A stretch of DNA of 64,000 bases from Saccharopolyspora sp. SCSIO 74807. GTDB taxonomy: Bacteria > Actinomycetota > Actinomycetes > Mycobacteriales > Pseudonocardiaceae. The first letter of the stretch is position 1; each line of letters begins with the position of its first letter. Of this stretch, positions 1-64,000 are shown piece by piece. Position numbers and translations under genes: made by a program. The notes under the pieces were generated by a model. That model saw only the letters and a list, made by a program, of their open reading frames with translations, searched no databases and was not told the origin of the DNA. The stretch is from assembly GCF_037023755.1 (NCBI RefSeq), contig NZ_CP146100.1, positions 1 through 64,000 on the forward strand, written 5' to 3'.

Positions 1-15
1 TAAGGGTTTCCGCGG

Positions 16-51
16 GCGCCGCATTCCGGGGATTCCCCCGGAATGCGGCGC
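16..51. terminator. strong hairpin, probable terminator of the gene left of the window
   Basis: Positions 16-31 and 36-51 form a perfect 16-bp inverted repeat with a 4-nt loop (attc). A TAA sits at positions 1-3 and may be the stop codon of an upstream gene. There is no long T-run, as is usual for terminators in this GC range. Confidence 0.7.
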
Positions 52-57
52 TTCGCA

Positions 58-104
58 TTTCAGCACGGTCCGGTTTCAGCACGGCCAGGTTTCAGCGCGG
101 TAAC
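58..104. repeat. three tandem 16-bp units
   Basis: Units begin at 58, 74 and 90 and share the core TTTCAGCACGG; the third is slightly diverged and truncated. They lie between the hairpin at 16-51 and the permease gene, where an upstream regulatory region would be. Function unknown. Confidence 0.75.
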
Positions 105-288
105 CTTTCTGCACATCGTCACCCCAGGTCACTCCGTCCGCACCGGGCACGATTCGGGCACCGCTCCCTCGATCGCGCGGCTGCGTGCGTCCATTCGCAG
201 CAGCACCGGGGGCTGCGGTTTTCACCAACTCGCCGGATGGCTAAGGTACCGCTCCACACGAGACCTCTCCCTTTTCAGGAGCACGGCG

Positions 289-1686
289 ATGAGCGAACCC
301 GCACCCGGGGAATACCGCAAGGAACTCAGCAACCGGCACATCAACATGATCGCGATCGGCGGCGCGATCGGGGTGGGCCTGTTCCTGGGTTCCGGCAAGG
401 CGCTGGACCAGGTCGGCCCCGGGCTCATGGTGATCTACGCGATCGCCGGGACGATGATCTTCTTCGTGATGCGGGCGCTGGGCGAACTGCTGATGTACCG
501 CCCGGTCAGCGGCTCGTTCGCGGAGTACGCCGGGGAGTTCGTCGGCCCGTGGGCGAAGTTCGCGACCGGCTGGGGCTACTGGCTGGTGTGGATCGTGACC
601 GGCATGGCCGAGATCACCGCGGTCGGCGAGTACTTCCAGTTCTGGTTCCCCGAGGTTCCGCAGTGGATCCCGGCGCTGGGAGCGCTGGTGGTGCTCAGCG
701 GGGTGAACCTGATCGCGGTGAAGCTGTTCGGCGAGTTCGAGTTCTGGTTCGCGCTGATCAAGGTGCTGGCCATCGTCGGGATGATCGTGCTGGTGGCGCT
801 GATCCTGGTGTTCGGCTTCAGCGACGTCGGTGACACCGCCTCGGTCAGCAACATCTGGTCGCACGGCGGGCTGTTCCCGAACGGGGCCACCTCGGCGCTG
901 CTGTCGTTCCAGATCGTGATGTTCGCGTTCATCGGCGTGGAGATGGTCGGGCAGACCGCCAGCGAGAGCGCGAACCCGAAGCAGGTGCTGCCGCGGGCGA
1001 TCAACGCCGTGATGCTGCGGATCCTGATCTTCTACGTGGGCGCGCTGGCCGCGCTGACCGCGTTGGCGCCGTACACCGAGTTCAGCCCGGACGGCAGCCC
1101 GTTCGTGCAGGCGTTCGCGATGATCGGCATTCCGGCGGCCGCCGGGGTGATCAACTTCGTGGTCACCACCGCGGCGCTGTCGTCCTGCAACAGCGGCATC
1201 TACTCGACCGGCCGGATGCTGCGCACGCTCTCGCACGACGGGCACGCGCCGCGCGGGGTCGGCGTGCTGTCCGGGCGCGCGGTGCCCGCTCGGGCGATCG
1301 CGGTGACCTTCGGGGCGATGCTGATCGGCGTGGCGCTGAACTACCTGGTGCCGGAGCAGGCGTTCACCTACATCACCAGCGCCAGCACCGTCGGGGCGTT
1401 GTTCACCTGGGGCATGATCGTGGTCTCGCACCTCGGGTTCCGCCGCAAGGTCGCCCGCGGTGAGCTGCAGACGAGCAACTTCCGGATGCCGCTCGCGCCG
1501 TACTCGAACTACGTGGTGCTGGCTTTCCTGGCGATGGTCGTGGTGCTGCTGGCGTTCGACGCCGAGACCCGCATCGCGCTCTACATCACGCCGGTGCTGG
1601 TGCTGGCGGTTGGCATCGGTTACGCCGTGGTGCGGCGGCGTTCGACGCCCGCGGCGGGCGCGGAGCAGGTGCGCGCCGGGGAGTGA
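289..1686 (+). CDS. amino acid permease (APC superfamily, AAT family)
   Basis: Predicted 465-residue inner-membrane proton-coupled amino acid importer. The N-terminus carries the family signature GGAIGVGLFLGSG about 20 residues in, followed by about 12 hydrophobic segments, the usual length and topology for the AAT family (GabP/AnsP/ProY/CycA-like). The start is set by AGGAG at 277-281, 7 nt before the ATG; the open frame runs further upstream, but that part is low-complexity and overlaps repeats. It appears monocistronic, with the next gene 79 nt downstream in the same direction. The amino acid transported cannot be read from the sequence. Confidence 0.92.
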   Translation: MSEPAPGEYRKELSNRHINMIAIGGAIGVGLFLGSGKALDQVGPGLMVIYAIAGTMIFFVMRALGELLMYRPVSGSFAEYAGEFVGPWAKFATGWGYWLVWIVTGMAEITAVGEYFQFWFPEVPQWIPALGALVVLSGVNLIAVKLFGEFEFWFALIKVLAIVGMIVLVALILVFGFSDVGDTASVSNIWSHGGLFPNGATSALLSFQIVMFAFIGVEMVGQTASESANPKQVLPRAINAVMLRILIFYVGALAALTALAPYTEFSPDGSPFVQAFAMIGIPAAAGVINFVVTTAALSSCNSGIYSTGRMLRTLSHDGHAPRGVGVLSGRAVPARAIAVTFGAMLIGVALNYLVPEQAFTYITSASTVGALFTWGMIVVSHLGFRRKVARGELQTSNFRMPLAPYSNYVVLAFLAMVVVLLAFDAETRIALYITPVLVLAVGIGYAVVRRRSTPAAGAEQVRAGE

Positions 1687-1765
1687 CCGGCTCCGTCCAA
1701 CGCCGGAGCGGGGTTGCGCCGGCTGCCGGTTCAACCCGGCGGCCGTCCGGGAGAAGATCCCGCTC

Positions 1766-2299
1766 ATGCCCCCGGTCCCTCGCGTGCTGGTGATCAGCCG
1801 CAGCGCTCGGCAAGAGCGCAGCATCCAGCGGGACGGCATGTTGGTGGTGTTCACGCAGGCCGCGAACGCCGTGCTGTGCACGGCGGCCGCGGTGCTGTGG
1901 TCTTCGTGGGCGGCGGGTTCGGCCCGCTGGCTGGTGCTGGTCCCGGTGATCGCCGCGCTCGGCAGCTGCTACGTGGGCTGGGCGCAGTGGCGCTGGCGCC
2001 GGCTGAACCAGCGGATGCTGTACCTGCAGCTGGCGTTGAGCAGCGTCGGCGTCACCTACGCATCGGCGGCGGGGACGTACTCGGCGCCGTGGTCGTCGGT
2101 GCGGCAGGTCCGGCTGCGCCACCACCGCAACTCGCCGTACGTGGTGATCGACGTGGACGGGTGGGGCGGGCCGCTCGGCGAATGCGCGGGGGTGGACCGG
2201 CTCGCGCTGACGCTCACCGGCACCGGGCTCGGCCCGCGGGAAGTGAGCCGGGCGGTGCACCAGCTCAGCGGCGGGATGGTCACCACGGCGCGGGATTGA
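1766..2299 (+). CDS. small membrane protein of unknown function
   Basis: 177 residues. A basic N-terminus is followed by two hydrophobic segments (about residues 25-45 and 55-75) and then a soluble C-terminal region of about 100 residues that could be PH-like, with a conserved-looking stretch YVVIDVDGWGG. I do not recognise the family. The start is the first ATG after the permease; no strong Shine-Dalgarno sequence is visible. It converges on the DedA gene across a repeat-rich spacer. Confidence 0.6.
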   Translation: MPPVPRVLVISRSARQERSIQRDGMLVVFTQAANAVLCTAAAVLWSSWAAGSARWLVLVPVIAALGSCYVGWAQWRWRRLNQRMLYLQLALSSVGVTYASAAGTYSAPWSSVRQVRLRHHRNSPYVVIDVDGWGGPLGECAGVDRLALTLTGTGLGPREVSRAVHQLSGGMVTTARD

Positions 2300-2361
2300 G
2301 GCGCTCCGGGATTGCGGCCGCCCGAGATTCAGGCGACCCGGGATTCAGGCGACCCGGGATT
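2291..2361. repeat. degenerate tandem repeats of about 16 bp
   Basis: Two exact 16-bp copies (gattcaggcgacccgg) lie at 2326-2341 and 2342-2357, flanked by decayed copies of the cgggatt core. They begin inside the end of the preceding gene and fill the spacer between two convergent genes. Confidence 0.8.
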
Positions 2362-2416
2362 GACGCGCAGAGCCCCGGAGTCGCGGGTCCGCGGCGCCGG
2401 ACGAGTCTTCGGCTGC

Positions 2417-3097
2417 TCAGGCGGCCCGCTGCTGATCGAGTTCCGGCTCCGGCCCGGTCGCCGCGGCCGGCTCCGCGTCGCTTTCGCGCCGCTTGCGGGA
2501 GCGCCGCCACAGGAAGGTCCCGATGCCGGCCACGACCAGCACCCCCAGCACGACGCCGCCGGCGCGGCCGAGCAGGTGCTCGATGTACTTCGCCGAAGCG
2601 CCCGCGGCCCAGCCGATGCCCACGTGCATCATCGACCAACCGGTCGCCCCGACCAGCGAGGTGATCATGAACCGCACGTAACCGAGCCCGCTGGTGCCCG
2701 CCGCGGCAGGCACGAAGGTCCGCACCACCGGCAGGAAGCGCGCCACCAGCACCGCCCCGATGCCGAACTTGCGCAACATGCGGCACGCCCGGTCCCAATG
2801 GTGCACACCGAGCTTGGCGACGGTTTTTCCTTCCCGCATCCGGGCGCCGTAGCGCTTCCCCAGGAAATAGCTGATGTTGTCGCCCGCCGCCGCGCACAAC
2901 GCCACGGTCAACGACAGCCCGAAGAAAAAGCCCAGATCGGTCACCGCTGCCGATGCGACCAGCAGACCGGTCTCGCCCGGCACCAGGAAACCGACGCCGA
3001 GCGTGCACTCCCCCAGCACCAGCGCGCCCGTGACCAGCACCAACAGCGGGTGCGGCAGGGCAGCGACCATGGCCAGGAAATCACTGACGAACGACAT
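2417..3097 (-). CDS. DedA family (VTT domain) membrane protein
   Basis: 226 residues with several membrane segments. Hallmarks of the DedA/SNARE-associated family are visible: an early PGE motif (VGFLVPGETG), the re-entrant loop motif ARFLPVVRTFVPAAAG near residues 120-135, and a basic cytoplasmic C-terminal tail. DedA proteins are lipid transporters or scramblases that support membrane homeostasis, in several bacteria recycling undecaprenyl phosphate; the substrate here is unknown. It stands alone, converging with the gene to its left. Confidence 0.9.
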   Translation of the reverse strand: MSFVSDFLAMVAALPHPLLVLVTGALVLGECTLGVGFLVPGETGLLVASAAVTDLGFFFGLSLTVALCAAAGDNISYFLGKRYGARMREGKTVAKLGVHHWDRACRMLRKFGIGAVLVARFLPVVRTFVPAAAGTSGLGYVRFMITSLVGATGWSMMHVGIGWAAGASAKYIEHLLGRAGGVVLGVLVVAGIGTFLWRRSRKRRESDAEPAAATGPEPELDQQRAA

Positions 3098-3303
3098 GGA
3101 ACTCCCGGGTCATCGGAATAACTCGGCCTACCGAAACGAAGCTAACCCGCACGACCCTACGGCAACACCGCGATCTACCCGGTCGCCCCCTGAGACGGCC
3201 GCGGACGTCACTCGGGGTTTCCCCCGGGTATTCCGGCATTTCCGGAGGACATGCGGGAAATACGCGAAGCCGCGGCGCTATCGGAACCACCGGGTGCGGC
3301 AAT

Positions 3304-4857
3304 TCAGCAGGACTTGGTCCACGCGCACTCGAGGTCCGCACCGGCCGCCGGCGGCACCGTGCGCGGCACCGCGGGCACCCCGCGCGCGGGCTCGCCCGGC
3401 CCGGTGTACTGCGCGAGCCGCACCGCGATCGCGTCCTCCACATCGGTCGGTGCGTCGGACAGGAAGTCGTTGAGCAGCACCGAGAAGACCAGCGGGCGGC
3501 CGTTCGCGGCGGTGACGTAACCGGACAGCGCGCTCACACCGGTCAGCGAACCGGTTTTGGCGTGCGCGTTGCCCGCCGCGGGTGTCCCGCCCATCCGGTT
3601 GCGCAGCGTGCCGCCGACCATCCGGTCCGGGTCGGCCGCCACCGGCAGCGCCGCGCGCAAGTCCGCGAACCAAGGGCGCGCACGGACGTTGTCCAGCAGC
3701 AACGCCACCTGCTCCGGGGAGACCGAGTCCATCGACGACAGGCCCGAGCCATCGACCTGCCGCAGCCGTCCCGGCTCCAGGCCGAGCCCGGTGAGCCGCT
3801 CGCCCAGCACCGCCAGCCCGGCGGGCCAGCTGCCTTCGCCGCGCGCCTGCTCGCCCATGGTCTTGGTCAGCACTTCGGCGTGGCCGTTGTTGCTGAGCTT
3901 GAGGAACGGCACGAGCAGTTCGCGCAGCGGCATCGAATCCCGCGCCGCGATCGTCCGGGCACCCTCCGGCACCGCGCCTTCCCCGATTCCTGCTACCTGC
4001 ACTCCGTGCGCGCGCAGTGCGCGGGCGAACACGTCGAGGGCGTAGGCGGTCGGGTCGGGCACGCTGGTGAACTCCTCGGCCGGTGCCGACCCGGCGGGCA
4101 CCGAACCGCGCACCACGACCTGATCGCTGCCGTGCGCGCGTTCGACCGACAGCGTCGAAGCGGAGTCAGGTGCGCCGGTAACGGCCTGGTTCTCAACGCG
4201 CACCGCACCGTTCGGCGGGTCGAGCCGCACCGCTGCCGGCGAGCCCTCGGCGCCCGGGGTGACCCGCACGATCGCCGACCCGGCGTCGAAGTCCTCGTCC
4301 GGCGCGACCGTCAGCGCCGAGACAGGCGCCGCGTAGTAGGCGGGTTCGTCGTCCCAGGCCCAACCGGTGCCCAGCGGCACGTCGTCGAACCACGAGTCGT
4401 CGCCCAGCAGCCTGCCTTGCACGACGCGCACACCGGAGTCCGCGACCTGCCGGGCCAGTTCGTCGTAATCGGCGGCGAGCATCGTCGGATCACCCGTCCC
4501 GCGCAGGTACAGATCACCCGCCAGCACCGGCCCGTTCCGCGGCGCGGCCGTGCGCACGTCGGTGCGGAACCGGTGCTGCGGCCCGAGCTGCTCCAACGCG
4601 GCGGCCGCGGTGAACAGCTTCGCGTTCGACGCCGGGGTCGCCCGCGCGCGGGCCTGCCTGCTGTAGAGCACCTGATCGCTTTCCGGGTCCCGCACCACGA
4701 CCCCGGCGTGCGACCCGTCCAACCGCGGGTCGGCGAGGATCCGGTCCAGGTCGGCGGCCAGCCCGTCCGGCGCCGCGGACACCGGGACGGACGCGGCGGG
4801 GCCGGTGAGCACTCCGAGCAGGACCAGCACGAGCACAGGTGCCCAACGACGCCGCAT
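3304..4857 (-). CDS. dacB: D-alanyl-D-alanine carboxypeptidase/endopeptidase (PBP4 type, peptidase S13)
   Basis: 517-residue secreted or anchored penicillin-binding protein that trims or opens peptidoglycan peptides. It starts with a signal peptide (MRRRW, hydrophobic core, AASVPVSA). All three catalytic motifs are present: SxxK as SNAK (Ser77, Lys80), SxN as SNN in LKLSNNGHAE, and KTG in AHAKTGSL. An upstream in-frame ATG at 4893 would add 12 residues before the signal peptide, so the ATG at 4857 is preferred. Length matches actinobacterial DacB. Confidence 0.93.
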   Translation of the reverse strand: MRRRWAPVLVLVLLGVLTGPAASVPVSAAPDGLAADLDRILADPRLDGSHAGVVVRDPESDQVLYSRQARARATPASNAKLFTAAAALEQLGPQHRFRTDVRTAAPRNGPVLAGDLYLRGTGDPTMLAADYDELARQVADSGVRVVQGRLLGDDSWFDDVPLGTGWAWDDEPAYYAAPVSALTVAPDEDFDAGSAIVRVTPGAEGSPAAVRLDPPNGAVRVENQAVTGAPDSASTLSVERAHGSDQVVVRGSVPAGSAPAEEFTSVPDPTAYALDVFARALRAHGVQVAGIGEGAVPEGARTIAARDSMPLRELLVPFLKLSNNGHAEVLTKTMGEQARGEGSWPAGLAVLGERLTGLGLEPGRLRQVDGSGLSSMDSVSPEQVALLLDNVRARPWFADLRAALPVAADPDRMVGGTLRNRMGGTPAAGNAHAKTGSLTGVSALSGYVTAANGRPLVFSVLLNDFLSDAPTDVEDAIAVRLAQYTGPGEPARGVPAVPRTVPPAAGADLECAWTKSC

Positions 4858-5224
4858 CGCGCCCCCTCGAGGTCTTCGGGCGCAACGCCGCACCCGGGCA
4901 CCGCGCAGTCAAGCGGAACCGGACATCGCGGTCAACGCTCGGCGTGTTGCGGTCCGGCTCACGACAACGCTCGTCATCGACGACGCCGACACCTGGAGGG
5001 TCTCGGATGTCCACTGGAACGGAACACTGAAAAATTGCCCATGCAGAGAAAAGGAAATTTCCCCGAAGTAATGTCCGACCCTTGAGAAGTAGTACGAGAT
5101 CCCCGGGATGCGCATCCTGACACCAGGAGAACCTGAATGTCGGCTATACCTTCGGCCATCGAACCTCTAGCGTGAATCTCGCCCCCTTCCGCAGGAGCCC
5201 GGCCCACACAAGGAGGACCGAGGG
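4858..5224. other. divergent intergenic region of 367 bp
   Basis: Lies between the outward-facing dacB and the small WH-motif gene. Local base composition is less GC-rich than its surroundings, as expected of a promoter region. A ribosome-binding-like AGGAG near 5127 precedes a 12-codon open frame at 5137, which I do not consider a gene. No hairpin or operator stands out. Confidence 0.5.
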
Positions 5225-5728
5225 ATGAGCGCCACGCTGGAACGAGCGTCATCCCGAACGTTGATCAGTGACGATCTGTTCAACACACTCTCCAACCGAA
5301 TCGCCCGGGAAAACGCTTGCGATTTCGAATACGCCGAGCGCATCTTGGAACAAGCATTGGCCTTCCTGATCACGACGGCCCGCTACCCGAGCAGGCGCCT
5401 ATCGCCTTCGTCGAAAGTAGATGTCGGATGGCACACCTTCATCCTTTACACGAAGGAGTACGCAGCCTTCTGTCATCGGTACGCCGGCCGATTCGTCCAC
5501 CACGTCCCGAACGACTATCCGAACGCGGTAGGCGAGCCGGGTGAATCGGCCACAGTGTCCCGCACCGCAACACTCGATGCGATCGAAGCCGCCGGTTATG
5601 TGGCCGACCCCGAGCTGTGGGAGATCGTCGCGGGCAAGTGCAAACCGGGCGACACCGAGAACGGCTGCTGTGCCGCCAGCGGCAAGGACGGCAACGAGAA
5701 CACCGAGAACCAGACACCGCCGAGGTAA
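5225..5728 (+). CDS. small protein with WHTFILYT motif (glycine-rich-domain-protein-like)
   Basis: 167 residues. The central segment KVDVGWHTFILYTKEYAAFC resembles the conserved W-H-x-H-I-L...F-C core of bacterial glycine-rich-domain-containing (DUF1399-like) proteins, which have no established function. The C-terminal tail is polar and contains CKPG...GCC, so a metal site involving His and Cys residues is possible but speculative. It has a near-perfect Shine-Dalgarno AAGGAGG at 5210-5216. It ends 5 nt before the phosphotransferase-like gene, whose ribosome-binding site overlaps this stop codon, so the two are a translationally linked pair. Confidence 0.8.
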   Translation: MSATLERASSRTLISDDLFNTLSNRIARENACDFEYAERILEQALAFLITTARYPSRRLSPSSKVDVGWHTFILYTKEYAAFCHRYAGRFVHHVPNDYPNAVGEPGESATVSRTATLDAIEAAGYVADPELWEIVAGKCKPGDTENGCCAASGKDGNENTENQTPPR

Positions 5729-5733
5729 CAGCC

Positions 5734-6654
5734 ATGACCCCGTGGACCAGCATCCCGGAGCCCGTACGGAACGCCATCGAGTGCAGAACAGGACCCGTAA
5801 ATCAGGCCGAGGACATCACAACGGGCCGGAACAACGACCTCGCCACGGTCTTGAACCGGACGGGCCGCTCCGCTGTCTTCGTGAAGGGCGTGCGGGGAAT
5901 CAGTCATCGGATGCGCTGGCTCCGCAACGAAATCACGTCCGAACGACTGACGGCTGGACTCGCGCCGAAAGTGTTGTTCCACGCTGACGTTGAAGCGGAT
6001 GACGATTGGCTGGTGGTCGGGTTCGAGTTCGTTCCCGGACGACCAGCCGATCTCTCCCCCGGCTCGCCGGATCTACCTCTCGTTGCCACCGCGCTGGAAG
6101 AGTTGAGCACACGTCCCGCCCTGGACGCGAAGCCCTTGCGTCGCCGATGGTCCGTTACGAACTGGTGGGGAAAGCTCGCCGACGAATACCCGGACCAGAC
6201 CGCGGGATGGGACGTCGAGCTACTCGACGCTTGGAACCGCCTCGCCCCCGGCAAGGTGGATGGTGACCGGCTCCTGCACACCGACCTGCACCCCGAGCAT
6301 TTCAGGATCGCCCCGAACGGATCCACCCGAATCATCGACTGGTCGTGGCCCGCCTCCGGAGCGGCGTGGACCGATTCCGCATACCTGGTGATCCGTCTTA
6401 TGGACGAAGGTCACTCCGCTGCCGATGCTGAATCATGGGCCCGTTCGCTGGAATGCTTCTCCGGAGCGGATGACGAGGCGCTCAACGCTTTCGCCGCGCA
6501 TGTTTCCGGGTTGTGGACCTACCGAGCAGCTACCGGAGCAGTGCCGCCTGGCCTCGCCGAAGTAGCGCGAACCTACGCGACTTGGCGTCTGAGGGCCGCT
6601 GAAAGCTCCGGATCAGAGGCCGCCAGGCCGACGAGATCAACGACTTCACGCTGA
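5734..6654 (+). CDS. aminoglycoside-phosphotransferase-like kinase
   Basis: 306 residues of the APH/choline-kinase fold. The catalytic loop is LLHTDLHPEHF (Asp as base) and the metal-binding segment is TRIIDWSWPASGAAW, in the right order and spacing. The N-terminal ATP-binding half is short and its Lys lies in AVFVKG. The substrate is unknown, and many actinomycete members of this family are not resistance enzymes. The ATG is chosen because GAGG lies 8 nt upstream, overlapping the preceding stop codon. Codon use is somewhat less GC3-biased than the housekeeping neighbours, which suggests an accessory pair. Confidence 0.85.
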   Translation: MTPWTSIPEPVRNAIECRTGPVNQAEDITTGRNNDLATVLNRTGRSAVFVKGVRGISHRMRWLRNEITSERLTAGLAPKVLFHADVEADDDWLVVGFEFVPGRPADLSPGSPDLPLVATALEELSTRPALDAKPLRRRWSVTNWWGKLADEYPDQTAGWDVELLDAWNRLAPGKVDGDRLLHTDLHPEHFRIAPNGSTRIIDWSWPASGAAWTDSAYLVIRLMDEGHSAADAESWARSLECFSGADDEALNAFAAHVSGLWTYRAATGAVPPGLAEVARTYATWRLRAAESSGSEAARPTRSTTSR

Positions 6655-7261
6655 CCGATAGCACGACGCGATCCGGCTGGAATCGTCGCTCTCGCCACTA
6701 GATCGCGCCGAGAACGCCCACGGGGGTTCGAGCAGCCGATCGCGGACGTACGCCCGGATCAAGCAGCAGGCTCCTGACCTTGAACAGATCAAAGCCCCGG
6801 CGACATGAACCGCATTTCAGGGGCCATCCGGGGCAATCCTTGATCACTGTAGCAGCTATCGAAGCCGCGCGTGACTGACTGGATCGAGAACTGGCTGTCG
6901 CGGCCGCGGTTCGCGGTGGCCCCGGCCCGGCCGCGCATGGGTTGCTGTCGTTCGCAGGAGGCCTGACTGTCCTGAAAAACCTGATCGCAGTAGGGGCGGA
7001 CGTCCGAGAACACCGCCTGCAACGCGGCGAACAACGCCAGCGCGGTGGGGCGAGATTCTTCATACCGCCATCGTTTTCCGGACGCTGGCGCACACCCTGC
7101 GTAGACGTTGACCGCGAGCTGGTTCCACGAGATAGTTGGGCGATCGAGCTGTCTGTTCTGTTCTCGGTGGTTGGTCGAAGCGACCTGGTTTGACAGGACG
7201 CTCCCAACGCGCCGAGTCGGCGCAGGCGCTGTTTCTTCGTCATGCGAGGAGAGCAGCGCTG
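6655..7261. other. gene-poor stretch of 607 bp
   Basis: No frame here shows convincing coding character. Frames on both strands contain stretches that read like eroded protein sequence (for example ALFAALQAVFSDVRPY on the minus strand near 7000), but none has a start, ribosome-binding site and recognisable domain. Base composition is mixed. It may be the remains of a gene or mobile element; I cannot name it. Confidence 0.4.
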
Positions 7262-7498
7262 ATGTCTGCGCCGATCGAGTTCTTGCCCGCCCTTCCGGTG
7301 TCGCTTCTCGTCGTGGCCGTGCTTGCCCGGCGCGGCGCCGAGACTCTTGTTGCAACTATCGCGGCACTCGTCGCGATGCTCGCCCGCGATCCAACTCGGG
7401 CTCGCCGAGCCCTTGCTGTGCTGTGGCTGCTTAGGTCCGCTTCCCGGCAGTCGGAGCACAACAGCCGACGGAATGCGCGGCGCCGATGTGATCGATAG
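7262..7498 (+). CDS. small hydrophobic protein, possible membrane protein
   Basis: 78 residues. The first 60 are hydrophobic with a short break (EFLPALPVSLLVVAVLARRG, then ETLVATIAALVAMLARD, then a third short segment), and the last 15 are strongly basic. The ATG at 7262 has an excellent Shine-Dalgarno GAGGAGAG at 7246-7253, the main reason to believe it. Third-position GC is lower than in nearby genes. Small hydrophobic proteins of this style occur on actinomycete plasmids and integrative elements, but there is no other sign of an element here. Confidence 0.45.
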   Translation: MSAPIEFLPALPVSLLVVAVLARRGAETLVATIAALVAMLARDPTRARRALAVLWLLRSASRQSEHNSRRNARRRCDR

Positions 7499-7543
7499 CC
7501 ATGAAGTTGGTACGACCTCACCTGACCGCGGCAGCACAACGAA

Positions 7544-7566
7544 GGGGCTCTCCAGCGGAGAGCCCC
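7544..7566 (-). terminator. perfect 10-bp hairpin downstream of the thioesterase gene
   Basis: GGGGCTCTCC at 7544-7553 and its exact complement at 7557-7566 flank a 3-nt loop, 30 nt after the thioesterase stop codon. On the minus strand the hairpin is followed by TTCGTTG. It could also serve the small plus-strand gene ending at 7498. Confidence 0.8.
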
Positions 7567-7595
7567 GTTTCAAACGGGTCGTGCGGTGGCTGCGG

Positions 7596-8537
7596 TCAGT
7601 CGACCCGCAGGAGTCCTTCCTGGACGACGGTGGCGACCAGGCGGCCGTCGCGGGCGAAGAAGCGGCCGGTGGTGAGGCCGCGCGCGCCGGATGCGCTCGG
7701 GGACGAGCAGTCGTAGAGCAGCCACTCGTCGGCGCGGAACGGGCGGTGGAACCACATCGCGTGGTCCAGGCTCGCGCCGGAGACCTTGTCCAGCCCCCAG
7801 TACACGCCGTGCCGCACCAGTACCGAATCCAGCAACGTCAGGTCCGATGCGAACGCCGCCATGCACACGTGCAGCAGCTTGTCGTCGCCGAGCACTCCGT
7901 CGGCGCGCATCCACACCTGGCTGCGGGCCTCGCGGGAACCGTTGTCCCTGCGCTGCCACGGCGGGCCGGTGACGTAGCGGACGTCGATCGGCCGCGGCGG
8001 GTAGGTGCCGCCGAGCCGGTCCAGCACGCCCCCGGTGAGCTGTTCGCCGTACGTCGGCAGCGATTCCGGGGCGGGCACGTCGGGCATCGGCTCCGCGTGG
8101 TCGATGCCGTCCTCTTCGATCTGGAACGACGCCGACAGCGAGAAGATCGCCTTGCCGCGCTGCACCGCCACCACCCGGCGGGTGGTGAACGAACGCCCGT
8201 CGCGGGTGCGATCCACCTCGTAGACGATCGGGACGCTGGGATCACCGGGCCGGATGAAGTAGGCGTGCAGCGAATGCACCTGCCGCTGCTCGGGCACCGT
8301 GCGCCCGGCCGCGACCAGGGACTGCCCCGCGACCTGGCCGCCGAAGACCCGCACCGGGGCCTCGGCGGGGCTCACGCCGCGGAAGATGTCCTGCTCGATC
8401 CGCTCCAGGTCGAGCAGGCCGATCAGCCGGTCCAGCACCGGCTGGCCGTGCGGCACCCCGTTGACGTCCAGCGGAACCGAGCTGTCGATGTGCAGGCCGG
8501 CGGGGTCGGCGGCCGCGGCCCGTGCCGCTTCGGTCAC
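7596..8537 (-). CDS. tesB: acyl-CoA thioesterase II
   Basis: 313 residues with two tandem hot-dog domains. It hydrolyses medium- and long-chain acyl-CoA to free acid and CoA. Family motifs seen: VFGGQVAGQSL near residue 60, LDHAMWFHRPFRADEWLLY near residue 250, and the closing GRFFARDGRLVATVVQEG. The GTG at 8537 is preceded by GAGGAG, while the open frame continuing to 8585 has no such site. It lies 98 nt downstream of pyk on the same strand, an arrangement also known from mycobacteria. Confidence 0.93.
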   Translation of the reverse strand: MTEAARAAAADPAGLHIDSSVPLDVNGVPHGQPVLDRLIGLLDLERIEQDIFRGVSPAEAPVRVFGGQVAGQSLVAAGRTVPEQRQVHSLHAYFIRPGDPSVPIVYEVDRTRDGRSFTTRRVVAVQRGKAIFSLSASFQIEEDGIDHAEPMPDVPAPESLPTYGEQLTGGVLDRLGGTYPPRPIDVRYVTGPPWQRRDNGSREARSQVWMRADGVLGDDKLLHVCMAAFASDLTLLDSVLVRHGVYWGLDKVSGASLDHAMWFHRPFRADEWLLYDCSSPSASGARGLTTGRFFARDGRLVATVVQEGLLRVD

Positions 8538-8635
8538 TTGTGCTCCTCGGGCGTGTCGTGCGGGTCGGCGGGCGGGAAGCGCCACTGGTTCCCGCCGGCG
8601 CGGAAGTCCGCGCGGACCGGCCCGCGGAACCCGGC

Positions 8636-10057
8636 TCAGACGTGGTCTTCCTCGCCGAGCCGGTGCACCCGGATCAGGTTCGTCGAACCCACGGTGCCCG
8701 GCGGAGAACCGGCGACGATGACCACCATGTCGCCGCGCTGCGACCGGCCGAGCGAGAGCATGGCCTGGTCCACCTGGCGGACCATCTGGTCGGTCGTGTC
8801 CACTTTATGCACCAGGAACGTCTCCGTCCCCCAAGTGAGAGCGAGCTGACTGCGCACCGACTCCTCCGGCGTGAAAGCCAGCAGCGGCAGCCGGGTGTGC
8901 AGCCGCGCCAGCCGCCGCACGGTGTCTCCGGACTGGGTGAACGCGACCAGCGCCTTGGCGTTCAGGCGCTCGCCGATGTCCCTGGCGCCGTAGGAGAGCA
9001 CGCCGCGCTTGGTGCGCGGCACGTGGCTCAGCGGCGGTGGCGTGGCCGAGCCGGCCTCGACCGCCTCCACGATGCGGGACATGGTCTGCACGGTGTCGAT
9101 GGCGTAGTCGCCGACGCTGGTCTCGCCGGAGAGCATCACCGCGTCCGTGCCGTCCAGCACCGCGTTGGCCACGTCCGAGGTCTCCGCCCGGGTCGGCCGC
9201 GGGTTGTGGATCATCGAGTCCAGCATCTGGGTGGCGACGATGACCGGCTTGGCGTTCTCCCGCGCGATCCGGATGGCCTTCTTCTGCACCAGCGGCACGT
9301 GTTCGAGCGGGAGCTCCACGCCGAGGTCACCGCGGGCGACCATGACACCGTCGAAGGCCAGCACGATGGCCTCCAGGTTGTCCACCGCCTCCGGCTTCTC
9401 CAGCTTGGCGATCACCGGCACCCGCCTGCCTTCCCGGTCCATCACCTGGTGCACCAGGTCGATGTCGGCGGGGCTGCGCACGAACGACAACGCGATGAAG
9501 TCCACCCCGAGCCGCAGGGCGAACTCGAGGTCCGCGACGTCCTTGTCGGACAGCGCGGGCACCGAGACGTCCATGCCCGGCATGGAAAGTCCTTTGTGGT
9601 TCGAGACGGGGCCGCCCTCGACGACCTCGCAGACCACGTCGTCACCTTCGACGGCGGTGATGGTCAGGCCCACCTTGCCGTCGTCGACCAGCACCCGGTC
9701 GCCCGCCTTGGCATCCGAGGCCAGGCCCTTGTAGGTGGTGGACACCCGATCATGGGTGCCTTCGACGTCCTCGACGGTGATGCGCACTACCTCACCGGTG
9801 CGCCACTCGACGGGACCGTCCGCGAACGTGCCGAGACGAATCTTCGGCCCCTGCAGGTCACCGAGCACCCCAACGGCGCGGCCGCTCTCCTTCGCGGCGG
9901 TGCGCACGAGGTCGTAGACCTCTTGGTGATCGGCGTGGCTGCCGTGGCTGAAGTTCAGCCGGGCGACGTCCATTCCGCTGCTGACGAGCTCGGCCACCTT
10001 CTCCGGCGAGGCGGTGGCGGGGCCCATGGTACAAACGATCTTGGCTCGTCGACTCAC
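8636..10057 (-). CDS. pyk: pyruvate kinase
   Basis: 473 residues, normal bacterial length. It transfers phosphate from phosphoenolpyruvate to ADP, the last step of glycolysis. The N-terminus RRAKIVCTMGPAT is followed by RLNFSHGSH, LGDLQGPKIR, the catalytic VIAKLEKPEAV, MVARGDLGVE and ATQMLDSM, covering the complete TIM-barrel active site; the C-terminal domain carries the allosteric region. The divergent promoter region towards the VanZ-like gene is 118 nt long. Confidence 0.97.
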   Translation of the reverse strand: MSRRAKIVCTMGPATASPEKVAELVSSGMDVARLNFSHGSHADHQEVYDLVRTAAKESGRAVGVLGDLQGPKIRLGTFADGPVEWRTGEVVRITVEDVEGTHDRVSTTYKGLASDAKAGDRVLVDDGKVGLTITAVEGDDVVCEVVEGGPVSNHKGLSMPGMDVSVPALSDKDVADLEFALRLGVDFIALSFVRSPADIDLVHQVMDREGRRVPVIAKLEKPEAVDNLEAIVLAFDGVMVARGDLGVELPLEHVPLVQKKAIRIARENAKPVIVATQMLDSMIHNPRPTRAETSDVANAVLDGTDAVMLSGETSVGDYAIDTVQTMSRIVEAVEAGSATPPPLSHVPRTKRGVLSYGARDIGERLNAKALVAFTQSGDTVRRLARLHTRLPLLAFTPEESVRSQLALTWGTETFLVHKVDTTDQMVRQVDQAMLSLGRSQRGDMVVIVAGSPPGTVGSTNLIRVHRLGEEDHV

Positions 10058-10175
10058 ATCGGGTCAGCGTAGTCTGTGCGAGCGCGCGTGGAGCACGCGA
10101 CCACCAGGAACGAGCCGATCGGGATCTTGTCGTGCTGAATCATTACAGGGCAGGCCATTGCGAGCGGGTCCGGCG

Positions 10176-10526
10176 GTGAGCGCGCGGCTCGCGCACTGCG
10201 CGTTCGGCGCGGTCTTCGCGATCAGCCTGCTCGTGCTGTTCACCCCGGAGTCGGGGGTGCCGTCCGCGCCGCCCGGCACGGACAAACTCGTGCACCTGGT
10301 GCTGTTCGCGGCGCTGGCGATCAGCGGCTTCCGGATCCCGCAGATCCCGCTGCTGATCGGGCTGATCTGCTACGCGGGACTGTCCGAAGTGGTGCAGGGC
10401 CTGCTGCCGCTGGGCCGCAGCGGGGACGTGCTGGACGCGCTCGTGGACGTGCTCGGCGTCGTGGCCGGGTTCGCGTTCACCGCCGCCGTTCGGACGGTCC
10501 GACGTGGTCGGCGCACCACTGGTTGA
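10176..10526 (+). CDS. VanZ-like membrane protein
   Basis: 116 residues with three or four membrane segments. The segment TDKLVHLVLFAALA near residue 32 and SEVVQGLLPLGRSGDVLDAL near residue 70 match the VanZ-like pattern (DKxxHFxxF and E..Q...RxxDxxD). The role of VanZ-like proteins is poorly defined; the founding member raises teicoplanin tolerance. The GTG start follows CGAGCGGG weakly. Its last 50 nt overlap the end of the convergent DUF2461 gene. Confidence 0.8.
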   Translation: MSARLAHCAFGAVFAISLLVLFTPESGVPSAPPGTDKLVHLVLFAALAISGFRIPQIPLLIGLICYAGLSEVVQGLLPLGRSGDVLDALVDVLGVVAGFAFTAAVRTVRRGRRTTG

Positions 10527-11154
10527 GCTCGCGCAGTTTCCGCCAGCCCTTGCGCACGCGGGTGAGGCAGTCGCGCTGGTGCAGCACGTCGTCCGGTTCC
10601 CACCGGCGAACCGCGTAGAGCGTGCGGTGTCGCAGCAGTTCCAGGCGCGGATGATCGGCGGAGAACCCGCGCGGACGGCTCTTGAGGGTGTCGCCGAGGA
10701 TCTCCCAGCCCGGCCGGAGTCCGTCGACGATCTCGCGCAGCCGCTCGCCGTGCACCTGCTCGTCCACGGCGGTGCGGAAGCGGGCGAGCTGATCGGGTTC
10801 GGTGTGGAAGCAGCCGCCCGCGACGAGCATCCCGTCCGCGCTGACCTCCACGTAGCACGCGCCGCCGCCGCGACCGGCTTCGATCACTCCGCCGCAGTGC
10901 GTCTTGTACGGCGACTTGTCGCGGCTGAACCGCACGTCGCGATGCGGGCGGAAGACCTTCGCGCGGCCGTTCGCCGCGGCGCTGTCCACACCGGGCGCGA
11001 ACTCAGCGGCCAGTTCGGACAGCAACGCCTCCATCGGCTCGCGCACGTGCTGCTGGTAGACCGCCTTCTGGTCGTTCCAGTACGCCTTTGAGTTGTCGGC
11101 TTCGAGTCCTTCGTAGAACTCGACCGCCCCGTCCCCGAAACCTTCGAAACGCAC
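10477..11154 (-). CDS. DUF2461 (TIGR02453) family protein
   Basis: 225 residues. The conserved core NGRAKVFRPHRDVRFSRDKS...YKTHCG, followed by YVEVSADGMLVAGG, is diagnostic of this widespread family of unknown function. The ATG start MRFEGF is standard for the family. It overlaps the VanZ-like gene tail to tail by 50 nt and is divergent from the phosphotransferase gene (83-nt gap). Confidence 0.92.
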   Translation of the reverse strand: MRFEGFGDGAVEFYEGLEADNSKAYWNDQKAVYQQHVREPMEALLSELAAEFAPGVDSAAANGRAKVFRPHRDVRFSRDKSPYKTHCGGVIEAGRGGGACYVEVSADGMLVAGGCFHTEPDQLARFRTAVDEQVHGERLREIVDGLRPGWEILGDTLKSRPRGFSADHPRLELLRHRTLYAVRRWEPDDVLHQRDCLTRVRKGWRKLRELNQWCADHVGPSERRR

Positions 11155-11237
11155 CCGGCCAGCTTAGGAGCGGGGCCGGACGCTCCGGTCCGCGGTAGGC
11201 GGCGAAATCCCGTTGCCGGGGCGCCTACGCTGATCTT

Positions 11238-12119
11238 GTGACCGTCGAAGTGGCGCGCAGGCACGGCCTCGAGCTGCGGATCGAGGAGGTCGACGAGACC
11301 GGGTGGGACTTCCGGGTCCGGCACGGCGCGGACTCGCAAGGCCGGTGGTGGGTGCTGCGGGAGCCGCGGCGCCCGGAGGTGTCGAGCCGCATCCCGATCG
11401 AGGCGCGGGTGCTGGAGCTGCTGCGGCCGCGGCTGGATGTGGAGCTGCCCCGGTGGGAGGTGTGCGCGCCGGACCTCGTGGCGTATCGCCGCCTCGGTGG
11501 TGCTCCGCTGGCCGACGAAGATCCGGTGACGCTGCCGTACCGCTGGACGGGAACGGCGCCGGACGACTACTTCGGCGCGCTCGGTGCCACGATCGCCGAG
11601 CTGCACCGGGTTCCGATCGATGCGGCCGCGGCGACCGGCGTGGCGGTCCGCGACGACGGGGAGTGCCGCGCCGAGCGCGCGGCCGAACTCGCCGACGCGC
11701 AGGCGGAACTGGGCGTTCCCGGGCACGCGCGGGATCGGTGGCGGCGCTGGCTGGACGACGAGCGCTGCTGGGCCGGGCGGCCGCGGCTGGTGCACAACGA
11801 TCTGTCCCCGAACCACACGCTGGTCGACGAAACCGGTGCGCTGCGCGGAATTCTCGACTGGGCCGACGCGGCCGTGGACGATCCCGCGCAAGATTTCGCA
11901 GCGCCGTACGTGGCGTTCGGCGCGGACGGGCTCGACCGGCTGCTCGCCGCCTACGACCGGGCGGGTGGTGCGCCGCACGAGCGTTTCCGCGAGCACGTCG
12001 TGCTGCTCGCGGAGTTCCGGTACCGCGTTTCCCTCGGCTTGCACGGGCTCCGGACCGGCAACGACGACTACGTGGCGCTGGCTCGCGCGCGCCTCGCGGA
12101 TCCCGTGCTCCCGGAGTAG
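11238..12119 (+). CDS. macrolide 2'-phosphotransferase-like kinase
   Basis: 293 residues of the APH fold. The Brenner loop is LVHNDLSPNHTLVDE and the metal loop GILDWADAAVDDPAQDFA; the latter pattern (ILDW..A..DP..DF) is typical of Mph macrolide phosphotransferases and their actinomycete relatives. N-terminal WWVLREPRRPE is consistent with the ATP-binding lobe. It may inactivate macrolides by 2'-O-phosphorylation, but that is family inference only. GTG start. The XRE-cupin regulator follows 43 nt downstream on the same strand. Confidence 0.82.
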   Translation: MTVEVARRHGLELRIEEVDETGWDFRVRHGADSQGRWWVLREPRRPEVSSRIPIEARVLELLRPRLDVELPRWEVCAPDLVAYRRLGGAPLADEDPVTLPYRWTGTAPDDYFGALGATIAELHRVPIDAAAATGVAVRDDGECRAERAAELADAQAELGVPGHARDRWRRWLDDERCWAGRPRLVHNDLSPNHTLVDETGALRGILDWADAAVDDPAQDFAAPYVAFGADGLDRLLAAYDRAGGAPHERFREHVVLLAEFRYRVSLGLHGLRTGNDDYVALARARLADPVLPE

Positions 12120-12162
12120 CGGTTCTGGCAACCTCGCTTGCCGATCCGGGAAACTGGCGGTC

Positions 12163-12738
12163 ATGGAAGAAGTGCTGGCCGAGGTGGGGCCACGGTTGAA
12201 GCAGGTGCGCAAGCAGCGCGGCGCGACGCTGGCGGCGCTGTCCCGGGCCACCGGGATCTCGGTGAGCACGCTTTCGCGCCTGGAGTCCGGGCAGCGCAAA
12301 CCCAGCCTGGAGCTGTTGCTGCCGCTGGCGCGGGCGCACCAGGTGCCGCTGGACGAGCTGGTCGGCGCACCGCAGGTCGGCGATCCGCGGGTGCACGCCC
12401 GCCCGCGCAAGGTCGGCGGCATGACCGTGGTTCCGCTGAGCAGGCAACCCGGCGGGCTGCAGGCGTTCAAGATGGTGCTGCCCGCGAAACCGGCGCACCC
12501 GGTCGAGCCGCGCAGCCACGAGGGCTACGAGTGGCTGTACGTGCTCAGCGGCCGGCTCCGCCTGGTGCTGGGCGAGCAGGACTTCGTGCTGCGCACCGGC
12601 GAGGTCGCCGAGTTCGACACGCACCTGCCGCACTGGATGGGTTCCACCGGCGACGGGCCGGTGGAGCTGCTGAGCCTGTTCGGCCCGCAAGGCGAGCGGA
12701 TGCACTTGCGCGCCGCCCCGCGCCGCTCCGGACGATAA
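12163..12738 (+). CDS. XRE-family transcriptional regulator with cupin domain
   Basis: 191 residues. Residues 8-62 form an HTH_3 domain (LKQVRKQRGATLAALSRATG, then VSTLSRLESGQRKPSLELLL). Residues 105-180 form a cupin barrel with HEGYEWLYVLSGRLRLVLGE and the later LPHWMGS, which would bind a small ligand or metal. Such regulators (PuuR/SutR-like) often control neighbouring metabolic or stress genes. It follows the phosphotransferase-like gene closely and may be co-transcribed with it. Confidence 0.93.
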   Translation: MEEVLAEVGPRLKQVRKQRGATLAALSRATGISVSTLSRLESGQRKPSLELLLPLARAHQVPLDELVGAPQVGDPRVHARPRKVGGMTVVPLSRQPGGLQAFKMVLPAKPAHPVEPRSHEGYEWLYVLSGRLRLVLGEQDFVLRTGEVAEFDTHLPHWMGSTGDGPVELLSLFGPQGERMHLRAAPRRSGR

Positions 12739-12806
12739 CCCACCGCAAGTCTGTGACCTGCAAGATCGTCGTCTCCGGCGGCCTGGCGTCGGGTTACGCT
12801 CGGGTC

Positions 12807-15173
12807 GTGGTCTCCAGTGCGCGCGCGGCCCGCGTTCGCGAGCCAGCGGGCAACCTCCCGGTCGACGTGACGAGTTTCGTCGGCCGGCGCCACGAGATCA
12901 CCCGCACCAAACGGCTGCTGGCCGAGTCGCGGCTGGTGACCCTCACCGGGCAGGGCGGGGTCGGCAAGACCCGGCTGGCGCTGCGGGTTGCGGCGGGCAT
13001 GCGGCGCGCGTTCCGGGACAAGGCGTGGTGCGTGAGCCTGGAGGAGCTGCGCGACGGCTCGCTGCTGACCGAGGCCGTGATCGAGCAGCTCAACCTCGGC
13101 GGCCCGTCGGCGGGCAGCGACGTGGACACCGTGGTCGGGCATCTCAGGCACCGCGAGATGCTGCTGGTGCTGGACAACTGCGAGCACGTGATCGAGGACG
13201 CCGCGCTGTTCGTGGACGGGGTGATCCGCTGGTGCCCCGGGGTGCGGGTGCTGGCGACCAGCAGGCAGTCCCTCGGCGTCGCCGGGGAGGCCACGCTGGT
13301 GGTGCCGCCGCTGCAGGTGCCCGACCCGGACGATCCGCCGCCGCCGGAGTCCTACGAGCAGTTCTCCTCGGTGCGGCTGTTCCTGGACCGGGCGCGGGCG
13401 ACGGTCCCGGACTTCGAGGTGGGCACCGACGCCGACGCGGACTCCGAACAGGGCGCGGGCGACGGCGCAACGCTCATGCGGCTGGTGGCCGAACTGGACG
13501 GCAATCCGCTGGCGATCGAGCTGGCCGCGGTGCGGCTGCGCTCGCTGTCGCTGCAGCAGCTCGAAGAGCGGCTCGTCGAGCGCTACAGCCTGCTGACCGA
13601 AGGCCGCCGCGGCGCCCCGGCGCGGCAGCAGAGCCTGCGCGCACTGATCGACTGGAGCTGGGAGTTGTGCTCCGAGCAGGACCGGACGGCGTGGGCGCGG
13701 GTCTCGGTGTTCTCCGGCAGCTTCGGGCTGGAAGCCGCCGAGCACGTGGCCGCGGACGGGCTCAGCCGGGTCAACGTGCTCGGTGCGATGCACTCGCTGG
13801 TGGACCAGTCGGTGCTGGTGCGCGAGGAAGAGGCCGGGGAGGTTCGGTTCCGGTTGCTGCACGCGCTGCGGGACTACGGCGCCGAACGGCTCGCCGAGTC
13901 CGGTGAGCAGCGGCGCGTCCTGGTGCGCCACCAGGAGTGGTACGCGAGCGTGGCCGACCGGTTCAGCACCGACTGGCTCGGTCCGCACCAGGTTTCCTGG
14001 GTGCGGGAGCTGCGGCTGGACCTGAACAACCTGCGGATGGCGCTGGACACCGCGGTGCGCGACCCGGAGACCGCGCCGGCCGCGCTGCGGCTGGCCGCGC
14101 GGCTCGCGCCGTTCTGGGGCATCCGGGGACTCAACGGCGAGGCGCGGCATTGGCTGGAGATCGCGCTGGCCGAAGTTCCGGCGTCGACTCCGGACCGGGC
14201 GGGCGGGCTGCGCGCGAACGCCTGGTTCGCGCTGATGCAGGGCGACCCCGAGGCCGCGGACCCGCTGCTGGCGGAAGCCTCCGAGCTGGCCGAACGGCAC
14301 GACGACGACCACGAGCGCGCCTACCTGGTGCTGATCTCGGGGATGTCGGCGTTCTTCCGCGGGAACCTTCCCGAGGCGGCGCGGCTGCTCGACGATGCGC
14401 TGCGCCGGTTCCGCGCGCTGGAGGCCCCCTACGGCGAGCTGTTCGGCCTGTTCGGGCTGGGCCTGGTCCGCGGCCTCAACGGGGAGCACGAGGACGGGTT
14501 GGCGCTGCTGCGGGAGTGCATCGAGGTGACCACCGGCCGCGGTGAGCTGTTCTGGCGTTCCTACGCGCTGTGGGCGACCTCCTACATCGAGGTGATGCGC
14601 GGGATCTCGGCCCGCGCGGAGACCGCGGCGAAGGAGGCGCTGCGGCTGCAGCGGCAGCTGGACAACCGGCTGGCCGGGGCGTTCGCGATCGACATCCTCG
14701 CCTGGATCGCGCACCGGCTGGGCCGCAACGAGCGCGCCGCGCGGCTGTTCGGCGCGGCCGCGGCGGTCTGGGACGCGGTGCGCGCCGCACCGGACTTCTA
14801 CTCGACCTTCCAGGCCGGGCACAACGATCACGAACGCCGCACCCGCGAAGCGCTCGGCGACCGCACCTACCGGGAGTCGTTCGAGCGCGGCTACCGGATG
14901 GCGCCGGACGCGGCGATCGACTACGCGCTGGAGATCAAAAAGCCCGGTCGCGCGGTGCCGCAGGCGGAGCCGTCGGCCACCGCCCTGACCCGGCGGGAAC
15001 GCGAGATCGCCGAGCTCGTCGCGCAGGGGCGCACGAACAAGGAGATCGCCGAGAGCCTGGTGATCGCGCAGCGCACCGTCGAAGGCCACGTGCAGCACAT
15101 CCTGACCAAGCTGGACTTCTCCTCGCGCGCCCAGATCGCCAGCTGGCTCGCCGGGCACCGCCGCGAGAGCTGA
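12807..15173 (+). CDS. large ATP-binding LuxR-family transcriptional regulator
   Basis: 788 residues. An N-terminal STAND/NB-ARC-like ATPase is seen (FVGRRHEI, Walker A GQGGVGKT near residue 50, Walker B MLLVLDNCEHV, sensor VLATSRQSLGVAGE). A long helical TPR-like region follows. A GerE/LuxR helix-turn-helix sits at the extreme C-terminus (ALTRREREIAELVAQGRTNK...). This is the architecture of AfsR/MalT-like switch regulators that sense a signal through the repeats. GTG start chosen at the beginning of the conserved region. It follows the XRE-cupin regulator by 68 nt; the target is unknown. Confidence 0.92.
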   Translation: MVSSARAARVREPAGNLPVDVTSFVGRRHEITRTKRLLAESRLVTLTGQGGVGKTRLALRVAAGMRRAFRDKAWCVSLEELRDGSLLTEAVIEQLNLGGPSAGSDVDTVVGHLRHREMLLVLDNCEHVIEDAALFVDGVIRWCPGVRVLATSRQSLGVAGEATLVVPPLQVPDPDDPPPPESYEQFSSVRLFLDRARATVPDFEVGTDADADSEQGAGDGATLMRLVAELDGNPLAIELAAVRLRSLSLQQLEERLVERYSLLTEGRRGAPARQQSLRALIDWSWELCSEQDRTAWARVSVFSGSFGLEAAEHVAADGLSRVNVLGAMHSLVDQSVLVREEEAGEVRFRLLHALRDYGAERLAESGEQRRVLVRHQEWYASVADRFSTDWLGPHQVSWVRELRLDLNNLRMALDTAVRDPETAPAALRLAARLAPFWGIRGLNGEARHWLEIALAEVPASTPDRAGGLRANAWFALMQGDPEAADPLLAEASELAERHDDDHERAYLVLISGMSAFFRGNLPEAARLLDDALRRFRALEAPYGELFGLFGLGLVRGLNGEHEDGLALLRECIEVTTGRGELFWRSYALWATSYIEVMRGISARAETAAKEALRLQRQLDNRLAGAFAIDILAWIAHRLGRNERAARLFGAAAAVWDAVRAAPDFYSTFQAGHNDHERRTREALGDRTYRESFERGYRMAPDAAIDYALEIKKPGRAVPQAEPSATALTRREREIAELVAQGRTNKEIAESLVIAQRTVEGHVQHILTKLDFSSRAQIASWLAGHRRES

Positions 15174-15255
15174 GGCGGTCCGGCGAGTGGTTCACGGGCC
15201 GCTCAGGCGCGGTGCTGAGACACGAACCAGCGCGCACTCTCGGTGACAACGGTCC

Positions 15256-15288
15256 ACCTACGCAACCAAAGTAGGTAGTTGCGTAGGT
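15256..15288. promoter_or_regulatory. 11-bp inverted repeat with nested direct repeat
   Basis: ACCTACGCAAC (15256-15266) is repeated as its exact complement at 15278-15288 with an 11-nt spacer. The spacer and right arm contain two copies of GTAGGTAG (15271-15278, 15283-15290), 12 bp apart. It lies 48 nt before the start of the transglycosylase gene, so it could be an operator or a 5'-leader stem. Confidence 0.6.
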
Positions 15289-15335
15289 AGGAACCGCGAT
15301 GTACGCGCACGGGGCGTGACGGACTGTGGGGTCTC

Positions 15336-16058
15336 GTGAGTTCCCCCGACCACACCCCCGAAATCTTCTGTCCCGACCAGACCCCCGAGCTACCCGAATC
15401 TCCGGCCACCGTGCGACGGTTGCGGGAGAAGGCGGCCACCGCCCTGCGCGAACTGTGGACCGCGTTCACCGGCACCGGCTCCGGCATCGGCCCGCACCGT
15501 TTGCCCCCGAGGGTGCGGACCGCGCAGATCGGTGCCGCCGCGGCCGCCACCGGCGTGCTCAGTGTCGTACTCGGCGCACAAGCCCCGTCCCCCGAGGCCG
15601 ACACCGAATTCCACGCCGCCGCGCCCGAGGTGGCCGGGCACGTCCAGCCCGGACCGGTGCATCCCCCGAACGCCGGTTCCGGGCTGGGCGGCGTGCCCGC
15701 CGACCCGATCGACGGGTGGATCGCGCAGGCCACCGCAGTGCTGCAGGCGAACGGCGTGCCGCCGGAGAAGATCGACCCCGAGGCGCTGCGCACGATCATC
15801 CAGCACGAGTCCGGCGGCAACCCGGCCGCGGCGAACAACTGGGACTCGAACGCCTCCGCGGGCACCCCGTCGAAGGGCCTGATGCAGACCATCGAGCCCA
15901 CGTTCCACTCGTTCGCGGTGCCCGGGCACCAGGACATCTGGAACCCGGTGGACAACATCGTGGCGGCCAGCCGCTACTCGATCGAGCGGTACGGATCGGT
16001 CTCCGAGGTTCCCGGCGTCACCGGTGTGCAGGGCGGCGGGTCGTACGAAGGCTACTGA
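15336..16058 (+). CDS. lytic transglycosylase (SLT domain) protein
   Basis: 240 residues. One membrane-spanning or signal-anchor segment is at about residues 67-87 (TAQIGAAAAATGVLSVVLGA). The C-terminal domain has the SLT signatures IIQHESGGNPAAANNWD (catalytic Glu in HES) and KGLMQTIEPTF. It would cleave glycan strands of peptidoglycan outside the membrane. The unusual feature is a cytoplasmic N-terminal extension of about 65 residues. GTG start with no strong ribosome-binding site. Convergent with the GntR gene to its right. Confidence 0.88.
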   Translation: MSSPDHTPEIFCPDQTPELPESPATVRRLREKAATALRELWTAFTGTGSGIGPHRLPPRVRTAQIGAAAAATGVLSVVLGAQAPSPEADTEFHAAAPEVAGHVQPGPVHPPNAGSGLGGVPADPIDGWIAQATAVLQANGVPPEKIDPEALRTIIQHESGGNPAAANNWDSNASAGTPSKGLMQTIEPTFHSFAVPGHQDIWNPVDNIVAASRYSIERYGSVSEVPGVTGVQGGGSYEGY

Positions 16059-16074
16059 TCGGCCCTGGCCTGTT

Positions 16075-16146
16075 CGGCTGGTCCGCCGCGGGCTTACTCG
16101 GCTGATCCGTCGCGGGCCTCCACGGCTGACCCGTCGCGGGCCTCCA
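16075..16146. repeat. 24-bp tandem repeat at the 3' end of the GntR gene
   Basis: Two nearly identical 24-bp units at 16099-16122 and 16123-16146 encode the repeated octapeptide VEARDGSA at the regulator's C-terminus. A third, diverged unit at 16075-16098 straddles and lies beyond the stop codon. Copy-number change here would lengthen or shorten the regulator's tail without a frameshift. Confidence 0.85.
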
Positions 16147-16867
16147 CGGCCGCGAGTTGTTCGAGAGTCCCTTCCAGCGCTTCGGCGACGAGCTCGCGCA
16201 TCGCCCCCTCGGCCCGGTCGCGGTCGCCCGCCCGCACGCACTCGGCGATCTCGCAGTGCAGCCGGACCGCGACCGGCTCCGGGTGCGGCGGCATCAGGCC
16301 GTGCCCGGTGCGCCAGCGCAGCACCTCGGCGAACACGTCGCGCAGCTGCGCGAACATCTCGTTGCCGGAGGCCGACAGCACCAGCGCGTGGAACTCGACG
16401 TCCGCGGCCAGGAAGCTCTCCAGATCACCGGAGCGCGCGGTGGCGACCATCCGCTCGGCCAGCCCGACCAGCTTCGCGGCGTCCTCGTCGCTCGCGCGCC
16501 GCGCGGCGATGCCCGCGGCCACCGGTTCCACGGCGGTGCGCAGTTCGACGAGGGTGCGCACCTGGCCGGTGCGGTCGCTGAGCAGCAGCCAGCGGATCAG
16601 CGCGGGGTCGAAGGTGTTCCACTCCTCGCGCGGGCGCACCACGATGCCGACCCGCTTGCGGCCGATGACCAGCCGGATCGACGCGAGCGTGCGCACCACT
16701 TCGCGGGCGACGCTGCGCGAGATGCCGAAGCGGGCCTCCAGCTCGTCGATGCGCAGCACGGTGCCCGGCGGGTGCTCGCCCGCGCTGATCTCGCGGCCGA
16801 GCACGTCGACCACCTGGCCATGCAGTCCGCCGTTCACGGGGCTCCTCCCGTCGTCGTCGGCGTCCAA
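16094..16867 (-). CDS. FadR-type GntR transcriptional regulator
   Basis: 257 residues. The winged-helix domain (about residues 12-80; LRIDELEARFGISRSVAREVVRTLAS) is followed by an FCD ligand-binding domain with metal-site-like residues (DVEFHALVLSASGN and LHCEIAECV). It is divergent from the gluconate permease across a 133-bp region containing palindromes, so it most likely controls that gene in response to gluconate or a related acid. The last 17 residues are a tandem octapeptide repeat (VEARDGSA) that looks dispensable. Confidence 0.92.
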   Translation of the reverse strand: MDADDDGRSPVNGGLHGQVVDVLGREISAGEHPPGTVLRIDELEARFGISRSVAREVVRTLASIRLVIGRKRVGIVVRPREEWNTFDPALIRWLLLSDRTGQVRTLVELRTAVEPVAAGIAARRASDEDAAKLVGLAERMVATARSGDLESFLAADVEFHALVLSASGNEMFAQLRDVFAEVLRWRTGHGLMPPHPEPVAVRLHCEIAECVRAGDRDRAEGAMRELVAEALEGTLEQLAAVEARDGSAVEARDGSAE

Positions 16868-16931
16868 CCTAAGCGATCGGGGCCCGGTGACCTGGCTAAC
16901 AGAGCCGACTTAATCGGTACATGTCGATAAA

Positions 16932-16950
16932 AAGTCATACTTAATGACTT
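16932..16950. promoter_or_regulatory. probable GntR operator in front of gntP
   Basis: AAGTCAT (16932-16938) and ATGACTT (16944-16950) form a perfect 7-bp inverted repeat around a 5-nt spacer, in an AT-rich pocket between the divergent regulator and permease genes. A TAGGCT hexamer at 16959-16964 could be the permease -10 element, which would put the palindrome over the -35 region. A weaker CCGA-N5-TCGG palindrome lies about 25 bp upstream. Confidence 0.7.
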
Positions 16951-17000
16951 CCGGCTCTTAGGCTGTGCCGCGCATCGAGCTCAGCGAGGAGCCACTACCC

Positions 17001-18407
17001 ATGTCACTGAACCTCTCCCCCGCAGGCGCGGCCGTGCTCGCGCAGGCCCCCGCGGGCGCCTGGACCGGGCACGACACCCGCCTGCTGGCCGCCGCGCTGG
17101 CAGGCATCGGCGTAGTAGTCGTGCTGATCAGCTGGGTGAAGCTGCACCCGTTCCTGTCGCTGGCGTTGGGCGCGGCGACGCTCGGCGTGGTCGCCGGGAT
17201 GCCCTTCACCGACCTCGTGGACACCTTCACCGGCGGGCTCGGCGACACCGTCGGCGACGTCGGACTGCTGGTGGCACTGGGCGCGATGCTCGGCAAGCTG
17301 CTCACCGACACCGGCGGGGCCGAGCAGATCGTGGAAACGGTGCTGGCCCGCACCACCCGGCGCAGCCTGCCGTGGGCGATGGTGTTCATCGCCGCGCTGC
17401 TGGGCCTGCCGATGTTCTTCGAGGTCGGCGTGGTGCTGCTGGTGCCGGTCGTGGTGATGGTCGCGGCCCGCTCCGAGCAGCCGATGCTGCGCATCGGCAT
17501 CCCAGCGCTGGCCGGGCTGTCCATCCTGCACGGCCTGGTCCCGCCGCACCCCGGCCCGCTGGCCGCGGTGGACGCGCTGGGCGTGGACATGGGCGTGACG
17601 CTGGCGCTGGGCGTCCTGGTGGCCATCCCGACCGCGATCGTCGGCGGACCGCTGTTCGGCTCGTTCATCGCAAAGCGGGTGGAACTGCCGCCGGCGAGCG
17701 CGCTGCTGGGCAAGGCTCCGGAGCGGGAGGAAAGCGGCAGGCGGCCCGGTTTCGCGCTGTCGGTGGCGATGCTGCTGCTGCCGGTCGTGCTGATGCTGTG
17801 CAAATCGGTCGCCGACCTGTGGCTGACCGAGGGCACCGCGCTGTACTCGGTGCTGGACACCGTCGGCACCCCGGTCGTGGCGCTGATGCTGACCGTGCTG
17901 ATCGCGATGTGCACGCTCGGGCCGCGCGCCGGGCTCGGCCGCACCGAGCTGTCCGGCATCGCGGGCGGCGCGCTGCCTTCGATCGCCGGGATCATCCTCA
18001 TCGTCGGGGCAGGCGGCGGGTTCAAGGAGACCCTGGTCGAGTCCGGCGTGAACAAGATGATCACGGACGTGGCCGCGGGCGCGCACTTCTCGCCGCTGCT
18101 GCTGGCCTGGCTGATCGCGGTCGGCATCCGGGTCGCGACCGGTTCGGCCACCGTGGCCACGATCTCCGCGGCGGGCATGGTCGCTCCGCTGATCGCCGGG
18201 ATGGACCCGGTGCATGGGGCGCTGGTGGCGCTGGCCGTCGGCTCCGGCTCGCTGTTCTTCTCGCACCTCAACGACGCCGGGTTCTGGCTGGTCAAGGAGT
18301 ACTTCGGGATGAGCGTCGGACAGACGCTCAAGACCTGGTCGGCGCTGGAGACGATCCTGTCGGTCGTTTCGTTCGCGGTGATCTGGCTGCTGCACCTGGT
18401 GCTCTGA
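17001..18407 (+). CDS. gntP: gluconate:H+ symporter (GntP family)
   Basis: 468 residues with 12-14 hydrophobic segments. Family signatures include LLGLPMFFEVGVVLLVPVV, the SILHGLVPPHPGPLAAV loop, and ATGSATVATISAAGM near the C-terminus. It imports gluconate or related aldonates with protons. The ATG at 17001 is favoured by AGGAG at 16987-16991, 9 nt upstream; the frame is open further upstream. No gluconate kinase is adjacent, though a 2-keto-3-deoxygluconate kinase lies about 4 kb away. Confidence 0.93.
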   Translation: MSLNLSPAGAAVLAQAPAGAWTGHDTRLLAAALAGIGVVVVLISWVKLHPFLSLALGAATLGVVAGMPFTDLVDTFTGGLGDTVGDVGLLVALGAMLGKLLTDTGGAEQIVETVLARTTRRSLPWAMVFIAALLGLPMFFEVGVVLLVPVVVMVAARSEQPMLRIGIPALAGLSILHGLVPPHPGPLAAVDALGVDMGVTLALGVLVAIPTAIVGGPLFGSFIAKRVELPPASALLGKAPEREESGRRPGFALSVAMLLLPVVLMLCKSVADLWLTEGTALYSVLDTVGTPVVALMLTVLIAMCTLGPRAGLGRTELSGIAGGALPSIAGIILIVGAGGGFKETLVESGVNKMITDVAAGAHFSPLLLAWLIAVGIRVATGSATVATISAAGMVAPLIAGMDPVHGALVALAVGSGSLFFSHLNDAGFWLVKEYFGMSVGQTLKTWSALETILSVVSFAVIWLLHLVL

Positions 18408-18500
18408 AAATGTCTCGGATTCGGTTTGCGGAGCGGGTCGGGTAGCTGAACCTCAGACGCCTTCTGGCTCCGGGATCTCTTCCTGAAGTAGCTCCCACCC

Positions 18501-18524
18501 CGCAAGCGGCTGGCGCCGCTTGTG
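18501..18524. promoter_or_regulatory. GC-rich hairpin between gntP and helD
   Basis: CAAGCGGC (18503-18510) and GCCGCTTG (18515-18522) are exact complements around a 4-nt loop, and the stem extends by a G-U and a C-G pair. It is 94 nt past the gntP stop with no T-run, so it could be a terminator of gntP or a site controlling helD. Confidence 0.5.
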
Positions 18525-18691
18525 CAGCGGACTCGAGCGGACCGGGGCGGCCACCTGCGGCCGGTATGATGGATGGTCGGACTCGTGCGGGGCGCCGCGG
18601 TGGACGCCCCGGCATCCGACATCTCCGGCACCGGAAATGCCCGGCGCCCGGGGGTCCGGCACATCACGGCTGAGCACAAGGTGGAGCCAAG

Positions 18692-20983
18692 TTGTCCAAC
18701 GCCCGAGCCGATCGGGAACCCGAAGCCCGCACCGACGATCTGGCCGCCGAGCAGGCGTACGTCTCGACGCTCTACGACAAGCTCGACGAACTCCGGCGGG
18801 ACGCCACGAAACGGCTGACCGAGACGCTGCGCCAGACCGGCGGCACGCCGCAGGCCCGCACCGAGCGGGACATCTCCACCACGATGTACACCGAGAAGCT
18901 GACCCAGCTCAGCGCCGTGGAACACGGCCTGTGCTTCGGGCGGCTGGACCTCGACAGCGGGGAGACCTTCCACATCGGCAGGCTCGGCCTGTTCGACGAG
19001 CAGCGCGAGTACGAACCGCTGCTGATCGACTGGCGCGCCCCGGCGGCCCGCCCGTTCTACCTGGCCACCGCGGCCGCGCGGGAGGACGTGTGGCGGCGGC
19101 GGCACCTGCGCAGCCGGTGGCGCACCGTGGTCGACCTGGAGGACGAGATCCTCGACCTGGACGCCGCCGAGCAGGGCAGCGACCTCGGGCTGGCCGGTGA
19201 GGCCACGCTGCTGGCCGCGCTGGACGCGCGCCGCACCGGGCAGATGGGCGACATCGTCGCCACCATCCAGGCCGAGCAGGACCGGATCATCCGCGCGCCG
19301 ATGAACGGGGCGCTGGTGGTGCAGGGCGGACCCGGCACCGGCAAGACGGCGGTGGCGCTGCACCGCGCGGCGTTCCTGCTCTACACCTACCGCGAGCAGC
19401 TGACCAAGCGCGGTGTGCTGGTGGTGGGGCCGAACTCCACGTTCCTGCGCTACATCGGGCAGGTGCTGCCGTCGCTGGGCGAGACCGGGGTGCTGCTGTC
19501 CACGCCGGGCGAGCTGTTCCCCGGCATTCCGGCGACCGGCTCGGACAGCGCCGAGGCCGCCGAGATCAAGGGCCGGGCGGCGATGGTGCAGGTGCTCACC
19601 GCCGCCGTGCGGGACCGCCAGCAGGCGCCGAAGGACTACGTCGAGGTGATCTTCGACCGGGAGCCGTTGCGGATCGACCGGCGCAGCGTCGCCCAGGCCC
19701 GCACCAAGGCCCGGCGCTCCCGCAAGCCGCACAACCACGCGCGCAAGATCTTCCGCACCGAGCTGATCTCGGCGCTGACCACGCAGGTCGCCGATCGGCT
19801 GGGGCGCGACCTGCTGGAGCGCCGGGACCTCGACGACATCGGCGCGGAGCTGCGCGCGGACACCGAGGTCGGCAAGGTCCTCGACGACCTGTGGCCGCAG
19901 CTCGGCCCGCAGGAGGTGCTGGACGAGCTGTTCAGCGACCGCAAGCGGCTGAACACCGCGGCCCGCAAGCACCTGCCCGAACCGGAGCGCGAGCTGCTGC
20001 TGCGGGAGCCGGGCGCACCGTGGACAGCGGCGGACGTGTCGCTGCTGGACGAGCTCGCGGAGCTGCTCGGCGAGGACGACACCAAGGCGCGCGAGGAGCA
20101 GGAGCGCCAGCAGCGCGAGGAACTGGCCTACGCCCAGGGCGTGCTGCACATCATGGAGCAGGACGAGGAGATCGCCGACGAGGAGCGGCTGCGCGTCTCC
20201 GACGTGCTGGACGCGGAGCTGCTGGCCGAGCGCCAGCAGACGCGCAGCGACCTCACCGCGGCCCAGCGCGCGGCCGAGGACCGCACGTGGACGTTCGGGC
20301 ACGTCATCGTCGACGAGGCGCAGGAGCTCTCGGCGATGACCTGGCGGGTGCTGATGCGCCGCTGCCCGAGCCGGTCGATGACGCTGGTCGGCGACATCGC
20401 GCAGACCGGGGCGCTGGGTGGTGCGGCATCGTGGCACGAGGTGCTCTCGCCGTACGTGGGCGAGCGCTGGCGGCTCGCGGAGTTGACGGTGAACTACCGG
20501 ACTCCGGCCGAGATCATGGGCGTGGCCGCCGAACTGTTGTCCACAATGGACGTCGAGCTGGCGGCACCGACCTCGGTGCGCACCAGCGGGCACGAGCCGT
20601 GGGCGGAGCAGGTGCCGCAAGCCGAGCTGGCGACCGCGCTTCCCGAGCTGGTCGATTCGGAACTGTCCCGGATCGACGGCACGCTCGCGGTGCTGGTCCC
20701 GCCGCAGCACCTGGAGCAGGTGGGCGCGGGAGTGGCCGAGCGGGTGCCGGACGCCGTCGTCGGCACGCAGCCCGAAGGCGTGGAGTCGCGCGTGGTGGTG
20801 CTTACCGTGCAGCAGTCCAAGGGACTGGAGTTCGACTCGGTGCTGCTGGTCGACCCGGAAGGCGTGTTGGCGGAGTCCGCCCGCGGCACCAGCGATCTCT
20901 ACGTGGGCCTCACCCGCGCCACGCAGCGGCTCGGGGTCGTGCACACCGGCGAGCTGCCCGACGTCCTGTCCGGTTTGGACTGA
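18692..20983 (+). CDS. helD: HelD-type RNA polymerase-associated ATPase/helicase
   Basis: 763 residues of the UvrD/Rep superfamily-1 fold, with the long charged N-terminal arm of HelD. Walker A is QGGPGTGKTAVAL (about residues 211-223), Walker B is HVIVDEAQEL, and later motifs include ADRTWTFGH-like sequence and QQSKGLEFDSVLLVD. HelD proteins pull stalled RNA polymerase off DNA; some actinomycete forms (HelR) also displace rifamycins. Start is TTG at 18692 with GGTGGAG upstream. Its stop codon abuts the stop codon of the convergent hexuloisomerase gene. Confidence 0.9.
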   Translation: MSNARADREPEARTDDLAAEQAYVSTLYDKLDELRRDATKRLTETLRQTGGTPQARTERDISTTMYTEKLTQLSAVEHGLCFGRLDLDSGETFHIGRLGLFDEQREYEPLLIDWRAPAARPFYLATAAAREDVWRRRHLRSRWRTVVDLEDEILDLDAAEQGSDLGLAGEATLLAALDARRTGQMGDIVATIQAEQDRIIRAPMNGALVVQGGPGTGKTAVALHRAAFLLYTYREQLTKRGVLVVGPNSTFLRYIGQVLPSLGETGVLLSTPGELFPGIPATGSDSAEAAEIKGRAAMVQVLTAAVRDRQQAPKDYVEVIFDREPLRIDRRSVAQARTKARRSRKPHNHARKIFRTELISALTTQVADRLGRDLLERRDLDDIGAELRADTEVGKVLDDLWPQLGPQEVLDELFSDRKRLNTAARKHLPEPERELLLREPGAPWTAADVSLLDELAELLGEDDTKAREEQERQQREELAYAQGVLHIMEQDEEIADEERLRVSDVLDAELLAERQQTRSDLTAAQRAAEDRTWTFGHVIVDEAQELSAMTWRVLMRRCPSRSMTLVGDIAQTGALGGAASWHEVLSPYVGERWRLAELTVNYRTPAEIMGVAAELLSTMDVELAAPTSVRTSGHEPWAEQVPQAELATALPELVDSELSRIDGTLAVLVPPQHLEQVGAGVAERVPDAVVGTQPEGVESRVVVLTVQQSKGLEFDSVLLVDPEGVLAESARGTSDLYVGLTRATQRLGVVHTGELPDVLSGLD

Positions 20984-21535
20984 TCACTCGGTCTTGACGT
21001 GCGCGGCTTTTGCCGCGTCGTTGCCGATTTCTCGCAGCTGGGCCAATCGCAGGCACACCGCGTCGAAGACGAGGTGCACGCACTGGTCGAACAGGCTGGA
21101 CAGCGGTTGCACGGATGCGGCTTCGCCTTCGCGGCGGTGCTTCGTGGCGGCGGGCACGTGCAGCACGTCGTCGGCGGTCGTGCCGAGTTCGGCGGCGGGA
21201 TCGGTGGTCACCGCGAGCACTTTCCCGCTTGCGCGGCGGCATTCCTGCGCGGCGCGCACGGTTCCTGCGGTGCTGCCGGAACCGGAGACGGCGATCAGCG
21301 TGTCGCCCTCGGCCATCGCAGGTGCCGTGGTCTCGCCGACGACGTGCACCTGGAGTCCCAAGTGGACCAGGCGCATTGCGAAGGCATCGGCCATGAAACC
21401 GGATCGGCCCGCGCCCGCGACGAACACGCGGCCCGCTGCGTCGAGCGCGGCGGCGGTGCGTTCGACGTCGTCGCGGTCGACTCGGTCGAGCACTCCGCCG
21501 ATTTCGGTGCTGATCACGTTCAGCAGGTCGTTCAC
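20984..21535 (-). CDS. hxlB: 6-phospho-3-hexuloisomerase
   Basis: 183-residue SIS-domain protein. Family features are AGAGRSGFMADAFAMRL near residue 40, the phosphate loop VSGSGSTAGT, and the C-terminal SVQPLSSLFDQCVHLVFDAV. It interconverts hexulose-6-phosphate and fructose-6-phosphate. The GTG start overlaps the stop of the synthase gene by 4 nt (GTGA), so the pair is translationally coupled, as in ribulose-monophosphate pathway operons. Confidence 0.9.
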   Translation of the reverse strand: MNDLLNVISTEIGGVLDRVDRDDVERTAAALDAAGRVFVAGAGRSGFMADAFAMRLVHLGLQVHVVGETTAPAMAEGDTLIAVSGSGSTAGTVRAAQECRRASGKVLAVTTDPAAELGTTADDVLHVPAATKHRREGEAASVQPLSSLFDQCVHLVFDAVCLRLAQLREIGNDAAKAAHVKTE

Positions 21536-22164
21536 CCGGACTCTCCTCTCACCACTGTGGACATATCGGCGGCCGCACCGGCCGGATCGGCGGCCGCGGT
21601 GATCGCCGAGCCGACGATCACGCGCAGGCCGGGGTTGCTCCCGCGCAGCCGGGTCACGTCGTCCCTGGTCAAGCCACCCGCCAGGGCGATCCGGCGACCG
21701 CGGGTCCACTCCCCCAGCGCGTCGGCGGCCGCGTGCCCGACCTGTTGGGCATCTTTGCCGATGTGCGGGGCGAACACGACTTCGGCGGGCAGGTCGCGCA
21801 GCAGCTCGTCCCGGCGCCGCCCGGAAACCGCGAGCAGGTCGAGCACGGCCTCGGCCCCGGCGTCCCGCGCCAGCTCGACGCAGCGGTGCACGGTGGCGTC
21901 GGTGGTCGCGGCCAGCACTGTCGCCGCTCGAGCGCCGTGGTCGAACGCCATCCCGAACTCGGTCGCCGCGTCGTCGGCGGTTTTCAAGTCCGCCAGCACC
22001 GGTGTTCCCGCGGCCGCACCGACCACTTCGGACACGCTGCGCATCCCGTAGCGCTTGATCAGCGAGGTGCCGACCTCGATCCAATCGGCGTGCGCGCGGA
22101 CCTGGTCGGCCAGCCGGACGGCGCGTTCCAGGTCGATGCGGTCCAGCGCCACTTGTAGCTGCAA
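21532..22164 (-). CDS. hxlA: 3-hexulose-6-phosphate synthase (HPS/KGPDC family)
   Basis: 210-residue OMP-decarboxylase-like TIM barrel. Landmarks are QVALDRIDLERA, DWIEVGTSLIKRYG and the metal/catalytic DLKTADD, ending with AGGLTRDDV. With the adjacent isomerase this forms the formaldehyde-fixing ribulose monophosphate pair. The same family includes 3-keto-L-gulonate-6-phosphate decarboxylase, but the coupled isomerase favours HPS. The TTG start at 22164 is chosen because AAGGAG lies 9 nt upstream; the open frame further upstream has no such site. Confidence 0.88.
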   Translation of the reverse strand: MQLQVALDRIDLERAVRLADQVRAHADWIEVGTSLIKRYGMRSVSEVVGAAAGTPVLADLKTADDAATEFGMAFDHGARAATVLAATTDATVHRCVELARDAGAEAVLDLLAVSGRRRDELLRDLPAEVVFAPHIGKDAQQVGHAAADALGEWTRGRRIALAGGLTRDDVTRLRGSNPGLRVIVGSAITAAADPAGAAADMSTVVRGESG

Positions 22165-22357
22165 GTGCTCGTTCTCCTTGTGCTGCGCGGGTTTCAGGCG
22201 TGCGCGCGGAGCGCGTCTTCGAGGTGCGTTCACGGTGATTTTCGGTCTTTGTCTTGTCAGCGGCGCAGCCGCTGAGCAGCGACCACGCAAGCAACCGGCA
22301 CCGCCGCGGGTTCTCAGCGGCTTCCTCGCGAGGACAGCGATTTCGCCGCGTAGGGTG

Positions 22358-23350
22358 CTACGTCAGAAATCGATCCCGCAGCGAGGAAGTCGCTGAGGTT
22401 CCGCCACCGGCACCGCTACGCAACTCACCCTGAAGGGATTCCTCAAGAGTCTTCCTAGTGGGCAGACCGTCCATGTCGCCTTCGCTCGTGGTGGCCAGCG
22501 CACCTACCGCGCAGGCTCGGCGCAGTGCAGCCTCGTCGTTTTCCCCGTCGAGGCGGGCACTGATGAAACCGGCGGCGAAGCCGTCACCGGCGCCGACGGT
22601 GTCGACCACCTCGACCGGGAAAGCCGTTGCGTGGCAGGTGGTTTCACCGGTGTGCAACGAAGCGCCGTCCGCGCCGAGCTTGACGACCACTGTGGACGCG
22701 CCGAGATCCAGGCAACGCGCGGCGACACCTTCCGGAGTGGCATCACCGAACAGCGCCTTCCCCTCGGCGAGGCCGGGCAGCACCCAGTCGGCCAGCGCGG
22801 CGAGTTCGGTCAGCACCGCCCGCATCTCCGCCCGGTCCGGCCACAACGCGGTCCGCAGGTTCGGGTCGAACGAGACGGTCGCCCCGCAACGGCGCGCGGC
22901 GGCCACCGCCTCGAAGGTGAACCGGCGGGTTTCTTCCGACAGCGCCGGGAAAATCCCGGTGACGTGCAGATGCCGGGCGGCACCGACCACCGCCTCCGCC
23001 GCGGCGGACCAACGGTGCCGGGAAGCCGCCGAACCGCGGCGGAAGTACACGACCTCCGGATCACCGGCGCGGACCCGGCTCTTGAGCTGGAAACCGGTCG
23101 GCGCGGACGGGTCGGTGGTCAACCCGCCGATCCCTTCGGCGGCGAAGACCCGCTGCGCGCGGGCTCCGAACGGGTCGTCGCCGACCGCACCCAGGTATCG
23201 CACCCGGTGCCCGAGCCGGGACAGCCCGACCGCGACGTTCATCTCCGCACCGGCCAGCCGCGCCGTGTAGCGGTCCACCTCCGGCAAGCTGCCGACCTCG
23301 GCGGCGACGAACATCGCCATCACCTCGCCGAAGGTCACCACGTCGCTCAT
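22358..23350 (-). CDS. kdgK: PfkB-family sugar kinase, probable 2-keto-3-deoxygluconate kinase
   Basis: 330 residues. N-terminal VVTFGEVMAMF, then GAEMNVAVGLSRLGH, the substrate segment VVYFRRGSAAS, and the ribokinase signature DTVGAGDGFAAGF with the catalytic Asp. The FRRGSAAS element and length fit KDG kinases. It would phosphorylate 2-keto-3-deoxygluconate to KDPG. The ATG lies 3 nt after the stop codon of the MFS permease gene, so the two are one operon. The C-terminal 25 residues (GAGGGTSATSS) look like a non-conserved tail. Confidence 0.87.
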   Translation of the reverse strand: MSDVVTFGEVMAMFVAAEVGSLPEVDRYTARLAGAEMNVAVGLSRLGHRVRYLGAVGDDPFGARAQRVFAAEGIGGLTTDPSAPTGFQLKSRVRAGDPEVVYFRRGSAASRHRWSAAAEAVVGAARHLHVTGIFPALSEETRRFTFEAVAAARRCGATVSFDPNLRTALWPDRAEMRAVLTELAALADWVLPGLAEGKALFGDATPEGVAARCLDLGASTVVVKLGADGASLHTGETTCHATAFPVEVVDTVGAGDGFAAGFISARLDGENDEAALRRACAVGALATTSEGDMDGLPTRKTLEESLQGELRSGAGGGTSATSSLRDRFLT

Positions 23351-23353
23351 CGG

Positions 23354-24628
23354 CTACGCGCTCCCGGTCTCGTAGGAACCGCGCCGCACCAGCGGAATCA
23401 GCAGCGCTGATAAGCCCATTGTGGACGCCATCAGCACGAACGAGGCCGCGGTTGCGCCGGTCGCGTCGTTGAGCCAGCCCACCAGGTAGGTGCCGATGAA
23501 CCCGCCGAACGAGCCGGCGGTGTTCACGCAGCCCACACCCGCACCCGCGAAATTCTTCGGCAACGACTCCGAAACATAGGCGAAGTACGGGCCGTACGGC
23601 GCGTACATGGCGCCTCCGGCCAGGATGAGCAACCCGAAAGCGAGCCAGAAGTTCTGCGGACCGGCCACATAGGACAGGTAGAACGCGACGCCGCCGAAGA
23701 GCAGCCACGGCCACACGAACCGCGGCCTGCTGCCCGCGCGGTCGGAGGCGCGCGAGTTCAGCACCATCAGCAGCGCGGCCACGCCGAACGGGATCGCCGA
23801 GAGCAACCCGCTCATCCCGATCCCCTCGCCGGTGCCCGCCGCGACGATGCTCGGCAGCCAGAACACCAGCCCGTACACGCCGATGCTCCACAGCAGGTAC
23901 TGGATCGACAGCAGCACCACCGGCCGCGACCGGATCGCCTCGGCGAACGTCCCCGCCGCCGTGGTCTGCTGCCGCTCACCGTCCAGCGCGTCGATGACGG
24001 CGCGCTTCTCGGCATCGCCCAGCCACTTCGCCTCGCTCGGGTGGTCCGAGACCAGCGCGCGGAACACGAAGGCCCACAGCACGGCGGGCAGGCCCTCGAT
24101 GACGAACATCTCCCGCCAGCCGGTCAGCTCCACCAGATAACCGGACACCGCGTTGAGCCACATCACCGTGACCGGGTTGCCCAGGATGAGGATCGCGTTG
24201 GCGCTGCCGCGCTCGCCCTTGGTGAACCAGCGCGCCAGGAACACCACCATCGCGGGCAGCACGGCCGCTTCCACCGAGCCGAGCAGGAACCGCACCACCA
24301 GCAGCGCGATCCCGCTGTGCAGCAAGCCTTGCGCGGCGGCGAGCACGCCCCAGGCCAAGGTGCACCAGAAGATCAGGTTCCGGACGCTGCGGCGCTCCGC
24401 GTAGAGCGTGCCGGGGATCTGGAACAGGCAGTACCCGAGGAAGAACGAGGCGCCGATCAGCGAGGACATCGCGCCGGACAGCGCCAGGTCCTCCTTGAGC
24501 CCGCCCGCGACGCCGATCGAGAAGTTCGACCGGTCCAGGTAGGCCAGCGAGTAGGTCACGAACGCCACGGGCAGCAGCCGCAGCCACCGCTGCCGCCCGA
24601 GTTCGGCCGGAGCCGGGGTCGTCGTCAC
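23354..24628 (-). CDS. MFS transporter, anion:cation symporter family (sugar acids)
   Basis: 424 residues with about 12 membrane segments. The N-terminal YLDRSNFSIGVAGG motif and the FFLGYCLFQIPG segment are characteristic of the ACS family that carries galactonate, glucarate, KDG or hydroxyphenylacetate. Coupling to a KDG kinase points to an aldonate or a keto-deoxy sugar acid. It faces the IclR regulator across a 202-bp region packed with repeats. Confidence 0.9.
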   Translation of the reverse strand: MTTTPAPAELGRQRWLRLLPVAFVTYSLAYLDRSNFSIGVAGGLKEDLALSGAMSSLIGASFFLGYCLFQIPGTLYAERRSVRNLIFWCTLAWGVLAAAQGLLHSGIALLVVRFLLGSVEAAVLPAMVVFLARWFTKGERGSANAILILGNPVTVMWLNAVSGYLVELTGWREMFVIEGLPAVLWAFVFRALVSDHPSEAKWLGDAEKRAVIDALDGERQQTTAAGTFAEAIRSRPVVLLSIQYLLWSIGVYGLVFWLPSIVAAGTGEGIGMSGLLSAIPFGVAALLMVLNSRASDRAGSRPRFVWPWLLFGGVAFYLSYVAGPQNFWLAFGLLILAGGAMYAPYGPYFAYVSESLPKNFAGAGVGCVNTAGSFGGFIGTYLVGWLNDATGATAASFVLMASTMGLSALLIPLVRRGSYETGSA

Positions 24629-24657
24629 GGCGAACTCCTTTGTGCGCCAACTGTGCT

Positions 24658-24733
24658 GTTTACCGCAGAGGTTTACCGCAGCTATTTGCCGCAGTCGTTT
24701 ACCGCAATGCGGGAAACTTTTCGATATTGCGGA
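24658..24733. promoter_or_regulatory. four 13-bp direct repeats plus palindrome, probable IclR operator
   Basis: Units GTTTACCGCAG, GTTTACCGCAG, ATTTGCCGCAG and GTTTACCGCAA begin at 24658, 24671, 24684 and 24697, an exact 13-bp period. The last unit also forms the left half of an imperfect palindrome, TTTACCGCA-ATGCGGGAAA (24698-24716). A further half-site, ATTGCGGAAAG, follows at about 24726. The arrangement lies between the divergent MFS and IclR genes. Confidence 0.8.
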
Positions 24734-24830
24734 AAGACTAGAGAACGTGGGACAACCGGGTCAACACCGGGCCGATACGATCCGGGCGAGGACGCGCCGG
24801 GGAACGCGCGCGGTGAGTTAGGGGGATGAC

Positions 24831-25661
24831 GTGCCCGCCTCGGCTGAGAACTCCGCTGCGGACGGCCCACGTGACGAGCGGCCACGCGACGACGGCAGAC
24901 GTGGCGACACGGCCGGCAGCGACATGGTGGGCAAAGCCCTGCGGCTGCTGGTGCTGCTCGGCGACGCCCCGAAGGGCATCACGCTGTCCGACCTCGCGCG
25001 GCAGGCCGGTTACCCGGTGAGCACCACGCACCGGCTGCTGAACTCCATCGCCCGCGAGGAGTTCGCCGTGCTCGACGAGGACCGGCGCTGGAGCCTGGGC
25101 CTGCGGATGTTCGAGCTGGGCCAGCGGGTGCTGCACGCGCGGGGTTTCGCCGAGACCGCCACGCCGGTGCTGCGCCGGATCACCGCCGAGACCGGCGAGT
25201 CGGCGCTGATGTCCGTGCTGGACGGGCACGACCAGCTCTACGTGCACTTCGTGGAGGGCACCCAGCAGGTGCAGATCACCGGCGAACCGGGCAGGCGCGG
25301 CCCGCTGCACTGCACCTCGATGGGCAAGTGCCTGATCGCGTTCGCGCCGCAGCAGGTGCGGGAAGCGCTGCTGGCCGAGCTCGAACTGCCCGCTCTGGGC
25401 CCGCGCACCATCACCGACCGCGCCGCGTTCCGCGCCGAGATCGAACAGGTGCGCCGCGACGGCTACGCCACCGCCGAGGAGGAGCACGAGGCGGGCATCA
25501 TCGCCATCGGCGTGCCGGTACTCGGCCCCGGCGGCACGGCGACCGCCGCGCTTTCCACCGCCGCCCCCGCTTTCCGCAGCTCGCTGGAAGCGATGCGCGA
25601 GCACCTGGAACCGCTGCGCCGCGCCGCCCGCGAGCTCGCGATCACGCTGCCGGGGCGGTGA
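24831..25661 (+). CDS. IclR-family transcriptional regulator
   Basis: 276 residues. After a polar N-terminal tail, the winged helix (VGKALRLLVLLGDAPKGITL...YPVSTTHRLLNSI) begins near residue 32. The IclR effector domain follows (GRRGPLHCTSMGKCLIAFAP, then EEEHEAGIIAIGVPVLGPGG). It most likely governs the divergent MFS-kdgK operon and itself through the repeats between them, binding a keto-acid-type ligand (inference). GTG start; its stop overlaps the next gene's GTG by 4 nt. Confidence 0.93.
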   Translation: MPASAENSAADGPRDERPRDDGRRGDTAGSDMVGKALRLLVLLGDAPKGITLSDLARQAGYPVSTTHRLLNSIAREEFAVLDEDRRWSLGLRMFELGQRVLHARGFAETATPVLRRITAETGESALMSVLDGHDQLYVHFVEGTQQVQITGEPGRRGPLHCTSMGKCLIAFAPQQVREALLAELELPALGPRTITDRAAFRAEIEQVRRDGYATAEEEHEAGIIAIGVPVLGPGGTATAALSTAAPAFRSSLEAMREHLEPLRRAARELAITLPGR

Positions 25662-26317
25662 ACGCCGTGCTGCCGCCGGAATTGCGGGACGACGTCCGAA
25701 CGCTGTGGGACTACCACGACCTGGGTCACGAGCTGCGCCGGTGCGATGTGGGGGTCGGGCTCGGCGGTCACGACCTCGGCGTTGCCACGCACACCGCGGA
25801 GTTGTTCCACGCCGGGTGGTTTCCGCGGATCGTGTTCACCGGCGCGAACGCGCCGACGACGGTCGAGCGCTTCCCGCGCGGCGAGGCGGTGCACTTCCGC
25901 GCGCACGCGCTGGAGCTCGGCGTGCCGGATTCGGCCGTGCTGCTGGAAACGCGGGCCACGAACACCGGGGAGAACATCACCAACACCAGAGATCTGCTTG
26001 CCGCGCAGGGGATTTCCGCGCGCGAGGTCATGCTGGTCTCGCGGCCGTACCAGCAGCGCCGCGCGTACGCGACCGCGAAGAAGCTGTGGCCGGAGGCCGA
26101 ATTCGTCTGCTCCGCGCGGCCGTTGCCGGTGGACGAGTACGTCGCGGACATCGGCGACCCGGACCGCGTGATCAACATGCTGGTCGGCGACACCCAGCGG
26201 ATCACCCGCTACGCGGAACTCGGCTTCGCGACTCCGCAGGAGGTCCCCACCGAGGTCCGCGCCGCCTACGACCGGCTGGTGGCGGCCGGGTACACCAGCC
26301 GGGCGCTGCCGGAGTGA
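25658..26317 (+). CDS. YdcF-like (DUF218) protein
   Basis: 219 residues. The motif order GGHDLGVATHTAELFHAGW, IVFTGAN, VLLETRATNTGENITNTRDLL, MLVSRPYQQRRAYATAKK and the closing region match cytoplasmic YdcF (DUF218) proteins, which bind nucleotide-like ligands; activity is unproven. It is translationally coupled to the IclR gene by a GTGA overlap, which is unusual company for this family. Confidence 0.88.
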   Translation: MNAVLPPELRDDVRTLWDYHDLGHELRRCDVGVGLGGHDLGVATHTAELFHAGWFPRIVFTGANAPTTVERFPRGEAVHFRAHALELGVPDSAVLLETRATNTGENITNTRDLLAAQGISAREVMLVSRPYQQRRAYATAKKLWPEAEFVCSARPLPVDEYVADIGDPDRVINMLVGDTQRITRYAELGFATPQEVPTEVRAAYDRLVAAGYTSRALPE

Positions 26318-26492
26318 GGTCCGGCACCACCGGGCCGTTCGCCCACGCCTGCACCGGCTCGTCGAACAACGGCCGTTCGTCCCACACCAGATGCCACGCT
26401 TGGCTGTAGTAGACGAGCTTTTGCAGCTTCATCGCCGTCATCGGGCCGTGCCGGTGCAAGATGTACGCGGCCACATCCTTCGCGTTCGCCAC
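26318..26492 (-). pseudogene. truncated Panacea/SocA-like antitoxin-domain gene
   Basis: The ATG at 26492 starts a convincing N-terminal half of a Panacea (SocA/GepA-like) domain: MKLQKLVYYSQAWHLVW, then DEPVQAWANGPVVPDL. Homology ends exactly where the YdcF-like gene ends; the frame beyond simply reads antisense of that gene. A full domain needs about 100 further residues, so the 3' part has been lost. Confidence 0.75.
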
Positions 26493-26670
26493 CGCTGCCC
26501 CCTTCCGTCCGCGAAGCCATGGTGCCAGGCCGCACCGACGATTCGTGCGGAGATGATCAGACGCAGTCGGCGAGTCACCCGAAAAGGGAGCAACACCCGC
26601 AGACCGGCAACGAGGGCCGGAGGGTTCGCCGGTGCGGTGGATCCGCGGCCGCGGTCGGCACGCGGCTGCC

Positions 26671-26766
26671 TCACGTGCGGATGCCGTCGATGACGATGGT
26701 CAGCAGCCGATCGGCCTCGGCCGCCGGTTCGGCGGCGTGGCTGTCGCTGATCGCGGTGTCCGACAT
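26671..26766 (-). pseudogene. fragment resembling the C-terminus of a TetR regulator
   Basis: The minus strand reads a short frame ending in EADRLLTIVIDGIRT and a stop, a typical last segment of actinomycete TetR regulators. The rest of the gene is missing. It lies head to head with another fragment starting near 26767. Confidence 0.45.
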
Positions 26767-26901
26767 CGGCGCCTGCCGGACTTCTACGCCGCGCACGAGA
26801 TGTCGAACGTCTTCGACGCCGACGCCCGGCCGGAACGGGTGCGGGAACTCGGCCTGCCCACCACCGGGTTCGCGGAGTGGGCAGCGCGGAACATGCGGTG
26901 A
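26767..26901 (+). pseudogene. 3' fragment of an unidentified gene
   Basis: LPDFYAAHEMSNVFDADARP continuing to FAEWAARNMR and a stop reads like an intact C-terminus, possibly of an NAD(P)-binding NmrA/SDR-type protein, but no N-terminal part exists upstream. Origin uncertain. Confidence 0.35.
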
Positions 26902-26905
26902 GGGC

Positions 26906-28411
26906 TCACACCGTCGCCAGCGGCAGGGCCGTCGGGTGCACCGGCGCGGGCAGGTCGGAGGCGCCGGTGAGGTGGGCGTCCACGGCCTGCGCCACCGAAC
27001 GGCCCTCCGCGATCGCCCACACCACCAGCGACGCGCCCCGGTGCGCGTCGCCGCAGACGAACACGTCCGGCGCGGTGGTCTCCCAGTTCGAGCCGCAGCC
27101 GATGCTGCCGCGCGGGGACAGCTCGATGCCGAGCCCGTCCAGCAGTGGCATGTGCTCGACGCCCTCGAACCCGATCGCCAGCAGCGCCAGGTCGCAAGGG
27201 TGCTCCTCGGCGGTTTCCGCGACCGGCACGACCTGCCTCCTGCCGTCGGCGTCGCGCTCGACGCGGACCTCGCGCAGCCGCACCGCGCGCACGTCGCCGT
27301 GCTCGTCGCCGACGAATTCCTCGACGGCCACGGCGAATCTGCGCTCCCCCGCTTCTTCGTGCGCTGGGTAGGTGCGCAGGATGTACGGCCAGGTCGGCCA
27401 CGGCGATACGTCGTCGTCGCGGGTTTCCGGCGGCTGCGGGTACTGGTCGAGCTGGGTGACGCTCAGCGCGCCTTGGCGGGTCGCGGTGCCGTAGCAGTCG
27501 GCGCCGGTGTCACCGCCGCCGATGACGACGACGTGCTTGCCGTGCGCGGAGATCGGCGTGGGGCCGTCGCCTTCGCGTTCCTTGTTCGCCGGGACCAGGT
27601 GGTCCATGGCCAGGTGCACCCCGCCCAACTGCCTGCCCGGCACGGTCCGGTCGTCGCGGCCGCGCAGCGCGCCGACCGCGAGCACCACCGCGTCGTGGCC
27701 GGCGCGCAGTTGCTCGACGGTCAGGTCCGCACCTACCTCGCAGCCGGTGACGAACCTGGTGCCTTCCGCGCGCATCTGCGCCAACCGCCGGTCCAGCGCG
27801 GACTTCTCCATCTTGAACTCGGGGATGCCGTAGCGGAGCAGGCCGCCGATGCGGTCGTCGCGCTCGTAGACGGTCACCTCGTGCCCGGCGCGGGTGAGCT
27901 GCTGCGCTGCGGCCAGCCCGGCGGGGCCGGAGCCGACGACGGCGACCCGGTCGCCGGTCTGCTCCTGCGCGAGCTGCGGGTGCACGTAGTCGTTCTCCCA
28001 GCCGACCTCGGCGATGGTCTCCTCGATCCGCTTGATCGCGACCGCGCCACCCGCGTCCGGCGAGATCGCCAGCACGCAGGCGGATTCGCACGGGGCGGGG
28101 CACAACTTGCCGGTGAACTCCGGGAAGTTGTTGGTGGCGTGCAGCCGGTCGCTCGCCTGCTCCCACTTGCCGCGGCGGACCTGGTCGTTCCACTCCGGGA
28201 TGAGGTTGCCCAGCGGGCAACCCGCCGAGCCGGAGTGGCAGAACGGGATCCCGCAATCCATGCAGCGCGCGGCCTGCGCGGACACCTGCTCATCGCGGTC
28301 CGATGTGGACAGTGCCGCGTAGACCTCGCGCCAGTCGCCGAGGCGGTCCTCGTAGGACCGCTTGGGCGCGTCGGCGCGGGAGTACTTCAGGAAGCCCTTG
28401 GGATCAGCCAC
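26906..28411 (-). CDS. gltD: glutamate synthase (NADPH) small subunit
   Basis: 501 residues. It supplies electrons from NAD(P)H to the large subunit. N-terminal cysteines for the 4Fe-4S clusters are visible ([37 protein letters not shown]). The FAD site is [17 protein letters not shown] and the NADPH site is [18 protein letters not shown]. The ATG overlaps the end of gltB by 8 nt, the usual gltBD arrangement. Its stop abuts the remnant region to the left. Confidence 0.97.
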
Positions 28412-31400
28412 GGGACGCCTCCATGATCGCCTCGTCGATGTCGCGGCCTTCGGAACGGGCCAGCCGCATGGCCTCCAGCACCCGCGCGTAGTCCCGCGGC
28501 ATGATCTTGGTGAACGCCGCGGAGCGCCGCGTCCAGTCGCCCAGCAGCGACGCGGCGACCGCGGAACCGGTCAGCTCGTGGTGGCGGCGCACGATCCCGT
28601 GCAGCCACCGCAGGTCCTCGCCGCTGGGCCGGTGCAGGTCGACCATGGCGGTGTTCGCCCGCACCGGGTCCAGGTCCAGCACGTAACCGATGCCGCCGGA
28701 CATGCCCGCGGCCACGTTGCGGCCGGTCGTGCCGAGCACCACCGCGCGCCCGCCGGTCATGTACTCGAAGGCGTGATCACCGGCGCCTTCGGCGACCAGG
28801 TCGGCGCCGGAGTTGCGCACCGCGAACCGCTCCCCGACCTGCCCGCGCAGGAACACCTCGCCGGAGGTCGCGCCGTAGCCGACGACGTTGCCCGCGATCA
28901 CTTGGTCCGCCGCCGCGAACGCGGCGTCCCGGTGCGGGCGCACCACCACGCGACCGCCGGAGAGGCCCTTGGCGACGTAGTCGTTCGCGTCACCGACCAT
29001 TTCCAGCGTCACGCCCGGCGGCAGGAACGCGCCGAGCGACTGGCCCGCCGAACCCTCCAGCTGCACGTGGATCGTGTCGTCCGGCAGTCCTTCGCCGCCG
29101 TAGCGGCGGGTGACCTCGGCGCCGAGCAGCGTGCCCACGGTGCGGTTGACGTTGCGCACCGGCAGTTGCAGCCGCACCGGGTGGGCGTCCTCCAGCGACG
29201 CCTCGGCCAGCTGGATCAGCGTGCGGTCCAGGGCGTGATCGAGTCCGTGGTCCTGCTCGCGGGTCTGGTGGCGCACCGGCGAGTACGGCGTCTCCGGCTC
29301 GGCGAACACCGGCGAGAGGTCCAGCCCGGCGGTCTTCCAGTGCTGCACGGCCTCTTCCGTGCGCAGCACGCCGACCTGCCCGATCGCCTCGCGCAGGCTG
29401 CGGAAGCCGAGTTCGGCGAGGTATTCGCGGACTTCTTCGGCGACGAACTCGAAGAAGTTCACCACGTGCTCGACCTGGCCGGTGTAGCGCTTGCGCAGCT
29501 GCGGGTTCTGGGTGGCCACGCCCACCGGGCAGGTGTCGAGGTGGCACACGCGCATCATCACGCAGCCCTCGACGACCAGCGGGGCGGTCGCGAAGCCGTA
29601 CTCCTCGGCGCCCAGCAGCGCGCCGATGAGCACGTCCCTGCCGGTTTTCATGCCGCCGTCGACCTGCACCGCGATCCGGTCGCGCAGGCCGTTGAGCAGC
29701 AGCGTCTGCTGCGTCTCGGCCAGCCCCAGCTCCCACGGCGTGCCCGCGTGCTTGAGCGAGGTCAGCGGTGCCGCACCGGTGCCGCCGTCGTGCCCGGAGA
29801 TCAGCACCACGTCCGCGTGCGCCTTGCTCACGCCCGCCGCGACGGTGCCGACGCCGACCGAGCTGACCAGCTTCACGTGCACCCGCGCCTGCTCGTTGGC
29901 GTTCTTCAGGTCGTGGATCAGCTGCGCCAGGTCCTCGATCGAATAGATGTCGTGGTGCGGCGGCGGCGAGATCAGCCCGACGCCGGGCGTGGAGTGCCGC
30001 GTCTTCGCGATCCACGGGTAGACCTTGTGCGCAGGCAGCTGGCCGCCCTCGCCGGGCTTGGCGCCCTGCGCCATCTTGATCTGGATGTCGGTGCCGTTGA
30101 CCAGGTATTCGCTGGTGACCCCGAAGCGGCCGGAGGCGACCTGCTTGATGCCGGAGCGCCGTTCGGGGTCGTGCAGCCGGTCGGCGTCCTCACCGCCTTC
30201 GCCGGAGTTGGAGCGGCCGCCGATCCGGTTCATCGCGATCGCCAGGGTCTCGTGCGCCTCGGCGGAGATCGCGCCGTAGCTCATCCCGCCGGTCGCGAAC
30301 CGCTTCATGATCTCCGAAGCGGGTTCGACCTCGTCGACGGATATCGGCTCCCGGTCGCTGCGCAGCTCGAACAGCCCGCGCAGCGTGCCGCCCTCGCGGG
30401 CCAGCCGGTCGCACTCGGCGGTGTAGCGGCGGTACGCCTCGATCTTGCGGGTCTTGGTGGCGTGCTGGAGCAGGAACACCATCTCGGGGCTGAACAGGTG
30501 CAGCTCGCCCTCGCGGCGGTAGGAGTACTCGCCGCCGACCTCCAGCCGCCGGTGCACCCGCTCGGTCGGGTTTTCCGGGTAGGCGCGGCGGTGCCGCTGC
30601 GCGACCTCCTCGGCCAGCACGTCCAGTTCGGCGCCGCCGAGCAACGCGGCGGTTCCGGTGAAGTACTCGTCCACCAGCCGCTTCGACAAGCCGACGGTCT
30701 CGAAGATCTGCGCGGCGGTGTAGGCGCCGACGGTGGAGATGCCCATCTTGGACATCACCTTCAGCACGCCCTTGACCAGTGCTTGCACGTAGTTGCGGAT
30801 CGCCACCCGCGGCCGGAGCCCGCTGATCTGGCCGCCGGAGATCATGTCCTCGATCGTCTCGAACGCCAGGTACGGGTTGACCGCGGCGGCGCCGTAACCC
30901 AGCAGCGCGGCGATGTGGTGCACCTCGCGGGCATCGCCGCTTTCCACCACCAGCGCCACCTGCAGCCGCTCCTTGGTGCGCACCAGGTGGTGGTGCACCG
31001 CGGAAACCAGCAGCAGCGACGGGATCGGCGCCATCCGGTGATCGGAGTCGCGGTCCGAAAGCACTAGTACCCGGGCGCCCACTCGAATCGCCTCGGAGGC
31101 GTCCTGGCGGACCCCTTCGATGGCCTCGGCCAGCGCCTCGCCCCCGCCGTCGACCTCGTAGAGCCCGGAGAGCACGGCAGAGCCGAACCCGGGCAGGTCG
31201 CCGTCGGAGTTGATGTGGATGAGCTTGGCCAGCTCGTCGTTGTCGATCACCGGGGTCGGCAGCACGACGTGCCTGCAGGAGGAAGCGGCCGGTTCCAGCA
31301 GGTTCTGCTCCGGGCCCATCACGCGCGCCACCGAAGTCACGATCTCCTCCCGGATCGCATCCAGCGGCGGGTTCGTGACCTGCGCGAAGTGCTGCACGAA

Positions 31401-32948
31401 GTAGTCGTAGAGCAGCCGCGAGCGCTGCGAGAACGCCGCGGACGGGGTGTCCGAGCCCATCGATCCCAGCGGTTCGGCGCCGCCGGAGGCCATCGGGGCC
31501 AGCAGCATCGCCAGCTCTTCCTCGGTGTAGCCGAACGCGAGCTGGCGGCGCACCACCGACTCGTGGCTGTGCACCACGTGCTCCCGGTCCGGCAGCTCGC
31601 CAAGGTTGATCTGGCCGGCGTGCAGCCACTCGCCGTAGGCGTGCCCGGCGGACAGTTCCGCCTTGACCTCGTCGTCATCGACGAGCCGGCCCTGCTCGGT
31701 GTCGATCAGGAACATCCGGCCCGGCTGCAACCGGCCCTTGGCCACGACGTCGGCCGGGTCGATGTCGAGCACGCCGGACTCGCTGGCCAGCACCACCCGG
31801 TCGTCGGCGGTGCGCCACCAGCGCGCCGGGCGCAGGCCGTTGCGGTCCAGCACCGCGCCGACCAGCGAACCGTCGGTGAAGGTGACGCAGGCCGGGCCGT
31901 CCCACGGCTCCATCAGGCCCGCGTGGAACCGGTAGAACGCCTTGCGCTTCGGGTCCATCTCGGCGTGGTTCTCCCACGCCTCCGGGATCATCATCAGCAC
32001 CGAACGCGGCAGGCTCCGGCCGCCCAGGTGCAGCAGCTCCAGCACCTCGTCGAACGACGCCGAGTCCGAGCCGTCCTCGGCGCAGATCGGGTACAACCGG
32101 GACAGGTCGCCGGGGATCAGGTCGGATTCCAGCAGCGCCTCGCGGGAGCGCATCCGGTTGCGGTTGCCGCGAATCGTGTTGATCTCGCCGTTGTGCGCCA
32201 TGTAGCGGAACGGGTGCGCCAGCGGCCACGACGGGAACGTGTTCGTGGAGAACCGGCTGTGCACCAGCGCGATGGCGGTGCGCAGCCGCTCGTCGACGAG
32301 GTCGGGGAAGAACAGCGGCAGCTGCTCGGTGGTCAGCATCCCCTTGTAGATCAAGGTGCGCGCCGACAGCGACGCGAAGTACAGCTCTCGCCCATCCCGC
32401 TCCGACTCCCGCTCGGCTCGTTTGCGCAGGCAGAACGCCCGGCGGTCCAGTTCCAGACCGGCCTCCCCGTCCGGGCCGGCGACCAGCAGCATCGCGAAGT
32501 GCGGCATGCATCCGCGCGCCGTCACGCCCACCTCGGCGCCGTCCGGGTCGGTCGGCACGTCCCGCCAGCCGAGCACGGTCAGGCCCTCCTCGGCGGCGAT
32601 GCGTTCGGTCGACTCGACCGCCCGGCGGCGCTGCCCGGCGTCGGCGGGCAGGAACGCGATGCCCGCTGCGTAGCGGGACCGGCCGGCGGCATCCGGCTCG
32701 GGCAGGTCGAACTCGCTGCGCAGCAGTTCGTCCGGCAGCTGCAGCAGCAGCCCTGCGCCGTCACCGCTGGTGGGTTCGGCACCGGCCGCGCCGCGGTGGT
32801 CCAGGTTCCGCAGGGCGGTCAGCGCGTCGGCCACGATGCCGTGCGAACTCCGCCCCTGGACGTCGGCCACCATGGCCACGCCGCAGGAATCGTGTTCGGC
32901 AGCGGGGTCGTAGAGCCCCTGGGTGGCGGGAATGGCAGAGAAGACCAC
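28404..32948 (-). CDS. gltB: glutamate synthase large subunit
   Basis: 1514 residues, full length. It forms two glutamates from glutamine and 2-oxoglutarate. The N-terminal Ntn amidotransferase has its nucleophile in HDSCGVAMV (Cys22 after the GTG start; a short propeptide would be removed). Downstream are the central domain, the FMN-binding synthase barrel ([49 protein letters not shown]), the cluster ligands [13 protein letters not shown], and the C-terminal beta-helix. GAGGGAGG precedes the GTG by about 8 nt; an upstream frame to 33104 is not supported. Confidence 0.96.
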
Positions 32949-33536
32949 TGCGCAAACCTCCCTCGTCGATGTGCTGGGATGCGCCGCGCTGGGGCGGTTT
33001 CTCCCTGGGCACGGGACGACGCTGGCCCGCGTGTGCTGTCCGGCATCGGACTCTGCTCGTCCGGCGCTGGGTCGTCCGGCGCTGGACTGGGGGATTCCCG
33101 TCACCGGACGGGAATTCGGCGGAACCGGTCAGCGGCACCGGCTCGCCGAGAGGAGTCATCGGCGACCCGGTCCATGCGCGCTATCGGTGCGCCGGTCGCA
33201 ACACCGGCACCGGTCGCTGTGCGGACGCGCCCATCACCCGCGGAAACTTCACCTGGGCAACGAAACCGCTGGGCAGGAACGCTCTGACGGCCTTTCGCCG
33301 GACCGTGACGGCCACGATACCGACAAGCCGCACCGCTAGTCAGCTCGCGGCGAAGTGAAAATTCCGACGTCGCGGCGCGTTCCCCAGCGGCTTCGCAGCG
33401 GCGATGATCGGTGCGGCACGACCGGTCGGGCCTGGCAGCGCGCGGGGAGCTGGTATCTTTCCTGCTCGCCGACGCTCGCGGCTGCGAAACCGGCGCGTGC
33501 CGTCGAGAACGTCCGCAGAGAGCAAGGAACAACGTG
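32949..33536. other. divergent 588-bp intergenic region with a structured gltB leader
   Basis: Lies between gltB (left) and the ABC-importer operon (right). Towards gltB it contains a perfect 9-bp hairpin, ATTCCCGTC/GACGGGAAT (33094-33115), preceded by two further short hairpins up to about 33180, and a 14-bp direct repeat TCGTCCGGCGCTGG at 33057-33070 and 33072-33085. I see no cobalamin-riboswitch consensus in front of the importer. No protein-coding gene is supported here. Confidence 0.5.
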
Positions 33537-34490
33537 ATGTCCGGGTTCCGCCGCCCCCCGTCGTTGCTGCTGACCGTGCTCGTGCTGCTGCTCGGTGCCA
33601 CGGCGTGCGCCACCCGCACGCCCTCGCCCGCGCCCGCCGCGCCCGTCGAGGACCCCGCCGCGGCGTTTCCCGCGCAGATCCGGATGGCCGGGCAGGAACC
33701 GGTGACGCTGCCGCAGCAGCCCAAGCACATCGTGTCGCTGAGCCCCACCGCGACCGAGTCGCTCTACGCGGTCGGCGCGGGCGAGCAGGTCGCCGCCGTC
33801 GACCAGTTCTCGGACTTACCGGCGCGCACACCGCGCACCGACCTCAACGGCCTGACCAGCGACGCAGCCGCGGTCGCCACCCGCAACCCGGACCTGGTGA
33901 TCGCTCCGGAAGGCGCGGACAAGCTCGTCGAGGGACTGCGTGCGCTGGAGGTTCCGGTGCTGGTCACGCCGACTCCCGCCGGGCTGGACGAGGCGTACGG
34001 CCAGATCGAGACGCTGGGGCAGGCCACCGGGCACGGCAGGCAGGCCCGCGAGGTCACCGACCGGATGCGCGCGGACATCGCCGAGATCGTCGCGAAGACG
34101 CCGAAACCGCCGACGCCGCTGAGCTACTACCACGAGGTCAGCCCGGACTTCTACAGCGCGACCTCGCAGAGCTTCGTCGGCGGCCTCTACGGGCTGTTCG
34201 GCCTGCGCAACATCGCCGACGAGGGCGTACCGGCCGGTGCGAAGTTCCCGCAGCTCGCGCAGGAGCGCATCCTGCAGGCCGACCCGGACCTGATCTTCCT
34301 GGCGGACACCAAGTGCTGCGGAACCACACCGGAATCCGCGGGTGAGCGGCCCGGCTGGGACACGCTCACCGCCGTGCGCGAGCAGCAGGTCGTCGCGCTG
34401 GACGACAACGTCGCAGGCCGGTGGGGGCCGCGAGTGGTCGACCTGGTGCGCCGGATCAGCGAGTCCGTGACCCGCGCGCAGCAGCCCTGA
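33537..34490 (+). CDS. ABC transporter substrate-binding lipoprotein (BtuF/FecB type)
   Basis: 317 residues. A lipoprotein signal (LLLTVLVLLLGATAC) places the mature protein on the outer face of the membrane. The helical-backbone binding fold shows IVSLSPTATESLYAVGAG, NPDLVIAP and ADPDLIFLADTKCC. It would bind a corrinoid, haem or ferric siderophore; the sequence does not decide which. AAGGA lies 8 nt before the ATG. It is first in a three-gene importer operon inserted between gltB and lgt. Confidence 0.9.
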   Translation: MSGFRRPPSLLLTVLVLLLGATACATRTPSPAPAAPVEDPAAAFPAQIRMAGQEPVTLPQQPKHIVSLSPTATESLYAVGAGEQVAAVDQFSDLPARTPRTDLNGLTSDAAAVATRNPDLVIAPEGADKLVEGLRALEVPVLVTPTPAGLDEAYGQIETLGQATGHGRQAREVTDRMRADIAEIVAKTPKPPTPLSYYHEVSPDFYSATSQSFVGGLYGLFGLRNIADEGVPAGAKFPQLAQERILQADPDLIFLADTKCCGTTPESAGERPGWDTLTAVREQQVVALDDNVAGRWGPRVVDLVRRISESVTRAQQP

Positions 34491-34495
34491 GCGAG

Positions 34496-35512
34496 TTGCG
34501 CCGCACTCGGCTGCGCCCGCTCCCGCTGCTGGCGGGAGTGGCGGCGCTGCTGCTGGCGCTGCTGGCGTCGGTGCTGCTCGGCGCCGCCGACCTCGGCTGG
34601 CAGCGGGTGCTGGCGGAGATCGGCGCGCAACTGTCCGGCGGGCATTCCCCGCTGTCCGAACGGGAAGCCGCGATCCTCTGGCAGCTGCGGGTGCCGCGGG
34701 CGGTGCTGGGTGCGCTGGTGGGGGCGGCGCTGGCGGTCTCCGGTGCGGCGTTCCAGGGCGTGTTCCGCAATCCGCTCGCCGATCCTTACCTGCTCGGGGC
34801 GGCAGGCGGCGCCGGGCTCGCGGTGACGATCGTGATCACCCTGCTGCCGCAGGCCGGTTCGGTGCCCGGCGTGGCGCAGGCGGCCGCGTTCGCCGGAGCG
34901 CTGGGCGGAGTCGCGGTGACCTGGCTGGTGGGGCGCTCGGCGGGGAACGACGCGGCGACGCTGGTGCTCGCCGGGGTCGCGGTCGGCGCGTTCCTCACCG
35001 CCGGGCAGACGTTCGTGCAGCAGCTGCGGCTGGAGAGCCTGCAACAGGTCTACCTGTGGATCTTGGGCAGGTTGAGCACGACCGGCTGGCGGGACGTGCT
35101 GCTGGTGCTGCCGTTGCTGATCGTCTCGGGCGCCGTGCTGTGCGCGTGCGCGCGGCTGCTGGACGTGCTGGGAGTCGGCGACGAGGAAGCGGCCTCGCTG
35201 GGCGTGCACCCGGGCCGGGCGCGGGCGCTGGTGCTGCTGGCCGCGTCGCTGGCCACGGCCGCGGCCGTTTCGGTGGCCGGGCTGATCGGCTTCGTGGGGC
35301 TCGTGGTGCCGCACCTGGTGCGGCTGGCCGCCGGTGGCGGCAACCGCGTCGTGGTGCCGTTGTCGTTGCTGTTCGGCGGAGCTTTCCTGGTGCTGGCGGA
35401 CATGCTCGCGCGCACCGTGCTCGCCCCGGCGGAACTGCCGATCGGGGTGGTCACGGCGTTCACCGGGGCACCGTTCTTCGCCGTGCTGCTGCACCGGGGC
35501 AGGCGGATATGA
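34496..35512 (+). CDS. FecCD/BtuC-type ABC transporter permease
   Basis: About 338 residues with about ten membrane segments. Family motifs: LRVPRAVLGALVGAALAVSG, FRNPLADPYLLG, and the coupling region FVGLVVPHLVRLAAG. The start is uncertain: TTG at 34496 just after the preceding stop is most economical; ATG at 34421 would overlap the binding-protein gene by 70 nt and add unrelated sequence. The stop overlaps the ATPase ATG (ATGA). Confidence 0.88.
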   Translation: MRRTRLRPLPLLAGVAALLLALLASVLLGAADLGWQRVLAEIGAQLSGGHSPLSEREAAILWQLRVPRAVLGALVGAALAVSGAAFQGVFRNPLADPYLLGAAGGAGLAVTIVITLLPQAGSVPGVAQAAAFAGALGGVAVTWLVGRSAGNDAATLVLAGVAVGAFLTAGQTFVQQLRLESLQQVYLWILGRLSTTGWRDVLLVLPLLIVSGAVLCACARLLDVLGVGDEEAASLGVHPGRARALVLLAASLATAAAVSVAGLIGFVGLVVPHLVRLAAGGGNRVVVPLSLLFGGAFLVLADMLARTVLAPAELPIGVVTAFTGAPFFAVLLHRGRRI

Positions 35513-36279
35513 GCCTGCAGGTGCGCGAGCTCAGCGCCGGGTACCGGCGGCGCAACGTGCTCTCGGACGTTTCCGCGCAGGTGCGGCAGGGCGGCTGGCT
35601 CGGAGTGATCGGGCCGAACGGCTCCGGCAAGTCCACGCTGCTCAAGGCCGCGGCCGGCCTGCTCCCGCACACCGGCGACGTGCTGACCGGCGAGCGATCG
35701 CTGCGCGGCCGCGGGCGGCGCGAGCGCGCGCGGCTGCTGGCTTACGCGCCGCAGACACCGCAGCTGCCGCTGGGGCTGACCGTGACGGACTACGTGCTGC
35801 TCGGGCGCACCCCGCACCTCGGCCCGCTGGGCCGGGAAGGCCGCGCGGACCTGGAACTCGTCGACGAGGTGCTGGCGCGGCTGGACCTGGCTCCGCTCGC
35901 GGCGCGGCAGCTGACCACGCTGTCCGGCGGGGAGCGCCAGCGGGCCGTGCTCGGGCGGGCGCTGGCGCAGCGCGCGGGCGTGCTGCTGCTGGACGAGCCC
36001 ACCACCGGGCTGGACGTCGGGCACGCTCAAGCGCTGCTGGACCTGGTGGACGAGCTGCGCCGCGAACTGGGCACGACGGTCGTCAGCACGCTGCACGACC
36101 TGACCATCGCCGGGCAGTACGCCGAACACCTGGTGCTGCTCGCGGACGGGCGCGTCGCGGCGCGCGGCACGCCCGGTGCGGTGCTGACGCCGGAGGTGCT
36201 CACCGAGCACTACGACGCGCGGATCCGGGTGCTGGAAGCGCCCGACGGTTCACCCGTGATCGCGCCCGCGCGGGGATGA
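35509..36279 (+). CDS. ABC transporter ATP-binding protein (BtuD/FecE type)
   Basis: 256 residues. Walker A GPNGSGKST, Q-loop YAPQTPQLPLGLTV, signature LSGGERQRAVLGRAL, Walker B VLLLDEPTTGLD and the H-loop STLHDLTIA are all intact. It couples to the preceding permease by a 4-nt ATGA overlap. It energises uptake by the three-component importer. Confidence 0.94.
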   Translation: MSLQVRELSAGYRRRNVLSDVSAQVRQGGWLGVIGPNGSGKSTLLKAAAGLLPHTGDVLTGERSLRGRGRRERARLLAYAPQTPQLPLGLTVTDYVLLGRTPHLGPLGREGRADLELVDEVLARLDLAPLAARQLTTLSGGERQRAVLGRALAQRAGVLLLDEPTTGLDVGHAQALLDLVDELRRELGTTVVSTLHDLTIAGQYAEHLVLLADGRVAARGTPGAVLTPEVLTEHYDARIRVLEAPDGSPVIAPARG

Positions 36280-36356
36280 GGAAGCCCCTGTTGCGGGCAC
36301 GGTCACTGCCGCCGACAAGGCGAGGATCAGGAAGCCGAAACGACCCGCACGCCGAG

Positions 36357-37559
36357 TCAGTCCCGCTTCTCCCCCGCGCCGTCGGCTTGCTCGGCCGCGG
36401 ATTCCTCGCCCACCACGGACTTCACGGAGAACGTCTCCGAGTGGGGCCGGCCGTCGGCGAGTTCCGCATCGCTGGCTTCCGCATCGCGGCCCGAGCCGCT
36501 GGTTTCCGAGTCGCTGGTTTCCGAATCACCGGACTTCGAGCCGGATTTCGAGTCACCGGACTCCGAGCGGCCGGACTCGTCCGCGGGAGCTTCCGCCGCC
36601 TCGTCCGCCGCGGGCTGCTTCGCCCCGCCGGACGAGCCGTCGTCGTAGTCGTCGTCACCGGGCAGCGGTTTCCCGCGCAACGTCTCCGGATCCTCCCGCT
36701 TGCCGCGCACCAGCACCAGGTACAGCACGGCCAGCAGGAACACGACCACCGAGGTGAACACGTTGATCCGGATTCCGAGCAGGTGCGTGGCCTGGTCGGT
36801 GCGCATCATCTCGATCCACACCCGACCGGCGGTGTAGCCCGCGACGTAGAGCGCGAACACCCGGCCGTGCCCCATCCGGAACTTGCGGTCCGCCCACACC
36901 AGCAGAACCGCGATGAGCAGGTTCCACAGCAGCTCGTACAGGAACGTCGGGTGCACCACGGCCACCGGCGCGGCCTGGTCGATGGCGTGCCCCGCGATCG
37001 GGTCCGCGAGCCCGCTCTCCGGGTCGATGCGGCGGTAGATCTCCAAGCCCCACGGCAGGTCGGTCGGGCTGCCGTAGAGCTCCTGGTTGAACCAGTTGCC
37101 CAACCGGCCGACGGCCTGCGCGGTGATCAGCCCGGGTGCGACGGCGTCGGCGAACGCGGCCAGCGGGATCCCGCGGCGGCGGCACCCGATCCACGCGCCG
37201 ACCGCGCCGAGCGCGACCGCGCCCCAGATGCCGAGGCCGCCGTTCCAGATGTAGAGCGCCTCGACCGGATTGCGGCCCGGGCCGAAGTACTTGTACCAGT
37301 CCGTGGCCACGTGGTAGAGCCGTCCGCCGATCACGCCGAACGGCACCGCCCAGACCGCGATGTCGACGACCGTGCCCGCGCGGCCGCCGCGCGCCCGCCA
37401 GCGGCGCTCCGCCCAGATGATCGCCACCACGATCCCGGCGACCAGACACAGCGCGTACGCGCGCAGCGGGACCGGACCGATGTACCAGACGCCTTGCGCC
37501 GGGCTGGGAATGTTCGCCAGGAACGGGGTCGCCGAGGCGGCGAGGCTTGGGACGCTCAC
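36357..37559 (-). CDS. lgt: prolipoprotein diacylglyceryl transferase
   Basis: 400 residues. It attaches diacylglycerol to lipoprotein lipobox cysteines in the membrane. Seen: [40 protein letters not shown], and the signature [16 protein letters not shown]. The last 90 or so residues are a hydrophilic Ser/Asp/Glu-rich tail containing short [14 protein letters not shown]-like repeats, a cytoplasmic extension common in actinomycete Lgt. The GTG at 37559 fits the N-terminus of homologues. It follows trpA by 88 nt on the same strand. Confidence 0.94.
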
Positions 37560-37647
37560 GACGCACACCGTATCGGTCCGCCCGCGACCCCGGAGTCGCG
37601 GTCCGCGCACGTCACGAAACGGTCACGCGCGCGCGTGCTGATCGGCT

Positions 37648-38445
37648 TCAGCGGGAGCGCACGCCCTCGCCCAGCTCGGCGGCGAGTTCGCGCACGCCGT
37701 CGGCCCCGTCCCGCTCGGCGCGGCCGATGAACGCCGAGCCGACGATCACCGCATCGGCGAACCCGGCGACTTCGGCGGCCTGCTCGCCGGAGCGGACCCC
37801 GAGCCCCACGCCGATCGGCAGGTCGGTGTGCACCCGGGTGCGCCGCACCAGCTCCTCGGCCTTGTCGCCGACGGTCTCCCGCGCGCCCGTCACGCCCATC
37901 ACGGAGGTGGCGTAGATGAACCCGGAGCTCGCCTTGGCCGTCATCGCCAGCCGCTGCTCCGTGGACGACGGCGCGACCAGGAAGATCCGGTCCAGCCCGT
38001 GCGCGTCGGTCGCGGCGATCCAGTCCTCGGCCTCGTCCGGCACCAGGTCCGGGGTGATCACGCCGAGCCCGCCTGCGGCCTTCAGGTCCCGCGCGAACCT
38101 GTCCGGTCCGTACTGGTGCACCGGGTTCCAGTAGGTCATCACCACCGGGTGCCCACCGGAGCCGGCGACCGCGGAGACCACGCCGAACAGGTCCCGCACC
38201 CGGAAGCCGTTGCGCAGCGCGGTGTCGCTGGCGGCCTGGATGGTCGGACCGTCGATGACCGGGTCCGAGAACGGGATGCCGATCTCGACGATGTCGCAGC
38301 CCGGCCGGTCCGCGGTGCCCGACAGCATCGCCGCCAGCAGCTCCTTCGAGCCGTCCACCGTCGGGTAGCCCGCGGGCAGGTAGCCGATCAGCGCGGCCCG
38401 GTTCTCGTCGCGGCACGCCGCGAACACTTCGTGCAGGCCGCTCAC
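37648..38445 (-). CDS. trpA: tryptophan synthase alpha chain
   Basis: 265 residues. It cleaves indole-3-glycerol phosphate to indole for the beta subunit. The catalytic Glu lies in [20 protein letters not shown], and the second catalytic Asp is in the same stretch. Phosphate-binding GLGVRSGEQ is near the C-terminus. The ATG overlaps the trpB stop by 4 nt. Confidence 0.97.
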
Positions 38446-39773
38446 CGCGCCGTCCCCTCTGCGTCGTCCCCGGTGGGCTCGTCCCCGGCGGACTCGTCCG
38501 CGACGGGCTCACCGGTCTGCTCGTCGACCAGCCCGAAGTACTTCGCGGCGGTGTCCATGTCCTTGTCGCCGCGGCCGGACAGGCTCACCAGCAGCGTCGC
38601 GCCCGGCCCGAGTTCCTTGCCCAGCTGCAGCGCCCCGGCCAGCGCGTGCGCCGACTCCACCGCGGGAATGATCCCCTCGGTGCGGGACAGCAGCTGGAAC
38701 GCCTGCATCGCCTCGTCGTCGGTGATGCCGCGGTACTCGGCGCGACCGGAGTCCTTCAGGTACGAGTGCTCCGGGCCGACACCCGGGTAGTCCAGCCCCG
38801 CCGAGATCGAGTACGCCTCGATGACCTGCCCGTCGTCGTCCTGCAGCAGGTAGGACCGGGCACCGTGCAGCGTGCCGGGAGTGCCCTTGCTCAGCGTGGC
38901 GCCGTGCTCTCCGCTGTCCAGGCCGTGCCCGGCGGGTTCGCAGCCGACCAGGCGCACGCCCGGGTCGTCGATGAAGCCGTGGAAGATCCCGATGGCGTTC
39001 GAGCCGCCGCCCACGCAGGCCAGCACCGCGTCCGGCAGCCCGCCGAACTGGTGCACCGACTGCTCGCGGGCCTCCTCGCCGATGACCTGGTGGAAGTTGC
39101 GCACCATCAGCGGGAACGGGTGCGCACCGGCGGCCGTGCCCAGCAGGTAGTGCGTGTCGGCGACGTTGGCGACCCAGTCCCGCAGCGCCTCGTTGATCGC
39201 GTCCTTGAGCGTGGCCGAACCGTTCGCGACCGGGATCACCTCGGCGCCCAGCAGCCGCATCCGGGCCACGTTCAGCGCCTGCCGCTTGGTGTCCACCTCG
39301 CCCATGTAGACCACGCAGTCCAGGTCCAGCAGCGCGCAGGCCGTCGCGGTGGCCACGCCGTGCTGACCGGCGCCGGTCTCGGCGATGACGCGGCGCTTGC
39401 CCATCCGCTTGACCAGCAGCGCCTGCCCCAGCACGTTGTTGATCTTGTGGGAGCCGGTGTGGTTGAGGTCCTCGCGCTTGAGCAGCACCCGCGCCCCGCC
39501 CGCGTGCTCGCCGAACCGCTTGGCCTCGGTCAGCAGCGACGGGCGGCCCGCGTAGTCCCGCAGCAGCCGGGCGAGCTCGTCGACGAAATCCGGGTCGAGC
39601 TGGGCCTTCTCGTACTCCGCGGCCAGCTCGTCCTGCGCGGCGATCAACGCCTCCGGCATGAACCGGCCGCCGTACGGGCCGAAGTGGCCCCGCTCGTCCG
39701 GATCGTGCCCCTCGGGCACCTGCCGGCCCGGCCGGTGCGCCCGGACGTTCCGCGCGTCGTGCACGGTGTCCAT
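38442..39773 (-). CDS. trpB: tryptophan synthase beta chain
   Basis: 443 residues. It condenses indole with serine through PLP bound at the Lys of HTGSHKINN. Other landmarks: [11 protein letters not shown] at the N-terminus, [13 protein letters not shown], and [10 protein letters not shown] (phosphate loop). About 20 extra acidic residues ([12 protein letters not shown]) extend the C-terminus. It lies between trpC (71-nt gap) and trpA (overlap). Confidence 0.97.
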
Positions 39774-39844
39774 GGGGTTCCCCTCTCTCGTCGTGCCGGG
39801 GCTCGTAGTGCGGGGGCGCCGATCCGCCGCTGCGGCGCCGCGGT

Positions 39845-40654
39845 TCAGCGGCTGGAGCGCGGGCAGGCCGGGTGCGAGCCCGCGGTGACCAGCTGGGTCA
39901 CCGCCGTGCGCGGGTTGTCGCTGGTCACCAGGCCCTCACCGACCAGCACGGCGTCCGCGCCGGAACCCGCGTAGGCCATCAGGTCGCTCGGACCGCGCAC
40001 GCCCGACTCGGCCACCTTCAGCACGTCGACCGGCAGGCCCGGCGCGATCCGGCCGAACACCTCCCGGTCCACTTCCAGGGTGTGCAGGTTGCGCGCGTTG
40101 ATGCCGATGACCTTCGCCCCGGCCTCCAGCGCGCGGTCCGCCTCCTCCGCGGTGTGCACCTCGACCAGCGCGGTCATGCCCAGCGACTCGGCCCGGTCCA
40201 GCAGCGCCTCCAGCGCGTTCTGCTCCAGCGCCGCCGCGATCAGCAGCACCATGTCCGCGCCGTGCGCGCGAGCCTCGTGCACCTGGTACGGGCTGACGAT
40301 GAAGTCCTTGCGCAGCAACGGCGCCGAGACCTTCGCGCGCACCGAGTCGAAGTCGGCCAGCGAACCGCCGAAGCGGCGCTGCTCGGTCAGCACGCTGATC
40401 ACGCGTGCGCCCGCGGCCGCGTAGTCCGCGGCCAGGTCCTCCGGCTCACCGATCTCGGCCAGCTCGCCCTTGGACGGGCTGCGGCGCTTCACCTCGGCGA
40501 TCACCCCGACGCCCGGCGCCTGCAAAGCGGCGAGCACGTCGTGCGGTGGAGCCGCGGCCGCGGACCGCTGCTTGATCTCGTCGAACGAAATGGCGGACTC
40601 GCGGACGGCCATGTCCTCGCGAACGCCCTCGATGATGGTTTCCAGGACGCTCAC
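39845..40654 (-). CDS. trpC: indole-3-glycerol phosphate synthase
   Basis: 269 residues. A TIM barrel with [37 protein letters not shown] and [12 protein letters not shown], all standard for TrpC. The GTG start overlaps the stop of an upstream 30-codon frame by 4 nt (GTGA). Confidence 0.96.
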
Positions 40655-40743
40655 TCGAACACCTCGCAGCGCGTGCCCCGAACACTCGCCCGCAAGTCCT
40701 GAACATCGTCTATCGCGCAGATGAATTCATTGCGCTCGATCAC
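40651..40743 (-). CDS. 30-residue small protein coupled to trpC
   Basis: A GTG at 40743, preceded by AAGGGGAG, opens a 30-codon frame (N-terminus [16 protein letters not shown] when the GTG is read as Val, C-terminus RGTRCEVFE) whose TGA overlaps the trpC GTG in the classic 4-nt coupling arrangement. It contains no Trp codon, so it is not a Trp attenuation leader. It has two cysteines and a balanced charge. Likely roles are to load ribosomes onto trpC or to act as a small regulatory peptide. I do not recognise it. Confidence 0.5.
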
Positions 40744-40933
40744 GACACTCCCCTTCCCGCCGTGCCGGTCGCATGGCCGATGCTAACCCCGCGCGCTGCG
40801 GCGCCCGGCCGAGGGGTCGGCACAACGTCCCTGCACAGCAAGGACCTTCGTCCCTTGCCAGCACCGATCGCGGGAGGGCGCCCGGCACCCGGACGCGCCC
40901 GGAACCGGTGCCGGGACCACGGCGGGTGACGGC

Positions 40934-41533
40934 TCACCGCTCGTCGGTAGGGTCCGCTCCCTCGTCCAGGGCCTCCCAGAGCCTTTTGTCCGGATCACGC
41001 GATTCGCGGCGCGCACCGGGCGCGGAGTACCTCGAGCCCATCGCGGGCATCCGCTTCGCGCGCGCCGCCACCAGCAGCCCGGCGTTGAGCAACGTCAACG
41101 CGGCCAGGCCCATCAGCAGCGGGCCGAACGGGATCGGGTCCGGGACGCCGATCGGCGCGCTGTTCGGCGGCAGGTTCGGCGGCGTGAAGCCGAAGTCGCC
41201 GTCGAGGTGCCACGACACCGCGCGCCACACCAGCAGACCGCCGCCGAGCACGGTGATCCCGCCGATGATGCGCCGCATCCAGCCACCGGTGGCCAGCACC
41301 GCGGCGATCCCAGCCAGCGACGCCAACGCCAGCGGCACCAGCTCCGGGCGCACCATCGAACCGGTGGCGCCGGACTGGACATCGCCGGAGTACGGGGTGC
41401 GGAACGTGGCGCTGACCCAGCTCAGCGCGCTGGAACCCCACAGCAGGCCGGCGCTGAGCAGCATCAGCAGCACGACCACCAAGAGCAGCCGCGGCGAAGT
41501 CGTGCGCTGCTCAGACGCTTGCTCGGTCGTCAA
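40934..41533 (-). CDS. Trp biosynthesis-associated membrane protein (TIGR02234 family)
   Basis: 199 residues with four membrane segments (about 17-37, 65-85, 90-107 and 135-157) and a basic, Arg-rich C-terminal tail. This family sits between trpE and trpC throughout actinobacteria; its role is unknown. The ATG overlaps the end of trpE by 23 nt. About 190 nt separate its stop from the small trpC-coupled frame. Confidence 0.9.
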
Positions 41534-43106
41534 CCCGCTCCCCCGCGCTCACGCCGGTGTCCGGCTGATCCGGGCGGCGCAGCGTCTGCGCGGTGGCGAC
41601 CGCGCCCAGCACCGCCTTGGCCTTGTTCAGCGACTCCTGGTCCTCGGCGACCGGGTCCGAATCGGCGACGATGCCGCCACCCGCCTGCACGTACGCCCGG
41701 CCCTCCCGCACCAGCGCGGTGCGGATGGCGATGGCGGTGTCGGCGTCCCCGGCGAAGTCCAGGTAGCCGACCACGCCGCCGTACTGGGCGCGCCGCGTCG
41801 GCTCCAGCTGCTCGATCAGTTCCAGCGCGCGCGGCTTCGGCGCCCCGGACAACGTCCCGGCCGGGAAGCAGGACGTGACCGCGTCGAACGCGGAGCGGCC
41901 CTCGTCCAGCGCGCCGGTGACCGTGGAGACCAGGTGCATCACATGGCTGTAGCGCTCGACCCGGAAGAACTCCACGACGCGCACCGAACCCGGGCGGCAC
42001 ACCCGCCCCAGGTCGTTGCGGCCGAGGTCCACCAGCATCAGGTGCTCGGCCCGTTCCTTCTCGTCGGTGCTGAGGTCCTTCTCCAGCCGCGCGTCCTCGT
42101 CCTCGTCCGCGCCGCGCCAGCGGGTCCCGGCGATCGGGTGCGTGGTCGCCTGCCCGTCGCGCACCGTCACCAGCGACTCCGGGCTGGAGCCGACGATGTC
42201 GAACGGCGCGCCGCCGTCCGGGTCGGCCAGCCGCAGCAGGTACATGTACGGGCTCGGGTTGGTGGTGCGCAGCACCCGGTAGATGTCCAGCGAGTCGGCC
42301 GTGGTCGGCATCTCGAACCGCTGCGAGACCACCACCTGGAACGCCTCGCCCGCGCGGATCGCCTCCTTCGCGGATTCCACCGCCGCGTAGTGCTCCTGCG
42401 GGGTGCGGCGGCGCTCGAAATCCGGCTGCGGGCGGGAGAACGTCGCCACGGTCGGCTCGGACGGCGTGCACAGCCGCGCGGCCATCGCGTCGAGCCTGCG
42501 GACCGCGTCGTCGTAGGCGGCGTCCACCCGTTCCGGGCTGTCGTCCCAGTTCACCGCGTTGGCGATCAGCGTGATGGTGCCCTCGTGGTGGTCCAGCGCG
42601 GCCAGGTCGGTGGCCAGCAGCATCACCAGTTCGGGGATCCGCAGGTCGTCCTCGGTCTCGTCCGGCAACTTCTCCAGGCGCCGCACCGCGTCGTAACCGA
42701 GGAAACCGACCATGCCGCCGGTCAGCGGCGGCAGCCCCGGCAGCGGTTCGGTGCGCAGCAGTTCCACCGTCTCGCGCAGCGCCTGCAGCGGGTCGCCGCC
42801 CGCGGGCAGGCCGACCGGCGGGGTGCCGGTCCAGCACGCCTCGCCGTCGCGCACGGTCAGCGCGGCGGGGCTGCGGACACCGATGAACGACCAGCGCGAC
42901 CAGGAGTGCCCGTTCTCCGCGGACTCGAACAGGAACGTGCCCGTTTCCTCGCCCGCGAGCTTGCGGTACACCCCCAGCGGGGTCTCGTCGTCCGCGAGCA
43001 GCTTGCGCACCACGGGGATCACTCGCCGCCCGGCGGCGAGCTCGCGGAACTCCGCGCGGCCCGGGGTGGTGCTGCCGATGTCGCCGTCACCAACCATGCC
43101 CGTCAT
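41511..43106 (-). CDS. trpE: anthranilate synthase component I
   Basis: 531 residues. It makes anthranilate from chorismate with glutamine-derived ammonia. Seen: the N-terminal regulatory segment [19 protein letters not shown], then [59 protein letters not shown] and [18 protein letters not shown]. Two ATGs (43106, 43097) are possible. No glutamine amidotransferase (trpG) is in the window. A TetR gene starts 76 nt away on the other strand. Confidence 0.96.
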
Positions 43107-43182
43107 TGTGCCGACCCGGCCGGGACCGCGTCGCAGCGCCCGCTCTTTGCGGCCGGGACCGCGCGGCGGGAAGGATGGCGCG

Positions 43183-43878
43183 GTGAGCAGTGGCATTTCC
43201 GCGGACGACGGGCGCGCGGGACAAGACGGGCGCGCGAAGCGGCGCGGGCGCAGGCGCGGCGGCGAAGACACCCGCGCGGCGCTGATCGACGCAGCGCGCG
43301 AGATCTTCGCCGAACATGGCTACAACGACTCGACCGTGCGGGCCATCGCCACCCGCGCCGGCGTGGACCCGGCGATGGTCAACCACTGGTTCGGCGGCAA
43401 GGAAGCCCTGTTCACCGCCGCTGTGCAGATCCCCGTCGACCCGGCCGTGCTGCTGCCGGAACTGCTCGCGGGCGGCCCGGAGAAGCTGGCCGAGCGGATC
43501 CTGCACCGGTTCCTGACCGTGTGGGACGAAGCGGGCGGCGGCGCGTTCGCGGCGCTGGCGCGCAGCGTGGCCACGCACGGCTCGGCGGTGCGGATGCTGC
43601 GTGAGTTCGTGGCGACCGTGGTGTTCGGCAAGCTCGCGCGGGAGCTGCGGATGGACCGCCCGGACCTGCGGGCGGCACTGGGCGCCACGCAGATCGTCGG
43701 GCTGGGGATGATGCGCTACGTGGTGGAGCTCGAGCCGCTGGCCTCGGCCGATCACGACACGGTCGTCGCCGCGATCGCGCCCAACCTGCAGCGCTACCTC
43801 ACGGGCGAATTGGCGACCGGAGACGTGCCAGCTCAGGAAGACGGGCCGAGCAGCACGTCCGAGTCGAAGCAGGTGTGA
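43183..43878 (+). CDS. TetR-family transcriptional regulator
   Basis: 231 residues. The helix-turn-helix lies at about residues 45-80 ([19 protein letters not shown], then [20 protein letters not shown]), after a very basic N-terminal tail ([11 protein letters not shown]). The C-terminal domain ends with a TetR_C-type helical region. The GTG start is preceded by GGAAGGA. It is divergent from trpE, so control of that gene is possible but unproven. Its last 46 nt overlap the convergent hisI gene. Confidence 0.9.
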
Positions 43879-44183
43879 TCACCGGTGTGGCAGGCGGCGC
43901 CTTCCTGGTCGACGACCACGAGCACGGTGTCGCCGTCGCAGTCCAGCCGCACCTCGCGCACGTGCTGCAGGTGCCCGGACGTTTCGCCCTTGACCCAGTA
44001 CTTCCCACGGCTGCGCGAGTAGTACGTGCCGCGCCGGGTGGTCAGCGTGCGGTGCAGCGCTTCGTCGTCCATCCACGCCATCATCAGCACCTCGCCGGTG
44101 CCGCGCTGCTGCACGATCGCCGCCACCAGCCCGTCCGGGTTCCGCTTGAGTCGCTCGGCGATCGCCGGGTCCAGCTCGCTCAT
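43833..44183 (-). CDS. hisI: phosphoribosyl-AMP cyclohydrolase
   Basis: 116 residues. It opens the adenine ring of PR-AMP in histidine synthesis. Zinc and magnesium ligands are visible in [20 protein letters not shown] and the adjacent [18 protein letters not shown] and [15 protein letters not shown] complete the signature. The separate PR-ATP pyrophosphatase (hisE) is not here. The ATG overlaps hisF by 4 nt. Confidence 0.96.
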
Positions 44184-44953
44184 CGGACCGTGATCCCTTC
44201 CGCGCGCATGGCGGCCTTCACGTCGCCGATCCGCAGCTGTCCGAAGTGGAACACGCTGGCGGCCAGCACCGCGTCCGCCCCGGCGTGCACGGCGGGCGCG
44301 AAGTGCTCGACCGCGCCCGCGCCGCCGCTGGCGATCAGCGGAACGTCCACTTCGGCCCGCACCGCGCGGATCATCTCCAGGTCGAACCCGGCCTTCGTGC
44401 CGTCCGCGTCCATCGAGTTCAGCAGGATCTCGCCGACGCCGAGTTCCTGGGCGCGACCGGCCCACTCGACCGCGCAGATCCCGGTGCCGCGCCGCCCGCC
44501 GTGCGTGGTGACCTCGAAACCGGACGCGGTGGGCTCGCCGCCTTCCGGCACCCGCCGGGCGTCCGCGGACAGCACCACGCACTGCGCGCCGAACCGCCGG
44601 GACGACTCGCGCAGCAGCTCCGGCCGGGCGATCGCGGCGGTGTTCAGGCTCACCTTGTCCGCGCCCGCGCGCAGCAGCCGGTCGATGTCCTCGGGGCTGC
44701 GCACGCCGCCGCCGACGGTCAGCGGGATGAACACCTGCTCCGCGGTGCGGCGCACCACGTCGTAAGTCGTCTCGCGGTCCGCCGACGACGCGGTCACGTC
44801 CAGGAAAGTGAGTTCGTCGGCGCTCTCGCCGTCGTAGGTCTCGGCGAGTTCGACGGGATCGCCCGCATCGACGAGGTTGGTGAAGTTGACGCCTTTGACG
44901 ACCCGCCCCGCGTCCACGTCCAGGCAGGGGATCACACGTACCGCGACGGCCAT
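44180..44953 (-). CDS. hisF: imidazole glycerol phosphate synthase cyclase subunit
   Basis: 257-residue TIM barrel. [17 protein letters not shown] carries the first catalytic Asp, and [25 protein letters not shown] and [10 protein letters not shown] follow. It works with HisH, encoded about 1 kb upstream in the same operon. Confidence 0.97.
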
Positions 44954-44973
44954 GCCACCAGGGTAAGCGGTGC

Positions 44974-45705
44974 TCAGGCGACCGCGGCGAGCGCCTGCTG
45001 CAAGGTGAAGTTCCCGGCGTAGAGCGCCTTGCCCACGATGGAGCCTTCGACTCCCAGCGGCGCCAGTTCCGCCAGCGCCCGCAGATCATCCACACTGGAC
45101 ACTCCGCCGGAGGCGATCACCGGCGCCTCGGTGCGCGCGCAGACTTCCCGCAGCAGCGCGGTGTTCGGGCCGCGCAGCGTGCCGTCCTTGCTCACGTCGG
45201 TGACCACGTAGCGGCGGCAACCGGCCGCGTCCAGCCGCGTCAGCACCTCCCACAGGTCGCCGCCGTCGCGGGTCCAGCCGCGCGCGGCGAGCCGGTGGCC
45301 CTGCTCGGTGATCCGCACGTCCAGCCCGACCGCGACCTGCTCGCCGTGCTCGGCGACCACGCGGTCGGCCCAGTCCGGGTCCTCCAGCGCCGCGGTGCCG
45401 AGGTTGACCCGGTCGCAGCCGGTGGCCAGCGCGGCCTTGAGCGAGTCGTCGTCGCGGATGCCGCCGGAGAGCTCGACCCGCACGTCCAGCCTGCGCACCA
45501 CGTCGGCCAGCAGCTCCCGGTTGGAGCCGCGGCCGAACGCGGCGTCCAGGTCGACCAGGTGGATCCACTCCGCACCGGCGCGCTGCCAGGCCAGCGCGGC
45601 CTCCAGCGGGTCCCCGTAGGAGGTTTCGGTTCCGGCGGCGCCCTGCACCAGGCGCACGGCCTGGCCATCGGCCACGTCAACGGCGGGAAGCAGCGTGAAA
45701 GTCAC
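44974..45705 (-). CDS. priA: bifunctional HisA/TrpF isomerase (PriA type)
   Basis: 243 residues. It isomerises ProFAR in histidine synthesis and, in actinobacteria, also phosphoribosyl anthranilate in tryptophan synthesis. [18 protein letters not shown] and [14 protein letters not shown] hold the two catalytic Asp residues. The adjacent trp cluster contains no trpF, which agrees with dual function. Sits 20 nt before hisF. Confidence 0.94.
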
Positions 45706-45768
45706 GTGCTCATTGTCGTCGGGCTCGCGAACGGATCGCCCGCCGGGTCACCGGGCTCGGGACGTCGC

Positions 45769-45951
45769 TCACAGCTTGCGGCGGGACGAGCGCGCGGCCG
45801 CGATGATCGGCACCGCCAGCGCGAGCACCGTCAGCACCAGGATCAGCCAGCCCGGCACGCCCGCCTGCACCAGGTAGGTGGAGCTGAACCCGGCGACCAC
45901 GCCGATCGCCAGCAGCAGCGCGACCACGCGCGCCGCCCCGCGCGGATGCAT
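45769..45951 (-). CDS. small membrane protein in the his operon
   Basis: 60 residues. Two hydrophobic segments (about 9-27 and 33-53) end in a basic tail (ARSSRRKL). It begins 14 nt after hisH and ends 63 nt before priA. I do not recognise a family; its position argues that it is real and co-transcribed. Confidence 0.7.
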   Translation of the reverse strand: MHPRGAARVVALLLAIGVVAGFSSTYLVQAGVPGWLILVLTVLALAVPIIAAARSSRRKL

Positions 45952-45965
45952 CAGCCCGTGCCGCC

Positions 45966-46613
45966 TCACAGCGACACCAGCCAGTTCCGCAGCAGCTGCG
46001 CTCCGGCCTCGCCGGATTTCTCCGGGTGGAACTGGGTGGCCATCAACGCTCCGTCCTCCACCGCCGCGATGAACGGGCCGCCGTGCTCGGCCCAGGTCAC
46101 GCGGGCCGGCGCGATGCTGCCGGACTGCCGCGCCGCCGAGCTTTGGGACATCTCCCAACGCTGCGCCGCGAACGAGTGCACGAAGTAGAACCGGGTGCCC
46201 GGCTCCATGCCCGCGAACAGCACCGAGCCTTCGGCCGGGGCGACCTCGTTCCAGCCCATGTGCGGCAGCACGTCCGCGTGCAGCGGCTCCACCGCACCGG
46301 GCCACTGCCCGCAGCCGTCGGCTTGCACACCGTGCTCGACCCCGCGGTCGAACAGGATCTGCATCCCGACGCAGATGCCCAGGACCGGGCGGTCGCCCGC
46401 CAGCCGATGATCGATGATCTTGTCGCCGCCCGCCGCGCGCAGGCCCTCCATGCAGGCCGCGAACGCGCCCACGCCGGGCACGACGAGACCGTCGGCCTCC
46501 GTCGCGGCTCGGTGGTCGGAGGTGACCTCGACGTCCGCGCCCGCGCGTGCCAAGGCGCGCTCGGCGGAACGGAGATTGCCGGACCCGTAGTCCAGTACGA
46601 CGACGCGTGCCAC
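45966..46613 (-). CDS. hisH: imidazole glycerol phosphate synthase glutamine amidotransferase subunit
   Basis: 215 residues of class I amidotransferase fold. The nucleophile is in [11 protein letters not shown] and the His-Glu pair in [22 protein letters not shown] opens the protein. It feeds ammonia to HisF. Confidence 0.97.
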
Positions 46614-46723
46614 GCCGCCAGGCTACCGGTCGGCTCATCGGACGCGGCCGGCTCATCGCATCCGCCGTCACCGCGGCCGCGGCTCCCGCGCCACCCCCAG
46701 CGCCGGCGCGGGAACCCGAGCGG

Positions 46724-47638
46724 TCACAGCGCGAGGAACTTCCGGATCGACTCGTTCAGGCCCGTGGGGCTCAGCCCGTGCGCGGCCTCGTGCTCCTCGG
46801 CCGTGCCGTAGGCGCGCAGCTCGGGCTCGCGCCGCACGCCCAGCGCGAGCAGCCGGTGCGGCACATCGGGCAGCGCGTCACCGACGGCGTGGCTGGACGT
46901 GCCGCTCAGGTACGGCTCGACCAGCACGACGTCCGGCGTCGAAGCCAGCGCCGCCGCCCGCAGGCCCGCGGAGTCGAACGGCCGGATGGTCGCCGCGTAA
47001 AGCACCGTGACGTCCATCAAGGCGGTGGCCGCGAGCACCGGCCGCAACATCGGTCCCACCGCGAGCACGACGCCTCCCCCGCCCTGGCGGACCACGCGGA
47101 ACCCGGGGCCGGTGGGCAGCGCCTCGTCGTTCTCCCGTTCGGTCAGCCGCAGGTAGACGCGGTCGTCCCCGCGCAGCGCAGCGGGCAGCAGCTCGGCGAC
47201 CTCCTGCGGATGCCCGGGAACGTGCACGGTCCAGTCCGGCAGGGTGTCGATCAGCGCCACATCGCCCGGGCCCATGTGCGTGCGGCCCGCGTCCGGGTAG
47301 TCGTAGGAAGCGCCCGTGCTCACCAGCAACGCCCCGCTGCCTTGGTGGTTGATGTCCAGCTTGAGCTGCTCGAACGGCCGCTCCAGCAGGAACGGCGTGA
47401 TCGTGTGCAGCACGGGGCGCATCCCGGCCAGCGCCAGCCCACCGGCCACGCCGACCATCGCCTGCTCGCGGATGCCCACGTTGAGCACCCGGTCCGGATG
47501 GCGTTCGGCTGCTTCGGTGAAGCGGTCCATGGAGATGTCGGCCAGCACCACGGCCAGCCGGGGATCGTGCTCCAGGGCCGTGCTCACCACGTCGGTGAAC
47601 ACCTCGCGCATCGTCTTGGGCGGCATCGTGCGGGCCAT
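46724..47638 (-). CDS. transketolase, C-terminal half subunit
   Basis: 304 residues containing the pyrimidine-binding domain and the C-terminal transketolase domain (MREVFTDVVSTALEHDPRLAV, RVLNVGIREQAMVGVAGGLAL, then GASYDYPDAGRTHMGPGDVAL). With the preceding gene it makes a complete two-subunit thiamine-diphosphate transketolase. The ATG lies 3 nt after the N-terminal subunit stop. Split transketolases often serve specialised sugar metabolism rather than the main pentose phosphate pathway. Confidence 0.9.
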   Translation of the reverse strand: MARTMPPKTMREVFTDVVSTALEHDPRLAVVLADISMDRFTEAAERHPDRVLNVGIREQAMVGVAGGLALAGMRPVLHTITPFLLERPFEQLKLDINHQGSGALLVSTGASYDYPDAGRTHMGPGDVALIDTLPDWTVHVPGHPQEVAELLPAALRGDDRVYLRLTERENDEALPTGPGFRVVRQGGGGVVLAVGPMLRPVLAATALMDVTVLYAATIRPFDSAGLRAAALASTPDVVLVEPYLSGTSSHAVGDALPDVPHRLLALGVRREPELRAYGTAEEHEAAHGLSPTGLNESIRKFLAL

Positions 47639-47641
47639 CAG

Positions 47642-48337
47642 TCAGTACTCCTTCGCTTCGACGCGGGCGATCACCGCGAGCGGGCGGTCCGGGCGGGTGT
47701 CGGTGAGCGCGGCGTGCAGCGCCTCGTGGTCCCGGCCGTCGACGGAACGCGCGGCCCAGCCTTCGCCCGCGAAGCGCTGTTCGATGCCACCCGGCCAGCC
47801 GTAGGACGACGAGGAGTTGTCGACCACGACGGTGGTGAGGTTGCCGAGCCCCCGGCGGCCCGCCACGGCGATGGCTTCGTGGTTGCTGCCCTCGTCGAGC
47901 TCGGCGTCGCCGACGAGCACGACCACGCGCGGCCCGGTGCGCCCCTGGGCGCGCAATCCCAGCGCCGTGCCCAGCGCCAGCGGTAGCCCGTGCCCGAGCG
48001 AGCCGCTGCCGATCTCCACGCCGGGCGCCAGCACGCGGTCCGGGTGGAAGCCGAGCGGAGAGTCGAACCGGCCCCAGCGGTCCAGCTCCGCCGGATCGAG
48101 GATGCCCTTGGCGGCGAGCACCGCGTAGTAGGCCATCGGGCCGTGGCCCTTCGACAGCAGGAAGCGGTCGCGCTCGGGGTGGTCGATGAGCTCCGGGCCG
48201 ATCGCCAGCACCCGGTCGTAGAGCACCCACAGCACGTCCAATGTCGAGGTGGCCGCCGGCGAGTGCTTCTCGTCCCCGGCCATCCGCCCGATCAGATCGG
48301 GCAGGTCGGCGTAGCCGAATTCGGTCGCAGTAGTCAT
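47642..48337 (-). CDS. transketolase, N-terminal (TPP-binding) half subunit
   Basis: 231 residues. Pyrophosphate-binding motif VGDAELDEGSNHEAI, with the diphosphate-side SKGHGPMAYYAVLAAKG and GSGSLGHGLPLALGTALG. It is the partner of the C-terminal subunit downstream. About 260 nt without a supported gene separate it from the rightward hydrolase. Confidence 0.91.
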   Translation of the reverse strand: MTTATEFGYADLPDLIGRMAGDEKHSPAATSTLDVLWVLYDRVLAIGPELIDHPERDRFLLSKGHGPMAYYAVLAAKGILDPAELDRWGRFDSPLGFHPDRVLAPGVEIGSGSLGHGLPLALGTALGLRAQGRTGPRVVVLVGDAELDEGSNHEAIAVAGRRGLGNLTTVVVDNSSSSYGWPGGIEQRFAGEGWAARSVDGRDHEALHAALTDTRPDRPLAVIARVEAKEY

Positions 48338-48597
48338 GCCGCGACTCTGATACTTATAGTTGACTTGAAGTCAAGCGATCATCCGCGACCTCGGAGATCT
48401 GATCTTTTCCCCGCGTTGAGCCGTTTTCCGCTGGATGTTGTCAGTGCGATGACAAAAACATCCACTTCGGACGAACGCGCGAGGACGGTCGCCGCACACG
48501 TGATCCGGATGGAGTATTGCCGCCGGACCTACTGCGAGTAGCTTGGGATTCCGCCGGACGCGCTCCGGTCCCTCCGCCCGGCGACGAAAGGCTTGCC

Positions 48598-50190
48598 ATG
48601 CCCCGCGCCTTCCCCGGAACCGCCGCGATCCTCGCGCTGACGACGACGGCGATGCTGTGCACCGCGGCGCCCGCATCCGCGGGCCGGACGCACACCCGGC
48701 TCGTGGAGATCGCCGCGCACGACGGCACTCCGCTGGTAGCCGCGGTCTGCGAACCGGCCGACCCCGGACCGCACCCGGCCGCGGTGCTCGTGGCCGCTTG
48801 GGGCGGCGGAAGCACGCAGAACATCGTGCCGTGCGAGAACTTCGCCGCCCGCGGGTACGTCGCGGTTTCCTACGGCACCAGGGGATTCGGCGAATCCGGC
48901 GGCCAGGTCGAGGTCGGCGGGCCGGACGACGTCGCCGACGTCTCGGACGTGATCGACTGGACGCTGGCCAACACCGATTCCGATCCGGCGCGGATCGGCG
49001 TGGGCGGGATCTCCTACGGCGCCGGGATCGGTCTGCTCGCCTCGGCCTCCGACCCGCGGATTCGGGCGGTGGCGTCGATGAGCGGGTGGGCGGACCTGGT
49101 CGAGTCGCTGTTCGGCAACCGCACCCGGCGCGCTGCGGTGGCCACGGTGCTGCGGATCTCCGGCGAGAAGGACGGCGACCTCTCCCCCGAGACCCGGGAG
49201 ATGCTCACCAAGTACATGTCCGGCGAGGACCGGGAACGCGTGACCGAATGGTCGCGAGTCCGCTCACCTTCCTCCTATGTGGACGGAATCAACGCGAACC
49301 GCCCCGCGGTGCTGATGCTCAACACCTGGAGCGAGACGGTGTTCCCGCCCGCGCAGCTCGCCGAGTTCCAGCACCGGCTGCACACCCCGAACCGGCTGGA
49401 GCTGATCCCCGGCGAGCACGCCGCGGCCGAGACCAGCGGGCTGCTCGGGCTGCCCAACGACGCCTGGAACGACACCTACCAGTGGTTCGACACGCACCTG
49501 CGCGGCGCGCCCGCGCCAACGAGCGCGCCGGTCGTGCTGCAGCCCAGAGGTGCCACCGACCGGCCGCGCGAGCAGTACCCGGACTGGAGCGCGATCAGCG
49601 ACCGGACCGAACGGTTCTTCCTCTCCGGCGAGGAAGAACTCACCGCCGACGAACCCGCGGACTGGTCCCGGACCATCCGAAGTGGACGCGACACGGTGGC
49701 GAACGGCGGTGTCCCGCTGGTGACCTACACGCTGGAAGCGCTGACCGGGAACCCGCCGACCGCGTTCCTGCCCGCCGTCGACCCCGCCGCGGGCGCCAAG
49801 TGGACCAGCCCGCCGCTACCGGAACCCCGCGTGTTGCGAGGAAGTCCGCACCTGCGGATGAGCGCGATACCGCCGGCCCCGAACGGCATGCTGGTCGCCT
49901 ACCTCTACGACGTGGACGCCACCGGCACCGGACGGATGATCTCGTACGTGCCGTACTCGTGGGAGAACGCCAAGCCCGGCGAACCGATCACAGTGGACAC
50001 CGACCTCCCGCCCACCGCTTACGACGTGCCCGCCGGGCACCGGCTCAGCTTGGTGGTCGACACCGAGGACCCGCTGTACTTCCTGGACGACAACCCGCCC
50101 AACGCACCGCTGACCTTGCAGAACCCGCCGGCGCCGGAGGGCGCGGCGACGCTGGACCTGGCGCTGCAGGACGGAAAGGAGCAATCGTGA
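48598..50190 (+). CDS. secreted CocE/NonD-type alpha/beta hydrolase
   Basis: 530 residues. Signal peptide to about residue 28 ([16 protein letters not shown]). The hydrolase core has [21 protein letters not shown], the nucleophile [11 protein letters not shown], the acid near [11 protein letters not shown] and the base in GEHAAAE. A C-terminal jelly-roll domain typical of Xaa-Pro dipeptidyl-peptidase/cocaine-esterase relatives follows ([20 protein letters not shown]). It would hydrolyse an ester or amide outside the cell. The stop overlaps the R2lox GTG by 4 nt, an unexpected coupling. Confidence 0.88.
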
Positions 50191-51137
50191 CCACCACCGA
50201 ACACCGGCCGGGCGGTACCCGGATCAACCCGGACTCGCTGCCGTACCGGTTGTGGCACAAGGGACATCGCAAGTTCTGGGACCCCGCAGCGATCGACTTC
50301 TCGCAGGACGCCCGGGACTGGCAGCAGCTGACCGACCGCCAGCGGTTCGCCGCGACGCTGCTGTGCGCGCAGTTCATCGGCGGCGAAGAGGCCGTGACCG
50401 AGGACATCCGCCCGTTCGTGCAAGCGATGGTGGCCGAGGGGCGCCGCGCCGACGAGCTCTACCTGAGCCAGTTCATGTTCGAGGAAGCCAAGCACACCCA
50501 GGGTTTCCGCCGCTGGCTCGACGCGGTCGGCGTGCAGCAGGACCTGCACCCGCACGTCGCGGACAACCCCGGCTACCGCGCGATCTTCTACGAGGCGCTG
50601 CCGGAGGCGCTGCACGCGCTGTCGGCCGATCCGAGCCCGGCGAACCAGGTGCGCGCGTCGGTCACCTACAACCACCTGGTCGAAGGCGTGCTCGCGCTGA
50701 CCGGCTACTTCCTGTGGAACAGCACGTGCGAGCGCTTCGGCATCCTGCCGGGGATGCGCGAGCTGATCCGGCGGATCAGCGAGGACGAGCGCAGGCACAT
50801 GGCGTGGGGAACGTTCACCTGCCGCAGGCACGTCGCCGCCGACGACTCGACCTGGGAGGTGGTGACCGAGCGGATGGACACGCTGCTGCCGCACGCGATC
50901 GGCCAGATCGAGCACGCCCTCGGGCGGTTGGAGGGCGATCCGTTCGAGATGCGCATCGAGGGGCTCTTCGAGTACGCCGCCGACCGCGCCGCCCGGCGGA
51001 TCAAGGCGATCGAGTCGGCCCGCGGGGTCCCGGTGGAGCGGATCGACGTGGACCAGGCGCCGGAGCGGCTGGAGGAGGAGTTCGGGCGGGAGGACGAAGC
51101 CGCGTTGCGCGAGGAGGCTTCCGCGGAAAACAATTAG
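50187..51137 (+). CDS. R2-like ligand-binding oxidase (R2lox)
   Basis: 316 residues of the ferritin-like, ribonucleotide-reductase-R2 fold. Metal ligands fit R2lox: Glu67 (GGEEAV), Glu100 and His103 (FEEAKHTQ), Glu166 (NHLVEGVL), Glu201 and His204 (EDERRHMAW). Val70 and Tyr161 are present, the pair that forms the ether cross-link in Mn/Fe R2lox; each position is one residue less than in the Mycobacterium tuberculosis protein Rv0233. The family binds a fatty acid next to a heterodinuclear Mn/Fe site; its reaction is unknown. GTG start, GTGA-coupled to the secreted hydrolase. Confidence 0.9.
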
Positions 51138-51229
51138 ACGAATATCTTTCACGTTGCCTGCGCTCTACTTACTTTCGTATTCACTCGAATTGACGGTTGG
51201 ATGCTGCGCGGAAGATCACTAAAGTCCCT

Positions 51230-51245
51230 ACTCGCGAGTAGGTAG
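51230..51245. promoter_or_regulatory. perfect 16-bp palindrome upstream of the PucR/exporter operon
   Basis: CCTACTCGCGAGTAGG is its own reverse complement. It lies 93 nt before the PucR-type gene and downstream of a TTGACG hexamer (51193-51198), a position suited to an operator. A related CCTAC/GTAGG inverted repeat lies at 15257-15287. Confidence 0.65.
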
Positions 51246-51337
51246 ATGTTCGGCGGCGCACATCTCCCCCGAGCCGGACTCCCGGTCCCCGAGCAGGACT
51301 CCCGGACACGGCGCCGCTCCGGCACGGAAAGAGAGCC

Positions 51338-52654
51338 ATGCTGACGACGGCGAATCATTCCCAGGCGGCAACTCCCGACTCGGCCGATCCCAAGGCCCCC
51401 GGACTGTGGGCGGCGTTGCCGAGCGACCTCGCGCCCATCCTGCGGCCCGAACTGCGCAGCCTCGCGGCGCAGATCCTGGAGGAGATCCAACGCCGGATCC
51501 CCGAATACGCGCGGCCGATGGATCACAACTACGTGCACGCCATCCACCGCGGCGTCGAAGAGGCGCTGAGCCAATTCGTCGACCAGATCGCCGACCCCAC
51601 CGCCCCGCAGGAACGCTGCGCCGAAGTGCACCGCGCCCTCGGCAAGGCGGAAATGCACGAAGGGCGCAGTTTGGACAGCTTGCAGGCCGCCTACCGGCTC
51701 GGTGCGCGGCTCGCGTGGCGGCGCCTCGCGCGGATCGGCGAACGCGCCCGGGCCGCGCCGCGAACGATGCTGCTGCTCGGCGAAGCCATCTACGCGCACA
51801 TCGACGAGCTCGCCGCGCTGTCGGTGGAGGGCTACGCCGAAGCCCAAGCCCGCGCGGCGGGCACGCAGGCGCGCAGGCGGCGCAGGCTGCTGGAACTGCT
51901 GCTGTCGGATCCGCAGCCACCGCAACAGATCCTGGAAGAGACCGCATCGGCGGCGCAGTGGCCGCTGCCCGGCAAGGTCGTGGTCGCCGCGCTGGAACGC
52001 TCCGAACAGCAAGAGCCGCACACCAACCCGCTGGCCCGCTGGGAGGCGCTGGTCGACCTGGAATGCGCCCAGCCGCACCTGCTGGTGCCGTGCACCCAGG
52101 ACGAGCCGCACGACCTGCCGTGGAACGACCAGCTCGCCGGCTGGCGCGTGGTGATCGCACCACCGGTGGAGATCCGGCAAGCGCCGCACGCGCTGCGCTG
52201 GGCGCGGCGGCTGCTGGAACTGGCGGGCAACGGCGTGGTGCCCAACCGGCCGGTGTTGCGCTGCCGGGACCACCTCTCGAGCCTGCTGCTGCTCAGCGAC
52301 GAGAACCTCACCCAGGAGATCGTGCACACCCGGCTGGCGCCGCTGGAGAAGCTCAAGGCCAAGCAGCAGGTGCGGCTGGCGGAAACGCTGCTGGCATGGC
52401 TGCAAACCCGCGGCGGCGCACCGGAAGTGGCGCAACGGCTGCAAGTGCACCCGCAGACCGTGCGATACCGGATGCACCAGCTCGAAGACCTCTTCGGCGA
52501 AGACCTGAACGACCCGCAGGCCCGCTTCGAGCTGGAGGTGGCGCTGCGCGCCGCGGGACGGTTGCTGCCGTACGGGGCGCTGCGCGGCGAAACGGTCGAC
52601 AAGCCGACCGAACCCCTGCGCAAACCCGAAGATCCGGAGGGCGGAGTCACGTGA
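51338..52654 (+). CDS. PucR-type (CdaR-like) transcriptional regulator
   Basis: 438 residues. An N-terminal RsbR/GGDEF-like sensory region of helices (about 30-180) is followed by the PucR C-terminal HTH (LAETLLAWLQTRGGAPEVAQ, then RLQVHPQTVRYRMHQLEDLF). It probably senses a ligand and controls the coupled MFS exporter through the palindrome at 51230. ATG start with an AAAGAGAG ribosome-binding site. Its stop overlaps the exporter GTG by 4 nt. Confidence 0.88.
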   Translation: MLTTANHSQAATPDSADPKAPGLWAALPSDLAPILRPELRSLAAQILEEIQRRIPEYARPMDHNYVHAIHRGVEEALSQFVDQIADPTAPQERCAEVHRALGKAEMHEGRSLDSLQAAYRLGARLAWRRLARIGERARAAPRTMLLLGEAIYAHIDELAALSVEGYAEAQARAAGTQARRRRRLLELLLSDPQPPQQILEETASAAQWPLPGKVVVAALERSEQQEPHTNPLARWEALVDLECAQPHLLVPCTQDEPHDLPWNDQLAGWRVVIAPPVEIRQAPHALRWARRLLELAGNGVVPNRPVLRCRDHLSSLLLLSDENLTQEIVHTRLAPLEKLKAKQQVRLAETLLAWLQTRGGAPEVAQRLQVHPQTVRYRMHQLEDLFGEDLNDPQARFELEVALRAAGRLLPYGALRGETVDKPTEPLRKPEDPEGGVT

Positions 52655-54102
52655 GCGACGCGATGCAGGCCCCTGTCCGCCAGGCGCCGGTGTTGCTCGC
52701 GCTGGGACTGGCCGGGTTCGTGACCGCGCTGGACAACAACATCGTCAACGTCGCGCTGCCGACCGTGCAGGCGGAGTTGGGGGCCACGGTCCCGCAGCTG
52801 GAATGGATCGTCAGCGGCTACGTGCTGGCGTTCGCGAGCCTGCTCATCATCGGTGGGCGACTGGCGGACCTGGCGGGGCGCAGGCGGATTCTGCAGCTCG
52901 GGCTGGCGGCGCTGATCGTCACCTCGGTCACGGCCGGGTTCGCCGAGACCGCGCCGGTGCTGATCGCGGTGCGCTTCGCGCAAGGCGCATCGGCCGCGCT
53001 GGTGATGCCCGCCGCGCTGGCCGTGCTGGCCGCCGACATCACTCCGGCGCGGCGCGAGCTGGCCGCCGGGATCTGGACGGCGTCGCTGGCGGTGGCGCTG
53101 GCGCTGGGGCCGGTCGTCGGCGGTGTGCTCACCGAACACCTGCACTGGAGCTGGATCTTCTTCCTGCACCTGCCCGCCGGGCTGCTGACGATGGCGCTGG
53201 TGTGGTGGGGACTTCCGGACGTGCGGCCGGAACCGATGCCGTTGCGGCACTTGGACCCCGGGGGGCTGGCACTGTCCACAGTGGTGCTCGCGGCGGGCAG
53301 TTTCGCGCTGGTGGAGGGCCAGAGCATCGGGTTCGGCCAGCCGATCATCATCGCGGCCGGAGCGGTGACGCTGGCGGCGATTCCGGTGCTGGTCGCGGTG
53401 GAGCGGCGCGCCGCCGAACCGATGTTGCACCTTTCCCTGGTGCGCAACAAGGTCTTCGGCGGCGGCACGATCGCGCAGGTGCTGTGGGGAGTGGGGGTCA
53501 ACGGGACGCTGCTCTACACCTCGTTGTTCCTGCAGGACGTGCTCGAACTCTCGCCCAGCGCGGCCGGGATGGTCTTCGTGCCACTGGCCGGGCTGCTCGT
53601 GCTGTGCGTGCCGTTCGTGCCGCCGCTGAGCGCGCGGTTCGGCGCGCGGTGGACGGTGACCGCCGGAATGGTGCTGGTAGCGCTGGGATTGTGGCTGCTG
53701 GCCGGTTCCGGGCCCGGCACCACGGTGGCGGCGTTGATGCCCGGGCTGCTGTCGATCGGCGTCGGCTCGGCGTTGATCACCCCGTTGACCTCCGAAGTGC
53801 TCGGCGCAGTACCGACCGGCAGCGCGGGCGTGGCCTCGGCGATGATCAGCGCCGCGCGGGAGGCGTCCGGAGTGCTCGGGATCGCCGTCGTGGGCGTGGT
53901 GCTTTCGTTGACCAGCGACGCCGCATCGGCATCGGGCGCGGCGGCCGACGCCGCCTACTCCGCCGGTTACTCCGCGGGAATGCGGTTGGCCGCCGGGTTG
54001 GTGCTGCTCGGGGCGTTGGCCACGGCGTTCGCGCTGGCTCCGGCCAAGCCGAGGCGGTCGGCGAACATCGGCCAAGAGCGGTGCAACTCCCGTTCCCAAT
54101 AA
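52651..54102 (+). CDS. MFS drug/metabolite exporter (DHA2 family, 14 TM)
   Basis: 483 residues. N-terminal FVTALDNNIVNVALPTVQ (motif D1), GGRLADLAGRRRI (motif A) and LALGPVVGGVLTEH (motif C) identify a proton-driven DHA2 exporter. Its substrate may be a toxic compound or a product of the neighbouring polyketide locus. The GTG is coupled to the regulator. The last 136 nt overlap the 3' end of the convergent esterase gene. Confidence 0.92.
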   Translation: MSDAMQAPVRQAPVLLALGLAGFVTALDNNIVNVALPTVQAELGATVPQLEWIVSGYVLAFASLLIIGGRLADLAGRRRILQLGLAALIVTSVTAGFAETAPVLIAVRFAQGASAALVMPAALAVLAADITPARRELAAGIWTASLAVALALGPVVGGVLTEHLHWSWIFFLHLPAGLLTMALVWWGLPDVRPEPMPLRHLDPGGLALSTVVLAAGSFALVEGQSIGFGQPIIIAAGAVTLAAIPVLVAVERRAAEPMLHLSLVRNKVFGGGTIAQVLWGVGVNGTLLYTSLFLQDVLELSPSAAGMVFVPLAGLLVLCVPFVPPLSARFGARWTVTAGMVLVALGLWLLAGSGPGTTVAALMPGLLSIGVGSALITPLTSEVLGAVPTGSAGVASAMISAAREASGVLGIAVVGVVLSLTSDAASASGAAADAAYSAGYSAGMRLAAGLVLLGALATAFALAPAKPRRSANIGQERCNSRSQ

Positions 54103-55085
54103 GGCCAATCGTGCCTACCTGCACCGTAATAGTGCTCGGTGACCGCGATTCCCATCGCCTTCAGGCGCGAAGTCATCGCCAGCGAAGTCGACAACGCCGA
54201 CGGCTCCAGCGAATCCGGTAGCGCCCCCGGAGCGTCCAGCGGGCCGGGCAGGCCGTTGCCGCAGGAGACGTAGAGCGCGGTGCCGCGCAGCTGTTCGGCG
54301 TGGTCGAAGGGATTTCGCGCGGACCAGGTGGGGTGGTCCAGCACGGCACTGCCCCACATCGCCAGCGGGTCCTCCCCCTCGCGCACCAGAATTCCCTGCA
54401 CCACACCGGGAACGCCGGGCTGCAGGGTGTTCAGCAGTCCACTGTAGGAGGCCGCGGCGCGGAACATGCCGGGGTGGCGGAAGGCGTAGGCGAAGGAGCC
54501 GTAGCCGCCGACGGACAGGCCGGCGACCGCTCGGCGGTCCCCGGCGCCGTAGTCGCGCTCCAGGATGCCGCGCAGTTCGCTCAGGTGGAACGACTCCCAG
54601 TCCGGTTCACCACCGGCCCACCTGGTGTAGAAGCCGGCCGGGCCACCACTGGGAATCACGGTGAGCACGTCCTTGTCCGACATGAACCGCTGCACGTCGG
54701 TGAAATTCGTCCACGCCCGGTAATCCGCGTCCTCGCAGCAGCCGTGCAACAGGTAGAGCACCGGCCAAGTGCGGTCCGGATGCTTCTTCCAGCCGCGCGG
54801 CAGCAGCAGGCGGACGGGTGCGCTGGTGCCCAGAGCGGGCGAATAGATCAGCAGGTCGAGGGTGCGCGCGTCAAGCCGGTTCTCCTGCAGGACACTGGGT
54901 TCGGCGGCAGGATTTGGTGCGGTGGCAGGACCGGGTTCGGCGGCGCCGGATTTTGCAGCACCGGCCACTTCGGACGACGCGCCGACGACGGCCTCGGCGG
55001 GTGGCGTCGAGGCCCCCGTCGAGACCGCCAGGGCGCCCACCATCGACATGGTCAGCGACGCGCGCCACCACCGTCCACTGTTCAT
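53967..55085 (-). CDS. secreted esterase, antigen-85/esterase-D-like
   Basis: 372 residues. Signal peptide (SLTMSMVGALAVSTGASTPPAEA) followed by a Pro/Ala-rich linker. The alpha/beta domain shows WPVLYLLHGCCEDADYRAW, PSGGPAGFYTRW, the nucleophile AGLSVGGYGSFAYAFR and His in GAGRHDWPYWERELHRSWP. This is the fold of mycobacterial antigen 85 mycolyltransferases and EstD-type acyl esterases. It sits immediately downstream of the accD-PKS-FAAL genes on the same strand, so it may transfer or hydrolyse the lipid product outside the cell (inference). It overlaps the exporter gene by 136 nt at the 3' end. Confidence 0.85.
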   Translation of the reverse strand: MNSGRWWRASLTMSMVGALAVSTGASTPPAEAVVGASSEVAGAAKSGAAEPGPATAPNPAAEPSVLQENRLDARTLDLLIYSPALGTSAPVRLLLPRGWKKHPDRTWPVLYLLHGCCEDADYRAWTNFTDVQRFMSDKDVLTVIPSGGPAGFYTRWAGGEPDWESFHLSELRGILERDYGAGDRRAVAGLSVGGYGSFAYAFRHPGMFRAAASYSGLLNTLQPGVPGVVQGILVREGEDPLAMWGSAVLDHPTWSARNPFDHAEQLRGTALYVSCGNGLPGPLDAPGALPDSLEPSALSTSLAMTSRLKAMGIAVTEHYYGAGRHDWPYWERELHRSWPMFADRLGLAGASANAVANAPSSTNPAANRIPAE

Positions 55086-55134
55086 TTGTCGTGCCTTTCG
55101 TGCTCGAGCTGGTGCTGGGACCACGTCCGGTCCT

Positions 55135-56691
55135 TCAGAGCGGCATGGTCGAGTGCTTCTTGGGCGGGGTTTCCTGCCGCTTGTTCGCCAGCACCCGCAA
55201 GGCGCGCACCAAGTGCTCACGCGTGGTGGAGGGCTGGATGACGGCGTCGACGTAGCCGCGCTCGGCCGCGATGTAGGGAGTGGCCAATGTGGACCGGTAT
55301 TCCTCGATCAGCTTGGCCCGCACCGCTTCCTCGGTACCGTTGGCCGCGGCCTCGGCCAGTTCCCGCCGGTGCAGCAGGCTCACCGCGCCGGAGGCGCCCA
55401 TCACCGCGATCTCCGCGGTCGGCCACGCGAGGTTCACGTCCGCTCCGAGGTGCTTGGAACCCATCACCGCGTAACCACCGCCGTACGCTTTGCGCACCAC
55501 GACGGTCACCTTCGGGACGGTCGCCTCCGAGTACGCGTAGATCAGCTTCGCGCCGCGGCGGATGATGCCGTGGCGCTCCTGCTCGACACCCGGCAGGTAG
55601 CCGGGAACGTCGGCGAAGGTCAGCAGCGGCAGGCCGAAAGCGTCGCAGAACCGCACGAACCTGGCGGCCTTCTCGGAGGCGTCGATGTCGATGGTGCCCG
55701 CGTTCTGCGACGGCTGGTTGGCCACCACCCCGACGCTGCGGCCCTCGACCCGGCCGAACGCGCAGATCATGCTGCGCCCGAAAAGCGGCTGCACTTCGAG
55801 GAAATCGCCGTCGTCGAGGACGAGTTCGAGCACGCGGTGCATGTCGTAGCCCTGGTGCGGCTCGTCCGGCACCAGCACGTCCAGCTCTCCGGCCGCCCCC
55901 ACGTCCGAAGCGGACTCGTATTGCGGAGCGCTGTCCAGGTTGTTCGCGGGCAGGTAGCCGAGCAACGTCCGCGCCCAGTCGATGGCGTCGGCCTCGTCCT
56001 CTGCCAAGTGGTGGGCGTTGCCGGAGATTTCGCTGTTCGTCCGGGCACCGCCCAGCTCCTCCGCATCGGCCTGCGCACCGGTCACCGACCGCACCACCTC
56101 CGGACCGGTGACGAACATGTGCGAGGTCTTCCGCACCATGACGGTGAAATCGGTGATCGCGGGCGAATACACCGCACCGCCCGCACACGGTCCCATGATC
56201 AACGACAGCTGCGGGATGACACCGGAAGCCAGCGAGTTCCGCCTGCCCAGCTCGGCGTAGTACGCCAGCGAGACCACGCCCTCCTGGATGCGCGCACCGC
56301 CGGAGTCGTTGATGCCCACCACCGGGCAGCCGATCTTCATCGCCAGGTCCATCACCTTCAGGACCTTCTCCCCGAACGCTTCGCCCATGCTGCCGCCGAA
56401 AACGGTGAAGTCCTGCGCGAAGACGCACACCGGGCGCCCGTCGACCGTGCCGTGGCCGGTTACCACCCCGTCGCCGTACGGTCGCTGGTCGTCGGTTCCG
56501 TAGGAGCCACCGCGGTGCCGGGCGAGTTCGTCCAGCTCGACGAAGGAGTCCTCGTCCAGCAGCAGGTGGATGCGCTCGCGCGCGGTGAGCTTGCCCTTGG
56601 CGTGCTGCTTGCCCCGTGCACGCGCATCGGCGTCGTGCACCGCGGTGTCGTGCCGCCGCTGCAACGCCTGGATCCGTTCCGCGGTTGTCAT
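55135..56691 (-). CDS. accD: acyl-CoA carboxylase carboxyltransferase (beta) subunit
   Basis: 518 residues with two crotonase-like halves. N-half oxyanion region GINDSGGARIQEGV and GPCAGGAVYSPAITDF; C-half TFADVPGYLPGVEQE and RKAYGGGYAVMGSKHLG. It carboxylates an acyl-CoA to make the PKS extender, using a biotin subunit encoded elsewhere. Length and neighbours match mycobacterial AccD4, which supplies carboxyacyl-CoA to Pks13. The ATG overlaps the PKS stop by 4 nt (ATGA). Confidence 0.93.
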   Translation of the reverse strand: MTTAERIQALQRRHDTAVHDADARARGKQHAKGKLTARERIHLLLDEDSFVELDELARHRGGSYGTDDQRPYGDGVVTGHGTVDGRPVCVFAQDFTVFGGSMGEAFGEKVLKVMDLAMKIGCPVVGINDSGGARIQEGVVSLAYYAELGRRNSLASGVIPQLSLIMGPCAGGAVYSPAITDFTVMVRKTSHMFVTGPEVVRSVTGAQADAEELGGARTNSEISGNAHHLAEDEADAIDWARTLLGYLPANNLDSAPQYESASDVGAAGELDVLVPDEPHQGYDMHRVLELVLDDGDFLEVQPLFGRSMICAFGRVEGRSVGVVANQPSQNAGTIDIDASEKAARFVRFCDAFGLPLLTFADVPGYLPGVEQERHGIIRRGAKLIYAYSEATVPKVTVVVRKAYGGGYAVMGSKHLGADVNLAWPTAEIAVMGASGAVSLLHRRELAEAAANGTEEAVRAKLIEEYRSTLATPYIAAERGYVDAVIQPSTTREHLVRALRVLANKRQETPPKKHSTMPL

Positions 56692-59600
56692 GCGCCCTCC
56701 CTGGTGAGTGCGGACGTGCCGAGTACACCCGCGAGGTGCGCCGCGATGACGTCCACGTTCGGCGGGTCGATCATGGACAGGTGGTCGCCGGGTATCCGCA
56801 CCACTTCCGGAGCGGCCACGATCTCGTCCCACCCGAGCGCCTCGTCGGTGCGCAGGTAGCGCGGGTCCAATGTGGTCGTGGTGGTTTCGGCCTCCTGCGC
56901 TCGGTACAGCAGCACCCGTCCGTCGAACGGTCCGGGCTGATAGCGCTCCGCGATCCTTGCGTCCACATAGGACGTGTACTGGTGGTGCAGGACGCCTGCT
57001 CCCATGTCGATGTCCGCTCCCGACAGCGCACCGAGCACACGGCGCATCTGCTCGTCTTCGTCCAACCCCTGGAGCTCGGTCGAGCGCACCTGCAGCGCGA
57101 CGCCGTAAGTCGACTCGATGTGCTCGGCGAACCGGTCGAACCGGCGCAGCACGAGCTGTTCGGACGTGGCGCCGTCCGGTGCGGGCAACGGCAGAATGGT
57201 GTCGATCAGCGCGACGAACTCGACCGGCTCGCCGAGCTCGGTGAGCCGGCGCGCGGTCTCGTAGGCGAGACATCCGCCGAAGGACCATCCGCCGAGGCGG
57301 TAGGGCCCGTGCGGCTGGAGTTCGCGTACCAGGTCCGCGTACCGCTGCGCCTTGGCCTCGACGGAGTCCAGGTCGTCGAGCCGTTCCAGGCCGTAGCACG
57401 GCTGGTCGGCACCTAGGCTCGCCACCAGCGGCTGGTAAACGCTGGTCGGGCCGCCTGCCGGGTGGAAGAGGAACAACGGGCGCCCAGTTCCCGTCGTGCG
57501 CAGCGCGCGCACCGGGCCGTCGGTTCCTTCGAAGCGCTGCCGCAGCAGATCCGCCATCCCCGACACCGTCGGGGTGCCGAACAACTCCTCCGTAGTGTCC
57601 GATGAGGACAGGCGTTCGCGAATTCCGCGGGCCACGACGTCGGCTTGCTCCCGCGTCCCACCGAGGTCGTAGAAGTCCTCGGCGACGCCGAACTCGACCG
57701 GGCCCAGTGCCTCGGCCCACAGATGTGCGATCCACCGCTCGGTCGCGTCCCGCGGGCCGATGCGTGCCGACTCGACGACCTCCGCAACGGTCCCGAGGCC
57801 CAGCTGTTCGGCCAGGTGCCGGGCGATGTCGTGCAGGCTCGCACCGCGCAGCAGCAGCGCGGGAGGGACCGCCACGCCGAAATCGCGTTCGACTGCGTTC
57901 CGCGCCCGGGTCGCCATCAGCGAGTCGAGCCCCAGCATCGTCAGCGGCGCGGCCGGGTCGAGGTTTTCCGCCGAGCCGCCGAGGATTCCCGCGACCTCCG
58001 ACCTGAGATGCCCGGTGATCGATTCGACGGCTTCGGCGGGCCGGTCGCGCGGCAACGAGTCGACATCGAACCGGCCCGCCGTCTTCGGCTCCGCGGTGAC
58101 GACCGCATCGAAGAGCGGACGGGAGCAAAGTTGCGGGAAATACTCCGCAGCGCGCGCCGCGTCGAGCCGCGCCACACCGGTCGCAGTGCGCCCGGAGGCC
58201 AGCACCGCCTCCAACGCTTCGACGCCTTCGGCAGGGGTGAGCTGGTCGATCACCCGCGCGAGCGGGGATTCCGCCGCACCGCCGACGTCCGCCCAAAGTC
58301 CCCAATGGATGGTCGTGGCAGGAAGTCCGCGCGCACGGCGCAACCTGGCGAGATCGTCGGTCCAGGCGTTCGCGGTGGCGTAGGCGGCCTGTCCGGGAGA
58401 TCCCAGCAGGGCAGCCGCGGAGGAGAACACCACCCACCAGTCCAGCTCGTGGTCAACCGTGGCCTCGTGCATCCGCCAAGCGGTGCGCGCCTTCGACCGC
58501 CACACCTGCTCGATCGCGTGCTCGTCGAGATCCGCCACGAGACCGTCGAGCAACGCACCTGCGGCGTTCACGACACCGCGCAACGCCATGCCGTTCTCCG
58601 TGGCCGCAGCGACGAGCTGCGCTGCGACGTCCGCAGTGGACACATCGCCGGTCACCACCCGGATCTCGGCACCCTCGGCCTCGATTTCGGCGAGTTCGCG
58701 GGCGACCGCAGCGGACGGTTCACCCCGGCCGTTGAGCACGATGCGCTGCGCCCCGCGCTCGCCGAGCCATCTCGCGACCGTGCGGCCCAAGCCGCCAAGT
58801 CCGCCTGTCACCACGTAGGCAGCCGGACGAACGACCTGATCGGTGCGGATCCGCCCCAACTCGGCGCGGTGCAGCCGCGCCACTTCACGATGTTCGCCGC
58901 GACGCCGGACCTCGTCGTCCGGAGCATCGGCGACGAGTTCCGCGGCCGCCGATGCCGTTCCGTCCGTGACCAGCATGCTCACCCGCAGTTCCGGGTGCTC
59001 GAACGCGAGCACCCGCACGAGCGCCCGCAAGCCCCAATCAGCACCGGAATCATCCGATGTGGACAACCACAGCCGGATGTTCAGATCACGCCGGGACATT
59101 TCTCGCACGACGGCCGACGCGTGCAGCACGTGCTCGGCTCGCTCGGTCGAATCCGGGGAATCCGCCGGGAAAACGAGCACGACACCGCGTGGCGGGAGGC
59201 TTTCGTCATCGACGACCACGTCGAGCCCGGACTCGGGCCGGTGGAGGTCGCCGCGCACCGCCCGCTGGCCGGCGTCCCGCAATGCCGACACGAGGCCGTC
59301 GTCTTCGCCCAGGACCAGCCAGCTGCCTGCTTGCGCCGTGCCCGGCTCGGCCAGGTCCGCCGAATCCCAGCGCAGCTCCAGAAAAGCTTCGTCCAGTGGA
59401 CGTGGCGGGGGCGCGAGCCCGCGAGCGCGGATCTCGGCGACCTCCAGCACCGGCACGCCTTCGCCATCGGTGACCAGCAGCGAACCGATCGGTTCCGGAC
59501 CACCGGTGTGCAACCGCGCGTAGCAGCGGACCTGCTCGGGCAGCTGGCCGAGCAGGCGCACTCCCGCCAATGCGACCGGCACGCCGATCCCGGCTTCCGG

Positions 59601-62600
59601 GGCGCCGTCCCCGAGACCCGCGGCCAGCAGACTTTGCAGGCACGCGTCCACCAATGCGGGATGTGCCGCGAACATCTCGGCATCGGCGGCCTGCTCCGGC
59701 AACGCGACCTCGGCCACCGCGAGGCCACCACGGGCACGTGCGGAACGCACCCCGCGGAAGGTCGGCCCGTAATGCTGGCCGGCCGCGCGCAGCGCCGAAT
59801 ACAGATCGACCTCCACACTGTCCACTTCGTACTTTTCGAGTCCGGACCGGGTCTCGCTGCGGACGAGGGTTGCCGTGGCATGGCAGGTCCATCTACCGGT
59901 GACCGATCGCGAGTGCACCTCGACACGCCCGGCACCGGAATCGTCCGGCGTGAACGTGGTCGTGACGGGCACGTTGTCCGCCAGCAGCAGCACTTGGTGC
60001 AAGTCGAGCGATTCCAGGCGCAATGCCCCGAGGTCGGCGTCCCACGCCTGCGCACCTGCCGCGAACGCGATCTCCAGGTAGGCACTGCCGGGCAGCACCG
60101 GAGTGTCCTGCACCTTGTGATCGGCTAGCCAGGGCAAAGCTTCTGTTCCGACGTCGCCGCGCCACGCGCTTGCGCCGCCCGGCAGGTCGACTCGCAGGCC
60201 CAGCAGTGGATGTCCGGCCGGATCAGGTGCGGAACGTGTTGCGACCCAATGGGATTCGTGCTGCCACGCGGCCGGCGGCACATCCACGAGACGACCTTTC
60301 CGATACCCGGTGACCGGTATGCGGCCGTTCGTGTGCAGCTCGGCGAGGGCCGTGTGGAAGGTTTCGGTTCCATCCGTCCCGCGGCGGCCGGTGAACGCCG
60401 CCACCGGACGGGAAACTCCCGCCTCCGCCAGGGTCTCCTCGATCGCCGTGGTGGCGACCGGGTGCGGGGCCAGCTCGGCGAAAGTGCCGAAACCGGCCTC
60501 CGCTGCGGCGCGCACGGCCTGCTCGAACCGCACGGGGTTGCGCAGGTTGCGGACCCAGTAGTCGGCGTCGAACGCGGGGACCGAGCCAGGATCCGCCGTG
60601 CTGAACACCATTGTGGACGTTTCCCGGGGGGCGATCCCGGAGAGCTCCTCGCGCAACCGCGCCAGCACCCCGTCCACGGCAGCGCTGTGCCCGGCGCCGG
60701 ACACGCCGAGCAGGCGAGCACTGCGGCCCGCGCGCTCGAAGTGCGTCACCAGCAGCTGCACCTCGTCGGCGGGCCCGGTGACCGTGCACCGGACCGGGGA
60801 CGCGTGCACCGCCACGTCCACCCCGGGGAAAAGCTCCGCCAACGCCTCCACTTCCGCGGCCGACGCTTCCACGGCCGCCATCGCGCCGTTTCCCGCCGTG
60901 TCCACTTCGGACAGCAGTCGGGAGCGCGCGGACATCACACGCAGCCCGTCGCTCTCGTCGAGCGCTCCCGTGGCGACGGCCGCGGCCACTTCACCCAGCG
61001 AATGCCCGATCACCGCAGCAGGTTCGACACCGTAGGCGCGCCACAGCTCGGCATAGGCGACCTGCAGTCCGAACAGGACCAGCTGCGTCCGGTGCACATC
61101 ACCGAGATCGTCCTGCCCGCTCAACACCGCGCGCAGGGAGAACCCGCTCTGCCGCAGGTATTCCGGGTCGAGCCGGTCGACCGCCGCGGCGAACGCGGGC
61201 TCGTCGGCCAGCAGCTCGCGGCCCATTCCGGCCCACTGCGAGCCGTATCCGGAGAACACCCACACGATCCCCTTGTCACGCGTGGTCACCCTGCCCCGGA
61301 CGCCGCCGGATCCGGCGGCGAGCGCACGGAGGCCGTCGAGCACGCCGTCCCTGCCACGAGCCACCACGGCAGCCCGCTCGGGATGCTGCTCCCGCCGGTG
61401 CGCCAAGGTGTGCCCGATGTCGGCCAGGCCGGCAGCACGCCCCTCGGGCGTTGCCATCCACTCCGCCAGGTCCGCGGCCGCGCGAAGCATCCGCTGCTCG
61501 GTGATTCCGGAGACGACGAAGGATTGCACGCCATCGCCGTCCGGGTTCCGGCGCCGCGAAGGCATCCGCCGCCACGCCTCCAGGACGACGTGCGCGTTGG
61601 TGCCGCCGAAACCGAACCCGGAGACCCCCGCACGCGCCACACCCGAGTACTTCGGCCAGTTCCGCGCCGCACCGACCACTTCCAGCCCGGACTGCTCGAA
61701 CGGGATGTGCGGGTTCGGCTCCCGGTAGTGCAAGCTCGCGGGTAGCGAGCCGTGCCGCATCGACAGCACGACCTTGATCAATCCCGCGATTCCCGCAGCG
61801 GCCTCCAGGTGCCCGAGGTTCGTCTTGACCGATCCCAGCAGCAGCGGCCGCTGCGCAGGCCGACCGCGGGCCAGCACCGAGCGCAGGCCCTCCGCTTCGA
61901 TCGGGTCGCCGAGCAACGTGCCCGTCCCGTGCGCTTCGACGTAGTCCACAACGGACGGATCGAGGTCCGCACCTGCGTAAGCACTACGCAGCAAGTCCGC
62001 CTGCGCCACCGGATTCGGCGCCATCAGGCCGTTGGACCTGCCGTCCGAGTTGACCGCCGAGCCCCGCACGACCGCCAGGATCCGGTCGCCGTCGCGGTTC
62101 GCATCGGAGAGTCGTTTGAGCACGACGACACCGCAGCCTTCACCGCGCACGATGCCATCGGCGGAAGCGTCGAAAGCCTTGCACCGACCGTCGTCCGACA
62201 ACGCTCCGGCACGATCGAAGTTCGCCGTGATCGCCGGCGACAGCAGCAGGTTCACACCGCCGGCCAGCGCGACCCGGCTCTCGCCCGACCGCAGGCTCGC
62301 GCACGCCTGGTGCACCGCCACCAGCGAGGACGAGCACGCCGTGTCGATCGCGGAACTCGGCCCCCGCAGGTCCAGGAAGTACGACAACCTGTTGGCCACA
62401 ATGGACAGTGCTGCGCCGGTTCCGGTCCACGCGTCCACCGCTCGCAGATCGCGCGTGGTCAACGCGCCGTACTCGGTGGACGAAACCCCGACGAACACGC
62501 CGGTCGCGCTGCCGCGCAACGCCGAAGGCACCACGCCCGCGTGTTCCAGGGCCTCCCACGCAACCTCCAGCAGCAGCCGCTGCTGCGGGTCCATGACCGC

Positions 62601-63140
62601 GGCTTCGGTGGGCGAGATCTCGAAGAACTCCGCGTCGAACTCGTCCACTCCGTCCAGGAATCCGCCTGCCTTGGGCAGTTTGGACAGCGCGGGGTCCGCC
62701 CCGGAGAACCTCTCCCAGCGCCCCTCGGGGACCACGCCGACACCGCTGGCACCGGACTCCAGCAGCTCCCAGTAGCGGCGCGGTCCTCCGGCTCCCCCTG
62801 GGAAGCGGCAGCCCACGCCCACCACCGCGACGGGTTCGTCCGGCTCCGGTTTTCGCGGGCGGGGGAACGGATCCGGCGACTCGTCGGCGCCGTCGGACCC
62901 GTCCGGTTGCGCCGCCAACGCCGCGGAAAGCCGGTCGATGGTCGGGTGCTCCCACAGCAGCGTCGGAGGCAACCGCTGCCCGACGATGTCCTGCACCCGC
63001 CCGGCCAGCTCCACCGCGTCCCGCGAGGACAACCCGAACTCCTGGAACGGGCGCCCGGTGTCCACCGAACCCGGGGGCAGCCCGAGCCGTCCGGCGACGT
63101 GCTGCGCCAGCCAGTCCGCCCACTCCGCGCGATCACGCAT
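56688..63140 (-). CDS. type I polyketide synthase: ACP-KS-AT-DH-KR-ACP-(degenerate carrier)-TE
   Basis: 2150 residues. N-terminal ACP with [12 protein letters not shown] (Ser39), the form loaded by fatty-acyl-AMP ligases. KS about 100-520 (Cys269, His404, His444). AT about 625-920 (GHSLGE, Ser714; His818 in an atypical GAGH). DH about 975-1245 (His1008 in [11 protein letters not shown], Asp1165). KR about 1440-1640 (TGGLGGLG, Ser1573/1574, Tyr1587). ACP with MLGLDSL (Ser1740). A second carrier-like segment 1800-1870 reads DLGGTREQ where Ser is expected. TE 1885-2145 (GWSFGG Ser1953, His2120). No ER or methyltransferase. It would extend an activated fatty acid once and release the product. The ATG overlaps the ligase gene by 8 nt. 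Confidence 0.95.
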
Positions 63141-64000
63141 GATCGGCCTCCAAGTAGCGCTCGCGGCACAACCGGCGGGCGACCTTGCCGCTCGACGTGC
63201 GCGGAACGGTGTCCGGTTCCACCAGCACGAGATCGCTGAGCAGCACACCGTGCTCGGCCGAGACCGCCGAGCGCACCGCGCTGGTGATCTCCGCGGGGTC
63301 GCGGTCGGACGCGGCGACGCGCCTGCCGTACTCGGCCACGACGACCAACCGCTCACCTTCGGCCGCGCTGATCGCGAAAGCGGCGGTGTGGTGCTTGCGC
63401 ACCGCCGGGTGCGCCTGCTCCACGGTCAGCTCCACGTCCTGCGGGTAGTGGTTGCGGCCGTCGATGATGATCACGTCCTTCATCCGGCCGGTGACGAACA
63501 GCTCGCCGCCGTCCAGCACACCGAGGTCGCCGGTGCGCAGCCAGCCGTCCGCGGGCAGCTCACCCGCGCCTACCGGTTCGGCGCCTGCCAGCTCGACGCC
63601 AAAGGTGTCCTGCTCGTCCCGGCCCCAGTAGCCCTGGCCGGTGTTCGGGCCGTGCACCCAGATCTCTCCCACGCCGCCGTCGGGCAGCACGGTGTGCGAG
63701 TCCGGGTCGACCACCGCGACCCGCTGTCCCACCGGGCGGCCGCAGGAGACCAGGTCGCTGACCGCCTCAGTCCCCTGCGGTGGTCGTGCTCGGCCCAGGG
63801 CGAGCTGCTCTCGGCTGAAACCGGCCACCCGCGGTTCGCTGCCCGAATCGGTCACCGAGACGAAAACCGTCGCCTCCGCCAAGCCGTACGAACAGCGGTG
63901 CGTCTCCGGGCGCAGACCGCAATCCGCGAACGCCTCGTTGAACCGGTGCAGCGTCTCCGGGCGCACCGGTTCGCTGCCGTTGATCAGTGAAACAACTTCG
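63133..64000 (-). CDS. fatty-acyl-AMP ligase (FAAL), 5' end beyond the window
   Basis: C-terminal 289 residues of an acyl-adenylating enzyme that continues past the right edge. SYGLAEATVFVS, then DGWLRTGDLGVLDGGELFVTGR and MKDVIIIDGRNHYPQD are the A5-A8-like motifs; GRNHYPQD is the FadD32-type FAAL signature. It would activate a fatty acid as acyl-AMP and load it directly on the N-terminal ACP of the downstream PKS, whose ATG it overlaps by 8 nt. Confidence 0.92.
   Translation of the reverse strand, partial: EVVSLINGSEPVRPETLHRFNEAFADCGLRPETHRCSYGLAEATVFVSVTDSGSEPRVAGFSREQLALGRARPPQGTEAVSDLVSCGRPVGQRVAVVDPDSHTVLPDGGVGEIWVHGPNTGQGYWGRDEQDTFGVELAGAEPVGAGELPADGWLRTGDLGVLDGGELFVTGRMKDVIIIDGRNHYPQDVELTVEQAHPAVRKHHTAAFAISAAEGERLVVVAEYGRRVAASDRDPAEITSAVRSAVSAEHGVLLSDLVLVEPDTVPRTSSGKVARRLCRERYLEADHA

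Follow-up and report, generated by a model that had tools for sequence, protein, structure and literature searches.

Introduction

The closest described counterpart of the locus analyzed here is the fadD32-pks13-accD4 locus of the Corynebacteriales, in which a fatty acyl-AMP ligase (FAAL), a PKS, and an AccD are encoded in this order and the mycolyltransferases are encoded upstream of the FAAL. Pks13 has the layout ACP-KS-AT-(DH*)-ACP-psiACP-TE without a KR, and in mycobacteria the beta-keto group is reduced by a separate enzyme, CmrA. Pks13 carries only half of a pseudo-dehydratase (PMC11649247) and contains a psiACP (PMC9210659, PMC11649247). Mycolic acids are described as exclusive to the Corynebacteriales, and the Pseudonocardiales and Actinopolysporales as devoid of them (PMC6194230).

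Two further systems resemble single components of the locus. Mycocerosic acid synthase-type PKSs are single modules with DH and KR that serve actinobacterial lipid synthesis. The stambomycin carboxylase MccB, which feeds a modular macrolide PKS, is described as acting on longer acyl-CoAs and having Ala in place of Asp and a small residue in place of Phe (PMC5187497). New here is a mycolate-type four-gene operon, found outside the mycolate bacteria, in which DH and KR are retained.

Gene organization and distribution of the locus

The window, that is, the entire stretch of DNA that was analyzed, comprises 64,000 nt of Saccharopolyspora sp. SCSIO 74807 (positions 1 to 64,000 of contig NZ_CP146100.1). 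Assignments to protein families, the states of active-site residues, shared descent with the mycolate genes, and patterns of co-occurrence were computed. The four genes named in the initial annotation were all found on the minus strand:

about 64896..63133 (window part 63133..64000), minus strand: FAAL, FadD32-like, 587 aa; PF00501 and PF23024
56688..63140, minus strand: PKS, 2150 aa from ATG, ACP-KS-AT-DH-KR-ACP-psiACP-TE; Pfam domains
55135..56691, minus strand: accD, acyl-CoA carboxylase beta subunit, 518 aa; PF01039
53967..55085, minus strand: EST, predicted secreted antigen-85-family acyltransferase, 372 aa; PF00756

The FAAL start lies beyond the window, and therefore its first 896 bases were taken from the genome contig. 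The overlaps of 8 nt between FAAL and PKS (ATGCGTGA) and of 4 nt between PKS and accD (ATGA), from which an operon had been deduced, were both re-read as stated. EST directly follows accD, unlike the mycolyltransferase genes of the Corynebacteriales. To the right, the operon ends with FAAL, followed by a divergent lipase gene and then by two-component and SDF-transporter genes.

The same four-gene order was found in other Pseudonocardiaceae, and FAAL-PKS loci of this kind (cassettes) were seen beyond the mycolate-type family in 16 genus codes as well as in Streptomyces (L037, L038). The gene order is repeated across many genera and is thus not due to chance. The host had been considered probably free of mycolates; the literature on its group agrees (PMC6194230), a statement that holds for the group rather than for the strain.

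The best PDB matches of FAAL are 5d6j and 5icr, both labeled 'Acyl-CoA synthase', followed by FadD32 (5hm3). Its score of 556.5 bits is below the cut-off of 975 of the NCBIfam model for FadD32 (NF038339). All trees in this study were quick searches without bootstrap; in that of the FAALs, the cassette FAALs and FadD32 form one group (92), which also includes several other actinobacterial FAALs, and three cassette FAALs (L077, L106, L109) fall outside of it.

Domains and kinship of the PKS

Pfam recognized two PP-binding stretches, KS, AT, DH, KR, and TE in the PKS, and the complete set of domains, all on the minus strand, is as follows:

62907..63107, minus strand: N-terminal ACP (GLSSRDAV); PP-binding (Pfam)
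61587..62837, minus strand: KS domain; PF00109/PF02801, KS tree
60324..61265, minus strand: AT domain with SGAGH motif; PF00698, motif table
59415..60212, minus strand: DH domain, catalytic His and Asp present; PF21089/PF14765
58287..58823, minus strand: KR domain, catalytic Ser and Tyr present; PF08659
57813..58007, minus strand: C-terminal ACP, serine present (LGLDS); PP-binding (Pfam)
57567..57761 (bounds approximate), minus strand: psiACP, serine-less carrier-like domain (LGGTREQ); sequence and alignment
56712..57482, minus strand: thioesterase domain, Ser and His present; PF00975

Like Pks13, the PKS has two serine-bearing ACPs, a serine-less psiACP in front of the TE, and an AT motif of the GA[SG]H type. 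However, it does not fit the Pks13 layout, because a full DH and a KR are present, the difference that had been claimed. The catalytic residues are retained throughout most of the family: the active serine of the N-terminal ACP is found in 40 of 40 cassettes (and in 11 of 11 Pks13), and DH His, DH Asp, and KR Tyr in 38 of 40 each. The psiACP, which has no Pfam match, was delimited from the sequence and by alignment; its serine column is occupied by Thr in the window PKS and by serine in only one of 40 cassettes. This domain was absent from the initial annotation.

The best PDB match of the PKS is Pks13. Mycocerosic acid synthase-type PKSs are the second-ranking PDB family; in contrast to these, the window PKS lacks an ER, has its own TE, N-terminal ACP, and accD, and in KS-AT it is set apart from the reference rows. 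The NCBIfam model for Pks13 (NF040607) was at the top of the NCBIfam list for the PKS, although the score (1397.7 bits) is below the cut-off of 2100. Kinship with Pks13 was borne out by phylogeny. In the KS-AT tree, 43 rows (cassette, reduced, and Pks13) lie on one side of a branch with an SH-aLRT of 99, versus eight other PKSs, and in the KS-only tree the cassettes and Pks13 form a group (98) versus 20 reference KSs, of which two are attached closest to it. Within the KS-AT clade, neither an origin of Pks13 from among the cassettes nor the opposite placement was favored (AU p 0.42).

FAAL loading occurs in lipopeptide and polyketide clusters, and a type I PKS loaded by a FAAL and ending in a TE could in principle be the first or last module of an ordinary assembly line, the more so as one relative (L077) has a second KS-AT. 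This reading is contradicted by the absence of adjacent PKS modules: the operon stops at FAAL when the sequence is extended to the right, and no further KS was found near the locus, the other seven KS matches of the genome (E<=1e-60) being located at 5.93-5.95 Mb. In addition, the single-module layout is repeated across genera and the KS-AT groups with Pks13, so that a modular line is highly improbable.

Traces of the cassette architecture are visible in Pks13. In the cassette PKS family, the N-terminal half of the DH can be aligned to the DH* remnant found in Pks13, and the psiACP aligns with the region preceding the TE in 11 Pks13 (hhalign 98.4%, E 9.4e-15). However, with a profile of the cassette DH, four non-Pks13 PKSs (best 1.3e-34) scored above any Pks13 (best 1.5e-7); the strongest DH match among the reference PKS rows was L173 (G031), which we take to be a 'Mas-like' PKS. 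Because both the DH* and the serine-less ACP of Pks13 align to their cassette counterparts, a common ancestor of Pks13 and the cassette PKS with this DH and psiACP architecture is likely, as judged from these alignments.

AccD and the AT motif

In the acyl pocket of the window AccD, Gly replaces Phe and Ala replaces Asp, which are long-chain specificity residues. Across the 32 cassette AccD rows (31 loci and one duplicate, L034), Ala is found at the PccB Asp position in all 32, as in 11 of 11 AccD4, and Phe is found at the second pocket position in none, as in none of the 11 AccD4. The two paralogues encoded in the genome have Asp and Ile, respectively, at the first position and both have Phe at the second; one of them is thus a separate PccB-type protein with both residues. 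The pocket agrees with that of MccB (PMC5187497), but the window AccD is encoded in an operon with a single Pks13-like PKS. In a quick tree, the cassette AccDs and AccD4 group together (SH-aLRT 92), with the PccB group as sister (99), despite S. coelicolor PccB being the best pairwise match of the window AccD. AccD is therefore predicted to be an AccD4-type carboxylase of long acyl-CoAs, and the carboxylated acyl extender, at first deduced from the presence of accD, is now supported by the specificity residues.

The AT motif is SGAGH in the window PKS versus [KR]GA[SG]H in Pks13. A GA[GAS]H motif is present in 31 of 31 accD-bearing loci, in two of 14 accD-less loci, and in 11 of 11 Pks13, and the link between motif and accD comprises three independent contrasts (two for, none against, one tie).

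Alternatively, a methyl-branched fatty acid might be made from methylmalonyl-CoA, with AccD serving as an additional propionyl-CoA carboxylase. The best pairwise matches of AccD are indeed propionyl-CoA carboxylases, and AT motifs of the YASH/VASH type are found in L070 and L074, two relatives without accD, YASH being the methylmalonyl motif (PMC6164871). However, the window AT motif is close to that of Pks13, the Phe and Asp typical of short-chain carboxylases are missing from AccD, and the genome has the separate PccB-type paralogue with both residues. We therefore regard this alternative as improbable.

The antigen-85-family protein and the neighboring genes

The best PDB matches of EST are PS1, Cmt1, and Ag85, and it retains the Ser-Glu-His triad and the HxWxxW motif (HDWPYW) of these mycolyltransferases; its N-terminus is signal-like as judged by eye. 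Among the EST rows, Ser and His are present in 34 of 34, the third triad residue is Glu in 31 and Asp in three, and both motif Trp residues are present in all 34. EST is thus predicted to be an antigen-85-family acyltransferase. Within the stretch retrieved for each locus, no EST was present in 12 of 47 loci. Left of EST, four conserved genes extend the locus to 48.5 kb:

52651..54102, plus strand: MFS transporter (DHA2/EmrB type), PF07690; convergent with EST, overlaps the EST end as called; candidate exporter
51338..52654, plus strand: PucR-type HTH regulator, PF13556; conserved neighbor, Streptomyces included
50187..51137, plus strand: R2lox (R2-like ligand-binding oxidase), NF006199 500.3 bits versus cut-off 286; neighbor in five genera
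48517..50190, plus strand: CocE/X-Pro peptidase-like hydrolase, PF02129 and PF08530, TIGR00976 92.8 bits versus cut-off 66.3; conserved neighbor, secreted-looking by eye

These neighbors bear on a second alternative, namely that the same condensation yields a soluble lipid natural product (a signal or an antibiotic-like branched acid or ester) rather than an envelope component, which EST, the lipase, and CocE would process or detoxify and the MFS protein would export. An MFS gene, here of the drug-efflux type (TIGR00711, 204.5 bits, below the cut-off of 230.2), is the commonest neighbor (29 of 47 loci) and is not a shared feature of fadD32-pks13-accD4. The secretory lipase and the CocE-like hydrolase, the patchy presence within genera, the reshuffled gene order in several loci, and the Streptomyces version also fit a soluble product. 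In contrast, when 28 PF00756 loci from four genomes were examined, the HxWxxW motif was found in only three, each of them a cassette EST. An EST relative (E<=1e-50) accompanies a strong FAAL match in 44 of 44 genomes; it is present in three of 30 genomes that lack a FAAL match and in none of four borderline ones. These counts ignore kinship and use a FAAL threshold (E<=1e-140) set after the results had been seen. Furthermore, MMPL genes adjoin six loci; in the Saccharopolyspora genome, an MMPL family search gave matches at 3.965 Mb and, weakly, at 3.698 Mb. On balance, a soluble product appears unlikely.

Proposed mechanism and origin

The claimed likeness to the mycobacterial condensation locus is supported by the PKS and AccD trees, the AccD pocket, and the EST triad and motif. 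We consider it probable that the locus is a mycolate-type condensation cassette, in which two chains are condensed, exported, and transferred outside the membrane. For substrates, product, acceptor, and envelope location, we infer the following scheme. AccD, together with a biotinylated alpha subunit whose gene lies elsewhere, would convert a medium- or long-chain acyl-CoA into an alkylmalonyl (2-carboxyacyl) extender for loading onto the C-terminal ACP by the AT. FAAL would adenylate a second fatty acid and load it onto the N-terminal ACP, and the KS would join both chains by decarboxylative Claisen condensation. The built-in KR would then reduce the ketone at the beta position, after which dehydration by the DH may follow, yielding an alpha-alkyl beta-hydroxy or an alpha-alkyl alpha,beta-unsaturated (2-enoic) acid. 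By analogy with Pks13, the TE might transfer the acid to a sugar carrier, for example trehalose. A transporter (MFS or MMPL) would export the acylated carrier, and with it the secreted EST would acylate an extracytoplasmic acceptor, which, given the Streptomyces version, need not be arabinogalactan.

The relatives in many actinomycetes thought to lack mycolate-type lipids point to an unrecognized lipid. Because its reduction or dehydration would differ, the predicted lipid class could be missed by routine mycolate tests.

More tentatively, mycolic-acid condensation could have arisen from a system that survives in the cassettes. An ancestral PKS with the layout ACP-KS-AT-DH-KR-ACP-psiACP-TE, already accompanied by an Ag85-like transferase and an AccD for long chains, may have made alpha-branched envelope lipids. 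In the mycolate lineage, this PKS may then have lost its KR together with the second DH half, so that only the DH* persisted in Pks13. In that case, many 'mycolate-free' Pseudonocardiales would hold an overlooked mycolate-like lipid that is already reduced or dehydrated and is possibly oxidized further by R2lox where this gene is present. The existence of cassettes with complete DH and KR and an Ag85-family enzyme outside the Corynebacteriales makes the origin of mycolic-acid condensation testable.

R2lox binds a fatty acid. Its physiological function had not been identified as of 2019 (PMC6399176), and alkane hydroxylation by a Geobacillus R2lox was reported in 2024 (PMC10867098). The window gene passes the NCBIfam equivalog cut-off but differs in being located in a conserved lipid-synthesis neighborhood, which provides R2lox with a concrete setting for testing its role.

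Gene organization of the locus

The FAAL and PKS genes are followed in the same direction by accD and by EST, a gene for a secreted esterase/acyltransferase of the antigen-85 family. The window covers bases 1-64000 of a single 6.69 Mb contig, and the genes at and beyond its right end are:

about 64,896-63,133, minus strand: FAAL, partly outside the window
63,140-56,688, minus strand: PKS with the domains ACP-KS-AT-DH-KR-ACP-(psiACP)-TE, where psiACP is a carrier-like domain without serine before the TE
56,691-55,135, minus strand: accD
55,085-53,967, minus strand: EST, esterase-family gene
65,337-66,584, divergent, upstream of FAAL: secretory lipase gene

Beyond the secretory lipase gene lie the two genes of a two-component system and a gene for an SDF-type transporter. 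The overlaps claimed in the initial annotation, 8 nt for FAAL/PKS and 4 nt for PKS/accD, are indeed present, and the domain layout also bears out its statement that this PKS, unlike Pks13, has DH and KR domains. Two of the three carrier domains were found by Pfam, and the third was bounded via alignment.

Among proteins of known structure, the closest PDB match of the PKS is Pks13, and EST is closest to the corynebacterial proteins PS1 and Cmt1, followed by Ag85A/B/C. For the FAAL, the entries 5d6j/5icr ("Acyl-CoA synthase") precede FadD32, and for AccD the propionyl-CoA carboxylase PccB ranks ahead of AccD5 and AccD4 (the AccD4 chain in entry 9t97 was recognised by its short name D4). In NCBIfam, Pks13 was the top-ranked family for the PKS and FadD32 the third-ranked for the FAAL, both with scores under the curated cut-off.

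The PKS belongs to the Pks13 line

The likeness to the mycolate locus proposed initially was corroborated by phylogeny. A KS tree with 77 rows placed the PKSs of cassettes (FAAL-PKS(-accD-EST) loci like that of the window), Pks13 and five reduced PKSs in one clade (SH-aLRT 98), apart from 20 other KSs, a non-random sample taken from the strongest matches in five genomes. A KS-AT tree sampling 43 of the 58 in-group PKSs, with 8 outgroup PKSs, likewise united all 43 rows, Pks13 included, in one clade (SH-aLRT 99). Within this clade, the position of Pks13 among the cassettes is weakly supported, and the AU test did not reject a topology that keeps it outside (AU p 0.42, 0.41). All trees came from quick searches with SH-aLRT support only, and the FAAL tree lost the fragment from locus L073. 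PKSs lacking both DH and KR were found at five loci, namely L037 and L038 (both Streptomyces), L071, L101 and L102.

The locus might alternatively be part of an ordinary modular PKS cluster, in which case further modules would be expected nearby. The genome has 8 KS matches at E<=1e-60, and the 7 outside this PKS all lie at 5.93-5.95 Mb. With no other KS nearby at this cut-off, and given the KS and KS-AT trees, this alternative was rejected.

Substrate signatures of AccD and the AT domain

The best pairwise matches of AccD point to a plain propionyl-CoA carboxylase, a reading that the pocket residues and the tree led us to reject. In the stambomycin carboxylase MccB, Ala is described at the position of Asp in PccB, and Gly where carboxylases for <=4 carbons carry Phe (PMC5187497). 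At the Asp position, Ala was present in all 32 cassette AccD rows (31 loci plus the duplicate L034); the Phe position was occupied by Gly (22 rows), Ala (4), Ser (4) or Val (2). The 11 AccD4 sequences were similar, with Ala at the Asp position in 11/11 and Gly (10) or Ala (1) at the Phe position. At least two AccD paralogues exist in the genome of the window, which may hold others, and the two found carry Phe together with Asp or Ile. Phylogenetically, the cassette AccDs grouped with AccD4 (SH-aLRT 92), as the initial comparison with AccD4 had implied, and the PccB group was their sister (SH-aLRT 99).

In AT domains, YASH is described as the methylmalonyl motif and HAFH as the malonyl motif (PMC6164871). 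A different motif, GA[GAS]H, was found in 31/31 loci with accD, in 2/14 without accD and in 11/11 Pks13s. Counted by loci, the association of accD with this motif is strong (Fisher 3e-9), whereas tree-aware contrasts number just 3 (2 for, 0 against, 1 tie). Two loci with a double or incomplete PKS, L077 and L096, were excluded from the motif and catalytic-residue counts. Four loci without accD (L070, L074, L075 and L108) harbor a related group of PKSs with AT motifs of the YASH/VASH/VAAH type, and an MMPL transporter adjoins 3 of the 4; possibly, they represent a sister system for a methyl-branched lipid.

Active sites and domain remnants in Pks13

In 40/40 cassettes, the catalytic Ser or Cys is conserved in the KS, AT and TE as well as in the N-terminal ACP and the first of the C-terminal carriers; the DH His, DH Asp and KR Tyr are each present in 38/40. 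EST retains Ser and His in 34/34 sequences (aligned without L074), with Glu (31) or Asp (3) as the acidic residue and both Trp of the HxWxxW motif in 34/34. This motif occurred in 3 of 28 PF00756 loci from four genomes, and all three were cassette ESTs.

In M. tuberculosis Pks13, the ACP that precedes the TE has been described as non-functional, and the AT as followed by an inactive domain equivalent to a dehydratase's N-terminal half (here DH*) (PMC11649247, PMC9210659). Both have counterparts in the cassettes. The second C-terminal carrier, psiACP, has a serine in just 1/40 cassettes, and its profile matched the corresponding region in 11 Pks13s (hhalign 98.4%, E 9.4e-15). The post-AT region of these Pks13s matched the start of the cassette DH with the AT tail (98.8%, E 4.5e-17) as well as without it (97.6%, E 3.1e-12). 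With an HMM of the DH* region, 6 of the cassette rows scored E<1e-4, the best of them 2.9e-9; the window itself gave 0.23, and no reference PKS out of 8 came under E 1. In the reverse search with a cassette-DH HMM, four reference PKSs (best 1.3e-34) ranked ahead of every Pks13 (best 1.5e-7), a result also expected if the Pks13 domain has decayed; these DH HMM E-values were computed on a small custom database. We infer from these sequence comparisons that the common ancestor of the cassette PKS and Pks13 probably had at least a DH and a psiACP. Loci L072 and L105 of family f2 have lost the DH histidine and kept the KR, so their PKS may be an intermediate on the way to the layout of Pks13.

Distribution of the cassette

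Searching with the window FAAL yielded matches at E<=1e-125 in 108 of 397 genomes of the order, including family f8, labelled mycolate-type on the strength of its gene layout. We examined 61 loci selected from these and other matches; one was a duplicate (L034, on the same contig as L065) and three (L079, L080, L110) had no adjacent FAAL-PKS pair. Counting the window, there are 58 FAAL-PKS loci. Eleven of them, all from f8, are arranged as in the mycolate locus, Ag85-type genes lying upstream. The other 47, with the window, represent 16 genus codes in families f1, f2 and f13, plus Streptomyces, where named Actinopolyspora is treated as g40, with which it groups in the KS tree. EST lies within the fetched stretch in 35 of the 47, and FAAL, PKS, accD and EST are all present in 22, so that the gene set noted initially recurs in other genomes. 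The duplicate L034 and a near-copy of the window, L035 (Saccharopolyspora sp. HNM0986, FAAL 99.8% identical), were left out of the counts.

All 44 of the 44 genomes whose FAAL match reached E<=1e-140, the window's own among them, contained an EST relative at E<=1e-50, as did 3/30 without a FAAL match, the latter being a listed subset of such genomes (Fisher p 3e-17 on raw genome counts, kinship ignored). None of the 4 genomes whose FAAL match was borderline (1.3e-140 to 2.5e-129) had such a relative; the threshold was chosen post hoc, and counting these four as positives gives 44/48. In genera g1, g40, g43, g38 and g46, FAAL and EST were jointly present or jointly absent. Genus g41 is partly discordant, as G106:C1 (L177) and G172 have an EST relative without a FAAL match at E<=1e-125; this may be an orphan enzyme or the sign of a cassette that was lost. 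EST can also lie away from the cassette, either beside a relative of the same MFS transporter (G202, L179) or with none of the queried neighbours beside it (G036, L180; G134, L182).

In Streptomyces sp. BK239 (L037) and S. coacervatus (L038), the gene order is accD-FAAL-PKS-EST-PucR, with the PKS domains ACP-KS-AT-ACP-TE. These loci resemble the mycolate system in having a Pks13-like domain layout and an Ag85-type partner; to our knowledge, mycolates are not expected in Streptomyces.

Predicted product and literature setting

The protein families, the residues, the common ancestry with the mycolate genes and the co-occurrence are computed results. On the models of Pks13, AccD4 and Ag85, the product would be an alpha-alkyl beta-hydroxy or 2-enoic acid, with trehalose or another molecule as the predicted acyl acceptor. 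The lipid may be exported via the MFS transporter and would probably be located in the envelope. Pseudonocardiales and Actinopolysporales are described as having arabinogalactan and lacking mycolic acids (PMC6194230), and in some corynebacteria the lack of mycolates reportedly accompanies loss of the fadD32-pks13-accD4 operon (PMC5936774). In the literature searched, with most subscription papers outside its scope, we found no published description of the FAAL-PKS-accD-EST cassette.

Neighbouring genes

When the genes flanking 46 non-mycolate loci were clustered, MFS transporters came from 13 genera, PucR-type regulators from 9 and CocE/X-Pro-type hydrolases from 5; R2lox was seen in the window genus and 4 others, and MMPL transporters formed two sets, each from 3 genera. 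By tblastn, an MFS relative lies beside 29/47 loci, in some cases at just 29-33% identity; both Streptomyces cassettes also have a PucR relative next to them. The order CocE-R2lox-PucR-MFS-EST-AccD-PKS-FAAL-lipase is shared in Saccharopolyspora by the window, G003 and G001, the last two assembled from overlapping stretches.

R2lox adjoins CocE in 9/9 loci where R2lox was seen. In the window, the CocE-like hydrolase is directly followed by R2lox (48517-51137), and the pair stands beside the cassette in five genera (the window genus, g38, g43, g16 and g46). R2lox is described as binding a long-chain fatty acid, its physiological function being given as not identified as of 2019 (PMC6399176). Further left, a transketolase is split over two adjacent genes for its N- and C-terminal parts (46724-48337, minus strand), and 28404-33104 and 39845-44953 contain ordinary housekeeping genes (glutamate synthase, then indole-3-glycerol-phosphate synthase, anthranilate synthase and a histidine-biosynthesis gene).
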